From positions 1 through 51,195 of the forward strand of contig SVRP01000014.1 in the NCBI GenBank assembly GCA_015064735.1: a stretch of 51,195 nt of DNA, given 5' to 3'. The notes under the pieces were generated by a model. That model searched no databases. It was not told where the DNA came from and saw only the letters and a program-made list of their open reading frames with translations. A program made the translations under genes and the position numbers. Below are positions 1 through 51,195 of this stretch, in pieces; position 1 is the stretch's first letter; each line of letters starts with the position of its first letter. The stretch comes from Oscillospiraceae bacterium. Lineage in GTDB: Bacteria > Bacillota > Clostridia > Oscillospirales > CAG-272.

Positions 1-110
1 TCCATGATGACATTGCTATTGACAATTCTGCTGTTGAATTATTCCTCAAATGCGGGTTTGTGGAAGTGTTAAGAACCAGTGAGTATGTTTTGGTAAAAAA
101 AGAATTATGA
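1..110 (+). CDS. GNAT-like acetyltransferase, C-terminal end (partial)
   Basis: The window opens inside a reading frame (frame 3, first full codon at 3) that ends at a TGA at 108-110. The 35 visible residues include SAVELFLKCGFVEV, a pattern typical of the last strand of GNAT N-acetyltransferases, where an acetyl-CoA-binding helix is followed by the 'FY..GF' segment. The catalytic part lies outside the window, so the substrate cannot be judged. A fragment this short supports only a tentative family call. Confidence 0.55.
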   Translation, partial: HDDIAIDNSAVELFLKCGFVEVLRTSEYVLVKKEL

Positions 111-136
111 GTTCGACAAATTCCAATTTGTCGAGC
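111..136. promoter_or_regulatory. Perfect inverted repeat, possible operator
   Basis: TCGACAAATT at 113-122 and AATTTGTCGA at 125-134 are perfect inverted copies separated by CC. There is no U-run after it, so it is a poor terminator. It lies 45 bases before the -10 box of the XRE regulator gene and could be its operator; this is inference. Confidence 0.45.
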
Positions 137-180
137 TGAATAGGCGTTGAATGTTGGTGTATTTTTAGCAAAATATATAT

Positions 181-186
181 TATAAT
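181..186 (+). promoter_or_regulatory. -10 box for the XRE regulator gene
   Basis: TATAAT at 181-186 lies 22 bases before the start codon. No good -35 is seen at the usual spacing, so the promoter may be activator-dependent or weak. Confidence 0.5.
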
Positions 187-207
187 GTGCATGGAAGGAG
201 AGCGATT

Positions 208-819
208 ATGGATCAGATCAAAATAGGAAAATTCATAGCAGAGCGTCGAAAGAGTGCAAAGCTTACGCAAGCTCAGTTGGCTGAAAAGCTGAATATAACC
301 GATAAAGCCGTTTCAAAATGGGAGCGGGGAATTGCAATGCCCGATTCATCCATAATGCTTCGGCTTTGCGATATTCTCGAAATCAGCGCAAACGATTTGC
401 TGTGCGGAGAGAAAATAGCTAAGGAAAATTACAGTAAGGAATTAGAAAATAAGCTTATAGAAATGATAAGGCAAAAGGAAGAAAGCGACAGAAGTTTGCT
501 TCGGCTTGAGTGGGTCATCGGAATTTTGTCTGTTATAGTTTTGCTTCTGCCCATAATTATTGCGGCATACGTTCCCATGGAAGATTGGAAAAGAATAATC
601 ATTGTGTTTTCGGGATTTGTTCCGTGTATCGTCGGTTTTTATTTTACCATGAGAATTGAGCATACGGCGGGATATTACGAGTGTAAGCACTGCAAACACA
701 AATACGTTCCAACCTTTAAAGCGATCAATATGGCGCCTCATATGGGAAGAACGAGATATATGAAATGCCCCGAATGCGGCAAAAAAACATGGCAGAAAAA
801 GGTTATAAGCAAGGATTAA
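208..819 (+). CDS. XRE-family regulator with two membrane segments and a zinc ribbon
   Basis: This 203-residue protein has an N-terminal XRE helix-turn-helix (about residues 7-65; LTQAQLAEKLNITDKAVSKW is the DNA-reading part). Two hydrophobic segments (about 103-121 and 129-147) follow, then a C-terminal CxxC...CxxC zinc ribbon (C159/C162 and C187/C190). It is probably a membrane-anchored DNA-binding protein; the signal sensed is unknown. The ATG at 208 is chosen over an upstream in-frame start at 187 because GGAAGGAGAG lies 5-6 bases before it. This three-part architecture is common in Clostridia. It appears to be a single-gene unit. Confidence 0.85.
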   Translation: MDQIKIGKFIAERRKSAKLTQAQLAEKLNITDKAVSKWERGIAMPDSSIMLRLCDILEISANDLLCGEKIAKENYSKELENKLIEMIRQKEESDRSLLRLEWVIGILSVIVLLLPIIIAAYVPMEDWKRIIIVFSGFVPCIVGFYFTMRIEHTAGYYECKHCKHKYVPTFKAINMAPHMGRTRYMKCPECGKKTWQKKVISKD

Positions 820-884
820 AATTGTCGCGGCAGAGCTTTTTGTTATATTACCGTATGGCGAATTGAAAAAATCTCGCTGTCCTA

Positions 885-913
885 TTTACTTTCGGTCAAA
901 ATTATGATATAAT
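885..913 (+). promoter_or_regulatory. Promoter for the 52-residue membrane protein
   Basis: TTTACT at 885-890, a 17-base spacer and TATAAT at 908-913. The -10 is extended (TGATATAAT). Confidence 0.6.
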
Positions 914-953
914 ATGCCCGACGGATATACCTGAATAGGTCGGAGGATATTTT

Positions 954-1112
954 ATGAAAAAAGTATTTCAAGTAATTTGCTGTGCTGTTGGTGGCGGAAT
1001 GATTGGCTTTTTTGCCAATCGGCTGGATACAGTAATAGGATGTGTGTGTTTTACTCTCGGTATTGCTTTGCTTGTGGGTTCGATCGTTCTTGTATCGAAG
1101 CAAGATAAATAA
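954..1112 (+). CDS. Small hydrophobic protein, 52 residues
   Basis: A short open frame starts at an ATG 7-8 bases after GGAGG (941-946) and has its own promoter 40 bases upstream. The product is almost entirely two membrane segments (about residues 5-22 and 27-47) with a glycine cluster GGGMIGFF and a charged tail KQDK. It is not recognised. The RBS, the promoter and the hydrophobic pattern together make it a likely real small membrane protein. Such two-helix proteins can act as partners of larger membrane complexes or as toxins, but nothing here decides. Confidence 0.6.
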   Translation: MKKVFQVICCAVGGGMIGFFANRLDTVIGCVCFTLGIALLVGSIVLVSKQDK

Positions 1113-1219
1113 AATAAGAGAAATTTCAAAATTACGGCTCTCACTTTTCGGTGGGTGCTGTTTTTCTGTTTGTCCCGCACGCATGAGGCGATATGAGGCG
1201 AGGACATCTATGGGAGGTA
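1113..1219. other. Intergenic region, weak terminator only
   Basis: A five-pair stem (CTCAC/GTGGG around 1140-1154) followed by a T-rich stretch may end the small-protein transcript. Nothing else is recognised. Confidence 0.3.
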
Positions 1220-1248
1220 TTGACAAATCCGAAATGCTATGATATAAT
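1220..1248 (+). promoter_or_regulatory. Consensus promoter for leader RNA and lipoprotein
   Basis: TTGACA at 1220-1225, a 17-base spacer and TATAAT at 1243-1248, again with the extended TGATATAAT form. The expected start is near 1255, 115 bases before the lipoprotein ATG. Confidence 0.8.
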
Positions 1249-1254
1249 ATACGT

Positions 1255-1339
1255 AGAAAGACCGCCGAGCGAAATGCGTCGAGCGGCAAATAGCCGTAAC
1301 GCGCATAGATTCGTTGGTAGGGAATCTATGTGCTTTTTT
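1255..1339 (+). ncRNA. Structured leader RNA ending in an intrinsic terminator
   Basis: Between a consensus promoter and the lipoprotein gene lies an RNA with two hairpins that exclude each other: CCGC(1262-1265)/GCGG(1283-1286) with an inner CGA/TCG stem, or CGGC(1284-1287)/GCCG(1293-1296). An 11-pair terminator stem follows (1301-1311 with 1323-1333) and six Ts (1334-1339). This is riboswitch-like or attenuator-like organisation. It does not match a riboswitch class I can recall, and a stand-alone small RNA is the alternative. Confidence 0.6.
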
Positions 1340-1369
1340 GTATTTATTCAAGAATAGGAGGAGAAAAAG

Positions 1370-2368
1370 ATGAAAAAATATTTGGCAATAATATTATCGC
1401 TTTTGCTTGTTTTATCCTTGCTTGGTTGTAAAGAAGAACAATCGAAAGATATTGATACAAGCGGAACGAATGATACAAGCGGAACGAATGATACAAGTGG
1501 AACGAATGATACAAGTGGAACGAATGATGCAAGTGATAGTCAGTCGTCGGAGTCATCCACAGAAAGAGACCCGTCTCTTCCTGTGCAAACGATAACCGGA
1601 GGTATTACGGAAATAGTGACATCCGATACGCTGCTGGTTGAGGTTCTTACTGAGAAAGCGAAAGAAGCATGGGGAGATTTTGTTTACGTAATTATATCGG
1701 AAGCGGAACAGTGGTGTGTGGGAGATCACGTAACCGTAATTTTCTATGAATCAAAGCCTGCTGATGATAAGTCTCAATACGTCAAATTGATTGCATATGA
1801 GGTGCGTTCGCTATATGAGGCTTACAAACCCATAATCTACCTGTACCCCGAAACCGCTACCGAATGCTCGGTAAGGGTAGCACTTGACGGAATGTTGACC
1901 TGTACCTATCCTGAGCACGGCGAGGACGGATGGAAAAACTTCATGGCTTATCCCGACGGCACCTTAATTTTCCCCGACGGAATGGAATACTATGCCCTTT
2001 ATTGGGAGGGAGTACAGGATACGGAATGGGATATGACAAAAGGCTTTTGCGTCAAGGGAGAGGACACGGCAAAATTCCTTGAATGGGCGCTTTCGGAGCA
2101 GGGACTTACCCGACGCGAAGCAAATGAGTTCATAATGTATTGGCTGCCCCGCATGGAAATAAACGAATATAACGTAATTTCGTTCCAGACCGAAGCGTAT
2201 ACCGACGGTGCAAAGCTTGAAATAAGCCCGAGCCCCGACAGTCTGCTTCGCGTATTTATGGCTTACTACCCGGCTGACACGGAAATTCAAATGGTTCCCC
2301 AAGAATTTGACGGCTTTACCCGCAACGGATTTACCGTTGTGGAATGGGGCGGTACCGAGATAAAATAA
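1370..2368 (+). CDS. Repeat-containing lipoprotein, function unknown
   Basis: The 332-residue product starts with a lipoprotein signal peptide (hydrophobic stretch then LLGC at about residues 17-20). A low-complexity linker follows, made of four DTSGTN units plus a Ser/Asp tail. A first globular part (about 70-150) may be a small beta domain. The second part opens with KPIIYLYPETATECSV and contains YPDGTLIF and YYALYWEG, a pattern I know from uncharacterised secreted proteins of gut Firmicutes. The ATG at 1370 follows AGGAGGAG. Expression probably depends on read-through of the leader terminator at 1301-1339. It is likely anchored outside the membrane, with the linker spanning the cell wall. 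Confidence 0.75.
   Translation: MKKYLAIILSLLLVLSLLGCKEEQSKDIDTSGTNDTSGTNDTSGTNDTSGTNDASDSQSSESSTERDPSLPVQTITGGITEIVTSDTLLVEVLTEKAKEAWGDFVYVIISEAEQWCVGDHVTVIFYESKPADDKSQYVKLIAYEVRSLYEAYKPIIYLYPETATECSVRVALDGMLTCTYPEHGEDGWKNFMAYPDGTLIFPDGMEYYALYWEGVQDTEWDMTKGFCVKGEDTAKFLEWALSEQGLTRREANEFIMYWLPRMEINEYNVISFQTEAYTDGAKLEISPSPDSLLRVFMAYYPADTEIQMVPQEFDGFTRNGFTVVEWGGTEIK
1454..1525 (+). repeat. Four tandem 18-bp units in the lipoprotein linker
   Basis: GATACAAGCGGAACGAAT is repeated four times without gaps (1454, 1472, 1490, 1508), with one C/T change in the last two copies. Each unit encodes DTSGTN. Because 18 is a multiple of three, copy-number change would alter linker length without shifting the frame. 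Confidence 0.9.
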
Positions 2369-2442
2369 AAGAGAAATTTCATGACAAAAATAATCGCTTC
2401 GCCAATACTGTATACTTTTTTGAAGCAAATATCCTAAAATTG

Positions 2443-2471
2443 TTGACAAAATGTCTCATATATAGTAGAAT
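2443..2471 (+). promoter_or_regulatory. Promoter for the SGNH lipoprotein
   Basis: TTGACA at 2443-2448, a 17-base spacer and TAGAAT at 2466-2471, 30 bases before the ATG. Confidence 0.75.
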
Positions 2472-2501
2472 AGACTAAACAATGTTTCAAAGGAGAATTA
2501 T

Positions 2502-4178
2502 ATGAAAAAGTATTTTGTTGTTTTGATTTCAATGCTTTTGATTCTTTCAATGGTATTTACAGCTTGTAAGGATAATACGGAAGCGGGAAATGAAACGGGC
2601 GCAAACAGCGACATCACGTCCGACGACGGCTCTGATTCTGACAGCATTCCCGACGATTCCTCTGACAGCTCGTCCGACAGCAGTTCTTCTGATAAAAAAC
2701 CCGACGACACCCAAAAGCCCGATGACACCCAAAAGCCTGAGGCGTATAAGGTTGTAGAAAGCTATATGCCCGAGGACGTGTCCGCGGAAATGAAGCGCCT
2801 TTTTGAGGGACGTGAGGCATCGTTCATGACGTCGGCAGCTTCTACCAATCCTTACGTTATAAGAGACGTTTATAATATAAGCAATTGCAGAGTAAAATCC
2901 ATAAGTATTCCCGTAATCAAAACGACTACCGAGGATGCAAACGGTGATTTTATATTCACAATATACGTTCTTCAGAATGAGTGGATGAACGGATTGAAGC
3001 AGACTCCCAGAAGATACTATGAAATAAAGATAAACGCAGAGGAATACGGACTTAACGAAGACGATAGCGCCGTATATAAGTGGATAAAGGTTGATCTTAC
3101 CGACTATAATATAGTCCTTTCGGCAACCGAGACCATGGGCTTCGTAGGCGATGACGATACGATTTTCGCGGCATTCATGGGCAATGGCTCAAAAACCGAT
3201 AAGGCACAGCTTCTTATAGAAAACAATTTCCCTCAGATGAGAGGATTTGTTAAGAAAACAGGACTTGTAACCACAGCGCATGCGGTGGATAACAATACTC
3301 TCATATACGATTTTGAATTTGAAAGAACATACGAAAGCAAAGAGGCATACGACGCTTACGTAGAAGCCGAGAACGAATACAGAGAAAAAATAGAGGCTCT
3401 TATGGATATCTACGCTGGCAAGAAGCTCTCAATTCTCGGAGACAGTATTTCCACCTTTGACGGGATTTCAAACAGTACGTCGTATAACTCAACCATAGGA
3501 AACAACGCGGTTTACAATTTCAGGGGAACCGCATCTGCCCTTAACAATAACGGACTCTACGACCAAAAGGATACTTACTGGCACAGACTCATGACCGACC
3601 TTTTCATGGAGCTTTGCGTAAATAACTCATGGAGTGGCTCAAAGGTTATAGATTCTGCCCCGGGCAGAGCCGGTCAGCTTCACAATAACAGCGGAGATAA
3701 ACCCGACGTTATCCTTTTCTATATGGGAATAAACGACCTTCACAATAAGGCTGCAATGGGTGATCTTTATGAGATACTTGCAAGCAAGACCGATACAAGG
3801 AGCGATGCGGAAAAGATAGAGCAGTGGCTTATAGATACAAGCGCCTTGAGCAGCAAGAGCTTTGAGCAGGCATACGCAGCATCGCTAAGGACCATGAAGG
3901 AGAAATATCCCGACGCAGAGATCTGGTGTATGTCTCTCCTTGTTAACGGAGATTCGAGATTTACAACGACGGCAATGAATCAGTACAACAGATGTATAGA
4001 AGCACTTGCCGAGTATTTCGGATGCAACTATATCGATCAGAACGAGGGGTATATTACAAGAGGAACCTGTGTTGCAAACTCCTGCGACGGAAAGGGACTT
4101 CACCCCAATCCCACGGGTCATGCTCTTATGGAGAAGCACATAATTGAATGCTTCTACGAAAAGCTCATAAACGAATAA
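2502..4178 (+). CDS. Secreted SGNH-hydrolase lipoprotein
   Basis: The 558-residue protein begins with a lipobox signal peptide (VFTAC, Cys about residue 24) and a Ser/Asp-rich linker ending in KKPDDTQKPDDTQKPE. The middle domain (about 85-300) is not recognised and may bind a ligand or carbohydrate. The C-terminal 240 residues form an SGNH/GDSL hydrolase: block I LSILGDSIS (catalytic Ser), block II NNSWSG (Asn), block III MGINDLH (GxND), block V near the end with D...LHPN (catalytic Asp/His). Family members remove acyl or acetyl groups from lipids or polysaccharides; the substrate is unknown. ATG 2502 follows AAAGGAGAA. A strong terminator closes this single-gene unit. Confidence 0.85.
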   Translation: MKKYFVVLISMLLILSMVFTACKDNTEAGNETGANSDITSDDGSDSDSIPDDSSDSSSDSSSSDKKPDDTQKPDDTQKPEAYKVVESYMPEDVSAEMKRLFEGREASFMTSAASTNPYVIRDVYNISNCRVKSISIPVIKTTTEDANGDFIFTIYVLQNEWMNGLKQTPRRYYEIKINAEEYGLNEDDSAVYKWIKVDLTDYNIVLSATETMGFVGDDDTIFAAFMGNGSKTDKAQLLIENNFPQMRGFVKKTGLVTTAHAVDNNTLIYDFEFERTYESKEAYDAYVEAENEYREKIEALMDIYAGKKLSILGDSISTFDGISNSTSYNSTIGNNAVYNFRGTASALNNNGLYDQKDTYWHRLMTDLFMELCVNNSWSGSKVIDSAPGRAGQLHNNSGDKPDVILFYMGINDLHNKAAMGDLYEILASKTDTRSDAEKIEQWLIDTSALSSKSFEQAYAASLRTMKEKYPDAEIWCMSLLVNGDSRFTTTAMNQYNRCIEALAEYFGCNYIDQNEGYITRGTCVANSCDGKGLHPNPTGHALMEKHIIECFYEKLINE

Positions 4179-4192
4179 TTAATTACAATACG

Positions 4193-4224
4193 GAAAAGGA
4201 CAGGGAAGAATCTCTGTCCTTTTC
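4193..4224 (+). terminator. Intrinsic terminator after the SGNH gene
   Basis: GAAAAGGACAG (4193-4203) pairs perfectly with CTGTCCTTTTC (4214-4224). Further inner pairs leave only an AGAA loop. A T-rich stretch follows. Confidence 0.8.
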
Positions 4225-4226
4225 TA

Positions 4227-4254
4227 TTGACTTTTTTATTTAAAGTGATATAAT
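4227..4254 (+). promoter_or_regulatory. Promoter for the trkA operon
   Basis: TTGACT at 4227-4232, a 16-base spacer and TATAAT at 4249-4254 in the extended TGATATAAT form. Confidence 0.7.
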
Positions 4255-4292
4255 ATAATATGAGTATTTGTTTTCAGGTATCGGAGGATAAA

Positions 4293-5666
4293 ATGAAAAA
4301 CGAAAATCCCTTGAAAATACTTATAGTAGGATGCGGACAGGTCGGACGAAATCTTGCCGAGCAGCTTGTTGAGCAAGGAAATAACGTAACCGTTATAGAT
4401 ACCGTGGCGTACCTCGTAAACGATATAAGCGCAAGCTGCGACTGTATAGGAATAGTGGGAAACGGAGCAACTCATGAGGTTCAGCAGGAGGCGGGTATCA
4501 AGGATACCGATCTTCTTATCGCCGTTACGGGCTCGGACGAGCTTAACATACTTTGCTGCTTGGTTGCTAAAAGAGAAAGCAACTGCCATACCATAGCGAG
4601 GGTAAAAAATCCCGATTACAGCAAGGATACGGAATATCTCCAGAATGCTCTTGGAATAGGAATGGTTATAAACCCCCAATACGCATCGGCATGCGAAATG
4701 GCAAGAATTCTCAGATTTCCGTCTGCTATGAAGATAGATACCTTTGCAGACGGAAAGGTTGAACTTGTAAAGTTCAGATTGCCTGAGGGCAGTCCTCTTG
4801 TTGATATGTCCGTTAAGGACGTGGTTATGAAGCTTAAGTGCGACGTTCTTATCTGTACCGTTGAAAGAGGAGACGAGGCGCATATTGCAAACGGTAACTT
4901 TGTATTCAAGGGCAAGGATATAATTTCTTTGGTGGCATCTCCAAAGAATGCTGAGAAATTCTTTACCAAGATAGGCTATAAAACCAATGCCGTAAAGGAC
5001 GTAATAATTGCGGGTGGCGGAGATACGGGAACCTATCTTTGTGAAATGCTCCGCAAGGACGGAATAGACGTTAAGATAATCGAGAAAAAAGAGGCTGTAT
5101 GCGACGGGCTCTGTGCTGAATTTCCCGACGTAACGGTAATTCACGGAAACGCAGGAGACAAGGAAACCCTTCTTGAGGAGGGAATTGATAATTCGGGCGC
5201 ATTCGTAGCTCTTACGAATCTTGATGAGGAAAATATTCTTATATCCCTGTTTGCCAAGAATATAGGGTGTAAAAAAGTAATCACTAAGATAAACCGATTT
5301 GACTTTGATGACGTAATCAAGCACCTTGATCTTGACTCAATAATCTATCCGAAGAATATAACCTCCGATCTTATAGTCCGTTATATAAGAGCCATGAAAA
5401 ATACCATAGGAAGCAATATAGAGACTCTCTATAACGTAATAAAGGGTAAGGTTGAGGCATCGGAATACATAGTAAAAGAGAACTCCCCTATAACGGCAGG
5501 ACCGCTTATGACTCTGCAGTTTAAGGAAAACGTGCTTGTTGCGGCTATCATTCGTGATAATAAGGTAATAATCCCCCGCGGTAGCGATGCTATTTCTGCA
5601 GGAGACAGGGTGGTTATAGTATCGGGAGCTATGGACCTTCACGATATTTCGGACGTTTTGAGGTAG
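4293..5666 (+). CDS. trkA: Trk potassium uptake regulatory subunit TrkA
   Basis: TrkA is the cytoplasmic NAD(H)/nucleotide-binding gating ring of the Trk K+ transporter. The 457-residue length fits the duplicated form: an N-terminal Rossmann motif (IVGCGQVGRNLAEQL), a TrkA-C domain around 140-215 (VELVKFRLPEGSPL), a second Rossmann domain (IAGGGDTGTYLCEML, about 235) and a second TrkA-C at the end (SPITAGPLMTLQ...GDRVVIVSG). ATG 4293 follows CGGAGGA and replaces an in-frame start at 4260 that lies too close to the -10 box. trkH follows 6 bases later, so both subunits come from one transcript. Confidence 0.95.
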   Translation: MKNENPLKILIVGCGQVGRNLAEQLVEQGNNVTVIDTVAYLVNDISASCDCIGIVGNGATHEVQQEAGIKDTDLLIAVTGSDELNILCCLVAKRESNCHTIARVKNPDYSKDTEYLQNALGIGMVINPQYASACEMARILRFPSAMKIDTFADGKVELVKFRLPEGSPLVDMSVKDVVMKLKCDVLICTVERGDEAHIANGNFVFKGKDIISLVASPKNAEKFFTKIGYKTNAVKDVIIAGGGDTGTYLCEMLRKDGIDVKIIEKKEAVCDGLCAEFPDVTVIHGNAGDKETLLEEGIDNSGAFVALTNLDEENILISLFAKNIGCKKVITKINRFDFDDVIKHLDLDSIIYPKNITSDLIVRYIRAMKNTIGSNIETLYNVIKGKVEASEYIVKENSPITAGPLMTLQFKENVLVAAIIRDNKVIIPRGSDAISAGDRVVIVSGAMDLHDISDVLR

Positions 5667-5672
5667 AATATC

Positions 5673-7112
5673 ATGAATTACAAGATGATAATTTACACTC
5701 TCGGGTGGATTTTGTTATTTGAATCGGCATTTATGATGGTTCCGGCAATTACGGCGCTAATTTATGCGGAATTTCATTCGCTCGCGGCCTTTCTCATATC
5801 GGCGGGCGCTTGCCTTGCGGTCGGCGCGCTGATGTCTGTAAGAAAACCGAAGAACAGAACACTACGCTCAAGAGACGGCTTTGTTATTGTTTCGCTGAGC
5901 TGGATAGTGCTGAGCGCCTTCGGAGCTATCCCCTTTATGCTCACGGGAGTAACAAATAGCTATATTGATGCCCTGTTTGAGACGGCGTCGGGATTTACCA
6001 CTACGGGAGCGACTATATTTTCCGACGTAGAGATTCTGCCTAATGCGGTAATTATGTGGAGAAGCTTCACCCATTGGGTTGGCGGAATGGGAATACTCGT
6101 GTTCATTATGGCATTTTTGCCCCTGAGCGGCGGAACGAATATGTATATTATGAGAGCCGAAAGCCCCGGCCCTACCGTAAGCAAGCCCGTGCCTAAAATA
6201 AAGACAACGGCAATGCTGCTTTACGTAGTTTATATCGTACTTACGGTGCTTGAATTTGTATTGCTCGTTTGCGGAAAAATGCCTGTATTCTACGCTATAA
6301 ATACCGCGTTTTCAACTGCGGGAACGGGAGGATTTGGGTTCTATAACAGCAGTATGGGCTCGTTCTCACCGTATATACAAATCGTAATTACGGTGTTTAT
6401 GGCGCTTTTCGCAATAAACTTCAGCTCTTATTTCTTTTTACTTCGCGGAAAAATTAAGGAGGCATTTACGTCGGAGATTAAGACCTTCCTCGTAATATTG
6501 GGAGCGTCCTCATTGCTTATAGCGCTAAATATACGTTCTATGTACGGAAGCTTCGGCGAATCTATGCGACATTCATTTTTCTCTGTATCGTCGATTATGT
6601 CTACCACGGGATTTGCTACCGAGAATTTTGACATGTGGCCTGCGTTTTCGCAGACGCTTATCGTACTGGTTATGATTATAGGCGCCTGCGCGGGAAGCAC
6701 GGGAGGCGGTATTAAGGTTTCAAGAATTATAGTAATGTGGAAGCTTATCCGCAGAGAGATGAGTACAGCGCTTCACCCCAAGCAGGTAAAAAAGATAAGT
6801 ATGGACGGACAGATAATAGAGAGGGACGTAGTAAGGTCTATATACGGATTTTTCTTCTGCTATATTCTGCTGTTCGTGATATCAATGGTGATTCTTGCCA
6901 TAGACGGAAACGACCTTATAACGAATTTTACCTCGGTAGCCGCAACCATAGGAAACGTAGGACCGGGACTTGCGAAGGTAGGACCTATCGGAAATTACGG
7001 ATTTTTCTCTCCCTTGTCAAAACTGATGCTGACCTTCAATATGCTTGCGGGACGACTTGAGCTTTATCCTATGCTTCTGTTGTTCGTTCCCTCAACGTGG
7101 AAAAAGAGATGA
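5673..7112 (+). CDS. trkH: Trk potassium uptake channel subunit TrkH
   Basis: This is the membrane pore subunit of Trk, importing K+ with TrkA as its regulator. The 479 residues are strongly hydrophobic with repeated M1-P-M2 units. Filter-like segments are visible at SGFTTTGATIF, TAGTGGFG, STTGFAT and ATIGNVGPG, matching the four pore loops of the family. The C terminus (MLAGRLELYPMLLLFVPSTW) is typical. A GAGG ribosome site lies inside the end of trkA. The stop codon overlaps the next start (ATGA at 7109-7112), suggesting translational coupling to the phosphopantetheinyl transferase. Confidence 0.95.
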   Translation: MNYKMIIYTLGWILLFESAFMMVPAITALIYAEFHSLAAFLISAGACLAVGALMSVRKPKNRTLRSRDGFVIVSLSWIVLSAFGAIPFMLTGVTNSYIDALFETASGFTTTGATIFSDVEILPNAVIMWRSFTHWVGGMGILVFIMAFLPLSGGTNMYIMRAESPGPTVSKPVPKIKTTAMLLYVVYIVLTVLEFVLLVCGKMPVFYAINTAFSTAGTGGFGFYNSSMGSFSPYIQIVITVFMALFAINFSSYFFLLRGKIKEAFTSEIKTFLVILGASSLLIALNIRSMYGSFGESMRHSFFSVSSIMSTTGFATENFDMWPAFSQTLIVLVMIIGACAGSTGGGIKVSRIIVMWKLIRREMSTALHPKQVKKISMDGQIIERDVVRSIYGFFFCYILLFVISMVILAIDGNDLITNFTSVAATIGNVGPGLAKVGPIGNYGFFSPLSKLMLTFNMLAGRLELYPMLLLFVPSTWKKR

Positions 7113-7714
7113 ACAGACAAGAAAATAAGATATATGTAAGCACGTCGATTATTCCCGACAGCCTTGAAATAAAAAGCGTATACCCTGTCGAAAGAGATTC
7201 GGAAATCGAAAGATGCTCAAATGCCCGTGTAAAAAAAGAAAAGTTTTTTGTGTGGGAGCTTCTCCGCGGCACAGTCGAAGAAAAGCTCGGTATCCCTTTT
7301 GAAAGCTTGAAAATAGAGAAAAGCCCGTCGGGAAAATGGAAAGCTGATAGAATATGCTTTTCTATTTCACACTCTGACGGCGCGGTTGCCGTGGCAGTGG
7401 GATATGAAAATCTCGGCATTGACATAGAAAGTGTTAAAAGGCACAGAGAGGGAATAGAAAAACAGATTTTAACGGCGGACGAGCAAGAATATTTGAGCTC
7501 GGTACCGTCTGATGAAAAAATAAGACGCGTAATAGAGTTTTGGACTAAAAAAGAGGCATATTTCAAGCTTCTTGACAAAAAAAGCTTTGTTCCCCAAAAA
7601 ATTGAGACGTTAAGTATAGAATCGGTTACAAGGAGAGTGATTCTTGATAATAAAGAATTCTTGCTTTCAATATGCTCAGAAGATATATCAAAAAAGGAAA
7701 TTATATATAATTGA
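7109..7714 (+). CDS. 4'-phosphopantetheinyl transferase (Sfp type)
   Basis: This enzyme moves the phosphopantetheine arm of CoA onto a serine of acyl or peptidyl carrier proteins. The 201-residue length and motifs fit the Sfp superfamily: SPSGKWKADRICFSISHSDG (substrate segment), GIDIESV (Mg2+-binding Asp/Glu) and FWTKKEAYFKL (WxxKEAxxK). The ATG at 7109 overlaps the trkH stop; a GTG at 7097 is an alternative with no ribosome site. Its presence in the trk operon is odd. The following oxidoreductase starts on top of its stop, so it probably shares the transcript. The carrier-protein partner is not in the window. Confidence 0.88.
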   Translation: MNRQENKIYVSTSIIPDSLEIKSVYPVERDSEIERCSNARVKKEKFFVWELLRGTVEEKLGIPFESLKIEKSPSGKWKADRICFSISHSDGAVAVAVGYENLGIDIESVKRHREGIEKQILTADEQEYLSSVPSDEKIRRVIEFWTKKEAYFKLLDKKSFVPQKIETLSIESVTRRVILDNKEFLLSICSEDISKKEIIYN

Positions 7715-7731
7715 AAAGTGAAGTTGATTTT

Positions 7732-9531
7732 ATGAACTCTAATCTTAGACATGAAACGGTAAATACACAACTTTGTATAGTAGGCGGAGGTCTTTCGGGC
7801 GCATTTGCCGCTCTCGCCGCCGCAAGACAGGGCAGATCGGTCGTTCTTATTCAGGACAGACCTATGCTCGGCGGTAACGCATCCTCGGAGATACGTATGT
7901 GGGTAAGAGGCGCAAAGGGAAGATTTGACCGCGAAAGCGGATACATTTCCGAGCTTGAGCAAAGAAATATATACGGAAATCCAACACTTGTTCATTCTCT
8001 ATTTGATGCTACTCTTTACGGAATGCTGGCGGAAAATAAGAATATCCGAATTTTGCTCAATACTACATGCGTTGATGCCGAAATGAACGGAAATAAAATA
8101 AAGAGCGTCAAGGCATGGCAGATGACCACCTACACGTGGTTTACCGTTGAGGCGGAAATATTTGCGGATTGCTCGGGGGACAGTATTCTTGCGCCTATAT
8201 GCGGAGCCGAATACAGAAAGGGCAGAGAAGCAAAGAGCGAATTTGGGGAGACACTCGCAAAGGATACAGCCGACGAGTGTACTATGGGTATGTCTGTAAT
8301 ACTTGCCGCAAGAGAAACCGACGCTCCCGTAAAATTTACTCCTCCATCCTTCGCAACCGTTTATCCTACCGACGAATGCTTTGCGGGTAACGGAGGAGAG
8401 GACGATATTCATGCCCAGATAAGAGAGCATATAGTCGGTACCAGCAGAGGAAATCTCTGGTGGGTAGAGCTTGGAGGAAACATGGATTCAATACATGATT
8501 CCGACAGAGTGCGCGAGAAGCTAATAGCCAACATTTACGGAGTATGGGATCATATAAAGAACCGCGGCGACCACGGAATGGAGAATTGGGATCTTGAATG
8601 GGTGGGCTTTTTGCCGGGTAAGAGAGAATCCCGCAGATACGTGGGAGATATAATCGTAACCGAGCACGACATTGTAAGCGGCGGACATTTCGAGGACGAA
8701 ATAGCGTATGGCGGATGGCCAATGGATGACCATAATCCTTTTGGAATGGAACAGAACGACCGAAATAATACCGCGTCGACTATGATACCCGTAAACGAAA
8801 TATACGGACTTCCATACCGCGCGCTTTATTCAAGAAATATAGAAAATCTTATGTTTGCGGGAAGAAATATAAGCGTTACTCACGTAGCTCTTTCTTCGAC
8901 GAGAGTTATGGCTACCTGCGCGCTTCTCGGGCAGGCAATGGGACACGGAGCGGCAATTGCGCTCAAGTACGGATGCGCTCCGAGAGGTGTATACGAAAAA
9001 CATATGGACGAGCTTCAACGTAACCTGCTTGAGGACGGTATATATCTGCCTCATGTTCCGAGAAAAATGTCCGAGCTTACTAAGAAAGCGAGATTAAATA
9101 TTTCGGACGTTGACAGAGAGATACTTTTCAACGGAATAGAACGTCCGAGAAAGGAATACGGAGAAAACGAAATAAAGCAAAACATAGGGGATTGCCTTGT
9201 TTTCCGCTTCGATAAACCTGAAAAAATCGGTACTCTCCGCTTGCGCTTTGACCCCGATTATTCAAGGGAATCGATAACCCCAAATCTCAAAATGCGGGTT
9301 TTCGCTATGAAACTCCATACGGGTAAGGATTTCGTTCCCGTAAAGGTTGCGGCTACACTTGCAAAGGAATTTTGCGTATATGCCGACGGTAAAGAGATAT
9401 ACAGAGTCAAGGATAATTACCTTGAGCTTGTGCGTATTCCTATCAATACCGAGGCAAAGGAAATAAAAGTCGAATGGGTATCTACCAACGGAGCAGACGA
9501 GGTAGGACTCTTTGGCGCGGACTTTGTATAA
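7732..9531 (+). CDS. FAD-dependent oxidoreductase (FAD_oxidored family)
   Basis: The 599-residue protein starts with a Rossmann dinucleotide motif (CIVGGGLSGAFAALAAARQG) and continues PMLGGNASSEIRMWV, a signature of the secreted and cytoplasmic FAD_oxidored group common in Clostridia and Bacteroidetes. A second FAD-contact segment is LMFAGRNISVTHVALSSTRV (about residues 380-400). The last 130 residues form a separate beta-rich domain (IGTLRLRFDPDYS). The substrate is unknown. The ATG at 7732 is preferred; a TTG at 7711 overlapping the previous stop, with AAGGA upstream, is possible and would add seven residues. No signal peptide is seen. Confidence 0.85.
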   Translation: MNSNLRHETVNTQLCIVGGGLSGAFAALAAARQGRSVVLIQDRPMLGGNASSEIRMWVRGAKGRFDRESGYISELEQRNIYGNPTLVHSLFDATLYGMLAENKNIRILLNTTCVDAEMNGNKIKSVKAWQMTTYTWFTVEAEIFADCSGDSILAPICGAEYRKGREAKSEFGETLAKDTADECTMGMSVILAARETDAPVKFTPPSFATVYPTDECFAGNGGEDDIHAQIREHIVGTSRGNLWWVELGGNMDSIHDSDRVREKLIANIYGVWDHIKNRGDHGMENWDLEWVGFLPGKRESRRYVGDIIVTEHDIVSGGHFEDEIAYGGWPMDDHNPFGMEQNDRNNTASTMIPVNEIYGLPYRALYSRNIENLMFAGRNISVTHVALSSTRVMATCALLGQAMGHGAAIALKYGCAPRGVYEKHMDELQRNLLEDGIYLPHVPRKMSELTKKARLNISDVDREILFNGIERPRKEYGENEIKQNIGDCLVFRFDKPEKIGTLRLRFDPDYSRESITPNLKMRVFAMKLHTGKDFVPVKVAATLAKEFCVYADGKEIYRVKDNYLELVRIPINTEAKEIKVEWVSTNGADEVGLFGADFV

Positions 9532-9549
9532 GGAGATTAACTGACAGTA

Positions 9550-10215
9550 ATGAAAAAAAACAATTTTTTTGTGGCTTTGGCAATAGGCTCGGCGTTGCTC
9601 TTTCTGGCGCTTGTCGCGCTTGTTGAGACGGTCGACGTAAAGGCAATAGGACCTTTGGGGTCAAGCGTCGGTCTTTCCGCGGTTAACGGAAAGGTAAGAG
9701 ACGCTATAGGATATTCGAAAACACTCTATTCGGTAGCTGAAATTCTCGGCTACGCTGCCCTTGCGTCAGCGGCGGGATTTGCTTTGCTCGGTCTTGTTCA
9801 GCTTATAAAGCGAAGGAGCCTTAAGAAGATTGATAAGGATTTATACCTGCTCGGCGGATTTTATGTTGTCGTCCTTGCCGTATATGTGCTTTTCGAAATA
9901 ATAGTAATAAACGAACGTCCCGTGCTGATGGACGGAGAGCTTGAAGCTTCCTTCCCGTCCTCCCATACCATGCTCGCTATATGTATTCTTTCAACGGCGG
10001 CACATCAGCTTTACGTGAGACTTTCGTCAAGTAAATCCGCTCGGATAGTATCTGTTGCGCTCTGCGTTGCTTTTGCGACTCTGTCTGTTGTGTGCAGACT
10101 TTTGTCGGGAGTACATTGGTTTACCGATATAATCGGAGGCATACTTATAAGCGGAGCTTTGGTATTTGCCTATTTTTTCGCTTACGGAAAACTGTTTGGA
10201 GCAGAAGAAAAATAA
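9550..10215 (+). CDS. PAP2-family membrane phosphatase
   Basis: The 221-residue integral membrane protein has about five to six hydrophobic segments and the three PAP2 motifs: NERPVL (partial motif 1), SFPSSHTM (motif 2) and SGVHWFTDIIGG (motif 3, catalytic His). Such proteins remove phosphate from lipid pyrophosphates or phosphatidic acid at the outer membrane face. AAGGAGA at the end of the upstream gene lies 13-15 bases from the ATG, a long spacing. It is probably the last gene of the operon begun at trkA. A second PAP2 protein lies at 13762-14430. Confidence 0.85.
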   Translation: MKKNNFFVALAIGSALLFLALVALVETVDVKAIGPLGSSVGLSAVNGKVRDAIGYSKTLYSVAEILGYAALASAAGFALLGLVQLIKRRSLKKIDKDLYLLGGFYVVVLAVYVLFEIIVINERPVLMDGELEASFPSSHTMLAICILSTAAHQLYVRLSSSKSARIVSVALCVAFATLSVVCRLLSGVHWFTDIIGGILISGALVFAYFFAYGKLFGAEEK

Positions 10216-10249
10216 AAAAGTATTTGTGGATTATATTAGTCGAAAATGA

Positions 10250-10255
10250 TATAAT
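10250..10255 (+). promoter_or_regulatory. -10 box for the mgtE leader
   Basis: TATAAT in the extended form TGATATAAT, 22 bases before the leader-peptide start. The -35 is poor (TTGTGG at 20 bases), so the extended -10 may carry the promoter. Confidence 0.55.
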
Positions 10256-10277
10256 AAAATAAAGAGGAGGTGGAGAA

Positions 10278-10385
10278 ATGAGTTCTGACTGTAATGGGCG
10301 AGGTTGTAATTTGCTTGATTTAGCTTATATTCATACATATGGGAAGGGCGTTATTTCTCACCTGCTTTTAAAGAGCCGTAACTAA
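10278..10385 (+). CDS. Putative 35-residue leader peptide of mgtE
   Basis: This short frame has a very strong ribosome site (GAGGAGGTGGAG, 10264-10275) directly before ATG 10278 and ends at TAA 10383-10385. The peptide begins MSSDCNGRGCNLLDLAYIHT and ends LLLKSRN; the two cysteines and the central LLDLAYIHTYG stretch look constrained rather than random. Its last five codons form the 5' arm and loop of a hairpin (10372-10396), and a terminator follows before mgtE. That is the layout of a translating-ribosome attenuator. I do not recognise the peptide, and an Mg2+- or proline-type stall signal is not evident. Confidence 0.6.
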   Translation: MSSDCNGRGCNLLDLAYIHTYGKGVISHLLLKSRN

Positions 10386-10396
10386 AGTACGGTTCT
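10372..10396 (+). promoter_or_regulatory. Hairpin overlapping the leader-peptide stop
   Basis: AGAGCCGTA (10372-10380) pairs with TACGGTTCT (10388-10396) with one G-U pair and a seven-base loop; CCTTTTG follows. A ribosome stalled near the end of the leader peptide would block it. Confidence 0.6.
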
Positions 10397-10418
10397 CCTT
10401 TTGCGTGCGGATAATTTG

Positions 10419-10446
10419 ACTCCCTTCTCAAGGAAGGGAGTTTTTT
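10419..10446 (+). terminator. Terminator whose 3' arm is the mgtE ribosome site
   Basis: ACTCCCTTC (10419-10427) pairs perfectly with GAAGGGAGT (10433-10441), followed by six Ts that end directly at the mgtE ATG. The Shine-Dalgarno GGAAGGGAG (10432-10440) is inside the stem, so the structure can block both transcription and translation of mgtE. Confidence 0.8.
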
Positions 10447-11847
10447 ATGGAAAACAGGGATTTTTTGGATATTGAAAACAGAGATTATAGCTCTGCTATA
10501 TTAGAGCTCATAAGAGGAGATTCCTCTCCCGAACATATACGTGAAGGGCTGGAGGAATATCACTTTAACGATATAGCTGCCGTTCTGCCGGAGCTTACCG
10601 ATGAAGAGAGAGATAGGCTGCTTGATATAGTCGGAACGGAAAGTATGTCAAAAATCGCGACCTATCTCGATGATGCGGGCGAATATTTCTCGGTTCTCGA
10701 TGCGCAGGAGGCCGCTGACATAATAGAACAGATGGATGCAGACGAGGCTTTGGAGATTCTTGACGACCTTGACGATGAAACGAGGGAGCAGGTTCTCAGC
10801 TTCATAGAGGATGAGTCGGTCAGGGAGGAAATAGAGCTTCTCGACTCCTATGACGATGATGAATTCGGAAGCCGCATGAGTACTAATTTTATTTCGGTCA
10901 AAAGAGGCTCAACCATAAAGGGAGCAATGAAGACCCTTATTGCCGAAGCGGCGGAAAACGATAATATATATACCGTTTTCGTAACTAATGAGGATGGGAG
11001 CTTTTACGGAGCAATAGACCTCAAGGAGCTTATAGTGGCGAGAAGCAACATAGATCTGGAGGAGCTTATTTACACTACCTTTCCATACGTTTGCGATAAA
11101 GAGTCAATATCCGAAAATATTGAAAGGCTTAGATCCTACTCTGAGGATCTTATACCCGTTCTGTCATCAAAAAATAAATCTATTTTGGGAGTAATTACGT
11201 CAAACGATATTACCGATATGATTGACGACGAGCTTGGAGACGACTATGCAAAGCTTGCGGCATTGACCGAGGAAGAAGAAACAGACGAAAAGCTGAGTAA
11301 AAGTATGAAAAAAAGACTGCCGTGGCTTATCGCCTTGCTTTTTCTCGGTTTGGGCGTGTCGGCAGTCGTTGGGATGTTTGAGGGCGTTGTGTCAGAGCTT
11401 CCCGTGATAGTGTCGTTTCAATCGCTTATTCTCGGAATGGCGGGAAACGTGGGAACACAGTCCTTGGCGGTTACGGTGCGGACTCTGGGAGCTGACAGAA
11501 AATATAAATTCAGCGAACAGCTAATGCTTATATTCAGAGAAATGAAAATAGCTTTTGTAAACGGCTTGGCACTGGGAGCTATTTCTTTCCTTACGGTTTG
11601 GGGATATCTTTCGTTATTTTCCGCGGTAGGTAGTGCTTTTGCACTTGCGGCGGCGGGATGTGTGGGAGGAGCCATGTGCTTTTCCATGACTATATCGGGA
11701 ATGACAGGAGCGTTGATTCCCATAGTCCTTTACAGACTCGGCTTTGACCCCGCAGTAGCTTCGGGTCCCCTTATAACCACAATTAACGACCTTGTGGCTG
11801 TTGTTAGCTTTTACGGACTTTCCTTTGCTCTTTTGCTACGACTTTGA
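10447..11847 (+). CDS. mgtE: Magnesium transporter MgtE
   Basis: MgtE is a Mg2+ channel of the cytoplasmic membrane gated by cytosolic Mg2+. The 466 residues show the expected order: an acidic N domain (residues about 20-125, repeated LxxLDDET-type helices), two CBS domains (about 130-250; VFVTNEDGSFYGAIDL and SILGVITSNDITDMID), a connecting helix, and five membrane segments (from about 285; LILGMAGNVGTQSLAVTVR is the conserved pore segment). Translation starts right after a terminator that holds its ribosome site. The 3' end overlaps the convergent AraC gene by 37 bases. Confidence 0.95.
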   Translation: MENRDFLDIENRDYSSAILELIRGDSSPEHIREGLEEYHFNDIAAVLPELTDEERDRLLDIVGTESMSKIATYLDDAGEYFSVLDAQEAADIIEQMDADEALEILDDLDDETREQVLSFIEDESVREEIELLDSYDDDEFGSRMSTNFISVKRGSTIKGAMKTLIAEAAENDNIYTVFVTNEDGSFYGAIDLKELIVARSNIDLEELIYTTFPYVCDKESISENIERLRSYSEDLIPVLSSKNKSILGVITSNDITDMIDDELGDDYAKLAALTEEEETDEKLSKSMKKRLPWLIALLFLGLGVSAVVGMFEGVVSELPVIVSFQSLILGMAGNVGTQSLAVTVRTLGADRKYKFSEQLMLIFREMKIAFVNGLALGAISFLTVWGYLSLFSAVGSAFALAAAGCVGGAMCFSMTISGMTGALIPIVLYRLGFDPAVASGPLITTINDLVAVVSFYGLSFALLLRL

Positions 11848-12716
11848 GCCTTTGACTTTTTGTAGACATTGGGAGAAATTCCGTAGGTAGACTTAAAGGC
11901 GCGGCTGAATGAATAGACAGACGAGTAACCGAGAAGCTCGGATATTCTCGTTACCGAGCCTCCGTCCGAGAGATGTCTTTCGGCGGCTTGAAGCTTTCTT
12001 GACTTGTGATAATCCGCAAGAGTTTGCCCGGTTGTTCTTTTAAAGAGATCGGATAGGTAGCTGTAATTGTAGTTCATACTGTCGGCAACCTCGCATAGGC
12101 TCTTCATGAAAAAAACATGCGTATCAATATAATACATCGCTTGATAGCAAAGCGCTTCCGCATCGGTGGCGCTTTTCTTTCCCTTATTGGTATCTTTTTG
12201 TGAAAAGCTTCGTACGATGCGAATGATTATCTGTTCAAAAATGTTTTTCAGCATGAGCTCGGAATAGCTGTCTAAGCTTTCTGTTTCGACTATGGCATCG
12301 CAGACTGACGAAGCAATTGCGCTGTCTTTGAAAATTCGCATAGTGGGGCTGGAAAACTCATTCGTTATAGCTTCAAGAGTATAGGAAAGCTCGGGATTTT
12401 CGGTAGTAAAGGCTATAAAATCGTACTGTAAGGGAGATTTTACGTCCGAAACTATTTTATGAGATTCGTAGGGAAAGGAAAGATAAATGTCTCCCGATTT
12501 TACAGGTACCTCTATTCCGTTTGTAGATATAATTCCTTTACCCTCAGTGGCAATGGTGAGCTCAAAGAGATTAGGATGAGTATGCTCCGCAATTATAGTG
12601 CCCGGAGCGCAGTAAAGCCTTCCGATTTGCCACAGTCTCGTCTCTCCGAACACAAGAGGAGAATCGAAATATGCATTGTTGAGATGATATCGGTATTTTT
12701 TTATTTTATCTATCAT
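11811..12716 (-). CDS. AraC-family transcriptional regulator with cupin domain
   Basis: The 301-residue protein has an N-terminal cupin sensor domain (about 25-105; EHTHPNLFELTIATEGKG, then PVKSGDIYLSFPYESH) and a C-terminal pair of AraC helix-turn-helix motifs (about 190-290; ISELLGYSSVYSFSRAFKSTYGISP is the usual signature). It probably senses a small ligand, often a sugar, and activates nearby genes. It is transcribed divergently from the nucleotidyltransferase, which makes that gene a candidate target. A ribosome site GGAGGG lies just before the start. Its 3' end overlaps mgtE tail to tail. Confidence 0.9.
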   Translation of the reverse strand: MIDKIKKYRYHLNNAYFDSPLVFGETRLWQIGRLYCAPGTIIAEHTHPNLFELTIATEGKGIISTNGIEVPVKSGDIYLSFPYESHKIVSDVKSPLQYDFIAFTTENPELSYTLEAITNEFSSPTMRIFKDSAIASSVCDAIVETESLDSYSELMLKNIFEQIIIRIVRSFSQKDTNKGKKSATDAEALCYQAMYYIDTHVFFMKSLCEVADSMNYNYSYLSDLFKRTTGQTLADYHKSRKLQAAERHLSDGGSVTRISELLGYSSVYSFSRAFKSTYGISPNVYKKSKAQSRSKRAKESP

Positions 12717-12743
12717 AGCCCCTCCAAAAACAAAAAGATGTTA

Positions 12744-12764
12744 AAATTATACAACATAATTTTG
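12744..12764. promoter_or_regulatory. Inverted repeat over the araC-type -10 box
   Basis: AAAATTAT and ATAATTTT are perfect inverted arms separated by ACAAC and cover the minus-strand -10. It is an operator candidate for autoregulation, but low complexity weakens the claim. Confidence 0.35.
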
Positions 12765-12774
12765 TCTTTGTCAA
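12746..12774 (-). promoter_or_regulatory. Promoter for the AraC regulator
   Basis: Read on the minus strand: TTGACA (12774-12769), a 17-base spacer and TATAAT (12751-12746). Confidence 0.75.
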
Positions 12775-12796
12775 TCAATATGAAAAAATTATAAGG

Positions 12797-12825
12797 TTGA
12801 CATTTTCCGCGTAATATGATATAAT
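12797..12825 (+). promoter_or_regulatory. Promoter for the nucleotidyltransferase
   Basis: TTGACA at 12797-12802, a 17-base spacer and TATAAT at 12820-12825, in the extended TGATATAAT form. Confidence 0.8.
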
Positions 12826-12857
12826 GTACGAAGATTATCATACCGAAAGGAGATAAT

Positions 12858-13742
12858 ATGGGAAAAACTACGTTACTCATAATGGCTGCCGGACTTGGTT
12901 CAAGATACGGCGGAAACAAGCAGGTAGACGGAATAGGTCCGGGCGGAGAGATACTCATGCAATATTCTATTTACGATGCTATTCGCGCAGGATTTAATAA
13001 AATAGTATTTGTAATAAAGCCCGAGCATCAAAGTATAATCGAGGGCTTTTGTAAGGATATAAAAAATGCCGAAATAGAATTTGTTTATCAGGATTTTTCC
13101 TCGATTCCGAGCTTTTATAAAATACCTGAGGAGAGAATCAAGCCCTTTGGTACGGTGCATGCGGTGCTTTGCGCCAGGAACGCGATAAACGAGCCCTTTG
13201 CGGTAATAAACGCAGACGATTTTTACGGCAGAGACGCATTTGCCGTTATGCATGAGAAGCTTGTTTCACTCCCAAAAGGAGAAAGTACAATGGTAGCCTA
13301 TTATCTTGAGAATACCGTAAGCAAAAACGGAGCGGTAACGAGAGGTATATGTCAGGTTGAGAACGGAATTCTCAGAAAGGTAAAGGAAACCTATAAGATA
13401 GTCCTTGATGAAAAGGGAAGTATATGCGACGAAGAAAGTGGATTTCTTGACGGAAAGTTGCCTGTTTCCATGAATATGTGGGGATTTACTCCCGACATTT
13501 TTGATGAGCTTGACAGTGCCTTTTGTGATTTTCTCAAAAATATTCCCGACGGTGAAATAAAAGCGGAGTACGCTCTGCCAACCTTTATTGACAAGATCAT
13601 AACCGAGAAAAATCATAAAGTGTCGGTGCTTTCAACATCTGCCGTGTGGTTTGGAGTAACCTACATAGAGGACAGAGCGACAGTAGCCGCGGCACTTCTC
13701 GAAAAGAGAAACATCGGCGAGTATCCCGAAAGATTGTTCTAA
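12858..13742 (+). CDS. Sugar-nucleotide-type nucleotidyltransferase
   Basis: The 294-residue protein has a clear nucleotidyltransferase start (LLIMAAGLGSRYGGNKQVDG, the GxGxRxG nucleotide loop with a downstream Lys) and a second active-site segment AVINADDFYG (metal-binding Asp). These enzymes join an NTP to a sugar phosphate or other phosphate acceptor. IGPGGEILMQYSIYDAIRAG resembles stand-alone members of unknown substrate rather than RfbA or GalU. ATG 12858 follows GAAAGGAGA. It stands alone between a divergent promoter and a bidirectional terminator; the AraC protein may control it. Confidence 0.85.
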   Translation: MGKTTLLIMAAGLGSRYGGNKQVDGIGPGGEILMQYSIYDAIRAGFNKIVFVIKPEHQSIIEGFCKDIKNAEIEFVYQDFSSIPSFYKIPEERIKPFGTVHAVLCARNAINEPFAVINADDFYGRDAFAVMHEKLVSLPKGESTMVAYYLENTVSKNGAVTRGICQVENGILRKVKETYKIVLDEKGSICDEESGFLDGKLPVSMNMWGFTPDIFDELDSAFCDFLKNIPDGEIKAEYALPTFIDKIITEKNHKVSVLSTSAVWFGVTYIEDRATVAAALLEKRNIGEYPERLF

Positions 13743-13747
13743 ACAAA

Positions 13748-13780
13748 AACAAGTCGAAGATTTACTTCGACTTGTTTTTT
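13748..13780. terminator. Bidirectional terminator
   Basis: AACAAGTCGAAG (13748-13759) pairs perfectly with CTTCGACTTGTT (13765-13776), loop ATTTA, T-run on the plus strand and A-rich flank for the minus strand. It serves the nucleotidyltransferase and the convergent PAP2 gene. Confidence 0.85.
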
Positions 13781-14430
13781 ATATTTCTGATATCCGAATT
13801 CATAATAAAGGCGCAGAACTTTTTGTTGTAATTCTTTTCTAAAAGCCTACTCAAAAGCTTTACCGAAAAATATGCGAGTATTCCTCCCGCAGCTCCCGTA
13901 AACAGACCGCCTATAACGTCGGTGGGGTAGTGTACCATGAGATAGTTTCTTGATGCCATCATAAAAATCACGTAAAGAGAAGCAGAGCAAATGACCCAAG
14001 GCTTGCGTATGTTCAGTGAAAGCCCCACGGCCGATGCGACAGCGGCTGTAACGTGCCCCGACGGAAAAGAGAATTCACTGACAGAGGGTGCCCCCACAAA
14101 ATTCCACCAGTCGCAGAATTCTGAAATACCGCTTTGAAAAGGGCGAGGACGGGCAACAAGCTCCTTGACAGTGAGATTTGTAATAATCGCGCCAAATCCC
14201 ACGGCAAGCATCATGCAAAATCCCGCGCGACGCGTGCCCTTAAAAAGAAGCAAAATTATACCTATAATCAGACCGCATGCGCCAAGCTCCCCTATAAATC
14301 CAAAAAAATTCGCAATAGGGGTAAAAAATCCCCCGCAACTTTCTGCGATGCCGTGATAGAATTTTAGTATTGAATAATCAAAATCCGCGAATGCGGTGTT
14401 TAACCACCTTGATACAACAGTAAGCTCCAT
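13762..14430 (-). CDS. PAP2-family phosphatase (undecaprenyl-PP phosphatase-like)
   Basis: The 222-residue membrane protein has the complete PAP2 signature: KELVARPRPF (motif 1), SFPSGHVTA (motif 2) and SRNYLMVHYPTDVIGG (motif 3). About five membrane segments are visible. Members of this type recycle lipid carriers such as undecaprenyl pyrophosphate, or act on phosphatidylglycerol phosphate. The ATG at 14430 follows AAGAGGT. It is a single-gene unit with its own promoter. The last codons run into the terminator hairpin. The motifs are more complete than in the other PAP2 protein at 9550-10215. Confidence 0.88.
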   Translation of the reverse strand: MELTVVSRWLNTAFADFDYSILKFYHGIAESCGGFFTPIANFFGFIGELGACGLIIGIILLLFKGTRRAGFCMMLAVGFGAIITNLTVKELVARPRPFQSGISEFCDWWNFVGAPSVSEFSFPSGHVTAAVASAVGLSLNIRKPWVICSASLYVIFMMASRNYLMVHYPTDVIGGLFTGAAGGILAYFSVKLLSRLLEKNYNKKFCAFIMNSDIRNIKNKSK

Positions 14431-14477
14431 AATACCTCTTGATCAATGAAATAAATTACTAACTGCTCCAGAATAGT

Positions 14478-14506
14478 ATTATAGCATATCTTGAAAATAA
14501 ATTCAA
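14478..14506 (-). promoter_or_regulatory. Promoter for the PAP2 gene
   Basis: On the minus strand: TTGAAT (14506-14501), a 17-base spacer and TATAAT (14483-14478). Confidence 0.65.
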
Positions 14507-14533
14507 GAGCTTTTCGAATCCTCGCTTTCCAAT

Positions 14534-14749
14534 CACGCCAAAGGCGTGTATATCATCCGCAACTTGTTGCGGTATATCATCAATGCGAAGCATTGTATAT
14601 GCCTTCGGCGAATGACGGGCTACGCCCTTATTGCATCAAGCCGCAGGTAGATGCACGCTGGCGCGTGATGAGATACAAGGGCGGCTCACCGCCCTTGATG
14701 ATATGCGCCGCACTTCGTGCGTCGATGATATGCCAAGCCTGCGACTTGG
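14534..14749. repeat. Mosaic array of small hairpins with ATATCAT spacers
   Basis: At least nine GC-rich hairpins with 3-7 base loops occur in 216 bases, for example 14534-14548, 14557-14572, 14581-14595, 14601-14609, 14617-14627, 14654-14667, 14677-14696, 14709-14721 and 14733-14749. In the left part they are separated by TATATCAT; in the right part by its reverse complement GATGATAT. Stem sequences all differ. No protein is encoded. GGGCTACGCCCTT in it recurs in a similar array at 43088-43185. Confidence 0.7.
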
Positions 14750-14755
14750 ATAAAC

Positions 14756-14791
14756 AAAAAAGGAACTTTTGTATACAAAAGTTCCTTTTTT
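14756..14791. terminator. Perfect palindromic terminator after tRNA-Arg
   Basis: Bases 14762-14785 form a perfect 24-base palindrome (arms GGAACTTTTGTA / TACAAAAGTTCC) flanked by six As and six Ts, so it can act on both strands. It lies just past the 3' end of the tRNA gene. Confidence 0.85.
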
Positions 14792-14793
14792 GT

Positions 14794-14870
14794 TGGCACG
14801 CCGTAAGGGATTCGAACCCCCGACCTTTTGGTTCGTAGCCAAACACTCTATCCAGCTGAGCTAACGGCGC
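14794..14870 (-). tRNA. tRNA-Arg (anticodon ACG)
   Basis: Read on the minus strand the 77 bases fold as a full cloverleaf. The acceptor stem GCGCCGT pairs with ACGGCGT (one G-U). The D loop is AGCTCAGCTGGATAGAGT, the anticodon stem TTTGG/CCAAA holds loop CTACGAA with anticodon ACG (plus-strand 14834-14836), the T arm contains GGTTCGAATCC, and CCA is encoded at the 3' end (14796-14794). ACG is normally read as ICG and decodes CGU/CGC/CGA. Confidence 0.95.
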
Positions 14871-14894
14871 ATACGCATTATCGCGTACCCGTAT

Positions 14895-14922
14895 ATTATA
14901 TCATAAAAATTTCTTTTGTCAA
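14895..14922 (-). promoter_or_regulatory. Promoter for tRNA-Arg
   Basis: On the minus strand: TTGACA (14922-14917), a 16-base spacer and TATAAT (14900-14895), preceded by TGA (extended form). Confidence 0.75.
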
Positions 14923-14951
14923 TAGATTTTAACAAAATAATTTATAAATTT

Positions 14952-16088
14952 TTATACTAAGCCGTCTCTCTCGGAAAGAGCCTCCTCGGCTGCGCGTATT
15001 GCTGCGGGCTTGTGCTTTTGACGCGCAAAAAAGCAACGGATATTGCAATCAAGGAGAGTATGGAATATTTCCTTTCTTATAGTACGTTCTCCGAGAATAG
15101 CGTAACCCTTAAGATTTTTTCTTCTTTTCAGAGCAGTCATAAGCTCTCTTAAAAAAGCATAATAAAGCTCTGAATCGTCTCTGTCGCAGCTTCCTGTCAT
15201 AAGTGAAAATAATCTTTCAACATCAACCGAATAATTGTCAATTCCTTCGCATGAGAAGGAGCTCCTTAACAGTAACGGAGTGTCAATACATATCCCTCTG
15301 CATATATAGCCGTTGAATTCACGCCCCTCTGCTTCAAGAGAGCAAAAGGCTCTGTTTATATCAAGTAGCGCATTACGCAGGTCCTCCTCGCAGAGTATTC
15401 CGCGCAGAGATATTGAAAAGTTTCCGTAAACCGCGCCTCGAAGGATTGCCTTTATACGTGAAGAAAAAAAAGAATCCCATTCTGCTTCTGCCATAATCCG
15501 TATACCGAAGAGAGCCTCAGCAACAGCGCGGTATTCCTCGAAAAAACCTTCCTCAGGGTCTTTGGCGCATAAAGGGGAGAAAACGTCAAGTAGCACGTCA
15601 GTGTCTGTATCCATTCCTCTTTTGAAATCCGAATCCTTGGATATACGCGAAAGAATTTTTACTGTGTCGGACGTTCCAAGCCGATGGGCGCTGTCTGCGC
15701 TGAAAATTCTTGATGCATATCTGTCAACCGTTACGATGTCGGGGGAGATATAGAGCTTTCCGCAAAGAGGGTCAAGGAGAGCGATTTTACCCTCGTGGCA
15801 TTTTGAAAGTCCGCCAAGACGAAGGATGGGGAAGGGAGAATAAGACGGCTCGGAATCAGATGCTCTGCCAATACGGACAATGCCTACGACACACGAGCTG
15901 CTGTAAGCGGATTCGGGGATGTTTTCAAGTACGGGAAGAAGAGCCTCGCCTGATTTGCGTGCAAGATTTCCATTGTCAAAGGTAATTCTTCCCATAACGG
16001 GTGAGCCGTCGGCAGAGCAGGCGCAAAATCCCGAAAAGGTTTGCATGGATGAGCTTTCAAAATGCCGCGCGGACGGTGAAAAGAGCAT
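14952..16088 (-). CDS. Degenerate PTS enzyme I / PEP-utilising-like protein
   Basis: The 378-residue protein is not a recognised enzyme, but its order of segments follows PTS enzyme I. A swivel-domain-like stretch (GKIALLDPLCGKLYISPD) comes first, then FFEEYRAVAEAL (compare EEEQxxxY), then ILRGAVYGNFSISLRGI with EEDLRNA (compare ILRASAYGxxxIMFPMI, EE), and finally ICIDTPLLL and YAILGER (compare VEIPAAA and CGE). The phosphorylated His (GGxxSH) and the RTE, IGGDK and NPFLGxR segments are missing, so PEP chemistry is unlikely. It lies 81 bases after typA on the same strand, and its ribosome site AAGGGGG is in a hairpin. Family assignment rests on my reading of motifs only. Confidence 0.45.
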   Translation of the reverse strand: MLFSPSARHFESSSMQTFSGFCACSADGSPVMGRITFDNGNLARKSGEALLPVLENIPESAYSSSCVVGIVRIGRASDSEPSYSPFPILRLGGLSKCHEGKIALLDPLCGKLYISPDIVTVDRYASRIFSADSAHRLGTSDTVKILSRISKDSDFKRGMDTDTDVLLDVFSPLCAKDPEEGFFEEYRAVAEALFGIRIMAEAEWDSFFSSRIKAILRGAVYGNFSISLRGILCEEDLRNALLDINRAFCSLEAEGREFNGYICRGICIDTPLLLRSSFSCEGIDNYSVDVERLFSLMTGSCDRDDSELYYAFLRELMTALKRRKNLKGYAILGERTIRKEIFHTLLDCNIRCFFARQKHKPAAIRAAEEALSERDGLV

Positions 16089-16093
16089 AAATA

Positions 16094-16140
16094 TCCCCCT
16101 TGGAAGAAAAGAACTTTATCTTATCTTGCTCCAAGGGGGA
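16094..16140 (-). promoter_or_regulatory. Hairpin that contains the ribosome site of the enzyme I-like gene
   Basis: TCCCCCTTGGA (plus 16094-16104) and TCCAAGGGGGA (16130-16140) pair perfectly around a 25-base loop. On the minus strand the 3' arm carries AAGGGGG, the Shine-Dalgarno, six bases before the ATG at 16088. There is no U-run, so it is more a translation block than a terminator. Confidence 0.6.
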
Positions 16141-16169
16141 CAAAAATATTCTTTACACAGTAATTATTA

Positions 16170-18011
16170 TTACTTCGATGCGGCAGCCTCTCGTCTCGCC
16201 TTCATCATAGCCTTCATACGAAGCTCGGTGTCGAGTATCTTCTTGCGTAAACGAATGGACTTGGGAGTAACCTCAATAAGCTCGTCGTCGGTGATAAACT
16301 CAATAGCCTCCTCAAGGCTGAATATGATGGGAGGAGTAAGAAGAAGCTTTTCGTCAGCGCCCGCGGAACGTATAGCGGTGAGCTGCTTTTTCTTGCAGGG
16401 GTTTACCGATATATCGTCGTTCTTGGGGTTCATACCGACTATCATTCCCTCGTAAACGGGAGTCTGAGGACCAACGAAGAGATTTCCTCTTTCCTGAGTG
16501 TTGTAGAGACCGTAACGGGTAGTTTCACCTGTTTCGGAGGCTACGAGAGAACCTGTGAATCTCATGGTTATCTCACCCTTGTAGGGCTGGTAGCCGTCAA
16601 AGAGAGTGTTCATAATACCCTCGCCTCTGGTTGCCGTAAGAAATTCCGAGCGATATCCAAAGAGACAGCGGGAGGGAATAGAGTATTCGATACGCATTCT
16701 CGTTCCGAGAGGATTCATCTCAAGAAGATCGCCCTTCCTCTGACCGAGCTTTTCAACGACTGCGCCCACGTATTCGGCGGGAACGTCGAGAGTAACCTTT
16801 TCCATAGGCTCGCACTTTACCCCGTCAATTTCCTTGAACAGAACTCTGGGGTTGGAGCACATCATTTCATAGCCCTCGCGGCGCATGGTCTCAATGAGAA
16901 TGGAGAGGTGCATTTCACCTCTGCCCGCAACCTTGAACTCATCGGTAGTTTCTCCGTCGCTGACACGAAGGGAAACGTCCTTGAGAAGCTCCTTGTAAAG
17001 ACGGTCGCGGAGCTGACGCGAGGTAACGAATTTTCCTTCCTTACCTGCAAATGGGCTGTTGTTAACAGAGAAGGTCATCTCAAGCGTGGGCTCGCTTACC
17101 TTTACAAATTCCAACGGCTCGGGGCAGGAAAGGCTTGTTATTGTGTCTCCGATTGTAATGCTTTCGGCACCCGAGAAGCAAACGATATCTCCAACCTTCG
17201 CGTTTTCAACGGGTACTCTCTGGAGACCGTCTATCTGATACATGGAAACGATCTTTGTACGCTTGGGGGCGTTACCCGTATGATAGTTACAGATGTATGC
17301 CTCCTGATTTGTGTGTATGGCGCCTCTCTCAATACGTCCGATGCCTATACGACCTACGTATTCGCTGTAGTCAATGGAGGAAACGAGAAGCTGAAGCTCA
17401 CCGGTTTCATCACCCTCGGGAGCGGGAATATAATCAAGGATTTTTGTGAACAGGGGAACGAGGTCGGTGCCCGCGACGTCGGGGTCCTCGGTAGCCGTGC
17501 CGGCTCTGCCCGAGCAGTAAAGCATGGGGCTGTCAAGCTGTTCGTCCGATGCGTTGAGGTCAATAAGAAGCTCAAGTATCTCATCTTCAACCTCGCCGAG
17601 GCGTGCGTCGGGCTTGTCAATTTTGTTTATAACGATAATAACTCTGTGGTTGAGCTCAAGGGCGCGCTGGAGAACGAAGCGAGTCTGAGGCATAGGTCCC
17701 TCGGCTGCGTCAACAAGAAGGATAACTCCGTTAACCATTTTGAGGATACGCTCAACCTCACCGCCGAAGTCAGCGTGTCCGGGGGTGTCAATAAGGTTTA
17801 TTTTAACGTCCTTGTAGTAGACAGAGGTGTTTTTGGCTAGGATTGTGATTCCTCTTTCTTTTTCAAGGTCTCCGGAATCCATAACGCGGGTAACCGTCTC
17901 CTGATTTTCTCTGTATATACCGCCTTGCTTGAGCATCTCGTCAACGAGAGTGGTTTTTCCGTGGTCAACGTGCGCAATTATAGCTACGTTTCTTAAATCG
18001 TTTCTGATCAC
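16170..18011 (-). CDS. typA: Translational GTPase TypA/BipA
   Basis: TypA is a ribosome-binding GTPase of the EF-G superfamily, involved in ribosome assembly and stress or cold growth. The 613-residue length is usual. G motifs: [11 protein letters not shown] (G1, residues about 13-22), RGITI (G2), [12 protein letters not shown] (G3), NKIDKPDAR (G4). The C-terminal TypA-specific region contains the SLASGETGET-type segment and the [14 protein letters not shown]-like tail (here [13 protein letters not shown]). ATG 18011 follows AAAGGAGAT. It is probably co-transcribed with the enzyme I-like gene. Confidence 0.96.
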
Positions 18012-18064
18012 GTTTTTGATCTCCTTTTTTACGTAAATTGAGAATTATTTATTTCCAATATATT

Positions 18065-18070
18065 ATTATA
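18065..18070 (-). promoter_or_regulatory. Extended -10 for typA
   Basis: On the minus strand TGATATAAT occurs 54 bases before the typA start; no clear -35 is seen. Confidence 0.55.
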
Positions 18071-18199
18071 TCACAAGTTTCCGTAATAATAAAGATGTTA
18101 AATGCCGAAATATTACTTTTTTAATAAAAAAATGTTGTGCATTTTTTCAAAATACGACAAAAAAGGAAAAAATATTGCGTATACAGAGGTGTGTTTTCA

Positions 18200-18228
18200 T
18201 TGACAGGAAGAAAAAAACGTGGTATAAT
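18200..18228 (+). promoter_or_regulatory. Promoter for the HAD-rimO-pgsA transcript
   Basis: TTGACA at 18200-18205, a 17-base spacer and TATAAT at 18223-18228, 40 bases before the ATG. Confidence 0.8.
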
Positions 18229-18267
18229 TACTGTGAATTGTTATGAGGTCGGGAGGCGCTGAGGAAT

Positions 18268-18942
18268 ATGGATAACAGAAAAATCCGTTTGCTTATATTT
18301 GACTTGGACGGAACTCTTGCAGATACCATGTACGGTATACTTGATGGCGTAAATATGGCAATGGAGAAATTTGGAGCTCCCGCGCATACCTATGATGAGG
18401 TGCGCTCCTACGTCGGCAACGGCTCCCGCGATCTTATAAAGAGAGCCTTGCCAAAGTATATGGCAGAAAATGCGGAGCTTCTAGAGAAAGCTATAAAATT
18501 TTACGACGGAAGCTGCTATCCCGTAACCTATAAAAACCGCACCGATTGCTATGACGGAATTATAGATGCTCTTAAAGAGCTTAAAGAAAGAGGATATACT
18601 CTTGCGGTACTTTCCAATAAGAGAGATATTTTCGTCCGACCCATGGTTAGCGAAATGATACCCGAGGGCATTATTTCAATGGCTATGGGGCAGAGAGACG
18701 ATCTTCCTAAAAAGCCCGACCCCGCAATGGCTATTTATATAGCCGAAAAGCTCGGCTTTGAAGCTTGTGAGACTGCTTTCGTAGGAGACAGCGAAACAGA
18801 TATCCTTACGGGACAAAACGCAAAAATGCTGACTGTGGGATGCTCGTGGGGATACCGCGGAGAGAAAATTCTCAAAGAAGCCGGGGCGGACGTTATAATA
18901 GACGGACCGTCGCAACTTACCGAGCTGTTCCGCGCATTTTAA
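18268..18942 (+). CDS. HAD-family phosphatase (phosphoglycolate phosphatase-like)
   Basis: The 224-residue protein has all HAD motifs: LLIFDLDGTLADT (motif I, nucleophile Asp), AVLSNKRD (motif II), PKKPDPA (motif III Lys) and FVGDSETDILTG (motif IV), with a helical cap between I and II. Such Gph-like enzymes hydrolyse 2-phosphoglycolate or similar small phosphate esters; the exact substrate cannot be read. ATG 18268 follows GGGAGGCGCTGAGG. rimO starts 40 bases after its stop in the same direction with no terminator between, so the two are likely one unit. Confidence 0.9.
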   Translation: MDNRKIRLLIFDLDGTLADTMYGILDGVNMAMEKFGAPAHTYDEVRSYVGNGSRDLIKRALPKYMAENAELLEKAIKFYDGSCYPVTYKNRTDCYDGIIDALKELKERGYTLAVLSNKRDIFVRPMVSEMIPEGIISMAMGQRDDLPKKPDPAMAIYIAEKLGFEACETAFVGDSETDILTGQNAKMLTVGCSWGYRGEKILKEAGADVIIDGPSQLTELFRAF

Positions 18943-18981
18943 AAGGCATTTTTGCATATTGATATAGAACGAGGAGAAAAA

Positions 18982-20331
18982 ATGAAGGTAGGATTTGTTT
19001 CTCTCGGTTGTCCGAAAAATCAGCTTGATACCGAGGTTATGCTTCACGAGGTAGCAAGCGCGGGGTATGAGATAACCCCTGAGGAGACCGAGGCAGACGT
19101 AGTAATTATAAATACCTGTGGCTTTATCGAAAGCGCAAAAAAAGAAGCGATTGATAATATACTTGATATTGTATGGCTTAAGAAGAACCACACCTTGAAG
19201 GCTATCGTTGTAACGGGGTGCCTTGCCGAGCGATACAGAGAGAGCATACTTGAGGAATTTCCCGAGGTTGACGCTGTTCTCGGTGTGGGCAGTATACATA
19301 ATATTGTCGAGGCAATCGAGGCGGTTACAGTCAAGAAAAAGAAAGGCTCCAAGAGAAAGTATTCTTCCTTTGAGGATAAGAATACCGTCAAGCTCGGAGG
19401 AGACAGAATTCTGACTACACCCGATTATATGGCGTATCTCAAAATTGCCGAGGGCTGTGATAACAGATGCGCATACTGCGCAATTCCCGCTATCAGGGGA
19501 AACTTCCGAAGCAGACCTATGGATGAGCTTGTAGCCGAGGCAAAGAACCTTGAGGAGCTTGGAGTCCGTGAGCTTTGCATAGTCGCGCAGGATATAACGA
19601 GATACGGACTTGACCTTTACGGCAAATACAGTCTTGCAGAGCTTTTGCATAAAATAACGGAGGAAACAGAAATCCCGTGGATACGACTTCTCTACTGCTA
19701 CCCCGATAAGATAACCGATGAGCTTGTGGCAGAGATCAGAGACAATCCGAGAATTCTCAAATACATAGATATGCCGCTTCAGCATATAAGCGACAGAATG
19801 CTTAAGTCAATGAACCGCCACGGAGACAGCAAAATGATACGCGAGGTGGTAGGAAAGCTTCGTAAGGAGATTCCCGATATTGTCATAAGAACTACATTTA
19901 TCGTAGGATTTCCCGGTGAGACCGAGGAGGATTTCTGTGAGCTTTGCGAATTTGTAAGGGAAACGAAGTTTGAGAGAGTCGGAGTCTTTACCTATTCAAG
20001 AGAAGAGGATACCCCCGCATATGATTTCCCCGACCAAATCGACGAGCAGGTAAAGCTCGACCGTATGGATCTCCTGATGAGAGAACAGCTTGAAATAAAC
20101 GAGGCAAGAAACAAGACTAAGGTTGGCAAGGAGATACTCGTTCTTTGCGAGGATTTTGACCCTGTAAGCGAGGTGCATTTCGGCAGAAGCGCGGAGGATG
20201 CTCCCGAGATAGACGGTAAGGTGTATTTCAGAGCCTCCAAACGGATAGCAAAGGGTTCATTTGTAAAGGTGAAAATAAGAGAAGTTCTTGATTATGACCT
20301 CATGGGCAGAGCTATTCTGAATGATGATTGA
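18982..20331 (+). CDS. rimO: Ribosomal protein S12 methylthiotransferase RimO
   Basis: RimO is a radical-SAM enzyme that adds a methylthio group to an aspartate of ribosomal protein S12. The 449 residues show the N-terminal UPF0004 domain with Cys ligands (LGCPKNQLDTE, INTCGFI, VTGCLAER), the radical-SAM core with CDNRCAYCAIP (CxxxCxxC; about residue 150), GFPGETEEDF, and a C-terminal TRAM domain. ATG 18982 follows GAGGAGA and is preferred over an upstream TTG at 18952. It sits directly upstream of pgsA, an order often seen in Firmicutes. Confidence 0.96.
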   Translation: MKVGFVSLGCPKNQLDTEVMLHEVASAGYEITPEETEADVVIINTCGFIESAKKEAIDNILDIVWLKKNHTLKAIVVTGCLAERYRESILEEFPEVDAVLGVGSIHNIVEAIEAVTVKKKKGSKRKYSSFEDKNTVKLGGDRILTTPDYMAYLKIAEGCDNRCAYCAIPAIRGNFRSRPMDELVAEAKNLEELGVRELCIVAQDITRYGLDLYGKYSLAELLHKITEETEIPWIRLLYCYPDKITDELVAEIRDNPRILKYIDMPLQHISDRMLKSMNRHGDSKMIREVVGKLRKEIPDIVIRTTFIVGFPGETEEDFCELCEFVRETKFERVGVFTYSREEDTPAYDFPDQIDEQVKLDRMDLLMREQLEINEARNKTKVGKEILVLCEDFDPVSEVHFGRSAEDAPEIDGKVYFRASKRIAKGSFVKVKIREVLDYDLMGRAILNDD

Positions 20332-20356
20332 ATTGATGTGAAAGGGAGAAAATATT

Positions 20357-20989
20357 ATGAGTAAAATGAATCTACCCAATAAGCTTACTGTTTTGAGACT
20401 TTGTCTTGTGCCTGTGCTTCTTGTGTTTGGTTTTTTACCCGAGTCGTGGATAAATCCTATGCTCTCTAACTTTATTTGTGCGGTTTTGTTTATCGGAACG
20501 TCGGTTACCGATATGCTTGACGGAAAGATAGCGAGAAAAAGGGGACTTATAACCGACTTCGGAAAATTCCTTGATCCGGTTGCGGATAAGTTTATGGTAA
20601 TAGGAGCGCTGTTTGTGCTTCTTTACAGATTTGAAAATCTCAGACTTCTTATGATAATTGCCCTTATAATCGTGGTTTTCAGAGAGCTTGCCGTAACGTC
20701 TATGCGTCTTGTTGTATCTACGGGGCAGAACATCGTAATTGCCGCAAATAAGCTCGGAAAGCTTAAGACCGTATTGCAGATAGTTGCGATCTCTACCGTA
20801 TTCCTTGAGCCTGTAGTTCAGCATATAGCTATGGAAATAGGCAAAATGATAACCGGCAGACCTCTTGCGTGGAGAACCGATATAATCCCTCTTTCGTGGA
20901 TAACCGTAATTCTTTCGCTTGTTCTTACCGTTTGGTCGGGAGTAGCTTATATTAAGAGCTATTGGAAATATCTCGACCCGCAAAAATAA
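20357..20989 (+). CDS. pgsA: CDP-diacylglycerol-glycerol-3-phosphate 3-phosphatidyltransferase
   Basis: PgsA makes phosphatidylglycerol phosphate, the committed step of phosphatidylglycerol synthesis, in the cytoplasmic membrane. The 210-residue protein has the CDP-alcohol phosphotransferase motif DMLDGKIARKRGLITDFGKF followed by LDPVADK (DGxxAR, G, D, D spacing correct), about residues 50-80. Five to six membrane segments are visible. The start (LPNKLTVLRLCLVPVLL) is typical. ATG 20357 follows AAGGGAGA. It is 25 bases after rimO and ends at a terminator. Confidence 0.95.
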   Translation: MSKMNLPNKLTVLRLCLVPVLLVFGFLPESWINPMLSNFICAVLFIGTSVTDMLDGKIARKRGLITDFGKFLDPVADKFMVIGALFVLLYRFENLRLLMIIALIIVVFRELAVTSMRLVVSTGQNIVIAANKLGKLKTVLQIVAISTVFLEPVVQHIAMEIGKMITGRPLAWRTDIIPLSWITVILSLVLTVWSGVAYIKSYWKYLDPQK

Positions 20990-20996
20990 TACATGA

Positions 20997-21024
20997 AGCT
21001 ACTCCAACCAAGGGGTAGCTTTTT
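20997..21024 (+). terminator. Terminator after pgsA
   Basis: AGCTACTCC (20997-21005) pairs with GGGGTAGCT (21012-21020) with one G-U, followed by TTTT. Confidence 0.7.
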
Positions 21025-21029
21025 GTTCG

Positions 21030-21058
21030 TTGACAAATCTGTTCAAAAATGATATAAT
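21030..21058 (+). promoter_or_regulatory. Promoter for the SDR-nitroreductase-GNAT unit
   Basis: TTGACA at 21030-21035, a 17-base spacer and TATAAT at 21053-21058, extended TGATATAAT form. Confidence 0.8.
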
Positions 21059-21088
21059 TATTTTAATAATTAAAAAGGCGGAAGTAAA

Positions 21089-21808
21089 ATGTTTGATTTT
21101 AAGGGCAAGACCGTGGTAGTAACCGGCGGAGCAAGAGGAATAGGCAAATGCATAAGGGAAAGCTTTGAGAAAACAGGAGCTGAAGTATGCATTATCGACC
21201 TGCTTGAAAACGATTATTTTGTGGGAGATATTGCAAAAAAGGAGACCCTTGAAGCCTTTGCAGAGAAGGTCATAGCTGATTACGGAAGGGTAGATTTTCT
21301 TGTAAACAATGCCGCACCCTTGATGCGAGGAATAGAAAACGGAAGCTACGAGGATTTTGAATATGCTGTCAAGGTAGGCGTGATCGCACCCTTTTATCTT
21401 TCAAAGCTTTTTCTGCCCTGTTTTGCAGAGGGTGCAAGTATTGTGAACATTTCATCGTCAAGAGACCGTATGAGTCAGCCCAATACCGAGAGCTATACTG
21501 CCGCGAAGGGCGGGATTTCTGCGCTTACTCACGCCCTAGCCGTAAGCCTTGCGGGGAAGGTGCGCGTTAACTCTGTTTCTCCGGGTTGGATAGATAATAA
21601 CTATACAGTATACGATGGAGCGGATGCTATCCAACAGCCGGCAGGAAGAGTGGGAAATCCTAAAGATATCGCAAATGCCGTAATGTATCTCTGCTCGGAT
21701 ATGGCAGGGTTTATAACGGGAGAAAATATTTGCATAGACGGCGGAATGACAAGGCAAATGATATATCACGGCGACTATGGCTGGATATACGAAAAAGGGG
21801 AGAAATAA
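21089..21808 (+). CDS. SDR-family NAD(P)-dependent oxidoreductase
   Basis: The 239-residue protein is a classical short-chain dehydrogenase: TGGARGIGK (nucleotide loop), NNAAP (NNAG motif), VNISSSRD (catalytic Ser) and SYTAAKGG (catalytic Tyr and Lys, about residues 136-140), followed by VNSVSPGWID. The substrate is unknown. ATG 21089 follows AAGGCGGAAG. The nitroreductase start lies one base after the stop, so the pair is co-translated. Confidence 0.9.
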   Translation: MFDFKGKTVVVTGGARGIGKCIRESFEKTGAEVCIIDLLENDYFVGDIAKKETLEAFAEKVIADYGRVDFLVNNAAPLMRGIENGSYEDFEYAVKVGVIAPFYLSKLFLPCFAEGASIVNISSSRDRMSQPNTESYTAAKGGISALTHALAVSLAGKVRVNSVSPGWIDNNYTVYDGADAIQQPAGRVGNPKDIANAVMYLCSDMAGFITGENICIDGGMTRQMIYHGDYGWIYEKGEK

Positions 21809-21809
21809 T

Positions 21810-22340
21810 ATGAATTTTACAGAAATAGCACAAACACGACAGTCCTGTCGCAGCTATAATGCGAAACGTGACGTAGAACAGGAAAAAATAGAACGAATCC
21901 TTGAAACGGCGAGGCTTTCTCCTTCGGCATGTAACGGTCAGCCCTACTTTATAACTGTGTGCAGGGGAGATACAGCCAAAAAGGTTGCAAAAGCGACACA
22001 GGGAATGGGGATGAACAAATTTTCAAGCGATGCTCCCGTTTTGTTGGTTCTGTCCGAAAAGCCTTACGTAGCGTCGGCAGCACTCGGAGCAAAAGTCAAA
22101 AAGAACGATTACCGTTCTATCGATATAGGCATTCTTGCCGCGTATATAACCGCAGAGGCTACTGCACAAGGACTCGGAAGCTGTATTCTCGGATGGCTTG
22201 ACGATGCCGAAATTCGACAAATTTGCAATCTTGACGGCTCGGTACGTCTTGTAATTACCTTGGGTTATGCCAAGGATGACGACAGACAAAGAGAAAAGAA
22301 ACGCAAGGATATGGACGAGCTTGCAAAAACAATAGATTAA
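21810..22340 (+). CDS. Nitroreductase-family protein
   Basis: This 176-residue FMN-dependent nitroreductase-like protein begins FTEIAQTRQSCRSYNAKRDV, with RQSCRSY matching the FMN-phosphate-binding R-S-x-R-x-F/Y segment. LSPSACNGQPY is the next conserved FMN-contact loop, and GLGSCILGWLD is the C-terminal signature. Such enzymes reduce quinones, flavins or nitro compounds with NAD(P)H; the native substrate is unknown. ATG 21810 follows AAGGGGAG; an in-frame start at 21777 lies inside the SDR gene and is rejected. Confidence 0.88.
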   Translation: MNFTEIAQTRQSCRSYNAKRDVEQEKIERILETARLSPSACNGQPYFITVCRGDTAKKVAKATQGMGMNKFSSDAPVLLVLSEKPYVASAALGAKVKKNDYRSIDIGILAAYITAEATAQGLGSCILGWLDDAEIRQICNLDGSVRLVITLGYAKDDDRQREKKRKDMDELAKTID

Positions 22341-22354
22341 GGTACGGTGAAAAT

Positions 22355-22831
22355 ATGGCTAATTCTGAAATACGTTTTGCAACAGAAAATGATACGGCAT
22401 TAATTTTGGATTTTATAAAGGCGATTGCCGAATATGAAAAAATGTCAGACGAGGTGGTTGCCGATGAGGCTCTGCTTCGCGAATGGATATTCGAAAAGAA
22501 AAAAGCAGAAGTCATATTTATAAGTGAAAACGGAACAGAGGTAGGCTTTGCTTTGTTCTTCCATAACTTCTCTACCTTTGTGGGCAGAGCAGGGATATAC
22601 CTTGAGGATCTTTTCGTAAAGCCTGAACACAGAGGAAAGGGCTACGGAAAACGACTGATTAAGGAGGTTGCCCGTATAGCCGTAGAGAGAAATTGCGGCA
22701 GACTTGAATGGTGCTGTCTCGATTGGAATAAGCCGAGCATTGACTTTTATCTGTCTCTTGGTGCCCGACCTATGAGCGAATGGACAACGTACAGAGTGTC
22801 GGGAGAAACACTTGCCGATCTTGCAAAATAA
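22355..22831 (+). CDS. GNAT N-acetyltransferase (diamine acetyltransferase-like)
   Basis: The 158-residue protein has the GNAT core with acetyl-CoA loop HRGKGYGKRLIKEVARIA (about residues 90-108), and the ending LEWCCLDWNKPSIDFYLSLG with MSEWTTYRVSG matches the spermidine/diamine acetyltransferase branch. It probably acetylates a polyamine or related amine. It lies 14 bases after the nitroreductase in the same operon. The ribosome site is weak (AAGGTACGGTG). Confidence 0.85.
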   Translation: MANSEIRFATENDTALILDFIKAIAEYEKMSDEVVADEALLREWIFEKKKAEVIFISENGTEVGFALFFHNFSTFVGRAGIYLEDLFVKPEHRGKGYGKRLIKEVARIAVERNCGRLEWCCLDWNKPSIDFYLSLGARPMSEWTTYRVSGETLADLAK

Positions 22832-22849
22832 CAAAAAAAGATTTTATAC

Positions 22850-22878
22850 TTGACTTTTGTCGAATTTTGTGGTATTAT
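22850..22878 (+). promoter_or_regulatory. Promoter for mscL
   Basis: TTGACT at 22850-22855, a 17-base spacer and TATTAT at 22873-22878, about 95 bases before the ATG. Confidence 0.7.
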
Positions 22879-22885
22879 CTTATAG

Positions 22886-22950
22886 TACTGATATTGAAAG
22901 GGATATACCCAAAACAGTAAAAATCGGAAGAGTCTGAGGCAAGGGATGCC
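22886..22950 (+). promoter_or_regulatory. Structured 5' leader of mscL
   Basis: TACTG (22886-22890) pairs with CAGTA (22915-22919) around an inner GGG/CCC hairpin (22900-22910). A second hairpin GGCA/TGCC lies at 22938-22950. A purine-rich ribosome site region follows. It does not fit the c-di-AMP (ydaO) consensus as I know it, so any regulatory role is unassigned. An out-of-frame ATG-AAA-TGA (22969-22977) overlaps the mscL start. Confidence 0.4.
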
Positions 22951-22973
22951 GAGAAAAAAGAAAGGAACATGAA

Positions 22974-23531
22974 ATGAAAAAGGAACACAAGAAGAAAAAT
23001 GGCTTTTTTGCTGACTTCAAGACCTTTATCACGCGCGGAAACGTGCTTGATATGGCAGTCGGTGTTATCGTAGGCGGCGCGTTTACTGCAATTATCAATG
23101 CGCTCAGCACGAATGTGTTGAAGCCCTGCATTAACTGGGTACTCGCAAAGACCCTCGGTAAGGATTCGCTCAGCGAAATATTTACGTTTTTGTCCAAAGC
23201 GTACAAGACAGACGAGGCAGGCATGTCTGTAGTAGATCTTGAAAACTCGATCTACATAGACTGGGGCGCATTTATCAATGCGATCATCAACTTCCTCCTT
23301 ATCGCACTTACACTCTTTATTATCGTTCGTACGATCAACAAGATCCGTAACAGAATGGATGCTAAGGAATTGGAAGAGGCTGCAGCAAAGAAGGCAGAAG
23401 AGGAAGCTAAGAAGAAGGAAGCAGACGCAGCAGCAGCTGAAAAGCTTGCGGCAGAGAAGGTTGCTATCGAGCAGATGTACGCCAACATAGCACGTCAGAC
23501 CGAGCTTCTTGAAAAGCTTGCAAATAAATAA
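22974..23531 (+). CDS. mscL: Large-conductance mechanosensitive channel MscL
   Basis: MscL opens under membrane tension and releases solutes during osmotic downshock. The N-terminal FADFKTFITRGNVLDMAVGV is the family signature, with the first helix (GVIVGGAFTAIINAL) and a second membrane helix near residues 98-120 (FINAIINFLLIALTLFIIV). At 185 residues it is longer than usual (about 120-150): the C terminus is an Ala/Glu/Lys-rich helix (residues about 128-180) that should form an extended coiled-coil bundle. It is a single-gene unit with a structured leader and a strong terminator. Confidence 0.93.
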   Translation: MKKEHKKKNGFFADFKTFITRGNVLDMAVGVIVGGAFTAIINALSTNVLKPCINWVLAKTLGKDSLSEIFTFLSKAYKTDEAGMSVVDLENSIYIDWGAFINAIINFLLIALTLFIIVRTINKIRNRMDAKELEEAAAKKAEEEAKKKEADAAAAEKLAAEKVAIEQMYANIARQTELLEKLANK

Positions 23532-23541
23532 CAAAATCGAA

Positions 23542-23577
23542 ATGGACTGTCTCAAAAATTCATTTGAGACAGTCCAT
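23542..23577. terminator. Bidirectional terminator between mscL and the DUF6512 gene
   Basis: ATGGACTGTCTCAAA (23542-23556) pairs perfectly with TTTGAGACAGTCCAT (23563-23577). A near copy ends the unit 1.9 kb downstream (25515-25556). Confidence 0.8.
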
Positions 23578-23579
23578 AT

Positions 23580-24104
23580 TTATATTCCGAATACTCCCGT
23601 TAAGGGATCTTTGAAAATGCCGATTTGCGGTGTGGCAAAGGTGAACACTGTAAATAGCAGAGCAATAAAGCAGAGCAGAGCAATTGGGATTTTGGGACTT
23701 TTGCAAATTATTGTATTTTTGTTAAACAGTCTCATTTCGTAAATATATGAAGCAGCAGCCGATATAAAGAATATTATAATATTTATCCAGTCGGGAGATG
23801 TGCCTATTACTCCGTTGTAGGTGTAAAAAAGAATAGGAATAAGCGCAATTCCGAGAAGGATTCCGCGCAGCTTTATACACCAGAAATCATCTCTGTCCTT
23901 AAAGAAAAAGCTTTGAATGATGGCAAAAATAAACATAGGCCAAAAAAGAAGCTTCATATGCTCCCACGTAGATTCGTTTATTCCCGAAAAGGGAGCAATC
24001 CAGACCGCTTCTCCCAGCCAATCGTATAGGAAATGCAACAGTGTTCCGACAAACGCAGTAACGGCAAAACCGAAAATCTGCCAGAGTCCAATGTTCCTTT
24101 TCAT
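23580..24104 (-). CDS. DUF6512-family membrane protein
   Basis: The 174-residue protein has about five membrane segments and the conserved start LHFLYDWLGE...APFSGINESTWEHMKLLFWPM, which I associate with the DUF6512 family of Clostridia. Function is unknown. GGAGGA lies directly before the start codon on the minus strand. It is convergent with mscL and shares its terminator, and it is a single-gene unit. Confidence 0.75.
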   Translation of the reverse strand: MKRNIGLWQIFGFAVTAFVGTLLHFLYDWLGEAVWIAPFSGINESTWEHMKLLFWPMFIFAIIQSFFFKDRDDFWCIKLRGILLGIALIPILFYTYNGVIGTSPDWINIIIFFISAAASYIYEMRLFNKNTIICKSPKIPIALLCFIALLFTVFTFATPQIGIFKDPLTGVFGI

Positions 24105-24212
24105 AAATCCTCCTATAGAATTTTGTAGTATAGTATATGTCAGTTAATCCGCCTGTATGCGTAATCAGATTCTACGGCAGTATCGGATAAAGAGGTATTG
24201 TTGAGTTTTTTA

Positions 24213-24241
24213 TTGATTTTTAGCGCAAAAGATGATAGAAT
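24213..24241 (+). promoter_or_regulatory. Promoter for the 208-residue protein
   Basis: TTGATT at 24213-24218, a 17-base spacer and TAGAAT at 24236-24241, with TGA before the -10. Confidence 0.65.
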
Positions 24242-24270
24242 ATAGTATAAAAGCAAGAAAGGACAAAAAA

Positions 24271-24897
24271 ATGACAGAATCTGAGAAAATCGCATACGCG
24301 AAAATGTTTATTGACAAACTTGCAAACGGCATAAATCCTTTGGATGATACTCCTATCCCCGATGGAGATGTTGCAAATAATATTCGACTTTCCCGTTGCT
24401 TTTTCTATGTATCCGAGATATTGCGTCAAGCAGTCGAGAGGGAGAGAAAAAAAGAGAAGAAAAAGCTTGAAAAGGAACTGAAGAAAAACCGCGTGCCCCT
24501 TTCCTTAACAGAGGAGGAGCTTCAGAAGTTTGAATATACTGATTTTCCTATTAATTCTACTTTGTTGGCAAGAAAGATAAATGCATTGGCAGGGGATTTA
24601 AGGGCGAAGAATATGGCGCGTCTATCTCGCAGAAATATAACTAAGTGGTTTATAAATATGGGAATGATCGAATGGCGCGAATGGGAAGACGGCAAGTATA
24701 AAAGATATCCTACGAAAGCCGGAGAGGAAGCAGGACTTGTCCTTAAATATTGGAATTCTTACGGAAAGAATTCACCTATAATAGAGTTTTCAAAGGAAGC
24801 TCAAAAGCTTGTTATAGATAATATCGAAGCCGTGATAGAAACTGCCGCAGTAGACTCTGCGGAGTCCTTTGATATTGAAGAAGAAGGAGAAGAATAA
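24271..24897 (+). CDS. Conserved hypothetical protein of Clostridia type
   Basis: The 208-residue soluble protein begins SEKIAYAKMFIDKLANGINP and contains RLSRCFFYVSEILRQ, a pattern I know from uncharacterised gut Clostridia proteins. A Lys/Glu-rich helix (about 65-90) separates it from a second part with INALAGDLRAKNMARLSRRNITKWFINMG, which looks like a winged-helix fold, then KYKRYPTKAGEEAGL. A DNA- or RNA-binding role is possible but unproven. ATG 24271 follows AAAGGA. The next gene starts 4 bases after its stop. Confidence 0.7.
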   Translation: MTESEKIAYAKMFIDKLANGINPLDDTPIPDGDVANNIRLSRCFFYVSEILRQAVERERKKEKKKLEKELKKNRVPLSLTEEELQKFEYTDFPINSTLLARKINALAGDLRAKNMARLSRRNITKWFINMGMIEWREWEDGKYKRYPTKAGEEAGLVLKYWNSYGKNSPIIEFSKEAQKLVIDNIEAVIETAAVDSAESFDIEEEGEE

Positions 24898-24901
24898 AAT
24901 C

Positions 24902-25444
24902 ATGTCAGAATTTTTGGCGTCAATTCCACCTGTGGCGGTATGCTTTATTGTCTGTGCCGCAAAAATAATAGAGATCACTATTCAATCCCTTAAGACATGC
25001 ATGATGGTAAAAGGACAGCGACTTAAAGCCGCAGGGCTCGGATTGGTCGAATGTGCTATATGGGGACTTGTAATCTCTACTATTATCGGGACTCTCGGAG
25101 ACAATCTTTTTCTGCTTGCTTTTTACTGTGTTGGTTATGCGACGGGACTGTTTTTCGGCTCAACACTTGAGAACAAAATCGCGCTCGGAACGTCAAGCCT
25201 TCAATTGATCGCAAACGATGAAAACACAAAAAAGATAACAGAGTATCTTCAGGAAAATTCCCGCGGATACACGGTTGTTGACGGCTATGGATCTACCGAT
25301 AAAATGAATATGATCCTGATCATTCTTCCAAGGCGCGAGGCTCTTCCTGTGCTTAAGGAAATACGTAATATGTGTCATAATAATGTTTTTGTCGTCGCCT
25401 CCGAAGTCAGCAAATATGCGGGCGGATACGGTACGATGAAATAA
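24902..25444 (+). CDS. DUF2179/DUF5698 (UPF0316-like) membrane protein
   Basis: The 180-residue protein has three membrane helices in the first 110 residues (KIIEITIQSLKTCMMVKGQR is the conserved first segment) and a soluble C-terminal half (about 105-178) containing YTVVDGYGSTDKMNMILIILPR, which matches the DUF2179 domain. Function is not established; the DUF2179 fold resembles small regulatory or metal-binding domains. GAAGGAGAAGA just upstream is the ribosome site. It is co-transcribed with the preceding hypothetical gene. Confidence 0.8.
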   Translation: MSEFLASIPPVAVCFIVCAAKIIEITIQSLKTCMMVKGQRLKAAGLGLVECAIWGLVISTIIGTLGDNLFLLAFYCVGYATGLFFGSTLENKIALGTSSLQLIANDENTKKITEYLQENSRGYTVVDGYGSTDKMNMILIILPRREALPVLKEIRNMCHNNVFVVASEVSKYAGGYGTMK

Positions 25445-25514
25445 TGAGCTTTCAGAGCTTGGCGCATAGCTCCTGCTTTAAAGGCATGAGCATTTTGCAA
25501 ATCTGATTTTTTTG

Positions 25515-25556
25515 AAAAAGGGCTGTCCCAAACAATGATTTGAGACAGCCCTTTTT
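25515..25556. terminator. Bidirectional terminator
   Basis: AAAAAGGGCTGTC...AAA pairs with TTTGAGACAGCCCTTTTT (25539-25556) with one mismatch. It ends the DUF2179 gene and the leftward leucine T-box operon, and resembles the hairpin at 23542-23577. Confidence 0.8.
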
Positions 25557-25574
25557 GCTGTTTGCTGTTATATA

Positions 25575-28085
25575 TTACTTTTTAGGTCCTGCTGTATCGG
25601 ATCCGTCTCCAACGAGTCCAAGGCGCTCTGCGGCATCCTGTCTCATCTTGTACTTAAGCACCTTACCTGCGGCATTCATGGGGAAGCTGTCCACAAATTC
25701 GATATATTTGGGGACCTTATGACGAGCCATGCTTGCCTTGATATAGTCGGTCATTTCCTCAACCGTAACGCTTCCGGGCTCCTTAAGAATTATGCAAGCC
25801 ATTATTTCCTCGCCGTACTTCTTGTCCGGAACACCGATAACCTGAACGTCCTTCGTCTGCGGATGAGTGTAAATAAACTCCTCTATCTCCTTGGGGTAGA
25901 TGTTTTCACCGCCGCGGATTATCATGTCCTTAAGACGCCCCGTTATCTTGTAGTTTCCGTTCTCGTCGTAGCACGCAAGGTCTCCCGAATGGAGCCAACC
26001 GTCCTCATCGACAGTTTCCTTTGTAGCGTCGGGCATCTTGTAATAACCCTTCATGGTATTGTATCCCTTTGCACAGAATTCTCCGTTTACACCGGGACCC
26101 ACCTCTGCACCCGTTTCGGGGTCAACTATCTTACACATAACGTGGGGAAATGCGCTTCCGACAGTTTCGGTACGGACGTCCAGAGGCTCTGTCCAGGAGC
26201 TCATGGTGTTACCGGGGGCACATTCGGTCTGACCGTAAACGCTGACAATACCCGTCATATTCATTTCATCGGGACGTGCGGCACGTCTCATAAGCTCAGG
26301 GGGACATCCCGAGCCCGCCATAATTCCCGTTCTCATGTGCGAGAAATCGGTTGAGCGGTAGTTGGGATGATTGAACATTGCTATGAACATAGTAGGAACA
26401 CCGTTGAAGCAGGTGATCTTCTCTTGATTTATACATGCGAGAGAGGATTTTGCCGAGAAATAGGGCATAGGACACATGGTAGCACCGTGAGTCATAGACG
26501 ACGTCATGGACAGTGTCATACCGAAGCAGTGGAACATGGGAACCTGAATCATCATTCTGTCCGCAGTGGAAAGTCCCATTCGGTCTCCGATGCATTTTCC
26601 GTTATTTACAACGTTGTAGTGGGTAAGCATAACACCCTTGGGGAAGCCTGTGGTTCCCGAGGTGTACTGCATGTTGCAAACGTCGCTGGTCTTAACAGCC
26701 GCCGCCATTCTCGCAACCTGCTCGCGACTTACAAGCTTATAGCGCTCCATAGCCTCGTCAAAGGTGAGACAGCCCGCCTGCTTGAATCCAACGGTAATTA
26801 CGTTGCGTAGGAAGGGAAGCTTCTTTGCATGGAGAGGCTCGCCGGGCTTTGTGTCTTTTATTTCGGGACAGAGAGTGTTGATAATATCCTTATAGTTGGA
26901 GTCAAGACAGCTCTCGATCATTACGAGAGTGTGAGTGTCGGACTGCCTGAGCAGATACTCTGCCTCGTGTATCTTGTACGCCGTGTTGACGGTAACGAGA
27001 ACCGCCCCGATCTTGGTGGTCGCCCAGAAGGTTATATACCATGCGGGAAGATTGGTTGCCCATACGGCAACCTTTGAGCCTGCTTTTACCCCGAGAGATA
27101 CGAGGGCTCTTGCAAAGCGGTCTACGTCTTCACGGAACTGTGCGTAGGTACGGGTATAGTCAAGAGTGGTGTACTTGAAGCAATACTGATCGGGAAATTC
27201 CTCGGCAACTCTGTCGAGCACCTGAGAGAAGGTAAGGTCAATAAGCTCATCTTTCTTCCAGATATACTGTCCCGATCCGTCGTGATTGAAATAAAGGCTC
27301 TTTTTCATGTCCCGCGTGGAATGGAAATGAGACATGTAGTTTACAAAGTGGGGGAATATAATTTCGGGATCCTTGAGGTCGTCAAGCCAATCGGGCTTCC
27401 ATTCAAGGGAAATGAAGGCATCGTAATTTACCGATGAAAGCGCGCGCATTACGTCCTCTATAGGCATAGAGCCTTCACCGATAAGCTGATATACACCGTT
27501 ATCGTCAGAGTCGCGAACGTGTACGTGAGCAATGTATGCTCCGAGATTTTTAATAGTCTGATCTCCCGATTCTCCGTGATCCCTGAACGTATGGTGAATG
27601 TCCCAAAGAGCGGCAAGATTGTCGCTTGCGAATCTGTCGAGCATTGCGCGGAGTCTTGCCGTGTCCGAGTAGATTCCGCTGGTCTTTATAAGAATGCTTA
27701 CGTTTTTATCGGCAGCAAGAGAAAGAAGCTCAGTAATTGCCGAATAAACCGCTTCTTCATTATCGCGCAGAGCGCATACTACAACGTAAGGTACTCTTGC
27801 GTTGTGCGCTATCTCAATAAGGCTTTTTACAGATGATACGGCATTTTCGTCGGAGGAAATATCGTAAGAGGTGTCAAAGCAGGGAATAGAAAGCCCTCTT
27901 TCTCTTAACTGACGGACCGTTGCCGCTGTATTATATTTGTGAAAGGGCCCGCTTTTTTCCATTAACGGGTCAAACTTGGTGAGATTGTATACCTCAACGC
28001 CCGAAAAGCCCATGTCAATGGCTACGTCGAGCATCTCACTAAAGGAAAGATCAGGCCATCCTCTTGTGGAAAAGGAGAGTTTCAT
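25575..28085 (-). CDS. Fusion: sugar-isomerase-type TIM barrel + acyl-CoA synthetase
   Basis: The 836-residue protein joins two enzymes. Residues 1 to about 260 are a xylose-isomerase-like (AP_endonuc_2) TIM barrel (DMGFSGVEVYNL, LAALWDIHHTF, YIAHVHVRDS, FISLEWKPDW). From about 275 to 825 it is an AMP-forming acyl-CoA synthetase: MQYTSGTTGFPKGVMLTH (P-loop, about 470), YGQTECAPG, GWLHSGDLA, GRLKDMIIRGGENIYP and the C-terminal catalytic Lys in PMNAAGKVLKYKM. The ligase half activates a carboxylic acid to its CoA ester; here probably a branched short-chain acid, by context. The role of the barrel is unknown. It follows the LeuA-like gene with a one-base overlap, under a leucine T-box. Confidence 0.9.
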   Translation of the reverse strand: MKLSFSTRGWPDLSFSEMLDVAIDMGFSGVEVYNLTKFDPLMEKSGPFHKYNTAATVRQLRERGLSIPCFDTSYDISSDENAVSSVKSLIEIAHNARVPYVVVCALRDNEEAVYSAITELLSLAADKNVSILIKTSGIYSDTARLRAMLDRFASDNLAALWDIHHTFRDHGESGDQTIKNLGAYIAHVHVRDSDDNGVYQLIGEGSMPIEDVMRALSSVNYDAFISLEWKPDWLDDLKDPEIIFPHFVNYMSHFHSTRDMKKSLYFNHDGSGQYIWKKDELIDLTFSQVLDRVAEEFPDQYCFKYTTLDYTRTYAQFREDVDRFARALVSLGVKAGSKVAVWATNLPAWYITFWATTKIGAVLVTVNTAYKIHEAEYLLRQSDTHTLVMIESCLDSNYKDIINTLCPEIKDTKPGEPLHAKKLPFLRNVITVGFKQAGCLTFDEAMERYKLVSREQVARMAAAVKTSDVCNMQYTSGTTGFPKGVMLTHYNVVNNGKCIGDRMGLSTADRMMIQVPMFHCFGMTLSMTSSMTHGATMCPMPYFSAKSSLACINQEKITCFNGVPTMFIAMFNHPNYRSTDFSHMRTGIMAGSGCPPELMRRAARPDEMNMTGIVSVYGQTECAPGNTMSSWTEPLDVRTETVGSAFPHVMCKIVDPETGAEVGPGVNGEFCAKGYNTMKGYYKMPDATKETVDEDGWLHSGDLACYDENGNYKITGRLKDMIIRGGENIYPKEIEEFIYTHPQTKDVQVIGVPDKKYGEEIMACIILKEPGSVTVEEMTDYIKASMARHKVPKYIEFVDSFPMNAAGKVLKYKMRQDAAERLGLVGDGSDTAGPKK

Positions 28086-29488
28086 TAAGCTTCCTCCTCA
28101 TAAATAATTTTGTTAAGTGCGCTCAGATATGCGCGAATTCCCGCACCGACGATGTCGGTGGAAATACCTATACCCGAATAAACCTTACCGCCCGCGCGGA
28201 GCTTTACTACGGTCTGACCCATAGCCTCGCGTCCCTCGGTAACCGCCTGAAGCTGGAAGTCATCTAGCTCGTAGCTGCACCCCGTGATCTTTTCGATGGC
28301 CTGGAAAGCCGCGTCGATAGAGCCGTCGCCGATGAAAACGCCCTCAACAGAGGTGCCGTTTTTAATGAGCTTAATGTGAGCGGTGGCGGATATGGTGTTT
28401 CCGGATGTTATAACGTATGTGTCGAGCTTATAAGTGGAGGGAACCTGCATTGCGGAGGACGCAACGATTGCATCAAGCTCCTTGAAGGATACCTTCTCCT
28501 TTTTATCGGCGATCTGCTTAAATGATGTGTATACTGCCTGTACATCCTCGGAGGATAAGTCGTATCCGAGTCTTACGGTAGCTGCCGCTACAGCTTCCTC
28601 TGTGTCGTGAGCAGTGAGGAAGATCCCATCATCTGTTTCGGCTTGTGCGGAGACGTTTTGTCCCTTGCCTGTGTGGCAGAGTCTTTCGATTTGAGAAATA
28701 ATTACGCTGAGCTGAGTAGCTCTTACTCCGACAGAAGCGTCAAGAGAGTCCGATTTTGCCGTGAGAATTCTCGTTACATTTGCAAGAGAGACCTCGGAAA
28801 GGGAATTGGTGGCAGTGCGGATCTGAGTTGCGCCTGACGCAATAGCAGTAATGGCACAGGCATCTGCCATAGCAATAGTATTGGAGCATGCAACGCCGAG
28901 AGTAACGTTCTTAAGGCTTGGTATCGCATCATACTGCTTGCTTATAAACTCGGCAAACTCTGAGGGAAGCATAGCTCCTGCGGTGTCGCAAAGGGTTACA
29001 GTTCCGGCACCTGCCGCAATAGCGGCTTCTATTGCCTTAACAAGAAAATCGCCGTCGCTACGGGTAGCATCCTCGGCAATGAATTCTACGTCAGAGCAAA
29101 GTGCGCGGCAAGCTGCAACCGTACGGCTGATAGCATCGAGCATTGCATCGGGTTTTTTGTGGAAAATATATTCTATTTGCACCGAACTTGTTGATGCGAA
29201 AACCTGAAGACGGGGCTTTTTTGCATTTTTTAATGCTCCCCAAACCTTTTCAATATTTTCGTTATTTAAAAGCTCTACGGGAACGGCAATACGGCTGCAC
29301 TCAACGGCAGCTGCAACAGATTTTATCAATAGCGAATCAACTCTGGGGTCTTTTATGCCATCAAGCTCAATAAGATCTACACCGATCTTATCAAGTAGCT
29401 TGGAAAGCTCGATCTTTTCCTTGAAGGAAAGACGCAGATCCTCGGAGGTCTGCTTCATTGTTGCGTCGCTGATTACAATTTGTTTCAT
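28085..29488 (-). CDS. LeuA-like protein with degenerate catalytic site
   Basis: The 467-residue protein aligns by eye with 2-isopropylmalate/homocitrate synthases: FASTSSVQIEYIFHKKPD, VEFIAEDATRSDGDFLV and TVTLCDTAGAMLPSEF. A complete LeuA allosteric domain follows at the end (SVEGVFIGDGSIDAAFQAIE, GRGxA-like EGREAMGQTVVKL). Key residues are changed: DTTLRDGEQ has become DATMKQTSE (residues 8-16), and the metal-binding HxHND has become ACSNT (about 200). Two of the metal ligands are therefore missing. It may be regulatory, or have a changed reaction. ATG 29488 lies 13 bases after AAAGGAGA. A leucine T-box precedes it. Confidence 0.8.
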   Translation of the reverse strand: MKQIVISDATMKQTSEDLRLSFKEKIELSKLLDKIGVDLIELDGIKDPRVDSLLIKSVAAAVECSRIAVPVELLNNENIEKVWGALKNAKKPRLQVFASTSSVQIEYIFHKKPDAMLDAISRTVAACRALCSDVEFIAEDATRSDGDFLVKAIEAAIAAGAGTVTLCDTAGAMLPSEFAEFISKQYDAIPSLKNVTLGVACSNTIAMADACAITAIASGATQIRTATNSLSEVSLANVTRILTAKSDSLDASVGVRATQLSVIISQIERLCHTGKGQNVSAQAETDDGIFLTAHDTEEAVAAATVRLGYDLSSEDVQAVYTSFKQIADKKEKVSFKELDAIVASSAMQVPSTYKLDTYVITSGNTISATAHIKLIKNGTSVEGVFIGDGSIDAAFQAIEKITGCSYELDDFQLQAVTEGREAMGQTVVKLRAGGKVYSGIGISTDIVGAGIRAYLSALNKIIYEEEA

Positions 29489-29513
29489 GTTTCGTATATG
29501 TCTCCTTTCAAAC

Positions 29514-29800
29514 AAAAAAAGCCCCCGGCCGTTTACACGGCTTCAGGGACGAATAATTTTCGCGGTACCACCCTGATTACCCCCAAAAAGGGAAATCACT
29601 CAAAAGCCCTAAAATATTAGGCCTTGCCCTGTAACGGGGGCTGCCGGGTCTCATTACTTGCGTGCGCTTTGCCAAGACCGACTCAGGAAAGAGAGCCCAA
29701 AACCGTCCGCATCGGTTCGCACCAACCACCGACTCTCTGCAGCATCCGAATAAAGGGTAAGATTTCCGTCATAGTCCTTCGTAAATTTCAATAAATTATA
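29514..29800 (-). promoter_or_regulatory. T-box riboswitch, leucine-type specifier (CUC)
   Basis: On the minus strand a promoter-like TATAAT (29800-29795) is followed by a full T-box leader. Stem I contains AGAGAGTCGGTGGTTGGTG. The specifier loop reads CTCTTTCCTGAG, with CTC at 29693-29691 by alignment to known leaders. The T-box is GGTGGTACCGCG (about 29574-29560, with UGGU to pair the tRNA 3' end). A terminator (29548-29521) ends in seven Ts (29520-29514). T-boxes read through when the matching tRNA is uncharged, so this operon should respond to leucine shortage. UGGU fits the A discriminator of tRNA-Leu. The base after the specifier is T instead of the usual purine. Confidence 0.88.
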
Positions 29801-29937
29801 TTATCAATGAATATATTTAACCATTAAATGCTCGATTTGTCAAGTGGAAATTGCTAAAAAATACGATGTTTAACAATAATCACAAAAAAACGACACTGAA
29901 TTTTTGAAAGTTTGTGCATTTTTGAGCAAGAAAATAT

Positions 29938-29966
29938 TTGACTTTTACGTATAAAAATGATAGAAT
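29938..29966 (+). promoter_or_regulatory. Promoter for the isoleucine T-box operon
   Basis: TTGACT at 29938-29943, a 17-base spacer and TAGAAT at 29961-29966, with TGA before the -10; start expected near 29973. Confidence 0.75.
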
Positions 29967-29972
29967 ATATCA

Positions 29973-30235
29973 TAGATGTAGAAGTCGAAAAACTGTGACG
30001 AAGACGGTAGGGCATAATAAACATTCAGAGAATCGGCGGGCGGTGAGAGCCGATTGTGAAAAGCCGGTCTACCCATCACTTCCGAGTTTGAAATTCGAGC
30101 TGAGGTTAGGGTTTCACGTTCCCCGCGTTAAGGGCAAGGATTATATTTAGATCCTAAGTGGCGGTTTTCGCAATTTGAGTGGTTCCGCGGGTATTGTGCA
30201 CTCGTCTCAGAATTTTGTTCTTGAGACGTTTTTTT
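29973..30235 (+). promoter_or_regulatory. T-box riboswitch, isoleucine-type specifier (AUC)
   Basis: The leader has a long stem I (GACGAAGACGGTAGGG pairing with the CTACCC region). The specifier segment is ATCACTTCCGAG, with ATC at 30075-30077. A stem III with AAGGATTATATTTAGATCCT follows, then the T-box GAGTGGTTCCGCGG (30177-30190, UGGU at 30180-30183), and a terminator CGTCTCA/TGAGACG (30203-30228) with seven Ts (30229-30235). AUC codes for isoleucine, so the rightward operon should be induced when tRNA-Ile is uncharged. Confidence 0.85.
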
Positions 30236-30363
30236 GTTTTAGAATATCGCGGTGGAAACCACTGACACACAGACCGTCTAAGGTAAGACAGTCGGCAAAA
30301 AATCATAGCTAATAATGCGCCTCAAGTAATAGGTTTACGGCGGCGCTGAAAAAGAGAGGTAGT
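30236..30363 (+). other. Untranslated stretch between T-box terminator and coding start
   Basis: This 128-base stretch holds a GTGG/CCAC hairpin and an imperfect GACCGTCT/AGACAGTC stem (about 30272-30295). A GAGAGG ribosome site precedes the ATG at 30364. No further gene is seen. The length after a T-box terminator is unusual and may hold a second control element. Confidence 0.4.
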
Positions 30364-32640
30364 ATGGAACAGCCTATTGATATAAAATTAAAACAGATCG
30401 CAGACCGAATTCGTGAATTGAGAATCGTTACGGGTCTGTCTATCGCCGAAATGGCAGAAAAAACAGGCCTCAGCGAGAGCGAATACGAGGCTTGCGAAAA
30501 TGGAACACGAAATCTGAGCATTGCGTTCCTTTATCATTGCGTACTTATCTTCGGGGTAGATATGAGTGATATTCTTGAGGGTAAAAGCCCCAAGCTCCGC
30601 TCTTATGCCCTGACAAGAAGAGGAGAGGGTCAGAAGATAGAGGAGGCTCACCACATGGTGGGATATAACCTTGCATCGGGATTCCGCAACCGTATAGCGC
30701 TGCCGCTTTACATGGATATGAAGTACCATGAGGGCGCAGAGAATGAAGATATAGAGCTCGTAACCCATGAGGGGCAGGAATGCGATATCGTAATAACCGG
30801 TCAGATGAAGATTCGGATCGGCGAGCATACCGAGATACTCAATCCGGGAGACTGTATATACTACGATTCCGGAACACCTCACGGAATGGTAGCTGTCGGC
30901 GGCGCGGATTGCTCCTTCTATGCGATCGTCCTTCGCAATCAGGCGGCAAGAGAGGGAGAGCAGGCGGCTGAATCCTCGGCGGCAACAAAACGTCGCAGTG
31001 ACGATAATCAGCAGAGAATTTATCAGGATTTCATTATTCCTACCGAAAAGGACGGAGTACTTACCGATATCTCCTTTAAAAATGAGGATAAATTTAATTT
31101 TGCATTCGACGTTGTTGACAAGCTCGGCACACGTAAGCCCGATAAGCTTGCTATGCTTTATGTGGGTGAGAACGGGGAAGAACATAGGTTTACTTTCCGT
31201 GATATGAAGAGAGAATCCGCAAGAGTTGCCAATTACCTTACGTCTATCGGCATAAGGAGAGGAGACCGCGTGATGCTGGTGCTTAAGCGCCACTATCAGT
31301 TCTGGTTCTCAATTCTTGCATTGAATAAGCTTGGAGCAATTGCTATTCCCGCACCTAATCAGTTGCTTGAAAAGGACTTTGAATACAGATTTAACGCAGG
31401 AAATATAAAGGCGATCCTTTGTACGGCGGATGGGCATGTAGCCGATTCTGTGGATGCGGCAGCTGCAAAGTGCGATTGCCTTACAAATAAGATTATCGTT
31501 GGCGGGGACAGAGACGGTTGGCGTAGCTTTGACCGCGAGTACGGTCTGTACAGCAGTCATTATGCGAGAACCGAGGATTCACCCTGCGGAGACGATCCCA
31601 TGCTTATGTTCTTTACGTCGGGAACGTCGGGTTATCCCAAGATCGCAGCGCATAACCACAGATACCCCTTGGGACATTTCATTACCGCAAAGTATTGGCA
31701 TCAGGTAAATCCCGACGGATTGCATCTTACCATATCCGATACAGGGTGGGCAAAGGCAATGTGGGGTAAGCTCTTCGGTCAGTGGTTGTGTGAAGCGGCG
31801 ATATTCGTTTACGACTTTGACCGCTTTGACCCGGAGCATATTCTCCCGTTGTTCAAGAAATATAATATAACTACCTTCTGTGCGCCTCCCACCATGTACA
31901 GAATGCTTATCAAGCAGGATCTTTCCCGCTTCGATCTTTCCAGCATAGAGCATGCATCTACCGCGGGTGAGGCTCTTAACCCGGAGGTGTTCCGTCAGTT
32001 TGAAATACATACGGGTCTGAAGATAATGGAGGGCTTCGGTCAGTCCGAAAGCACCCTTATCATAGGCAACCTTGCGGGCGGAAGCCACAAGATAGGCTCT
32101 ATGGGTAAGCCTACGCCTCTTTATAAGGTATGCTTGCTGAGCTCAGAGGGCAAGCCTGTCGAAGCCGGTGAAAGCGGAGAAATCTGTATCGATATATCGG
32201 GAGGACTTCCTTGCGGACTTGCCTATGCGTACGAGGGTAACCCCGAGATTACGGCAGAAACGTGGCGAGACGGATATTATCATACCGGCGACCTCGCATG
32301 GCAGGATGAGGACGGATTCCTTTGGTACGTAGGACGTGCAGACGACGTTATTAAGTCTTCGGGCTACCGTATAGGACCCTTCGAGATTGAAAACGTAATC
32401 ATGGAGCTTCCTTATGTTCTTGAATGCGGAGTTTCGGCGGCACCCGACGAGATCCGCGGTCAGGTAGTCAAGGCAAGCATAGTACTTGTAAAGGGCTATG
32501 AGGGAACAGACGAGCTTAAGAAGGAAATTCAGAACTACGTCAAGTCCCGAACCGCTCCTTATAAGTATCCGAGAATAGTAGAATTCCACGAGAGTCTGCC
32601 TAAGACGACCAGTGGAAAGATAATAAGAAAAAAGCTTTGA
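30364..32640 (+). CDS. Fusion: XRE helix-turn-helix + cupin + acyl-CoA synthetase
   Basis: The 758-residue protein has three parts. Residues about 8-62 are an XRE helix-turn-helix (GLSIAEMAEKTGLSESEYEA). Residues about 105-190 are a cupin (IVITGQMKIRIGEHTEILNP, GDCIYYDSGTPHGM). From about 230 it is an AMP-forming acyl-CoA synthetase of the medium-chain/benzoate type, with FFTSGTSGYPK (about 416), GFGQSES (about 557), YYHTGDLAW (about 638) and the Lys of TTSGKIIRKKL at the end. The N-terminal half is a regulator architecture, so the protein could be an enzyme that also senses ligand or DNA. The context predicts a branched short-chain acid as substrate. It is the first gene behind an isoleucine T-box. 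Confidence 0.92.
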   Translation: MEQPIDIKLKQIADRIRELRIVTGLSIAEMAEKTGLSESEYEACENGTRNLSIAFLYHCVLIFGVDMSDILEGKSPKLRSYALTRRGEGQKIEEAHHMVGYNLASGFRNRIALPLYMDMKYHEGAENEDIELVTHEGQECDIVITGQMKIRIGEHTEILNPGDCIYYDSGTPHGMVAVGGADCSFYAIVLRNQAAREGEQAAESSAATKRRSDDNQQRIYQDFIIPTEKDGVLTDISFKNEDKFNFAFDVVDKLGTRKPDKLAMLYVGENGEEHRFTFRDMKRESARVANYLTSIGIRRGDRVMLVLKRHYQFWFSILALNKLGAIAIPAPNQLLEKDFEYRFNAGNIKAILCTADGHVADSVDAAAAKCDCLTNKIIVGGDRDGWRSFDREYGLYSSHYARTEDSPCGDDPMLMFFTSGTSGYPKIAAHNHRYPLGHFITAKYWHQVNPDGLHLTISDTGWAKAMWGKLFGQWLCEAAIFVYDFDRFDPEHILPLFKKYNITTFCAPPTMYRMLIKQDLSRFDLSSIEHASTAGEALNPEVFRQFEIHTGLKIMEGFGQSESTLIIGNLAGGSHKIGSMGKPTPLYKVCLLSSEGKPVEAGESGEICIDISGGLPCGLAYAYEGNPEITAETWRDGYYHTGDLAWQDEDGFLWYVGRADDVIKSSGYRIGPFEIENVIMELPYVLECGVSAAPDEIRGQVVKASIVLVKGYEGTDELKKEIQNYVKSRTAPYKYPRIVEFHESLPKTTSGKIIRKKL

Positions 32641-32648
32641 GAAGTAAT

Positions 32649-33317
32649 ATGGAACACAAAAGATTAACCCTCTTTGCGGGACATTACGGAAGCGGTAAAA
32701 CAAATATTGCCGTAAATTACGCGATGCTGCTTGCAGAGGAAGGAAAAAAGGTCTGTATTGCCGATCTTGATATCGTAAATCCCTATTTCAGAACCAAGGA
32801 TAGCGAGAGTGAATTGACAGAGAAGGGCATAAGCCTTATCTCATCAAAATACGCAAACAGTAATGTGGATCTTCCCGCAATTCCCGCGGAAAGCTACCGC
32901 TTGGTGCAGGATAAATCGGTGCACGGAGTTATAGATATAGGTGGAGATGACCGTGGAGCATACGCTCTTGGAAGATTTGCCGATGCCATAAAGGCGGAGA
33001 ACGACTACAGAATGGCGTTTGTTCTCAATAGATACAGACCTCTCACCTCTACGGTGGAGGACGCGGTGGAAATCATGAAGGAAATAGAGACAGCGTGCGG
33101 AATAGGTTTCAACTGTATCGTAAATAACTCGAATATAGGATCGGAAACGACTAAGGAGACGGTGCTTGAATCGGTAGAATTTGCCGATAGGCTCAGTCTT
33201 GCCACAGGATTACCGATATGGCTTCATACGGTAGAGAAAAATATAGCCGAGGAGCTTTCGGATTTACCGATTTTGCCCCTGAAGCTTCAAAAAAAATACT
33301 TTGATCTGCCAAACTGA
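32649..33317 (+). CDS. ParA/MinD-like P-loop ATPase
   Basis: The 222-residue protein starts with a deviant Walker A (FAGHYGSGKTNIAVNYA), then CIADLDIVNPYFRTKD (second Walker-type Asp and nucleotide contact) and GVIDIGGDDRGAYAL. These are features of the ParA/MinD/CobQ superfamily. There is no DNA-segregation partner nearby. Its place between an acyl-CoA synthetase and the ferredoxin subunit suggests a job in assembly or regulation of the oxidoreductase, for example Fe-S cluster handling as in Mrp/NBP35 relatives, but the Cys motif of those carriers is absent. ATG 32649 is 9 bases after the previous stop. Confidence 0.85.
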   Translation: MEHKRLTLFAGHYGSGKTNIAVNYAMLLAEEGKKVCIADLDIVNPYFRTKDSESELTEKGISLISSKYANSNVDLPAIPAESYRLVQDKSVHGVIDIGGDDRGAYALGRFADAIKAENDYRMAFVLNRYRPLTSTVEDAVEIMKEIETACGIGFNCIVNNSNIGSETTKETVLESVEFADRLSLATGLPIWLHTVEKNIAEELSDLPILPLKLQKKYFDLPN

Positions 33318-33354
33318 TATTGGGCAGATAAGTCATTGAATAGGAGGAACAAGA

Positions 33355-33561
33355 ATGGCTAAAGTAACATTTAACACTGATAAGTGTAAGGGATGTGGCT
33401 TGTGTGTTGACGCATGCCCCAAAAAGTGCCTTGCGATCTCGCAGGACAAACTTAATTCCAAGGGATATTCTCCCGCAATTATGGTGGATCAGGAAAAATG
33501 TATCGGCTGTGCATTCTGCGCAACCATGTGCCCCGATTGTATCATAACAGTAGAAAAGTAA
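33355..33561 (+). CDS. 2-oxoacid:ferredoxin oxidoreductase, ferredoxin (delta) subunit
   Basis: The 68-residue protein is a 2[4Fe-4S] ferredoxin with two CxxCxxCxxxCP motifs (CKGCGLCVDACPKKC and CIGCAFCATMCPDC). It passes electrons between the thiamine-pyrophosphate site of the oxidoreductase and external ferredoxin. Its place directly before the alpha, beta and gamma genes matches the four-subunit VOR/KOR arrangement. AGGAGG precedes the ATG. Confidence 0.93.
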   Translation: MAKVTFNTDKCKGCGLCVDACPKKCLAISQDKLNSKGYSPAIMVDQEKCIGCAFCATMCPDCIITVEK

Positions 33562-33603
33562 GATTTTTTGCAGTTGCGGAATAGCAACGGAATGGAGAAA
33601 AAT

Positions 33604-34665
33604 ATGGCAGAAAGAATTTTAATGAAGGGTAATGAGGCGATTGCGGAGGCTGCAATCAGAGCAGGCTGCCGTCATTATTTTGGATACCCTATAACGCCTC
33701 AAACTGAAATTGCCGCATACATGGCAAAGAAAATGCCTAAAATCGGCGGCGTGTTTCTTCAGGCAGAAAGCGAAATCGCGTCTATAAATATGGTATATGG
33801 CGCTGCAGCTGCCGGAATGAGAGTAATGACCTCTTCCTCCAGCCCCGGAATTTCGCTCAAGGCAGAGGGACTTAGCTATATAGCAGGCTCCGACGTACCC
33901 GCCCTCGTTGTTAACGTACAGCGCGGAGGTCCCGGACTCGGCGGTATTCAGCCCTCACAGTCTGATTATTTTCAGGCTACCAAGGGAGGCGGACACGGCG
34001 ACTACCGTATGATCGTTCTTGCGCCTGCATCGGTACAGGAAATGGCAAGTCTTACAATCAAGGGCTTTGACCTTGCCGATAAGTATTGCATTACCTCTAT
34101 GATACTTGCAGACGGTACTATCGGTCAGATGATGGAGCCTATTACATTTGAGGATACCGAGCCCAGCGTTTACGAAAAGCCTTGGGCACTTACGGGTACC
34201 GAGTGCAAGCGTCCCCATAACGTAGTAAACTCACTTTATTTGAAGCCCGACCAGCTTGAAAAGAAGAACTTCGAGCGCTTCGAAAAGTACGCACAGATAG
34301 AAGAAAACGAGGCTATGTGGGAGGAATACATGATGGACGACGCGGAAATCTGCGTAGTTGCATTCGGTATTGCTTCGAGAATAGCTAAGAATGCCGTTGC
34401 TGAAGCGAGAAAAGCAGGTATAAAGGTCGGTCTTATCCGTCCCATAACCCTCTGGCCGTTCCCAACAAAGGCACTCAGAGCCGCAGCAGATAAGGTTAAG
34501 TCCTTTATTTCCGTAGAGCTCAGCATGGGTCAGATGATCGAGGATGTAAAGCTTGCTACCGAGAGCTTAAGACCCGTAACACTTTGCAACCGCACAGGCG
34601 GTATGATTCCCACACCCGATGAGGTGCTTGCTGCAATTCATAAGGCAGAGAAAGGAGAATTCTGA
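33604..34665 (+). CDS. vorB: 2-oxoacid:ferredoxin oxidoreductase alpha subunit (VorB-like)
   Basis: The 353-residue subunit carries the pyrimidine-side domain of the TPP enzyme: [20 protein letters not shown] (signature YPITP), [32 protein letters not shown] and [20 protein letters not shown]. The C-terminal domain contains [15 protein letters not shown]. Length and sequence fit the VorB/KorA group, which acts on 2-ketoisovalerate or 2-ketoglutarate. The neighbouring ilvE and Ile T-box favour branched-chain 2-oxoacids. ATG 33604 is chosen because TGGAGA lies six bases before it; earlier in-frame starts at 33568 and 33592 lack one. Confidence 0.92.
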
Positions 34666-34667
34666 TT

Positions 34668-35426
34668 ATGGCAGTAGTATTTGAGAAACCCAAAGCATTG
34701 ACCGATGCGCCCTTTCATTACTGTCCCGGCTGTCCCCACGGTATAATCCACCGTTTGGTAGCTGAGGCTATGGACGAGCTCGGAATAGAGGGAAAGGCAA
34801 TAGGCGTAGCACCCGTAGGATGCGCGGTCATGGCTTACGATTATTTCGCTTGCGATATGATAGAAGCTCCTCACGGCAGAGCGCCCGCAGTTGCAACCGG
34901 TATTAAGCGTTGCCGTCCCGATAATATCGTATTTACATATCAGGGAGACGGAGACCTTGCTTCTATCGGTATGGCAGAAACCGTTCATTCCGCTGCAAGA
35001 AACGAGAACATCACGGTTATCTTTGTAAATAACGCAATTTACGGTATGACCGGCGGACAGATGGCTCCGACCAGCCTTCCCGGTCAGGTTACGCAGACCT
35101 CTCCTTACGGACGTGATGTAAACCATTGCGGATGGCCCATAAAGGTCAGCGAGATGCTCGCGACCCTTGAGGGACCTGCATATATAACCCGTGTTGCCGT
35201 AAACAACGTAAAGAACGTAAAAAATGCTAAAAAGGCAATAAAGAAGGCATTCCAAAATCAGATCGAAGGCAAGGGCTTCTCCTTTGTTGAGGTCGTTTCC
35301 GCTTGTCCTACCAACTGGGGTATGACTCCCAAGCAGGCACTTGAGTGGGTAGAGAGCGATATGCTTCCTTATTATCCTATCGGCGTATACAAGGATAAAT
35401 TCGAAAAGGAGGATGCCGCAAAATGA
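34668..35426 (+). CDS. 2-oxoacid:ferredoxin oxidoreductase beta subunit (TPP-binding)
   Basis: The 252-residue subunit binds the pyrophosphate of thiamine diphosphate. [15 protein letters not shown] is the N-terminal Cys/His segment of the family, and [42 protein letters not shown] contains the TPP motif (GDGD ... NN) at about residues 85-128. It lies two bases after the alpha gene, and its stop overlaps the gamma start by four bases (ATGA). Confidence 0.95.
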
Positions 35427-35962
35427 AAACCACTGAAATTCTTATAGCCGGATTTGGCGGACAGGGAATACTGTTTTCGGGAAAGTTCCTCGCATACAAG
35501 GGGCTTCTTGAGGAGCTTCAGGTATCATGGCTTCCGTCCTACGGACCTGAAATGCGCGGAGGTACCGCAAACTGTAACGTTATTCTTTCTGATAATCCCG
35601 TAGGATCTCCTATTATTACTGCTCCCAATGTGCTTATCGCGATGAACCTTCCTTCTCTTGAGAAGTACGTTGATGCGGTCGTAGCAGGCGGACAGATATA
35701 CGTTGATTCTTCCCTGATCGACGTAAAGGTTGAGAGAGATGACGTAGAGGTATTCTACATTCCCGCAACTCAGATGGCAAAGGAGGAGGGAATTTCCAGC
35801 CTCGCTAATATGATCATCGTAGGACATCTTCTTGAAAATCACCCCGAGCTTTCCTTTGACGGAGTAGACGTAGTGGTAGAGAAGCTTGTTCCCCCCAAGA
35901 AGGCGGCTCTTAAGGAGCTTAACATGAAGGCGCTCAGCCTCGGAAAAAATTATAATAAATAA
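35423..35962 (+). CDS. 2-oxoacid:ferredoxin oxidoreductase gamma subunit
   Basis: The 179-residue subunit has the usual start [20 protein letters not shown] and the [19 protein letters not shown] segment that contacts CoA and the alpha subunit. It completes the delta-alpha-beta-gamma set. The ATG overlaps the beta stop, so translation is coupled. ilvE follows 15 bases downstream. Confidence 0.94.
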
Positions 35963-35977
35963 TTTTGGAGAAATATT

Positions 35978-37009
35978 ATGAGTAATAAGCAGTTGGATTG
36001 GGCAAATCTCGGCTTCGGATATGTCCAGACAGATAAAAGATACGTTTGTAATTTCAAGAACGGCGCATGGGAAGAGGGTGGACTCACCGAGGACGCAAAC
36101 GTCGTACTCAACGAGTGCGCAGGAGTATTCCAGTACGCGCAGACCGTTTTTGAGGGCTTGAAGGCATACCGTACCGAGGACGGACGTATAGTAACATTCC
36201 GCCCCGACCTTAACGCAAAGCGTATGGCAGACAGCGCAAGAAGACTTGAAATGCCCGCATTCCCCGAGGATAAGTTCGTAGAGGCGGTAGAGCAGGTTGT
36301 TGCGGCAAACGCTGACTTCGTTCCCCCTTATGGCTCGGGGGCTACCATGTACCTTCGTCCCTTCATGTTCGGAAGCAATCAGGTTATCGGTGTAAAGCCC
36401 GCAACCGAGTATCAGTTCAGAATTTTCGCAACTCCCGTAGGACCTTACTTTAAAGGCGGTGCAAAGCCTCTTACTCTCCGTGTGTGCGATCTTGACCGCG
36501 CAGCACCCAGAGGAACGGGACACATCAAGGCAGGTCTTAACTACGCAATGAGCTTGCACGCAATCGTTGACGCGCACAATCAGGGCTACGACGAGAATAT
36601 GTACCTTGACTCCGCAACGAGAACCAAGGTTGAGGAGACCGGCGGAGCAAACTTTATCTTCGTAACCAAGGACGGTAAGCTCGTAACGCCTAAGTCCGAT
36701 ACGATCCTTCCTTCCATTACAAGACGCTCTCTTTGCTACGTTGCAAAGGAATACCTCGGCATGGAGGTAGAGGAGAGAGAGATTCTCCTTGATGAAGTTA
36801 AGGATTTTGCAGAGTGCGGACTTTGCGGAACAGCAGCAGTAATTTCTCCCGTAGGAAAGGTTGTAGACCACGGAACCGAAATTTGCTTCCCCAGCGGAAT
36901 GACCGAAATGGGTCCCGTTCTTAAGAAACTCTACGATACCTTGACAGGTATCCAGATGGGCAGACTTGAAGCTCCCGAGGGATGGATCCGCGAGATAAAG
37001 GTTAAATAA
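35978..37009 (+). CDS. ilvE: Branched-chain amino acid aminotransferase
   Basis: IlvE interconverts Leu/Ile/Val and their 2-oxoacids with 2-oxoglutarate, using PLP. The 343-residue protein is the longer (type II) fold-IV form. Visible features are FEGLKAYRTEDGRIVTFRPD, YLRPFMFGS, GHIKAGLNYAMSLHA (PLP-binding Lys, about residue 185), VEETGGANFIFV and GTAAVISPVGKV. The ribosome site TTTGGAGAA lies 8 bases before the ATG. It is the last gene of the isoleucine T-box operon, placing transamination directly after the 2-oxoacid-forming complex. Confidence 0.96.
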   Translation: MSNKQLDWANLGFGYVQTDKRYVCNFKNGAWEEGGLTEDANVVLNECAGVFQYAQTVFEGLKAYRTEDGRIVTFRPDLNAKRMADSARRLEMPAFPEDKFVEAVEQVVAANADFVPPYGSGATMYLRPFMFGSNQVIGVKPATEYQFRIFATPVGPYFKGGAKPLTLRVCDLDRAAPRGTGHIKAGLNYAMSLHAIVDAHNQGYDENMYLDSATRTKVEETGGANFIFVTKDGKLVTPKSDTILPSITRRSLCYVAKEYLGMEVEEREILLDEVKDFAECGLCGTAAVISPVGKVVDHGTEICFPSGMTEMGPVLKKLYDTLTGIQMGRLEAPEGWIREIKVK

Positions 37010-37020
37010 TTATTATATAT

Positions 37021-37061
37021 GAAAATCAAGACCACCGGCGGTGCCGGTGGTCTTGATTTTC
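37021..37061 (+). terminator. Very strong terminator after ilvE
   Basis: Bases 37021-37039 and 37043-37061 are perfect 19-base inverted arms (core GACCACCGGC/GCCGGTGGTC) around a GGT loop, ending in TTTT. Confidence 0.85.
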
Positions 37062-37072
37062 GTTTACCGTAC

Positions 37073-37086
37073 CCCAAAATTTTGGG
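37073..37086. promoter_or_regulatory. Palindrome upstream of the ATPase promoter
   Basis: CCCAAAATTTTGGG is a perfect 14-base palindrome 57 bases before the -35 of the ATPase gene. Operator role is speculative. Confidence 0.3.
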
Positions 37087-37142
37087 AGCAATAAACAAAG
37101 AAAAAGGCTCGGTGAGAAATTGCTTGCGTTCACACAAATGCC

Positions 37143-37171
37143 TTGAAGAAGATCCTTTTTTATGTTATAAT
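37143..37171 (+). promoter_or_regulatory. Promoter for the ATPase-HNH pair
   Basis: TTGAAG at 37143-37148, a 17-base spacer and TATAAT at 37166-37171. Confidence 0.65.
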
Positions 37172-37208
37172 ATCGTAAAGGAAAAATCGATTCAACATTG
37201 AGGTTAAT

Positions 37209-39017
37209 ATGGAACTGACAAAGATTGAAATTGAAAAATACAAATCAATAAAATCACCTGTTGCGATCACTTTTTCAAAAGATCTGCCAACTATTTTGAT
37301 TGGTAAAAACGGTAGTGGAAAAACGAATGTTTTGGAAGCATTATCAGCAATCGCTTTGGCAAACACTAACTACTACGGAAACAGAGAAAAAGAGCAGCCT
37401 ACTTACCGTGCATACATTCGGTTGAGCGAAGAAGATGTAGCCACAATGCTGCCTGATGTCGTTTATGATAAAAACAAATGTGAGATAGTTGCTTATAGCA
37501 GCGGTAGTAATCTGAAGATTGATAGAGTACGCTCTGAATATATCGTTTCATCAATCAGAAAAGAAATTGCAGATATTCGAAATTTGGCTTCGCAGTTAAA
37601 AGATGCTGTTGATTTATACGAAAAGCAACTTATAAAAATATCCCACGATGGATATGAGGAATTGCCGATTCATTGCTACAATTTGAAAGATGCTAACGGT
37701 AGATTAACGAATTACAATATTATCTGTTATCAAGCCGAATGGTTTATAAAGCATATTAATGAAACACTTGAACGAATGCTAAAAACCTTTAATGACGATG
37801 AACAAGCACTTATTTTTATTGCAGATAATTACATACACTTTGGATTTGATAAACATCAATTTTTCAAACTAGAGTATGTAGAACCTTCTCTTGCTAAATT
37901 TGAACAAAAATTTGTATCAATCAACAAAACTGCGATTAAAAGAGAAATCACAAAGATCAACAAGGCAACAAAAGATGCTTGCGAGCGTATCAATCGGTTG
38001 ATAAAAGAGATAGAAGATAGAACTAAGCGTATTCAAGAAGGCTTGGATACTGATCACATGCTAAGGCAGGAACAAGAGGAACGCTATTACTCGTTCTTGC
38101 GCCATGTTCAGCATATTATCGGAAAAAGATGCTTGTTCTTGAAAAACGAGAGTAATGATGTAATCTTCAGGAAAGAGGACAGAAATTACTATTATAACGA
38201 TCATTCCAATTCCATAATGGAAACCTATTTACGGCAGGTGTATGATGGAAGTGATCGGGAAGAACTGCTAAGAGCTTCGAAAAACGAGTTGACTCTTTCA
38301 GAGCGAGCGGTTGCAGATTTTGAGGCGTTTTTGAATGAGAATATTCCTTTGTTCGATAGAGAAATGTATGATAGTATTTCTGTACAGGCAGGCGAGAAAG
38401 GGAACATCTCTATTTTCTTAAACGAAAAGACCGGGGAGCAAATCAATCTTAACGAAACAAGCGCAGGCAGACGGTGGTATTTCACTTACTACTTTATGAA
38501 AAACATACTTAATGAAGGTGACATCTTCATTATCGACGAGCCTGCTGCAATGTTACATCCAAGTGCACAGCGCGAGGTGCTTTGCGATTTGATGGAGTTG
38601 ACAAAACGAGGTGTGAAAGTGGTGTATTCCACTCATAGTCCGTACTTGATTCCCGATGAATGGCAGTGTGTGCATTTTGTTACAATGACCGAAGAAGGCA
38701 CTGAAGTAAATTGCGTTTCATCAAATCAAGAACTTGTTTTTCAAATGACCAATATCGTTGGAGAGGATATTTTTGATGTTCAGACAGTTTTTGATATGTA
38801 TGCACAAGGCGATCCTATTAAGATAGGCAGAAAATGCTATAATGCTGTTCGAAATCAAACTAAGGGTTTAGATGAGGCAGCCTCAAAATTGTTTGTGTCT
38901 GTTGATACGATTAAATCGTGGAACAGAAACGGTGATCATTTTCGCTGTCCAAAGCTTGAGAACATAATTGCTGTTTGTAACTATGCAAATATCAAAATCA
39001 AAGACCTACTAAATTGA
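37209..39017 (+). CDS. ABC-type (AAA_15/OLD-like) ATPase with C-terminal helix-turn-helix
   Basis: The 602-residue protein is a RecF/SMC-like ATPase: Walker A IGKNGSGKTN (residues 31-40), a long helical coiled-coil middle (about 95-330), an ABC-type signature NETSAGRRW (about 415), Walker B FIIDEPAAMLHP (about 440) and H-loop YSTHSPYL (about 473). No TOPRIM domain is seen, unlike OLD nucleases. Residues about 550-602 look like an XRE-type helix-turn-helix (LDEAASKLFVSVDTIKSWNR). The next gene is an HNH nuclease, so the pair resembles the composition of Septu (PtuA/PtuB). Base composition is more AT-rich than the upstream operon, suggesting acquisition. The defence role is inference. Confidence 0.85.
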   Translation: MELTKIEIEKYKSIKSPVAITFSKDLPTILIGKNGSGKTNVLEALSAIALANTNYYGNREKEQPTYRAYIRLSEEDVATMLPDVVYDKNKCEIVAYSSGSNLKIDRVRSEYIVSSIRKEIADIRNLASQLKDAVDLYEKQLIKISHDGYEELPIHCYNLKDANGRLTNYNIICYQAEWFIKHINETLERMLKTFNDDEQALIFIADNYIHFGFDKHQFFKLEYVEPSLAKFEQKFVSINKTAIKREITKINKATKDACERINRLIKEIEDRTKRIQEGLDTDHMLRQEQEERYYSFLRHVQHIIGKRCLFLKNESNDVIFRKEDRNYYYNDHSNSIMETYLRQVYDGSDREELLRASKNELTLSERAVADFEAFLNENIPLFDREMYDSISVQAGEKGNISIFLNEKTGEQINLNETSAGRRWYFTYYFMKNILNEGDIFIIDEPAAMLHPSAQREVLCDLMELTKRGVKVVYSTHSPYLIPDEWQCVHFVTMTEEGTEVNCVSSNQELVFQMTNIVGEDIFDVQTVFDMYAQGDPIKIGRKCYNAVRNQTKGLDEAASKLFVSVDTIKSWNRNGDHFRCPKLENIIAVCNYANIKIKDLLN

Positions 39018-39042
39018 GTGGACAGCTGTCCACTCGATTTTT
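39016..39042 (+). terminator. Palindromic hairpin between ATPase and HNH genes
   Basis: A perfect 20-base palindrome (arms GAGTGGACAG/CTGTCCACTC, 39016-39035) overlaps the ATPase stop and is followed by GATTTTTTA. It works as a terminator or, in double-stranded DNA, as an operator for the ATPase's own helix-turn-helix. Confidence 0.6.
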
Positions 39043-39093
39043 TATTTCGTGCGATGTATAATGATGGTACTCAAACGAAAGGAGGTAATCAAA

Positions 39094-39405
39094 ATGTCGA
39101 AGTATCGAACCATCGATGTGTGGAATGAGCGGTATGGGAACAAGGAAAACGTATATGATTATGCAGGACGATTGATGAAAAAATCAGCTTGCGGAAATCC
39201 ACACAGTGCTTATCATCCAACACTCGACCACATAAGACCTTTGTCAGCAGGCGGCTGTGACGTTCTCGGAAATATCGAAATTTGCCATCGTGATACCAAC
39301 GAGGAAAAAGCTGATAGCTTTTCTCTCTGGAAAGCGAACGGAAAGAGATTTCGCGCCAAGAGAGTCAAAGGAACAAGAACAGAGTATGAGATAGAGGAAA
39401 TCTAA
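39094..39405 (+). CDS. Small HNH endonuclease
   Basis: The 103-residue protein contains a compact HNH motif: TLDHIRPLSAGG (D-H), GNIEICHRDTN (N...H) and NEEKAD, about residues 45-75, which is enough for a beta-beta-alpha metal nuclease site. No zinc-binding CxxC pairs are present. ATG 39094 follows GGAGG; an in-frame start at 39049 lacks a site. A TATAAT at 39057-39062 may give it separate transcription. As partner of the preceding ATPase it would be the effector of a Septu-like system, though it is smaller than PtuB proteins I know. Confidence 0.78.
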   Translation: MSKYRTIDVWNERYGNKENVYDYAGRLMKKSACGNPHSAYHPTLDHIRPLSAGGCDVLGNIEICHRDTNEEKADSFSLWKANGKRFRAKRVKGTRTEYEIEEI

Positions 39406-39427
39406 AAAAATCAGCTCTGTGAAAGAA

Positions 39428-39459
39428 AAATGGGCGGTAGAATAGCCTATCGCCCATTT
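39428..39459 (+). terminator. Hairpin after the HNH gene
   Basis: AAATGGGCGGTAG (39428-39440) pairs with CTATCGCCCATTT (39447-39459) with one G-U; the T-run is short. Confidence 0.6.
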
Positions 39460-39471
39460 GACTACTAAACA

Positions 39472-39500
39472 TTGAATTTTCGTAGATAATATGATATAAT
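39472..39500 (+). promoter_or_regulatory. Promoter for the MATE gene
   Basis: TTGAAT at 39472-39477, a 17-base spacer and TATAAT at 39495-39500 in the TGATATAAT form. Confidence 0.75.
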
Positions 39501-39513
39501 GTTTTCTACGAAA
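39478..39513. promoter_or_regulatory. Inverted repeat flanking the MATE -10 box
   Basis: TTTCGTAGA (39478-39486) and TCTACGAAA (39505-39513) are perfect inverted arms either side of the -10, a typical repressor layout. No regulator gene is adjacent. Confidence 0.5.
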
Positions 39514-39539
39514 GACGGTGAAATCATCTAGGAGAAAAT

Positions 39540-40865
39540 ATGATAAATAAACTCAAGACATCATTAAGTCGAATCAATTACAAACTCTTTGCAGCACTTC
39601 TCGTTCTCGGACTTGCGCCGACGATTTACACGACCGTGCGCGTGTTCTTCCTCGGTCAGTTGCCCGGAGAGTATTCCTTCTCAATTGCAGGACAGCTCTC
39701 GTGGGTGAATCTGCTTTACGAGATTATGAACGAGGCAATCATTCTTCCGCTATTCTATTTCATAGGCAAGGTGAAGGACGATAAGGACGAATTCTCAAAC
39801 CGCACAAGAACTGGCATGCTGATCTCGCTTGGCGTATATGCTGTTCTTTCTGCCGTGGTGCTGATCTTCGCAGAACCGATGCTGAAGCTCATGGCGACTG
39901 ATGCGAGCATCATCGAAGCATCCGCAAGCTACATACGCATTGAGAGCATCGCAAACATTTTCTCGATCCTCACACAGTTCGCGCTTGTCGCACTCGTTAC
40001 GGTCAACAAAAGCAAATATCTTTACGCGCTCACAGGAGCAAGACTTGTGCTGTGCCTTGTGTCCGATACTTTCCTCGTTTCCACCTTGCCCGTGTCGGCA
40101 AATCTCGGCGTGAACGGAATCGGATATTCCAACATTATCGTAAACGCGCTTCTGCTCGTTGTATCGCTCGTCCTTCTCGCCAAGGAAGGAATCAAGGTGT
40201 TCGGAAAGGCAAAACTCAATTTTGTTTGGACAAAGGAATTCGCCAAGGTCGGCGGTATTTCAGGTGTGGAATCTCTCGTTCGCAATGTCGCCTATATGGT
40301 GATGATTGCGCGAATGGTGAACGTGGTTGGAGAGCAGGGAACATATTGGGTTGCCAATAACTTCGTTTGGGGCTGGCTTCTTCTGCCCGTGCTTCAGCTC
40401 GGCGAGCTGATCAAGCAAGAGGTTGCAGCAGACAAGGAAAATATCCGCAGAAATTCTCTCGGCTACTTCGGCATTACGGCAATTATCTCGGCTCTGTGGT
40501 TTGCAAGCATTCCCGTATGGAAGCCATTTATGACTCACATGCTTGGCTTCACTGATGTGGATAAACTGTTCGGACTTGTGCTGCTTCTCGTTGGATTCTA
40601 CGTGCTGTACGCTGTTCAGAATGTGTTCGACTCCACCTTCTACGGCCTCGGTAAAACGAATTATATGCTGTTTGAATCGGTCGTTACAAACACGATTTAT
40701 TACGGCATTGCATTCATCCTCTACGCAACAAACGTGTGGACTCCTACGCTTACAGGCATTGCTTCGTTGTTCGGCATCGGTAATGCATTTGATAGCGTAG
40801 TGTCGCTCGTGGCGTATGTATTTCTGCTCAAAAAAGAGAAGATTAACATCTTGAAATCAGAATAA
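39540..40865 (+). CDS. MATE-family efflux transporter
   Basis: The 441-residue protein has about twelve membrane segments in two halves, with no soluble domain. Segments such as GQLSWVNLLYEIMNEAIILP, ALVTVNKSKYLYALTGARL and GLGKTNYMLFESVVTNTIYY fit the MATE fold. Such proteins export cationic drugs or metabolites with Na+ or H+. It lacks the most common MATE N-terminal signature, so it belongs to a divergent subgroup. ATG 39540 follows AGGAGAA. Codon use here is more GC-rich than in the neighbouring ATPase genes. Confidence 0.8.
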   Translation: MINKLKTSLSRINYKLFAALLVLGLAPTIYTTVRVFFLGQLPGEYSFSIAGQLSWVNLLYEIMNEAIILPLFYFIGKVKDDKDEFSNRTRTGMLISLGVYAVLSAVVLIFAEPMLKLMATDASIIEASASYIRIESIANIFSILTQFALVALVTVNKSKYLYALTGARLVLCLVSDTFLVSTLPVSANLGVNGIGYSNIIVNALLLVVSLVLLAKEGIKVFGKAKLNFVWTKEFAKVGGISGVESLVRNVAYMVMIARMVNVVGEQGTYWVANNFVWGWLLLPVLQLGELIKQEVAADKENIRRNSLGYFGITAIISALWFASIPVWKPFMTHMLGFTDVDKLFGLVLLLVGFYVLYAVQNVFDSTFYGLGKTNYMLFESVVTNTIYYGIAFILYATNVWTPTLTGIASLFGIGNAFDSVVSLVAYVFLLKKEKINILKSE

Positions 40866-40870
40866 ACACC

Positions 40871-40896
40871 GGCGGCAGAGCAATCTGCCGCCTTGT
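40871..40896 (+). terminator. Terminator after the MATE gene
   Basis: GGCGGCAGA (40871-40879) pairs perfectly with TCTGCCGCC (40884-40892) around GCAA, followed by TTGT. Confidence 0.75.
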
Positions 40897-40908
40897 CATA
40901 TATTATGG

Positions 40909-40937
40909 TTGAAAAAGGACCGATTTTATGGTATAAT
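40909..40937 (+). promoter_or_regulatory. Promoter for the rhodanese lipoprotein
   Basis: TTGAAA at 40909-40914, a 17-base spacer and TATAAT at 40932-40937. The surrounding block GGTTGAAAAAGGAC...TTATGGTATAATAA is repeated almost exactly at 43044-43076. Confidence 0.7.
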
Positions 40938-40982
40938 AATTATATGAACGATACTGTGTAACAGCCCACAAGGAGATAGATC

Positions 40983-41369
40983 ATGAAAAAACTGATACCG
41001 ATATTATTATCTACGCTGATGCTTACAGGATGTGCCGGAGCACGCAATAACCAAGCCAACACCTACCGCAGCGTCACCATGGATGAGGCGGTAACTATGA
41101 TGGCACAGGAGAACGGCTATATCATCCTCGACGTGCGCCGTCCCGATGAGTTCGCCGCAGGGCATATCCCGAACGCCATCAACGTGCCAAACGAAACCAT
41201 CGGCACAGCTGAGATCCCCGAACTGCCCGATAAGGATCAGCTCATTATGGTATATTGCCGTAGCGGACGACGCAGTAAAGAGGCGTCCGAAAAGTTGGTC
41301 AAGCTGGGTTACACGAATATTGTGGAGTTTGGTGGGATCCTTGATTGGAAGGGCGAGATCGAAACTTAA
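40983..41369 (+). CDS. Rhodanese-domain lipoprotein
   Basis: The 128-residue protein has a lipoprotein signal (MLTGC, Cys about 17) and one rhodanese domain: ILDVRRPDEFAAGHIPNAIN, and the active-site loop YCRSGRRSKEASEKLVKLGY with the catalytic Cys (about residue 97). It would act outside the membrane in sulfur transfer, perhaps of sulfide, thiosulfate or protein persulfides. The CRSGRR loop fits sulfurtransferase rather than phosphatase. Start follows AAGGAGA. The next gene is 53 bases away in the same direction. Confidence 0.9.
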   Translation: MKKLIPILLSTLMLTGCAGARNNQANTYRSVTMDEAVTMMAQENGYIILDVRRPDEFAAGHIPNAINVPNETIGTAEIPELPDKDQLIMVYCRSGRRSKEASEKLVKLGYTNIVEFGGILDWKGEIET

Positions 41370-41421
41370 TGTCGCGGTTCAAATTTTTGACCGCTGAAGA
41401 CAAAGAAAAGAGGATTGCAAT

Positions 41422-42132
41422 ATGAACAGACCATATATCATTTGCCACATGGTGACCAGCATTGACGGCAAGGTCACGGGCGACTTCTTGTTTCAGCCCG
41501 AGTGCGCCGGAGCAACCGATATATATTATCGCATCAACCGTCAGTTGAAAGCCGACGGCTTCATTTGTGGCCGCGTTACGATGGAAGGTAGCTTCACGGG
41601 CGGTTGGTATCCCGATTTGACCAAGTACAAGCCCATGCGTCACGACATGGATTTGAAGATGGATTTCATCGTGGACGATCTCAGCGGATTCTATGCGATT
41701 GCATTCGATACTCACGGCAAGCTCGGTTGGAAGTCGAACAAGATTATCGATCCCGACGGAGATCCCGGATATGACGGCTCACAGATCATCGAGGTGCTTT
41801 CGGAAGATGTGGACGAGCGTTATCTCGGATATCTTGAAGCGATGGAGATTCCGTACATTTTCGCGGGGGAGAAGTCCATTGACGTGGAGCTTGCTCTGTT
41901 CAAATTGAAGAATATCATCGGCTGCAACACCTTGCTTTTAGAGGGCGGCAGCATCATCAACGGTGCATTTGAAAGAGCAGGGGCGGTGGATGAACTCAGC
42001 CTCGTGGTTGCTCCCACGGTGGCAGACAAGGACAGCAAGCCGCTGTTTATGGATGCGGATATTGCGAATTTTGAACTTGTCAGTGCCGATAAAGAAGACG
42101 GTAATATTGTTTTGAAATATAAGAGGAAATGA
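41422..42132 (+). CDS. RibD C-terminal / dihydrofolate reductase-like protein
   Basis: The 236-residue protein matches the RibD_C/DHFR-like fold: ICHMVTSIDGKVTGDF at the start, a central DGFICGRVTMEGSFT, and the NADPH-binding LLLEGGSIINGAFERAGAVDELSLVVAP near residues 172-200. Members reduce riboflavin precursors or other heterocycles. As a single stand-alone gene outside a rib cluster its substrate is uncertain. A perfect terminator follows. AGAGGA precedes the ATG. Confidence 0.87.
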   Translation: MNRPYIICHMVTSIDGKVTGDFLFQPECAGATDIYYRINRQLKADGFICGRVTMEGSFTGGWYPDLTKYKPMRHDMDLKMDFIVDDLSGFYAIAFDTHGKLGWKSNKIIDPDGDPGYDGSQIIEVLSEDVDERYLGYLEAMEIPYIFAGEKSIDVELALFKLKNIIGCNTLLLEGGSIINGAFERAGAVDELSLVVAPTVADKDSKPLFMDADIANFELVSADKEDGNIVLKYKRK

Positions 42133-42140
42133 TAAAAAGT

Positions 42141-42176
42141 GCCGCTGAGGAATTGAAACTCCTCAGCGGCGTTTTA
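42141..42176 (+). terminator. Terminator after the RibD-like gene
   Basis: GCCGCTGAGGA (42141-42151) pairs perfectly with TCCTCAGCGGC (42160-42170), followed by GTTTTA. Confidence 0.8.
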
Positions 42177-42179
42177 CGT

Positions 42180-42833
42180 TCAGCGAACTACCGAAGAATG
42201 ACTATAGATATAGAACTCTTCTTGGCTTGGCATCCACTTTTTCTCTTTAGGTGGGAAAGTGGCGTCAAAGGCTTCGACAGCATTTGTGTCCTCACAGCAG
42301 TCGGCGGCGGTGGAGGGAATATACATCCACTTTCTGCCGTCAAGTGCATTCGGCATAAGCTCTGCAACGAGCAGGGCGGTAGGAAAGTTTCCGTCCACCA
42401 CAAAGCTCACGTTCTTCCTTTTGCAGCTTACGAAACCACGGCTTACGTAGTTGCCCGGATTTCCGAAATTGATGTTCACATCATAGCCCATCTTGCGTGC
42501 TACCTCAAAGGAATGCTCGATCAGCATTTTGCCGAGCTTCTGCGTTTGATATTCGGGAGCAACGCAAAGCGGTCCGAAGGAGAGTATCTCCTTACGTTCG
42601 CCGTTCTCGTCCTCAAGCCACGCCTTCGTGTACATAATGTTGCCGACGATCTCGCCGTCAAGCTCAAGCACGAATGCCAGCTCGGGGATAAAATCGGGAT
42701 GATTACGCATCATATGCACGAAATAATGCTCGTCTGCGCCCGGCTTGTAGACGTTCCAAAACGCCTCGCGTGTAAGTTCTTCTACTGCTCTGTAGTCTTT
42801 TTCTGTTTCTAAACGTATCGTCAAATTGTTCAT
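42180..42833 (-). CDS. GNAT N-acetyltransferase
   Basis: The 217-residue protein has the GNAT core in the first 130 residues: RLETEKDYRAVEELTREAFW, then FGPLCVAPEYQTQKLGKMLIEHSFEVARKMGY, where QTQKLGK replaces the usual QxxGxG/A loop. FGNPGNYVSRGF is the late core. A 90-residue C-terminal part carries a conserved LDGRKWMYIPS-type segment. This form (NPxFYxxxGF-like) is common in Clostridia; the substrate is unknown. It is convergent with the RibD-like gene. AAAGGA lies before the start on the minus strand. Confidence 0.85.
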   Translation of the reverse strand: MNNLTIRLETEKDYRAVEELTREAFWNVYKPGADEHYFVHMMRNHPDFIPELAFVLELDGEIVGNIMYTKAWLEDENGERKEILSFGPLCVAPEYQTQKLGKMLIEHSFEVARKMGYDVNINFGNPGNYVSRGFVSCKRKNVSFVVDGNFPTALLVAELMPNALDGRKWMYIPSTAADCCEDTNAVEAFDATFPPKEKKWMPSQEEFYIYSHSSVVR

Positions 42834-42987
42834 TTTTTAATCCTTTCATATCTGTTGACGCTCAGGCACGAGAGGAATGCTGAGAATGTATTTGCAAACC
42901 TCTCGTTTACAGTACAATCTCCAAAAGGTTGGTGTTTTTCAAAAAGCACACTCCGATAAAAATATTCAAGCCGAGGCTTGTAGATAC

Positions 42988-43016
42988 ATTATACCACAGA
43001 ATTGTGAATATTTCAA
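42988..43016 (-). promoter_or_regulatory. Promoter for the GNAT gene
   Basis: On the minus strand: TTGAAA (43016-43011), a 17-base spacer and TATAAT (42993-42988). Confidence 0.65.
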
Positions 43017-43045
43017 TACGGATCTCGCGTGTTCACATAATGCGG

Positions 43046-43074
43046 TTGAAAAAGGACGAAAATTATGGTATAAT
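43046..43074 (+). promoter_or_regulatory. Promoter for the alcohol dehydrogenase
   Basis: TTGAAA at 43046-43051, a 17-base spacer and TATAAT at 43069-43074; the block is a near copy of 40909-40937. Expected start near 43081, giving a 145-base leader. Confidence 0.65.
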
Positions 43075-43087
43075 AAACGCAGTAAGT

Positions 43088-43185
43088 CTTGCTAGCGCAA
43101 GTCTTGGGCTACGCCCTTTGCGCACCTTGTGCGCCTGCGTTATTGACGGCTTCGCAAAAATGTCCTTGCAAGCAAACATTTTTGC
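43088..43185 (+). repeat. Hairpin array in the dehydrogenase leader
   Basis: Four hairpins in a row: CTTGC/GCAAG (43088-43101), GGGC/GCCC (43106-43116), GCGCAC/GTGCGC (43120-43134) and GCAAAAATGT/ACATTTTTGC (43154-43185). A second TATAAT (43193-43198) follows. The 13-base GGGCTACGCCCTT at 43106-43118 is identical to 14617-14629. Confidence 0.65.
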
Positions 43186-43224
43186 TTCATGGTATAATAA
43201 GGTATCGAATTTCAGGAGGTAATT

Positions 43225-44259
43225 ATGCTTACCTACACATACATACGGGAAGGAAAATTCGGCTTGGTCGAGAAGCCCAAGCCGACTATACAGCACGAGA
43301 GGGACGCGATTGTCAAGGTCACGCTTGCGAGCATCTGCTCAAGTGATTTGCACATCAAACACGGTAGCGTACCGAGAGCGGTGGAGGGAATCACGGTCGG
43401 TCACGAGATGGTCGGCATCGTGGAAGAAGTCGGTTCGGCTGTCACGCACGTAAAGCCCGGCGACAGAGTCACAGTAAATGTGGAAACCTTCTGCGGCGAT
43501 TGCTTCTTCTGCAAGAAGGGCTTTGTCAATAACTGCACCGAGAGGAACGGCGGTTGGGCGCTTGGTTGCCGAATTGATGGTGGTCAGGCAGAGTACGTTC
43601 GCGTGCCGTTTGCGGATCAGGGGCTGAACAAGATTCCCGATACCGTAACCGACAGACAAGCTCTGCTTGTAGGCGACGTTCTTGCCACGGGATATTGGGC
43701 GGCGAAGATCTCCGAGATCACAGAGGACGATACCGTCCTCATCATCGGAGCAGGCCCCACAGGAATCTGCACGCTCCTTTGCGTGATGCTGAAAAATCCC
43801 AAGCGTATCATTGTGTGCGAGAGGGATGAGAATCGCATCAAGTTTGTCAATGAGCATTATCCAAAGGTGCTGACGGTAAGACCTAACGAATGCCTTGATT
43901 TCGTTCGAGAGAACAGCGATCACGTCGGCGCTGATGTGGTGCTTGAGGTTGCCGGAGCAGAGAACACCTTCGAGCTTGCATGGCAGTGCGCGCGTCCGAA
44001 TGCGATCGTCACGGTGGTAGCACTTTACGACAAGGCGCAGACCTTGCCTCTGCCGGATATGTACGGCAAGAACTTGGCCTTCAAGACCGGCGGCGTTGAC
44101 GGTTGCGACTGCGAGGAAACGCTGAAGCTCATCGCCGAAGGCAAGCTCGACACCGAGCCGCTGATCACGCACACCTATCCGCTTTCGAAGATCGACGAGG
44201 CGTATGAGTTGTTTGAAGAGAAGCAGGATGGGGTTATAAAGGTAGCGATTACGATTTAA
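43225..44259 (+). CDS. Zinc-dependent alcohol dehydrogenase (MDR family)
   Basis: The 344-residue protein is a medium-chain dehydrogenase with both zinc sites: catalytic Cys in SICSSDLHIKHG and the following GHEMVGIVEEVG (His-Glu), and a structural site FCGDCFFCKKGFVNNC (four Cys). The NAD(P) loop is VLIIGAGPTGICTL (about residue 172). Such enzymes oxidise secondary alcohols, polyols or threonine; the substrate is unknown. AGGAGG lies before ATG 43225. The zinc-ribbon nuclease gene follows by 21 bases with its own ribosome site. Confidence 0.93.
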   Translation: MLTYTYIREGKFGLVEKPKPTIQHERDAIVKVTLASICSSDLHIKHGSVPRAVEGITVGHEMVGIVEEVGSAVTHVKPGDRVTVNVETFCGDCFFCKKGFVNNCTERNGGWALGCRIDGGQAEYVRVPFADQGLNKIPDTVTDRQALLVGDVLATGYWAAKISEITEDDTVLIIGAGPTGICTLLCVMLKNPKRIIVCERDENRIKFVNEHYPKVLTVRPNECLDFVRENSDHVGADVVLEVAGAENTFELAWQCARPNAIVTVVALYDKAQTLPLPDMYGKNLAFKTGGVDGCDCEETLKLIAEGKLDTEPLITHTYPLSKIDEAYELFEEKQDGVIKVAITI

Positions 44260-44280
44260 CGATTGAAAGGAGCATTGGAA

Positions 44281-46548
44281 ATGGATGAAAAGAAGGAAAA
44301 GAAAGAAAAGAAAGAAAAGAAATATGTAATTGACAATGCTCAACTTATGGCTGAGTGGGATTGGGAGAAGAACAAAGAATTAAACTTAGAACCTCATTAT
44401 TTAACATATGCTAGTAACAAAAGACCGTGGTGGAAGTGCAAGGAAGGACATGAGTGGCGAGATACGTTAAGTCATAGAACTCAGCGCGGAAATGGATGTC
44501 CGTATTGTTCTAATCATAGGGTTTATGCGGGGTTTAACGATTTAATGACAACCGATCCTCAAATTGCAAATGAATGGAATTTCGAAAAAAATGTGGCGTT
44601 AAAACCATCGGATGTCACTCGTGGAAGTAGCCAAAAAATGTGGTGGAAATGTAGAGAAGGACACGAATGGCAGGAAACGATAAACAATAGAACCAAGGGA
44701 AGTGGATGCCCATATTGCTCAGGAAAAAGAGCTATCCCATATGTTAACGATTTACAAACGACTAATCCTAAATTAGCCGCAGAATGGTTTTACGAAAAAA
44801 ACGGAAACTTAAAACCAAATGAATTCTTACCAAATAGCGGTAAAAAAGTATGGTGGCGATGCAAACAGGGGCACGAGTGGCAGGCGACAATTCGTAGTAG
44901 AAATTCTAGAAATACCGGGTGTCCATATTGTTCAAGGATATTACCTATTGTAGGTGTAACCGATTTGCAAACATGCAATCCAAGATTAGCCGATGAATGG
45001 AATTATGAAAAAAACGGGCGAATAACACCAAAAAGTTTTTTGCCTGGAAGTGAAAAAAAGGTGTGGTGGAAATGCAAAAAAGGCCATGAGTGGCAGGCGA
45101 CAATAAATAGCCGAATGTCAGGAAGAGGATGTCCTATTTGTTCTTCTGGATTGCGCACCTCATTTCCTGAGTATGCCTTGTTCTATTATCTTACTAAATG
45201 TGGACTTGATGTAGTACAGTCATATACCGAGTTTGGTTATGAACTTGATATTTATATTCCTTCTCTTAAAATAGCGATAGAATATGATGGCTATTTTTGG
45301 CACAAAAATAAAATCGAGCAGGATTTGGAAAAAAATCAAAAATGCAATAGAGATGGGGTAAAATTATATAGAATTCGTGAAGGACTTCCTACATTGAACG
45401 ATACTTCTATGGATTATGTAATTGAAGTGCGAGACGGGGATTTTTCAAATGTAATGGATGAAATTATTGGCGAAATCACAAATGTTAAGGTGGATATTGA
45501 TATCAAGCGAGATTATGTTGATATAGAGAACTTGCGTGAGCAAATGGAGAAGAACGGTTCTCTTTTGGTAACCAATCCAAAGCTTGCGGGAGAGTGGAAT
45601 TATGAACGTAACCGTAAATTGATGCCAGAACACGTATTTTCCAACAGTAATAAAAGAGTTTGGTGGAAATGCAAGGAAGGACACGAGTGGCAAGCACAAA
45701 TTAACAGCAGAAATAAGGGGAGCGGATGTCCGTATTGTTCAAATCACAAAGTGATGATAGGATTTAATGATTTGGAAACAACCAATCCTCAACTTGCAAG
45801 TGAATGGAATTTTGAAAAAAATGCCCCATTAACACCGCAAGATATTTCTTGTGGAAGTAACAAAAAGGTTTGGTGGAAATGCAAAGAAGGCCATGAGTGG
45901 CAAGTGCAAATATCTCAAAGACAACAAGGGAGTGGTTGCCCATATTGTGCTGGGCAGAGAGCTATTGCCGGAAAAAACGATTTACAAACATTAAATCCCA
46001 GTCTCTTTGCGGAATGGAATTATGAAAAGAATATCTCGGTAGACCCGCAAAAAATAATGCCGAACAGTCATAAAAAAGTTTGGTGGAAATGTAAGGAAGG
46101 ACATGAATGGCAAGCAACGCTTCACAACCGTTCAAATGGAAGAGGTTGTCCCTATTGTTCTCGAAAAAAGGTTCTTCGCGGTGAAAATGATTTGCAAACG
46201 GTTATGCCTATCTTAGCAGAGGAATGGAATTATGAAAAGAATGAAAATTTGAAGCCAAGCGATTTTCTTCCTCAAAGCAACAAAAAGGTTTGGTGGAAAT
46301 GCTCACAAGGGCACGAATGGGAGGCACGTATACAAGAAAGATATAAAGGACATAGGTGCCCATACTGTACTGGTTGGTTAAGGAACGAAGTAATCAATAT
46401 AGATACTGGAGAAGTGTTTGAAAGTTTTTCTAAAGCAGCAAAAAAATATAATACATATATTGCTTCTATTAGTAGATGTTGCAAAGGAAATCAAAAGACT
46501 GCAGGGGGATATCATTGGAAGTATTATGCTGAAGATGATAAGAAATGA
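44281..46548 (+). CDS. Zinc-ribbon repeat protein with VSR-like nuclease core and NUMOD1-like tail
   Basis: The 755-residue protein has a Lys/Glu-rich start and four repeats of about 69 residues (each LAxEWNYEKN...KKVWWKCKEGHEW...GCPYC). A PD-(D/E)xK nuclease-like domain follows (about 294-400; SFPEYALFYYL, YELDIYIPSLKIAIEYDGYFWH, KCNRDGVKLYRIRE). Then come four more repeats (about 427-695) and a C-terminal stretch VINIDTGEVFESFSKAAKKY...GGYHWKYY that fits NUMOD1. The repeats match the DUF4379 zinc-ribbon family and should bind DNA with one Zn each. The nuclease resembles VSR/DUF559. It may be a mobile-element or defence nuclease. ATG 44281 follows GAAAGGAG. Confidence 0.85.
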   Translation: MDEKKEKKEKKEKKYVIDNAQLMAEWDWEKNKELNLEPHYLTYASNKRPWWKCKEGHEWRDTLSHRTQRGNGCPYCSNHRVYAGFNDLMTTDPQIANEWNFEKNVALKPSDVTRGSSQKMWWKCREGHEWQETINNRTKGSGCPYCSGKRAIPYVNDLQTTNPKLAAEWFYEKNGNLKPNEFLPNSGKKVWWRCKQGHEWQATIRSRNSRNTGCPYCSRILPIVGVTDLQTCNPRLADEWNYEKNGRITPKSFLPGSEKKVWWKCKKGHEWQATINSRMSGRGCPICSSGLRTSFPEYALFYYLTKCGLDVVQSYTEFGYELDIYIPSLKIAIEYDGYFWHKNKIEQDLEKNQKCNRDGVKLYRIREGLPTLNDTSMDYVIEVRDGDFSNVMDEIIGEITNVKVDIDIKRDYVDIENLREQMEKNGSLLVTNPKLAGEWNYERNRKLMPEHVFSNSNKRVWWKCKEGHEWQAQINSRNKGSGCPYCSNHKVMIGFNDLETTNPQLASEWNFEKNAPLTPQDISCGSNKKVWWKCKEGHEWQVQISQRQQGSGCPYCAGQRAIAGKNDLQTLNPSLFAEWNYEKNISVDPQKIMPNSHKKVWWKCKEGHEWQATLHNRSNGRGCPYCSRKKVLRGENDLQTVMPILAEEWNYEKNENLKPSDFLPQSNKKVWWKCSQGHEWEARIQERYKGHRCPYCTGWLRNEVINIDTGEVFESFSKAAKKYNTYIASISRCCKGNQKTAGGYHWKYYAEDDKK
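44334..46377 (+). repeat. Eight tandem zinc-ribbon coding repeats, split 4+4
   Basis: Each unit is about 205-210 bases and encodes CxxGHEW and CPYC pairs. Copies 1-4 lie before the nuclease core (about 44334-45155) and copies 5-8 after it (about 45559-46377). DNA identity between units is high around the TGGTGGAAATGCAA block. Confidence 0.85.
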
Positions 46549-46850
46549 ACAACAAATTCAATCTCTCTAAGTGGTCAAACATGTGGTCAAGTGCGAAAAA
46601 TGGGCTTGTTCAACCCTCGAAGCAGGGAAGAACAAGCCCATTGTTTATATTGCGAAAACCCGAGATTTCGCGAGGATTTGCGAGAAAAATAAAGAAAAAT
46701 CGGGAATCTTACGACTCCCGATTTTTAGTACGAGTGTTCATAACAGACCTAATATTACGGCATAGTGCCGAGGTGGTCGAAACATATTCCCAAAGTACCG
46801 AAAATGCTTGTGTTTACAATGAATTTTGTAACACGAAAGGAATATGAATT
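46549..46850 (+). other. Intergenic region with two terminators, possible element junction
   Basis: A GTGGTCAA direct repeat (46571-46578, 46583-46590) is followed by hairpin 46599-46642 (arms AATGGGCTTGTTC / GAACAAGCCCATT) and a clean terminator 46695-46726 (AAAAATCGGGA / TCCCGATTTTT). No gene is supported here. The following TnpV gene and this layout suggest an old mobile-element boundary. Confidence 0.5.
46695..46726 (+). terminator. Terminator upstream of tnpV
   Basis: Perfect 11-base arms (46695-46705 and 46716-46726) ending in a T-run; it ends the zinc-ribbon nuclease transcript. Confidence 0.7.
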
Positions 46851-47222
46851 ATGGAAAAGCACATCACTCAAAACGGCATCAAATACGAGATTCGCGGAGA
46901 GCAATACTACCCGATGCTCGAAATCACCGAGCGGGAAGAACACAAAATCGGCAAATACGGACTTCTTCACCGCGAATATATCAAACAGCATAAAAGAGGT
47001 ACATACACCACACTTCTCTCGGAAGGTAAGCTCAACGCATACCTTCACGAAATCGACGTACAAGCCAATGAAATGGTAGAAGCCATAGTTGCTAACCTTG
47101 CCCACGAACGTGGCATAGACGAAGAATTAAAGGCTTCTGATGCCCTCGAATGGGTTGCCGAGATGAACAACATCAAGTCATGCGCGGAAGAGATCGTTTT
47201 GCGGGAGGTGATCTATCAATGA
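46851..47222 (+). CDS. tnpV: TnpV-family transposon-encoded protein
   Basis: The 123-residue protein matches TnpV: ITQNGIKYEIRGEQYYPML, IGKYGLLHREYIKQHKRGTYTTLLSEGKLNAYLHEIDVQANEMVE and WVAEMNNIKSCAEEIVLREVIY. TnpV is found on conjugative transposons of gut Firmicutes; its function is not known. No integrase or transposase remains nearby, so this is probably a fragment of an element. AAAGGAAT precedes the ATG, and the stop overlaps the next gene (ATGA). Confidence 0.88.
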   Translation: MEKHITQNGIKYEIRGEQYYPMLEITEREEHKIGKYGLLHREYIKQHKRGTYTTLLSEGKLNAYLHEIDVQANEMVEAIVANLAHERGIDEELKASDALEWVAEMNNIKSCAEEIVLREVIYQ

Positions 47223-47494
47223 AGTCGATCATCAACGAGCTTTGGCACGGAAATATCATTCCGCAAGAGGACAGTCGAACCAACTCCAAGGAAATGAAAG
47301 AACTGCTCGGCTATATGGCAAGACACCACGAGGACTTGGAGAAAAGCTTTACCGATGAGAAGAAAGAAACCTTCGAGAAGTTCCACGATTGTTGGAGTGA
47401 GTATATGAGCTTGGCAGAGGCATCAATCTTTGAATATGCTTTCCGCCTTGGAGCGAGATTGGCAATTGAGGTGCAAAAGGACAGCGAGGAATAG
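47219..47494 (+). CDS. DUF6809-family protein
   Basis: The 91-residue protein begins SIINELWHGNIIPQEDSRTN and ends FEYAFRLGARLAIEVQ, the pattern of the DUF6809 family that regularly follows tnpV. It is all helical and of unknown role. The ATG overlaps the tnpV stop, so translation is coupled. GGGAGG lies upstream inside tnpV. Confidence 0.82.
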   Translation: MKSIINELWHGNIIPQEDSRTNSKEMKELLGYMARHHEDLEKSFTDEKKETFEKFHDCWSEYMSLAEASIFEYAFRLGARLAIEVQKDSEE

Positions 47495-47510
47495 CAAATC
47501 ATTATAGATT

Positions 47511-47546
47511 AACAGCCTTCGTTCCGAAAGGGTCGAGGGCTGTTTT
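47511..47546 (+). terminator. Terminator after the DUF6809 gene
   Basis: AACAGCCTTCG pairs with CGAGGGCTGTT (47534-47544) with one G-U, followed by TT. Confidence 0.65.
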
Positions 47547-47568
47547 AATGTCAAGAACAAAAAGTTAT

Positions 47569-47603
47569 CGACAAACATTAAAAATATATTGACAAACATA
47601 AAT
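47569..47603. promoter_or_regulatory. Direct repeats across the -35 of the DUF2975 promoter
   Basis: CGACAAACATTAAA and TGACAAACATAAA start about 21 bases apart (two helical turns), the second covering the -35. This fits binding of a dimeric regulator, perhaps the XRE protein encoded in the same unit. Confidence 0.45.
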
Positions 47604-47617
47604 TTTCGTGCTATAAT
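47589..47617 (+). promoter_or_regulatory. Promoter for the DUF2975-XRE pair
   Basis: TTGACA at 47589-47594, a 17-base spacer and TATAAT at 47612-47617. Confidence 0.8.
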
Positions 47618-47664
47618 ATTCAATGTTAAGCCAAAACACATTTTTTATTTGGAGGATCAAAGCA

Positions 47665-48222
47665 ATGAAAAAACTTAACACGCTTGGTAAGGTCATTACA
47701 AAAATTTTAGAGGTATTCCATTGGGTTGGAGTAGCTCTTATGATTGCCGCTATCATTTGTTCTGTTGCAGCACCGAACTTGGTTGGATACTTTGTCGGCT
47801 TCGACGCAAAGGAATGTTGTGGCGCAAATCTCGAAGTTTACGGATTTGAAGTCAATGCTCCCGTTGTTGATGGTAAGATTGATACCGCTACTTTTGTCAT
47901 TTTCGGTATCGGTTCGGTAATCATCCTTGCATTGATGGCTATGGTGTTCCGCAACTTAAATAAGATTTTCAAAAAATCCGAAAACTCTACTCCGTTCCAA
48001 AAGGATAATGTTCGCTTGGTTAGGGAAATCGGTATTTTTGCAATTGCAATTCCTGTAATCGGGCTGTTCGTGAGCTTTATCGCACGTTTGGTAATAGGTT
48101 CAGAAGCTGCTGAATTCAGCATTGATATGAGCGGGATTTTTATGGGCATTATAGTGCTTTGCCTTACGCAGTTCTTTGCTCACGGTGTAGAGCTTGAAAA
48201 CGACGTTGACGGACTTCTTTGA
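47665..48222 (+). CDS. DUF2975-family membrane protein
   Basis: The 185-residue protein has four membrane segments (about 20-40, 72-92, 117-140, 155-172) and fits DUF2975, a family regularly encoded just before a YozG-like XRE protein. STPFQKDNVRLVREIG is its conserved loop. The function is unknown; a membrane sensor that controls the partner regulator is the usual guess. ATG 47665 follows GGAGG at ten bases; a start at 47623 lies before the ribosome site and is rejected. Confidence 0.85.
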   Translation: MKKLNTLGKVITKILEVFHWVGVALMIAAIICSVAAPNLVGYFVGFDAKECCGANLEVYGFEVNAPVVDGKIDTATFVIFGIGSVIILALMAMVFRNLNKIFKKSENSTPFQKDNVRLVREIGIFAIAIPVIGLFVSFIARLVIGSEAAEFSIDMSGIFMGIIVLCLTQFFAHGVELENDVDGLL

Positions 48223-48232
48223 GAGGTGAGCT

Positions 48233-48445
48233 ATGGGAAAGATCATACTTCGACTTGATAGAATGATGGTGGAAAGAAAAGTCTCCCTCAACGAGCTTGC
48301 CGAGCGCGTGGGAATTTCCAACGTTAATATGTCCAAGATCAAAAACAATAAGGTTACCGCTATTCGATTTTCCACCCTTGCGGCAATTTGTGAGGTGCTT
48401 GATTGCGAAGCCGGAGATATTTTGGAATATCAGAGGGATAAATAA
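48233..48445 (+). CDS. Small XRE-family regulator (YozG-like)
   Basis: The 70-residue protein is one helix-turn-helix domain: MMVERKVSLNELAERVGISNVNMSKIKNNK, with the C-terminal LAAICEVLDCEAGDILEYQ. It lies 10 bases after the DUF2975 gene, and GAGAGGTGAG supplies the ribosome site. The pair is a standard two-gene module. It probably binds the direct repeats at 47569-47603. Confidence 0.9.
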   Translation: MGKIILRLDRMMVERKVSLNELAERVGISNVNMSKIKNNKVTAIRFSTLAAICEVLDCEAGDILEYQRDK

Positions 48446-48625
48446 GAATTTGACAGAGTGAATCTGATGAACGACAAATGAAGAAGCAAGGATATAAGAG
48501 TGTAAAAGAAGTATTTCTTGCAGTTTGCGATAGTGAAAAGAACCTGTCCATATTTGCAGTTGAATAAACCACCGTTTTTCTGAAATTATACACAGTTGCG
48601 AGATTTGGTTTTTCTGTAATATAAA
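48446..48625. other. Intergenic region, nothing recognised
   Basis: About 180 AT-rich bases with no ribosome-site-backed frame and no clear hairpin. Confidence 0.5.
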
Positions 48626-48667
48626 AAAGCTCGGGCGACTATCACACAAGATAGCTGCCTGAGCTTT
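48626..48667. terminator. Long hairpin terminator
   Basis: AAAGCTCGGGC and CTATC pair with GATAG and GCCTGAGCTTT, giving about 16 pairs with a small internal loop; A-rich and T-rich flanks allow use from both sides. Confidence 0.6.
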
Positions 48668-48732
48668 ATTTGTAGCTTTAGCGCATTATAAGAGATAAAT
48701 CCAAAAATTTTAATTTAACTCAGCCCTTTTGA

Positions 48733-49287
48733 TTATAAGCTTGCCAAGCTGAAAACGTCACTCATCGTAATTGGGTGTGTACGAAAAAAACAACTTAATT
48801 GTTTAAATTGTGCTTTAAAAAGAGCACTTTCTGATGAGCTTTTTTTAATGAGATCTATGTACTTGACAGTTTTGTTATCACAGAGACTTAGCATATTTTT
48901 ATTGAATTTCTCAGCAAATGAGCCTCCGTTTGTTAAACCAATCATGTAAATCATGGCTTCCGGTAGCTTTTGGCGTATTGTCGAAATAAGGCGTGAATAC
49001 TCGGAAGCAGCATTCGGATCAGACTCGTCTTCTTCACCGAGTGCAATAAATACCTTGCTCGGATGAATATCCACAACACAGTCATCAAGAATCTCTATTG
49101 CTTCTTTTACGGTCAAGCCTTTAATGCTTCGATTATAGACCGCGTTCTCCAACTTGCATTTATTGGTTAGCTCGTATATGGGAAATTCAGACATATACGT
49201 AGAGCCAAAAATTACGATCTCTCCCGACAGTGTGAGATCGTTGATCTTTTTCATTGCACTTGCTTTCATCCGTACATATTCATTCAT
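48733..49287 (-). CDS. SGNH-hydrolase-like protein with altered active site
   Basis: The 184-residue protein follows the SGNH layout, IVIFGSTYMSEFPIYEL (block I), VYNRSIKGLT (block II) and VFIALGEEDES (block III), but GDS has become GST and GxND has become GEED. Block V shows only THPIT near the C terminus. The Ser may remain in GST, so residual or altered activity is possible. No signal peptide is seen. The start overlaps the stop of the PQ-loop-like gene by four bases, so the two are coupled and the SGNH-like product may work on a compound handled by that transporter. Confidence 0.65.
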   Translation of the reverse strand: MNEYVRMKASAMKKINDLTLSGEIVIFGSTYMSEFPIYELTNKCKLENAVYNRSIKGLTVKEAIEILDDCVVDIHPSKVFIALGEEDESDPNAASEYSRLISTIRQKLPEAMIYMIGLTNGGSFAEKFNKNMLSLCDNKTVKYIDLIKKSSSESALFKAQFKQLSCFFRTHPITMSDVFSLASL

Positions 49288-49571
49288 TTTTCTACCTCCG
49301 CTGATTTATAATCTTTTTCTCGTTTTGCATTTATAAAGTATAGTCCAAGATCTATGTTTACGACAATCAAATTGACCAAGTAAAGAGCCACAACGTAAGT
49401 CAATTGATGATTCACAATCTTACCGATAATTCCTGAGATATATCCGATTATGATAGCAATGATAAAGACTACACTTTTGCCTTTTGTTGATTTTGAGCGT
49501 ATGCTTTTGTATACGGAGATGGGCCAAGACATACCAAAGCATATGAGCATAATAATTTCGAAGATCTGCAT
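49284..49571 (-). CDS. Small PQ-loop/SemiSWEET-like membrane protein
   Basis: The 95-residue protein has three membrane segments: MLICFGMSWPISVYKSIRSK (a W-P-x-S-x-x-K variant of the PQ motif), then IIIGYISGIIGKIV, then VALYLVNLIVVNIDLGLYF. Three helices per chain is the SemiSWEET arrangement, which dimerises to carry small sugars or similar solutes. ATG 49571 follows AGGAGG; an in-frame start 30 bases earlier lies ahead of that site. It is divergent from the LysR gene, which probably regulates it. Confidence 0.7.
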   Translation of the reverse strand: MQIFEIIMLICFGMSWPISVYKSIRSKSTKGKSVVFIIAIIIGYISGIIGKIVNHQLTYVVALYLVNLIVVNIDLGLYFINAKREKDYKSAEVEK

Positions 49572-49609
49572 TTTTTGTTCCTCCTGATAAGATACTTCCA
49601 TTATACTCT

Positions 49610-49637
49610 TGACAAATGCAAAAGTAAAATATATAAT
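49610..49637 (+). promoter_or_regulatory. Promoter for the LysR gene
   Basis: TTGACA at 49610-49615, a 16-base spacer and TATAAT at 49632-49637. A minus-strand TATAAT (49606-49601) for the divergent pair overlaps this region. Confidence 0.7.
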
Positions 49638-49650
49638 TATTATTGAAATA

Positions 49651-49665
49651 ATAGGGTATGCCTAT
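49651..49665. promoter_or_regulatory. Candidate LysR box
   Basis: ATAGG-GTATG-CCTAT is a T-N11-A inverted repeat, the common LysR-type site, between the LysR -10 and its start codon. It would suit autorepression. Confidence 0.5.
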
Positions 49666-49679
49666 GAAATGGAGGAGTT

Positions 49680-50537
49680 ATGGATATACAAAAACTAAAA
49701 TATTTCCACACAACAGCCCAATTTGAACATATCACACGGTCTTCTGAAGTGTTACATATATCGCAACCGTCTCTTACTCAAGCAATCCATTCACTTGAAA
49801 GTGAGCTTGGCGTGCCTTTATTTCAACGAGAAGGAAGAAAAATAGCATTAACGGAGTTTGGCGTTTACTTGAAGCAGCGGTTAGACGTGTTGATACCCGA
49901 ATTTGACCATCTAGCAATTGAAATGGAAGAATTAAAGCAATCGGTTACAAAAAAGGTAAGACTCAATATACTGGCTGCCTCCTCCTTTGTCATCAATGCG
50001 ATAATGGAATACAAGAAGGAGAACCCGGAGGCAATCTTTGATTTCGAACAAAACGAAACAAAGTATAACTGCGACATTCTGATTACAACGAATGGCTTAA
50101 AGAACGATCCGGAAAAGAAATATTTACACCGTTGTGTGAAAAAAGAGAATATTTACCTTGCAGTCCCGAAAGACTCAAAGTATGCCGAGGTTTCATCTAT
50201 CGATTTAAGCACAGTAAAGGATGAAAGCTTTATTATGCTGTCCAATACTCGCTTGTTCGGTGCAATATGTAGCAGATATTGTTCCATAGCGGGTTTTTAT
50301 CCCAAGGTCATATTTGAATCTGATTCACCTACCGCTGTGCAGAATATCATCAGTATGGGCGCGGGAATAGCATTTTGGCCTGAGTATTCGTGGGGAAAGC
50401 TTCAAAACAAAAATTTGAAGCTCGTCACCATTGCCGAGCCTGTCTGTGAACGGGATTTGATTGTGGAACTGCATGAGAGGCACCCAAAATCCATCTATGC
50501 GGAAGACTTTTACAACTTTCTCACAAATAGTCTATAA
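49680..50537 (+). CDS. LysR-family transcriptional regulator
   Basis: The 285-residue protein has the LysR helix-turn-helix (FEHITRSSEVLHISQPSLTQAIHSLESELGVPLFQR, spanning about residues 15-50) and a substrate-binding domain (about 90-285) in the CbbR/CysB fold. The effector is not known. GGAGGAG lies directly before the ATG. Its divergent position makes the PQ-loop/SGNH-like operon its likely target. A palindromic terminator follows. Confidence 0.93.
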   Translation: MDIQKLKYFHTTAQFEHITRSSEVLHISQPSLTQAIHSLESELGVPLFQREGRKIALTEFGVYLKQRLDVLIPEFDHLAIEMEELKQSVTKKVRLNILAASSFVINAIMEYKKENPEAIFDFEQNETKYNCDILITTNGLKNDPEKKYLHRCVKKENIYLAVPKDSKYAEVSSIDLSTVKDESFIMLSNTRLFGAICSRYCSIAGFYPKVIFESDSPTAVQNIISMGAGIAFWPEYSWGKLQNKNLKLVTIAEPVCERDLIVELHERHPKSIYAEDFYNFLTNSL

Positions 50538-50595
50538 GAGTGTAGGACGAAAGGAAAAGCACAGAAGCAATCATCGCATTTCACCGTCAAAGACA

Positions 50596-50632
50596 AACAG
50601 AGGTTCGCCGTTGGCGAACCTCTGTTCTTTTA
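50596..50632. terminator. Bidirectional terminator between lysR and clpB
   Basis: AACAGAGGTTCGCC (50596-50609) pairs perfectly with GGCGAACCTCTGTT (50613-50626), loop GTT, T-run after it. Confidence 0.85.
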
Positions 50633-51195
50633 CGATTTTATCGTGAGATTAGAACCGTTATAGTCAATGTGAATCACACTGTCAGGTTCAATTTCACCGC
50701 CGATGATTTCACGTGCAAGCAGTGTTTCAATCTTGGATTGGATGAAACGCTTGAGCGGTCTTGCACCGTAGGTCGGATCGTATGCGGAATCGATGATATG
50801 TTCCTTTGCTGCGTTGGTGATCTCAACCGTCAACTGCTTATCCTTCAAGCGCTTGTTGAGGTCTGCGATCAGAAGATCTACGATACCGTTGATGTTTTCC
50901 TTCGTGAGCGGCTTGTAGAACACAATTTCGTCAAGTCTGTTCAAGAACTCAGGACGGAAGCTTCGCTTGAGCAGCTCGGATACCGTCTGTCTTGCTTCCT
51001 CGTTGATCTCGCCGTTTGCATTGATTCCTTCAAGAATTGCACCGGAACCAAGATTCGAGGTCAGTATGATGACCGTATTCTTGAAGTCAACCGTTCTGCC
51101 TTGGCTGTCGGTGATACGTCCGTCGTCCAAAACCTGTAACAGTACGTTGAATACGTCGGGGTGAGCCTTTTCTACCTCATCGAAGAGGATAACAG
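50630..51195 (-). CDS. clpB: ATP-dependent chaperone ClpB, C-terminal part (partial)
   Basis: The frame runs off the right edge; 188 codons are visible. They begin in the second AAA+ module (VILFDEVEKAHPDVFNVLLQ, Walker B; then DFKNTVIILTSNLGS, sensor 1) and include FRPEFLNRLDEIVFYKPL (arginine-finger region) and YGARPLKRFIQ (sensor 2), ending DYNGSNLTIKS. ClpB with DnaK dissolves protein aggregates. The C-terminal end, lacking the ClpP-binding loop region in what is seen, fits ClpB rather than ClpA/C, though the discriminating middle domain is outside the window. Confidence 0.9.
   Translation of the reverse strand, partial: VILFDEVEKAHPDVFNVLLQVLDDGRITDSQGRTVDFKNTVIILTSNLGSGAILEGINANGEINEEARQTVSELLKRSFRPEFLNRLDEIVFYKPLTKENINGIVDLLIADLNKRLKDKQLTVEITNAAKEHIIDSAYDPTYGARPLKRFIQSKIETLLAREIIGGEIEPDSVIHIDYNGSNLTIKS

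Follow-up and report, generated by a model that had tools for sequence, protein, structure and literature searches.

A divergent T-box locus of an Oscillospiraceae bacterium that probably makes branched-chain amino acids from scavenged branched fatty acids

The role of branched volatile fatty acids as growth factors for rumen bacteria has been recognised since the 1960s, and T-boxes for end products are expected to switch genes on under amino-acid shortage. Rumen cultures make leucine, isoleucine and valine from isovalerate, 2-methylbutyrate and isobutyrate according to the passage on this work in PMC7356843 (citing Allison and Robinson), which supports the statement of an earlier note on this DNA that reductive carboxylation of branched acids is known rumen physiology. 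Enzymes that activate such acids are described in sections of two further papers: S. aureus MbcS is active on both 2-methylbutyrate and isobutyrate but poor with isovalerate (PMC10026030), and MacsMa, the protein in structure 3ETC, prefers 2-methylbutyrate (PMC10455477). In the relevant part of the GapMind paper, isoleucine from propionate is the only such route mentioned.

We analysed a window of 51,195 nucleotides (contig SVRP01000014.1, positions 1-51,195 of the forward strand, Oscillospiraceae bacterium, GCA_015064735.1), in which the locus occupies 25575..37009. The locus very probably encodes a route that makes branched-chain amino acids by scavenging, in place of the de novo pathway, and its LeuA homologue (pLeuA) most likely serves as a leucine-binding feedback subunit.

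Locus layout, T-box leaders and acyl-CoA synthetases

The locus has two divergent arms (Table 1). The minus-strand arm runs from a Leu T-box through pLeuA to a fusion of a TIM barrel and an acyl-CoA synthetase (TIM-ACS1), the start of which overlaps the pLeuA stop (TAATG). The plus-strand arm runs from an Ile T-box through a fusion of HTH-cupin and an MbcS-type synthetase, a P-loop ATPase and VorDBAC to IlvE. Every gene named in the earlier note was found, with coordinates equal to the exact ORF limits, and its claim of a complete VOR held, with alpha, beta, gamma and ferredoxin subunits all present (VorB above the NCBIfam cut-off, VorA and VorC below their own cut-offs and assigned through Pfam domains). 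VorD and the P-loop protein had been omitted from that note. The pLeuA reading frame was listed to 29515 (TTG); we took the ATG at 29485 as the start because it is consistent with the homologues.

Table 1. Features of the locus, with positions in the window
Feature	Coordinates	Strand	Evidence
T-box leader 1, specifier CUC (Leu), precedes pLeuA and TIM-ACS1	29542..29781	-	Rfam RF00230 100.3 bits, E 5e-21
T-box leader 2, specifier AUC (Ile), precedes HTH-cupin-MbcS to IlvE	29986..30212	+	Rfam RF00230 86.4 bits, E 4e-19
pLeuA, isopropylmalate-synthase-like, without catalytic residues, LeuA_dimer domain retained	28085..29485	-	Pfam, residue alignment
TIM-ACS1, xylose-isomerase-like TIM barrel and AMP-binding synthetase; putative isovalerate:CoA ligase	25575..28085	-	Pfam/NCBIfam
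HTH-cupin-MbcS fusion, copy B type; putative 2-methylbutyrate/isobutyrate:CoA ligase; regulator-like N-terminal domains	30364..32640	+	Pfam/NCBIfam
CbiA/ParA-type P-loop ATPase	32637..33317	+	Pfam
VorD, two [4Fe-4S] ferredoxin-type subunit, 68 aa	33355..33561	+	two CxxCxxCxxxCP motifs in translation
VorB (alpha) of 2-oxoacid:ferredoxin oxidoreductase	33568..34665	+	PRK07119 551 bits, cut-off 399; POR_N and PFOR_II
VorA (beta, TPP-binding)	34668..35426	+	TPP_enzyme_C 77 bits
VorC (gamma)	35423..35962	+	POR 103.6 bits
IlvE branched-chain aminotransferase, type II	35978..37009	+	PRK13357 460 bits, cut-off 307

The two back-to-back leaders that had been claimed for Leu and Ile were both found, with the specifiers given by the alignment columns of the covariance model (RF00230) taken as specifier. 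Leader 1 scored above the Rfam gathering score of 93 and leader 2 slightly under it; we rejected the reading of leader 2 as a false positive, despite the sub-gathering score, on its full-length model match, its E value and its expected specifier geometry. The stem I specifier loop, the antiterminator UGGN bulge and an overlapping terminator were counted as present. Folding showed a terminator-type hairpin at the 3' end of leader 1 (z -2.1) and a terminator-type hairpin followed by a T run in leader 2 (z -1.3), and a simple terminator scan returned no terminator for either leader. A promoter-like match lay near leader 2 at 29938-29966, with 3 promoter-like sites seen versus 1.5 expected.

Related units were found in the 80 loci that we fetched, which are the best 80 of 568 pLeuA relatives; the 568 may include canonical LeuA. 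A TIM domain followed pLeuA in 79 out of 80, an arrangement that is beyond chance because so many relatives share it; the exception was a contig that ends 148 bases after pLeuA. The P-loop gene was present in 38/80 and VorD in 36/80 of these loci. The gene order that the earlier note proposed to look for elsewhere recurs widely among these best 80 of 568.

To read the specifiers, we used a sequence pattern anchored to the alignments of the covariance model, with spot checks by model. Across the window and the best 80 of 568, a Leu specifier stood ahead of pLeuA-TIM-ACS1 in 60 of the 61 read and an Ile specifier ahead of MbcS copy A in 34 of 35, while copy B (n = 24) had 21 Val and 3 Ile; these counts keep as misses L141 (Leu class, read as GGA, by eye CTC) and L127 (copy A, read as TTG, by eye ATC), and core-motif T-boxes with an unread specifier (pLeuA 2, copy B 1, copy A 2) lie outside the denominators. 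The T-box specifier tracks synthetase type across loci. Where copy B had an Ile specifier (the window, L075 and L079), copy A was missing from the locus in 3/3, and copy A was present in every locus with a copy B gene that had no T-box motif (n = 11, best 80 of 568). The strict T-box motif was missing upstream of 18 out of 81 pLeuA genes (window and best 80 of 568); among these, at least L074, which equals L002 in length and position, has a T-box by covariance model, and six other genes lie just downstream of IlvE. The Leu and Ile scope of the earlier note was confirmed by these specifiers but was too narrow, as the Val T-boxes of relatives bring in valine.

For TIM-ACS1, which joins a TIM barrel to an AMP-binding domain (Pfam/NCBIfam), it is the T-box that suggests isovalerate:CoA ligase activity. 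Six of 73 TIM-ACS frames were shorter than 700 aa, and their synthetase matches stop no more than 2 bases from contig ends. In the TIM domain, lysine 134 lies within a largely conserved IKTSG motif, at a site where xylose-isomerase-like barrels would presumably have a metal-binding glutamate; we make no claim on it because the alignment to 3wqo leaves the register at this site uncertain. The HTH, cupin and AMP-binding fusion of the window had MbcS as its best model (425 bits, under the cut-off of 850 for the equivalog NF047394), and the nearest solved structure to its MbcS domain by sequence was 3etc (616 bits). A second HTH-cupin-MbcS gene lies on another contig of the same genome with an Ile T-box upstream, again with MbcS as best model (445 bits, below 850). 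The Ile and Val specifiers on MbcS genes agree with the preference of S. aureus MbcS for 2-methylbutyrate and isobutyrate, and the HTH-cupin-MbcS enzymes are probably ligases for these two acids. Both synthetases of the earlier note were present and fused, but they belong to two families of different likely specificity, and the second MbcS gene adds to them.

The MbcS-type domains could also mean that the synthetases work mainly for membrane lipids, providing the branched acyl-CoA primers as MbcS does in S. aureus (PMC10026030), with the amino-acid link secondary. We consider this very improbable for a gene order that includes VOR and IlvE, has T-boxes specific to three amino acids and occurs in carriers that have lost de novo genes.

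De novo pathway genes and the direction of the route

In the genome that carries the locus, which is 95% complete, IlvD and IlvC had no match and no genuine IlvB was found. Its sole IlvB-like protein scored 331 bits against a cut-off of 538 and was rejected as true IlvB, since four other genomes carry a like-scoring paralogue in addition to a true IlvB. LeuC was not found either, the sole aconitase-family match lying in a 752-aa frame that is too long for LeuC; LeuC and aconitase were separated by frame length (LeuC about 420-455 aa, 523 in one genome and a 285-aa partial in another; aconitase 580 or more). With pLeuA as query, the genome gave no LeuA-like match besides pLeuA, a search in which canonical LeuA could be missed because this query finds it weakly. 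The check that the earlier note had suggested for ilvB, ilvC, ilvD and leuC thus found none of them in genuine form, and the gut-type host seems to have lost the usual leucine, isoleucine and valine genes.

We extended the comparison to 345 genomes of the order, of which 343 were used after two without a family label were dropped. IlvD was present in 11 of 70 pLeuA carriers versus 181 of 273 others, where carriers are genomes with a pLeuA match at E <= 1e-60 and a more distant pLeuA could fall among the non-carriers. The contrast was significant by Fisher's test (p 1.5e-14) and when stratified by family (z = -6.0), a stratification that leaves some relatedness in the statistic. Within the same genus, IlvD and IlvC were present in 0 out of 5 carriers and IlvD in 20 out of 25 non-carriers; the five non-carriers without IlvD were all less than 80% complete. 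A LeuC-size frame was missing in 6 of the 11 IlvD-bearing carriers and present in 5. Three of the six (G031, G091 and G258) had no HTH-cupin-MbcS match, as expected of a leucine-only version, and the other three (G049, G074 and G141) had one, as did 2 out of 12 IlvD-bearing non-carriers. One carrier without IlvD, G051, retains a true IlvB (684 bits).

In the proposed route, uncharged tRNA-Leu or tRNA-Ile would lead the T-boxes to permit transcription. TIM-ACS1 would activate environmental isovalerate to its CoA ester for leucine, and the HTH-cupin-MbcS enzymes would activate 2-methylbutyrate and isobutyrate for isoleucine and valine. VorDBAC would then use ferredoxin and CO2 for the reductive carboxylation of these CoA esters, and IlvE would transaminate the resulting 2-oxoacids to leucine, isoleucine and valine. 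The VOR reaction is reversible, and this gene set could also work in the oxidative direction.

VOR and IlvE homologues are generally known from Stickland-type degradation, and with reversible chemistry the two could here degrade branched amino acids to acyl-CoAs, the synthetases serving ATP recovery or acyl-CoA homeostasis. However, end-product T-boxes should induce under shortage, IlvC, IlvD and LeuC are missing from most carriers, and AMP-forming synthetases spend ATP. Degradation was rejected on the T-box sense and the loss of de novo genes, and we hold it to be very unlikely. The earlier note's interpretation, synthesis from branched fatty acids, is well supported; the substrates, the direction and the sensor function are what we infer.

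The LeuA homologue

The LeuA homologue of the earlier note is present, with an HMGL-like barrel and a LeuA_dimer domain (PF08502, 104.7 bits), but by its residues it is catalytically dead. In the window and the best 80 of 568 copies, the aspartate of RD and both histidines of HxH, which we take to be metal ligands or catalytic residues of LeuA, were retained in 0/81 and the arginine of RD in 9/81, while the GER of GERAGN and the entire AFAHESGIHQHG segment were missing in 81/81. On these losses pLeuA was rejected as a working isopropylmalate synthase. A further 12 copies were less decayed, with the RD aspartate in 2 (G031 and G035), the first HxH histidine in 0 and the second in 1 (G049), and all 12 were missing the second active-site segment.

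Conservation within pLeuA is highest in the leucine domain, with a mean majority fraction of 0.79 versus 0.67 for the barrel (alignment of the window and best 80 of 568). A sequence search with this domain returned no matching solved structure, only one chance match. The barrel is nevertheless still conserved, with D7, E105, D139 and R142 among its invariant positions, and single old active-site residues survive in some distant copies, which would suit a protein that is no sensor but catalyses a new reaction within the route, for instance on acyl-CoA through a changed active site. Given the loss of HxH, RD and the second segment throughout the 81 copies (and of the segment in the 12 further ones), an enzyme already available for every step of the proposed route and the better conservation of the leucine domain, we regard new catalysis as possible but rather doubtful. 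That pLeuA is a decaying, functionless leftover would fit the lost catalytic residues and the in-frame stops in G014 and L130, and is very improbable: 72 out of 72 matches in the order sample had no in-frame stop, the protein is retained at 38-84% identity among relatives in many families, ahead of TIM-ACS1, and conservation is selective for the leucine domain.

Judged from its sequence, pLeuA is most likely a leucine-sensing pseudoenzyme that acts on the adjacent, probably isovalerate-activating, TIM-ACS1. It cannot form isopropylmalate by the known mechanism and has most likely been retained as a subunit that binds leucine and would feed back on TIM-ACS1, which would now catalyse the first committed step towards leucine. 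A wider proposal seems to us evenly balanced: when isovalerate scavenging took over from de novo leucine synthesis, LeuA, formerly the committed enzyme, may have been kept as a catalytically dead leucine receptor for allosteric feedback on TIM-ACS1, and the module as a whole, in which T-box codons link three synthetases to three amino acids and two of the synthetases have built-in HTH-cupin domains, may be a widespread alternative biosynthesis of branched-chain amino acids that is scored as auxotrophy when annotated by classical genes. If true, the dead LeuA would clearly exemplify an allosteric domain that outlived its enzyme and moved to a new pathway.

Comparison with known systems

While the chemistry dates back to the 1960s, no description of the gene set, its T-box logic or the LeuA pseudoenzyme was recognised in the open-licence literature searched, which agrees with the earlier note, whose author had not seen such a dedicated gene set described. 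The main text of a 2008 T-box survey (PMC2494555) makes no mention of oxidoreductase, acyl-CoA, ilvE, ferredoxin or AMP-binding. The pLeuA-TIM-ACS1 pair offers a marker for finding the candidate gene set in metagenomes, with substrate predictions readable from the T-box codons. Genomes scored as auxotrophs for branched-chain amino acids may be prototrophs when given isovalerate, 2-methylbutyrate and isobutyrate, with a possible bearing on rumen nutrition, cross-feeding and culturing.

The rumen carboxylation of branched volatile fatty acids (Allison, Bryant, Robinson, Peel), as outlined in a passage of PMC7356843, has the same acids, products, carboxylation and amination, but was described as physiology, whereas the locus is a candidate dedicated gene set under T-box control. 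MbcS of S. aureus and MacsMa of Methanosarcina acetivorans are, in the sections that describe them, likewise branched short-chain acyl-CoA synthetases; the window type differs in its fusion to an N-terminal HTH-cupin, its Ile or Val T-boxes and its frequent position beside VOR and IlvE. Known VOR (3-methyl-2-oxobutanoate:ferredoxin oxidoreductase) has the same four subunits D, B, A and C, but the VOR of the window sits in a T-box-controlled, apparently biosynthetic operon. LeuA shares the HMGL-like barrel and LeuA_dimer with pLeuA, which in contrast is without the metal and catalytic residues and has the active-site segment deleted. T-box-controlled ilv and leu genes also place the synthesis of branched-chain amino acids under RNA control, while the T-boxes of the window would control a scavenging route instead.

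Layout of the locus and its leaders

The 51,195-base window was one complete contig of a 2.11 Mb host genome (95% complete). Two divergent T-box leaders flanked a stretch of 204 bases and bore out the back-to-back Leu/Ile T-boxes claimed in the earlier note. Folds of both leaders' ends gave terminator-type hairpins (z -2.1 and -1.3), and a simple terminator scan of the leaders found no terminator. On the minus strand the start of TIM-ACS1 overlapped the stop codon of the LeuA homologue (pLeuA) as TAATG. The Ile T-box was followed on the plus strand by HTH-cupin-MbcS, a P-loop ATPase, VorD, VorB, VorA and VorC (2-oxoacid:ferredoxin oxidoreductase subunits) and type II branched-chain aminotransferase (IlvE).

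Features of the window
Feature	Position	Strand	Remarks
T-box, Leu specifier CUC	29781-29542	-	100 bits; upstream of pLeuA
pLeuA	28085-29485	-	LeuA homologue
TIM-ACS1, 836 aa	25575-28085	-	xylose-isomerase-like TIM barrel + AMP-binding acyl-CoA synthetase; 3' of pLeuA
TIM half of TIM-ACS1	27300-28085	-	IKTSG motif, largely conserved
T-box, Ile specifier AUC	29986-30212	+	86 bits, below Rfam gathering cut-off
HTH-cupin-AMP-binding fusion (HTH-cupin-MbcS), 758 aa	30364-32640	+	top NCBIfam model MbcS; behind Ile T-box
VorD	33355-33561	+	absent from the earlier note's gene list
AAA_15 ATPase	37209-39405	+	directly behind IlvE; resembles the defence ATPases AriA (83.5 bits) and PtuA (61 bits)
Zinc-finger protein	44263-46548	+	eight DUF4379 treble-clef stretches; weak MTES_1575 nuclease match

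The small ORF after the AAA_15 ATPase looked HNH nuclease-like by eye, with no Pfam or PADLOC match; together they are possibly a PARIS- or Septu-like defence pair.

T-box codons and synthetase types among relatives

A single scan of 84,980 species genomes gave at least 568 encoding relatives of pLeuA, possibly including canonical LeuA, and the best 80 (identity at least 48%) were taken. Titles of 46 of these 80 records named a ruminant host or 'cow', a raw share uncorrected for database bias. The pLeuA-TIM-ACS1 unit is widespread, and the gene order recurred elsewhere, as the earlier note had proposed to check: TIM lay downstream of pLeuA in 79 of the best 80 loci. Many of these contigs ended early, and the other genes were counted as ACS1 72, HTH-cupin 42, MbcS 41, P-loop 38, VorD 36, VorB 34 and IlvE 27. 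TIM and ACS formed a single open frame of at least 700 aa in 67 of 73 (72 of the best 80 loci plus the window), and the remaining six ran into contig ends. Units of pLeuA and TIM in records titled Coriobacteriia-type (L112, L135, L137) and Abditibacteriota (L131) may stem from transfer or from faulty binning.

T-box codons correspond to synthetase types. With the specifier position fixed by covariance-model alignments in the best 80 loci and the window, pLeuA-TIM-ACS1 leaders read Leu in 60/61 (81 genes; core motif in 63), those of HTH-cupin-MbcS copy A read Ile in 34/35 (40 genes; motif in 37), and those of copy B read Val in 21/24 and Ile in 3/24 (36 genes; motif in 25). All 11 copy B genes without the motif were in loci also having copy A. 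Copy B stood under an Ile T-box only in the window, L075 and L079, three loci that lack copy A; an Ile rather than Val T-box there suggests that a deletion put copy B behind copy A's leader. The alignments confirmed specifiers CUC, CUG, AUC, GUC and GUA in examples; as with the second leader of the window, the score of some was under the Rfam gathering cut-off. A second HTH-cupin-MbcS gene, on another contig of the same genome (C24), was preceded by a T-box with specifier AUC, which at 88.5 bits (E 9e-20) missed the gathering cut-off.

The Ile and Val T-boxes of the MbcS copies agree with published enzymology. In S. aureus, MbcS turns 2-methylbutyrate and isobutyrate into CoA esters but handles isovalerate poorly (PMC10026030), and MacsMa (3ETC) prefers 2-methylbutyrate (PMC10455477). 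By sequence comparison, 3ETC was the nearest solved structure to the window's MbcS domain (616 bits). As the MbcS types fit these two acids, isovalerate for leucine would be left to ACS1, which is only distantly related. The IKTSG motif in the TIM half of the TIM-ACS1 fusion is possibly an altered metal site.

Residues of pLeuA and loss of the de novo pathway

We compared 81 pLeuA copies (best 80 of at least 568 loci, plus the window) with canonical LeuA of related genomes. In 81/81 there was no RD aspartate, neither HxH histidine, no AFAHESGIHQHG segment and no GER in the GERAGN loop, and the RD arginine was still there in 9/81; the roles of the RD, HxH, GERAGN and AFAHESGIHQHG residues in LeuA are those we presume. 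HCHND was replaced likewise in a profile alignment against solved isopropylmalate synthases. Judged by these residues, the window's LeuA homologue is predicted to be dead as a synthase; the gene set claimed earlier (synthetases, VOR, ilvE, LeuA homologue) was present, but with a LeuA homologue lacking synthase residues. Among 12 further copies, of which G020 probably duplicates the L074 record, the first HxH histidine was found in 0/12, the second in 1/12 (G049) and the RD aspartate in 2/12 (G031, G035), and the AFAHESGIHQHG segment was missing in 12/12. The decay is graded and greatest near the window.

The best conserved part of pLeuA was its leucine-type C-terminal domain (PF08502), with a mean majority fraction of 0.79 versus 0.67 for the barrel. 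We favour, at slightly better than even chances, a leucine receptor acting on TIM-ACS1; a new catalytic role seems rather unlikely, and simple decay more so. With pLeuA as query, the sole LeuA-like match in its own genome was pLeuA, although a weakly matching canonical LeuA could escape such a search.

The de novo pathway for branched-chain amino acids (BCAA) is largely gone. Of the absences that the earlier note wished to see checked, these were found in the own genome (95% complete): searches gave neither IlvD nor IlvC, no LeuC (~425 aa; sole aconitase-family match in a 752-aa frame) and no genuine IlvB (sole IlvB-like protein a paralogue, 331 versus a cut-off of 538 bits). That paralogue (contig C16, L186:3994-5658) is an acetolactate synthase-related TPP enzyme that reached the cut-off of none of the listed models, and paralogues of similar score also occur in relatives having true IlvB.

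Across 59 relatives including the own genome, IlvD and IlvC were each present in 2/13 genomes with pLeuA (carriers) versus 31/46 others. Within the genus both were found in 0/5 carriers, and IlvD in 20/25 non-carriers, the other five all being under 80% complete. In an order-wide sample (345 genomes, 343 with a family label), 11/70 carriers had IlvD versus 181/273 others (Fisher p 1.5e-14; Mantel-Haenszel by family z = -6.0). TIM-ACS1 without pLeuA was more weakly linked to IlvD loss (21/56 versus 160/217; stratified z = -3.0). One carrier without IlvD (G051) retained true IlvB (684 bits), which counts against a clean picture.

The IlvD-bearing exceptions are partly informative. Six of these 11 carriers had no LeuC-size frame (G031, G049, G074, G091, G141, G258) and five had one (G117, G213 partial, G242, G257, G332). 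Such a frame occurred in 12/12 and 4/4 IlvD-bearing non-carriers in two sets (G029 in both) and in 0/7 and 0/11 carriers without IlvD. HTH-cupin-MbcS was missing as well from G031, G091 and G258, as expected if Ile and Val were made de novo and Leu alone by scavenging. However, it was present in G049, G074 and G141 and in 2/12 IlvD-bearing non-carriers (G119, G343), so the leucine-only version is a pattern, not a rule.

Proposed route and known systems

From family knowledge, we infer for these proteins the following enzyme steps. Too little charged tRNA would open the T-box leaders; TIM-ACS1 would then give isovaleryl-CoA and the MbcS copies 2-methylbutyryl-CoA and isobutyryl-CoA, to which VorDBAC would add CO2 using ferredoxin electrons, with transamination by IlvE as the last step. 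Our search of open-licence papers found nothing on a dedicated T-box-controlled gene set for making BCAA from branched acids, on TIM-ACS1 or HTH-cupin-MbcS fusions, or on a LeuA pseudoenzyme. The conversion of isovalerate to Leu, 2-methylbutyrate to Ile and isobutyrate to Val by carboxylation and amination is established physiology in rumen fermentation (PMC7356843), with PMC10658910 as the source for methanogens.
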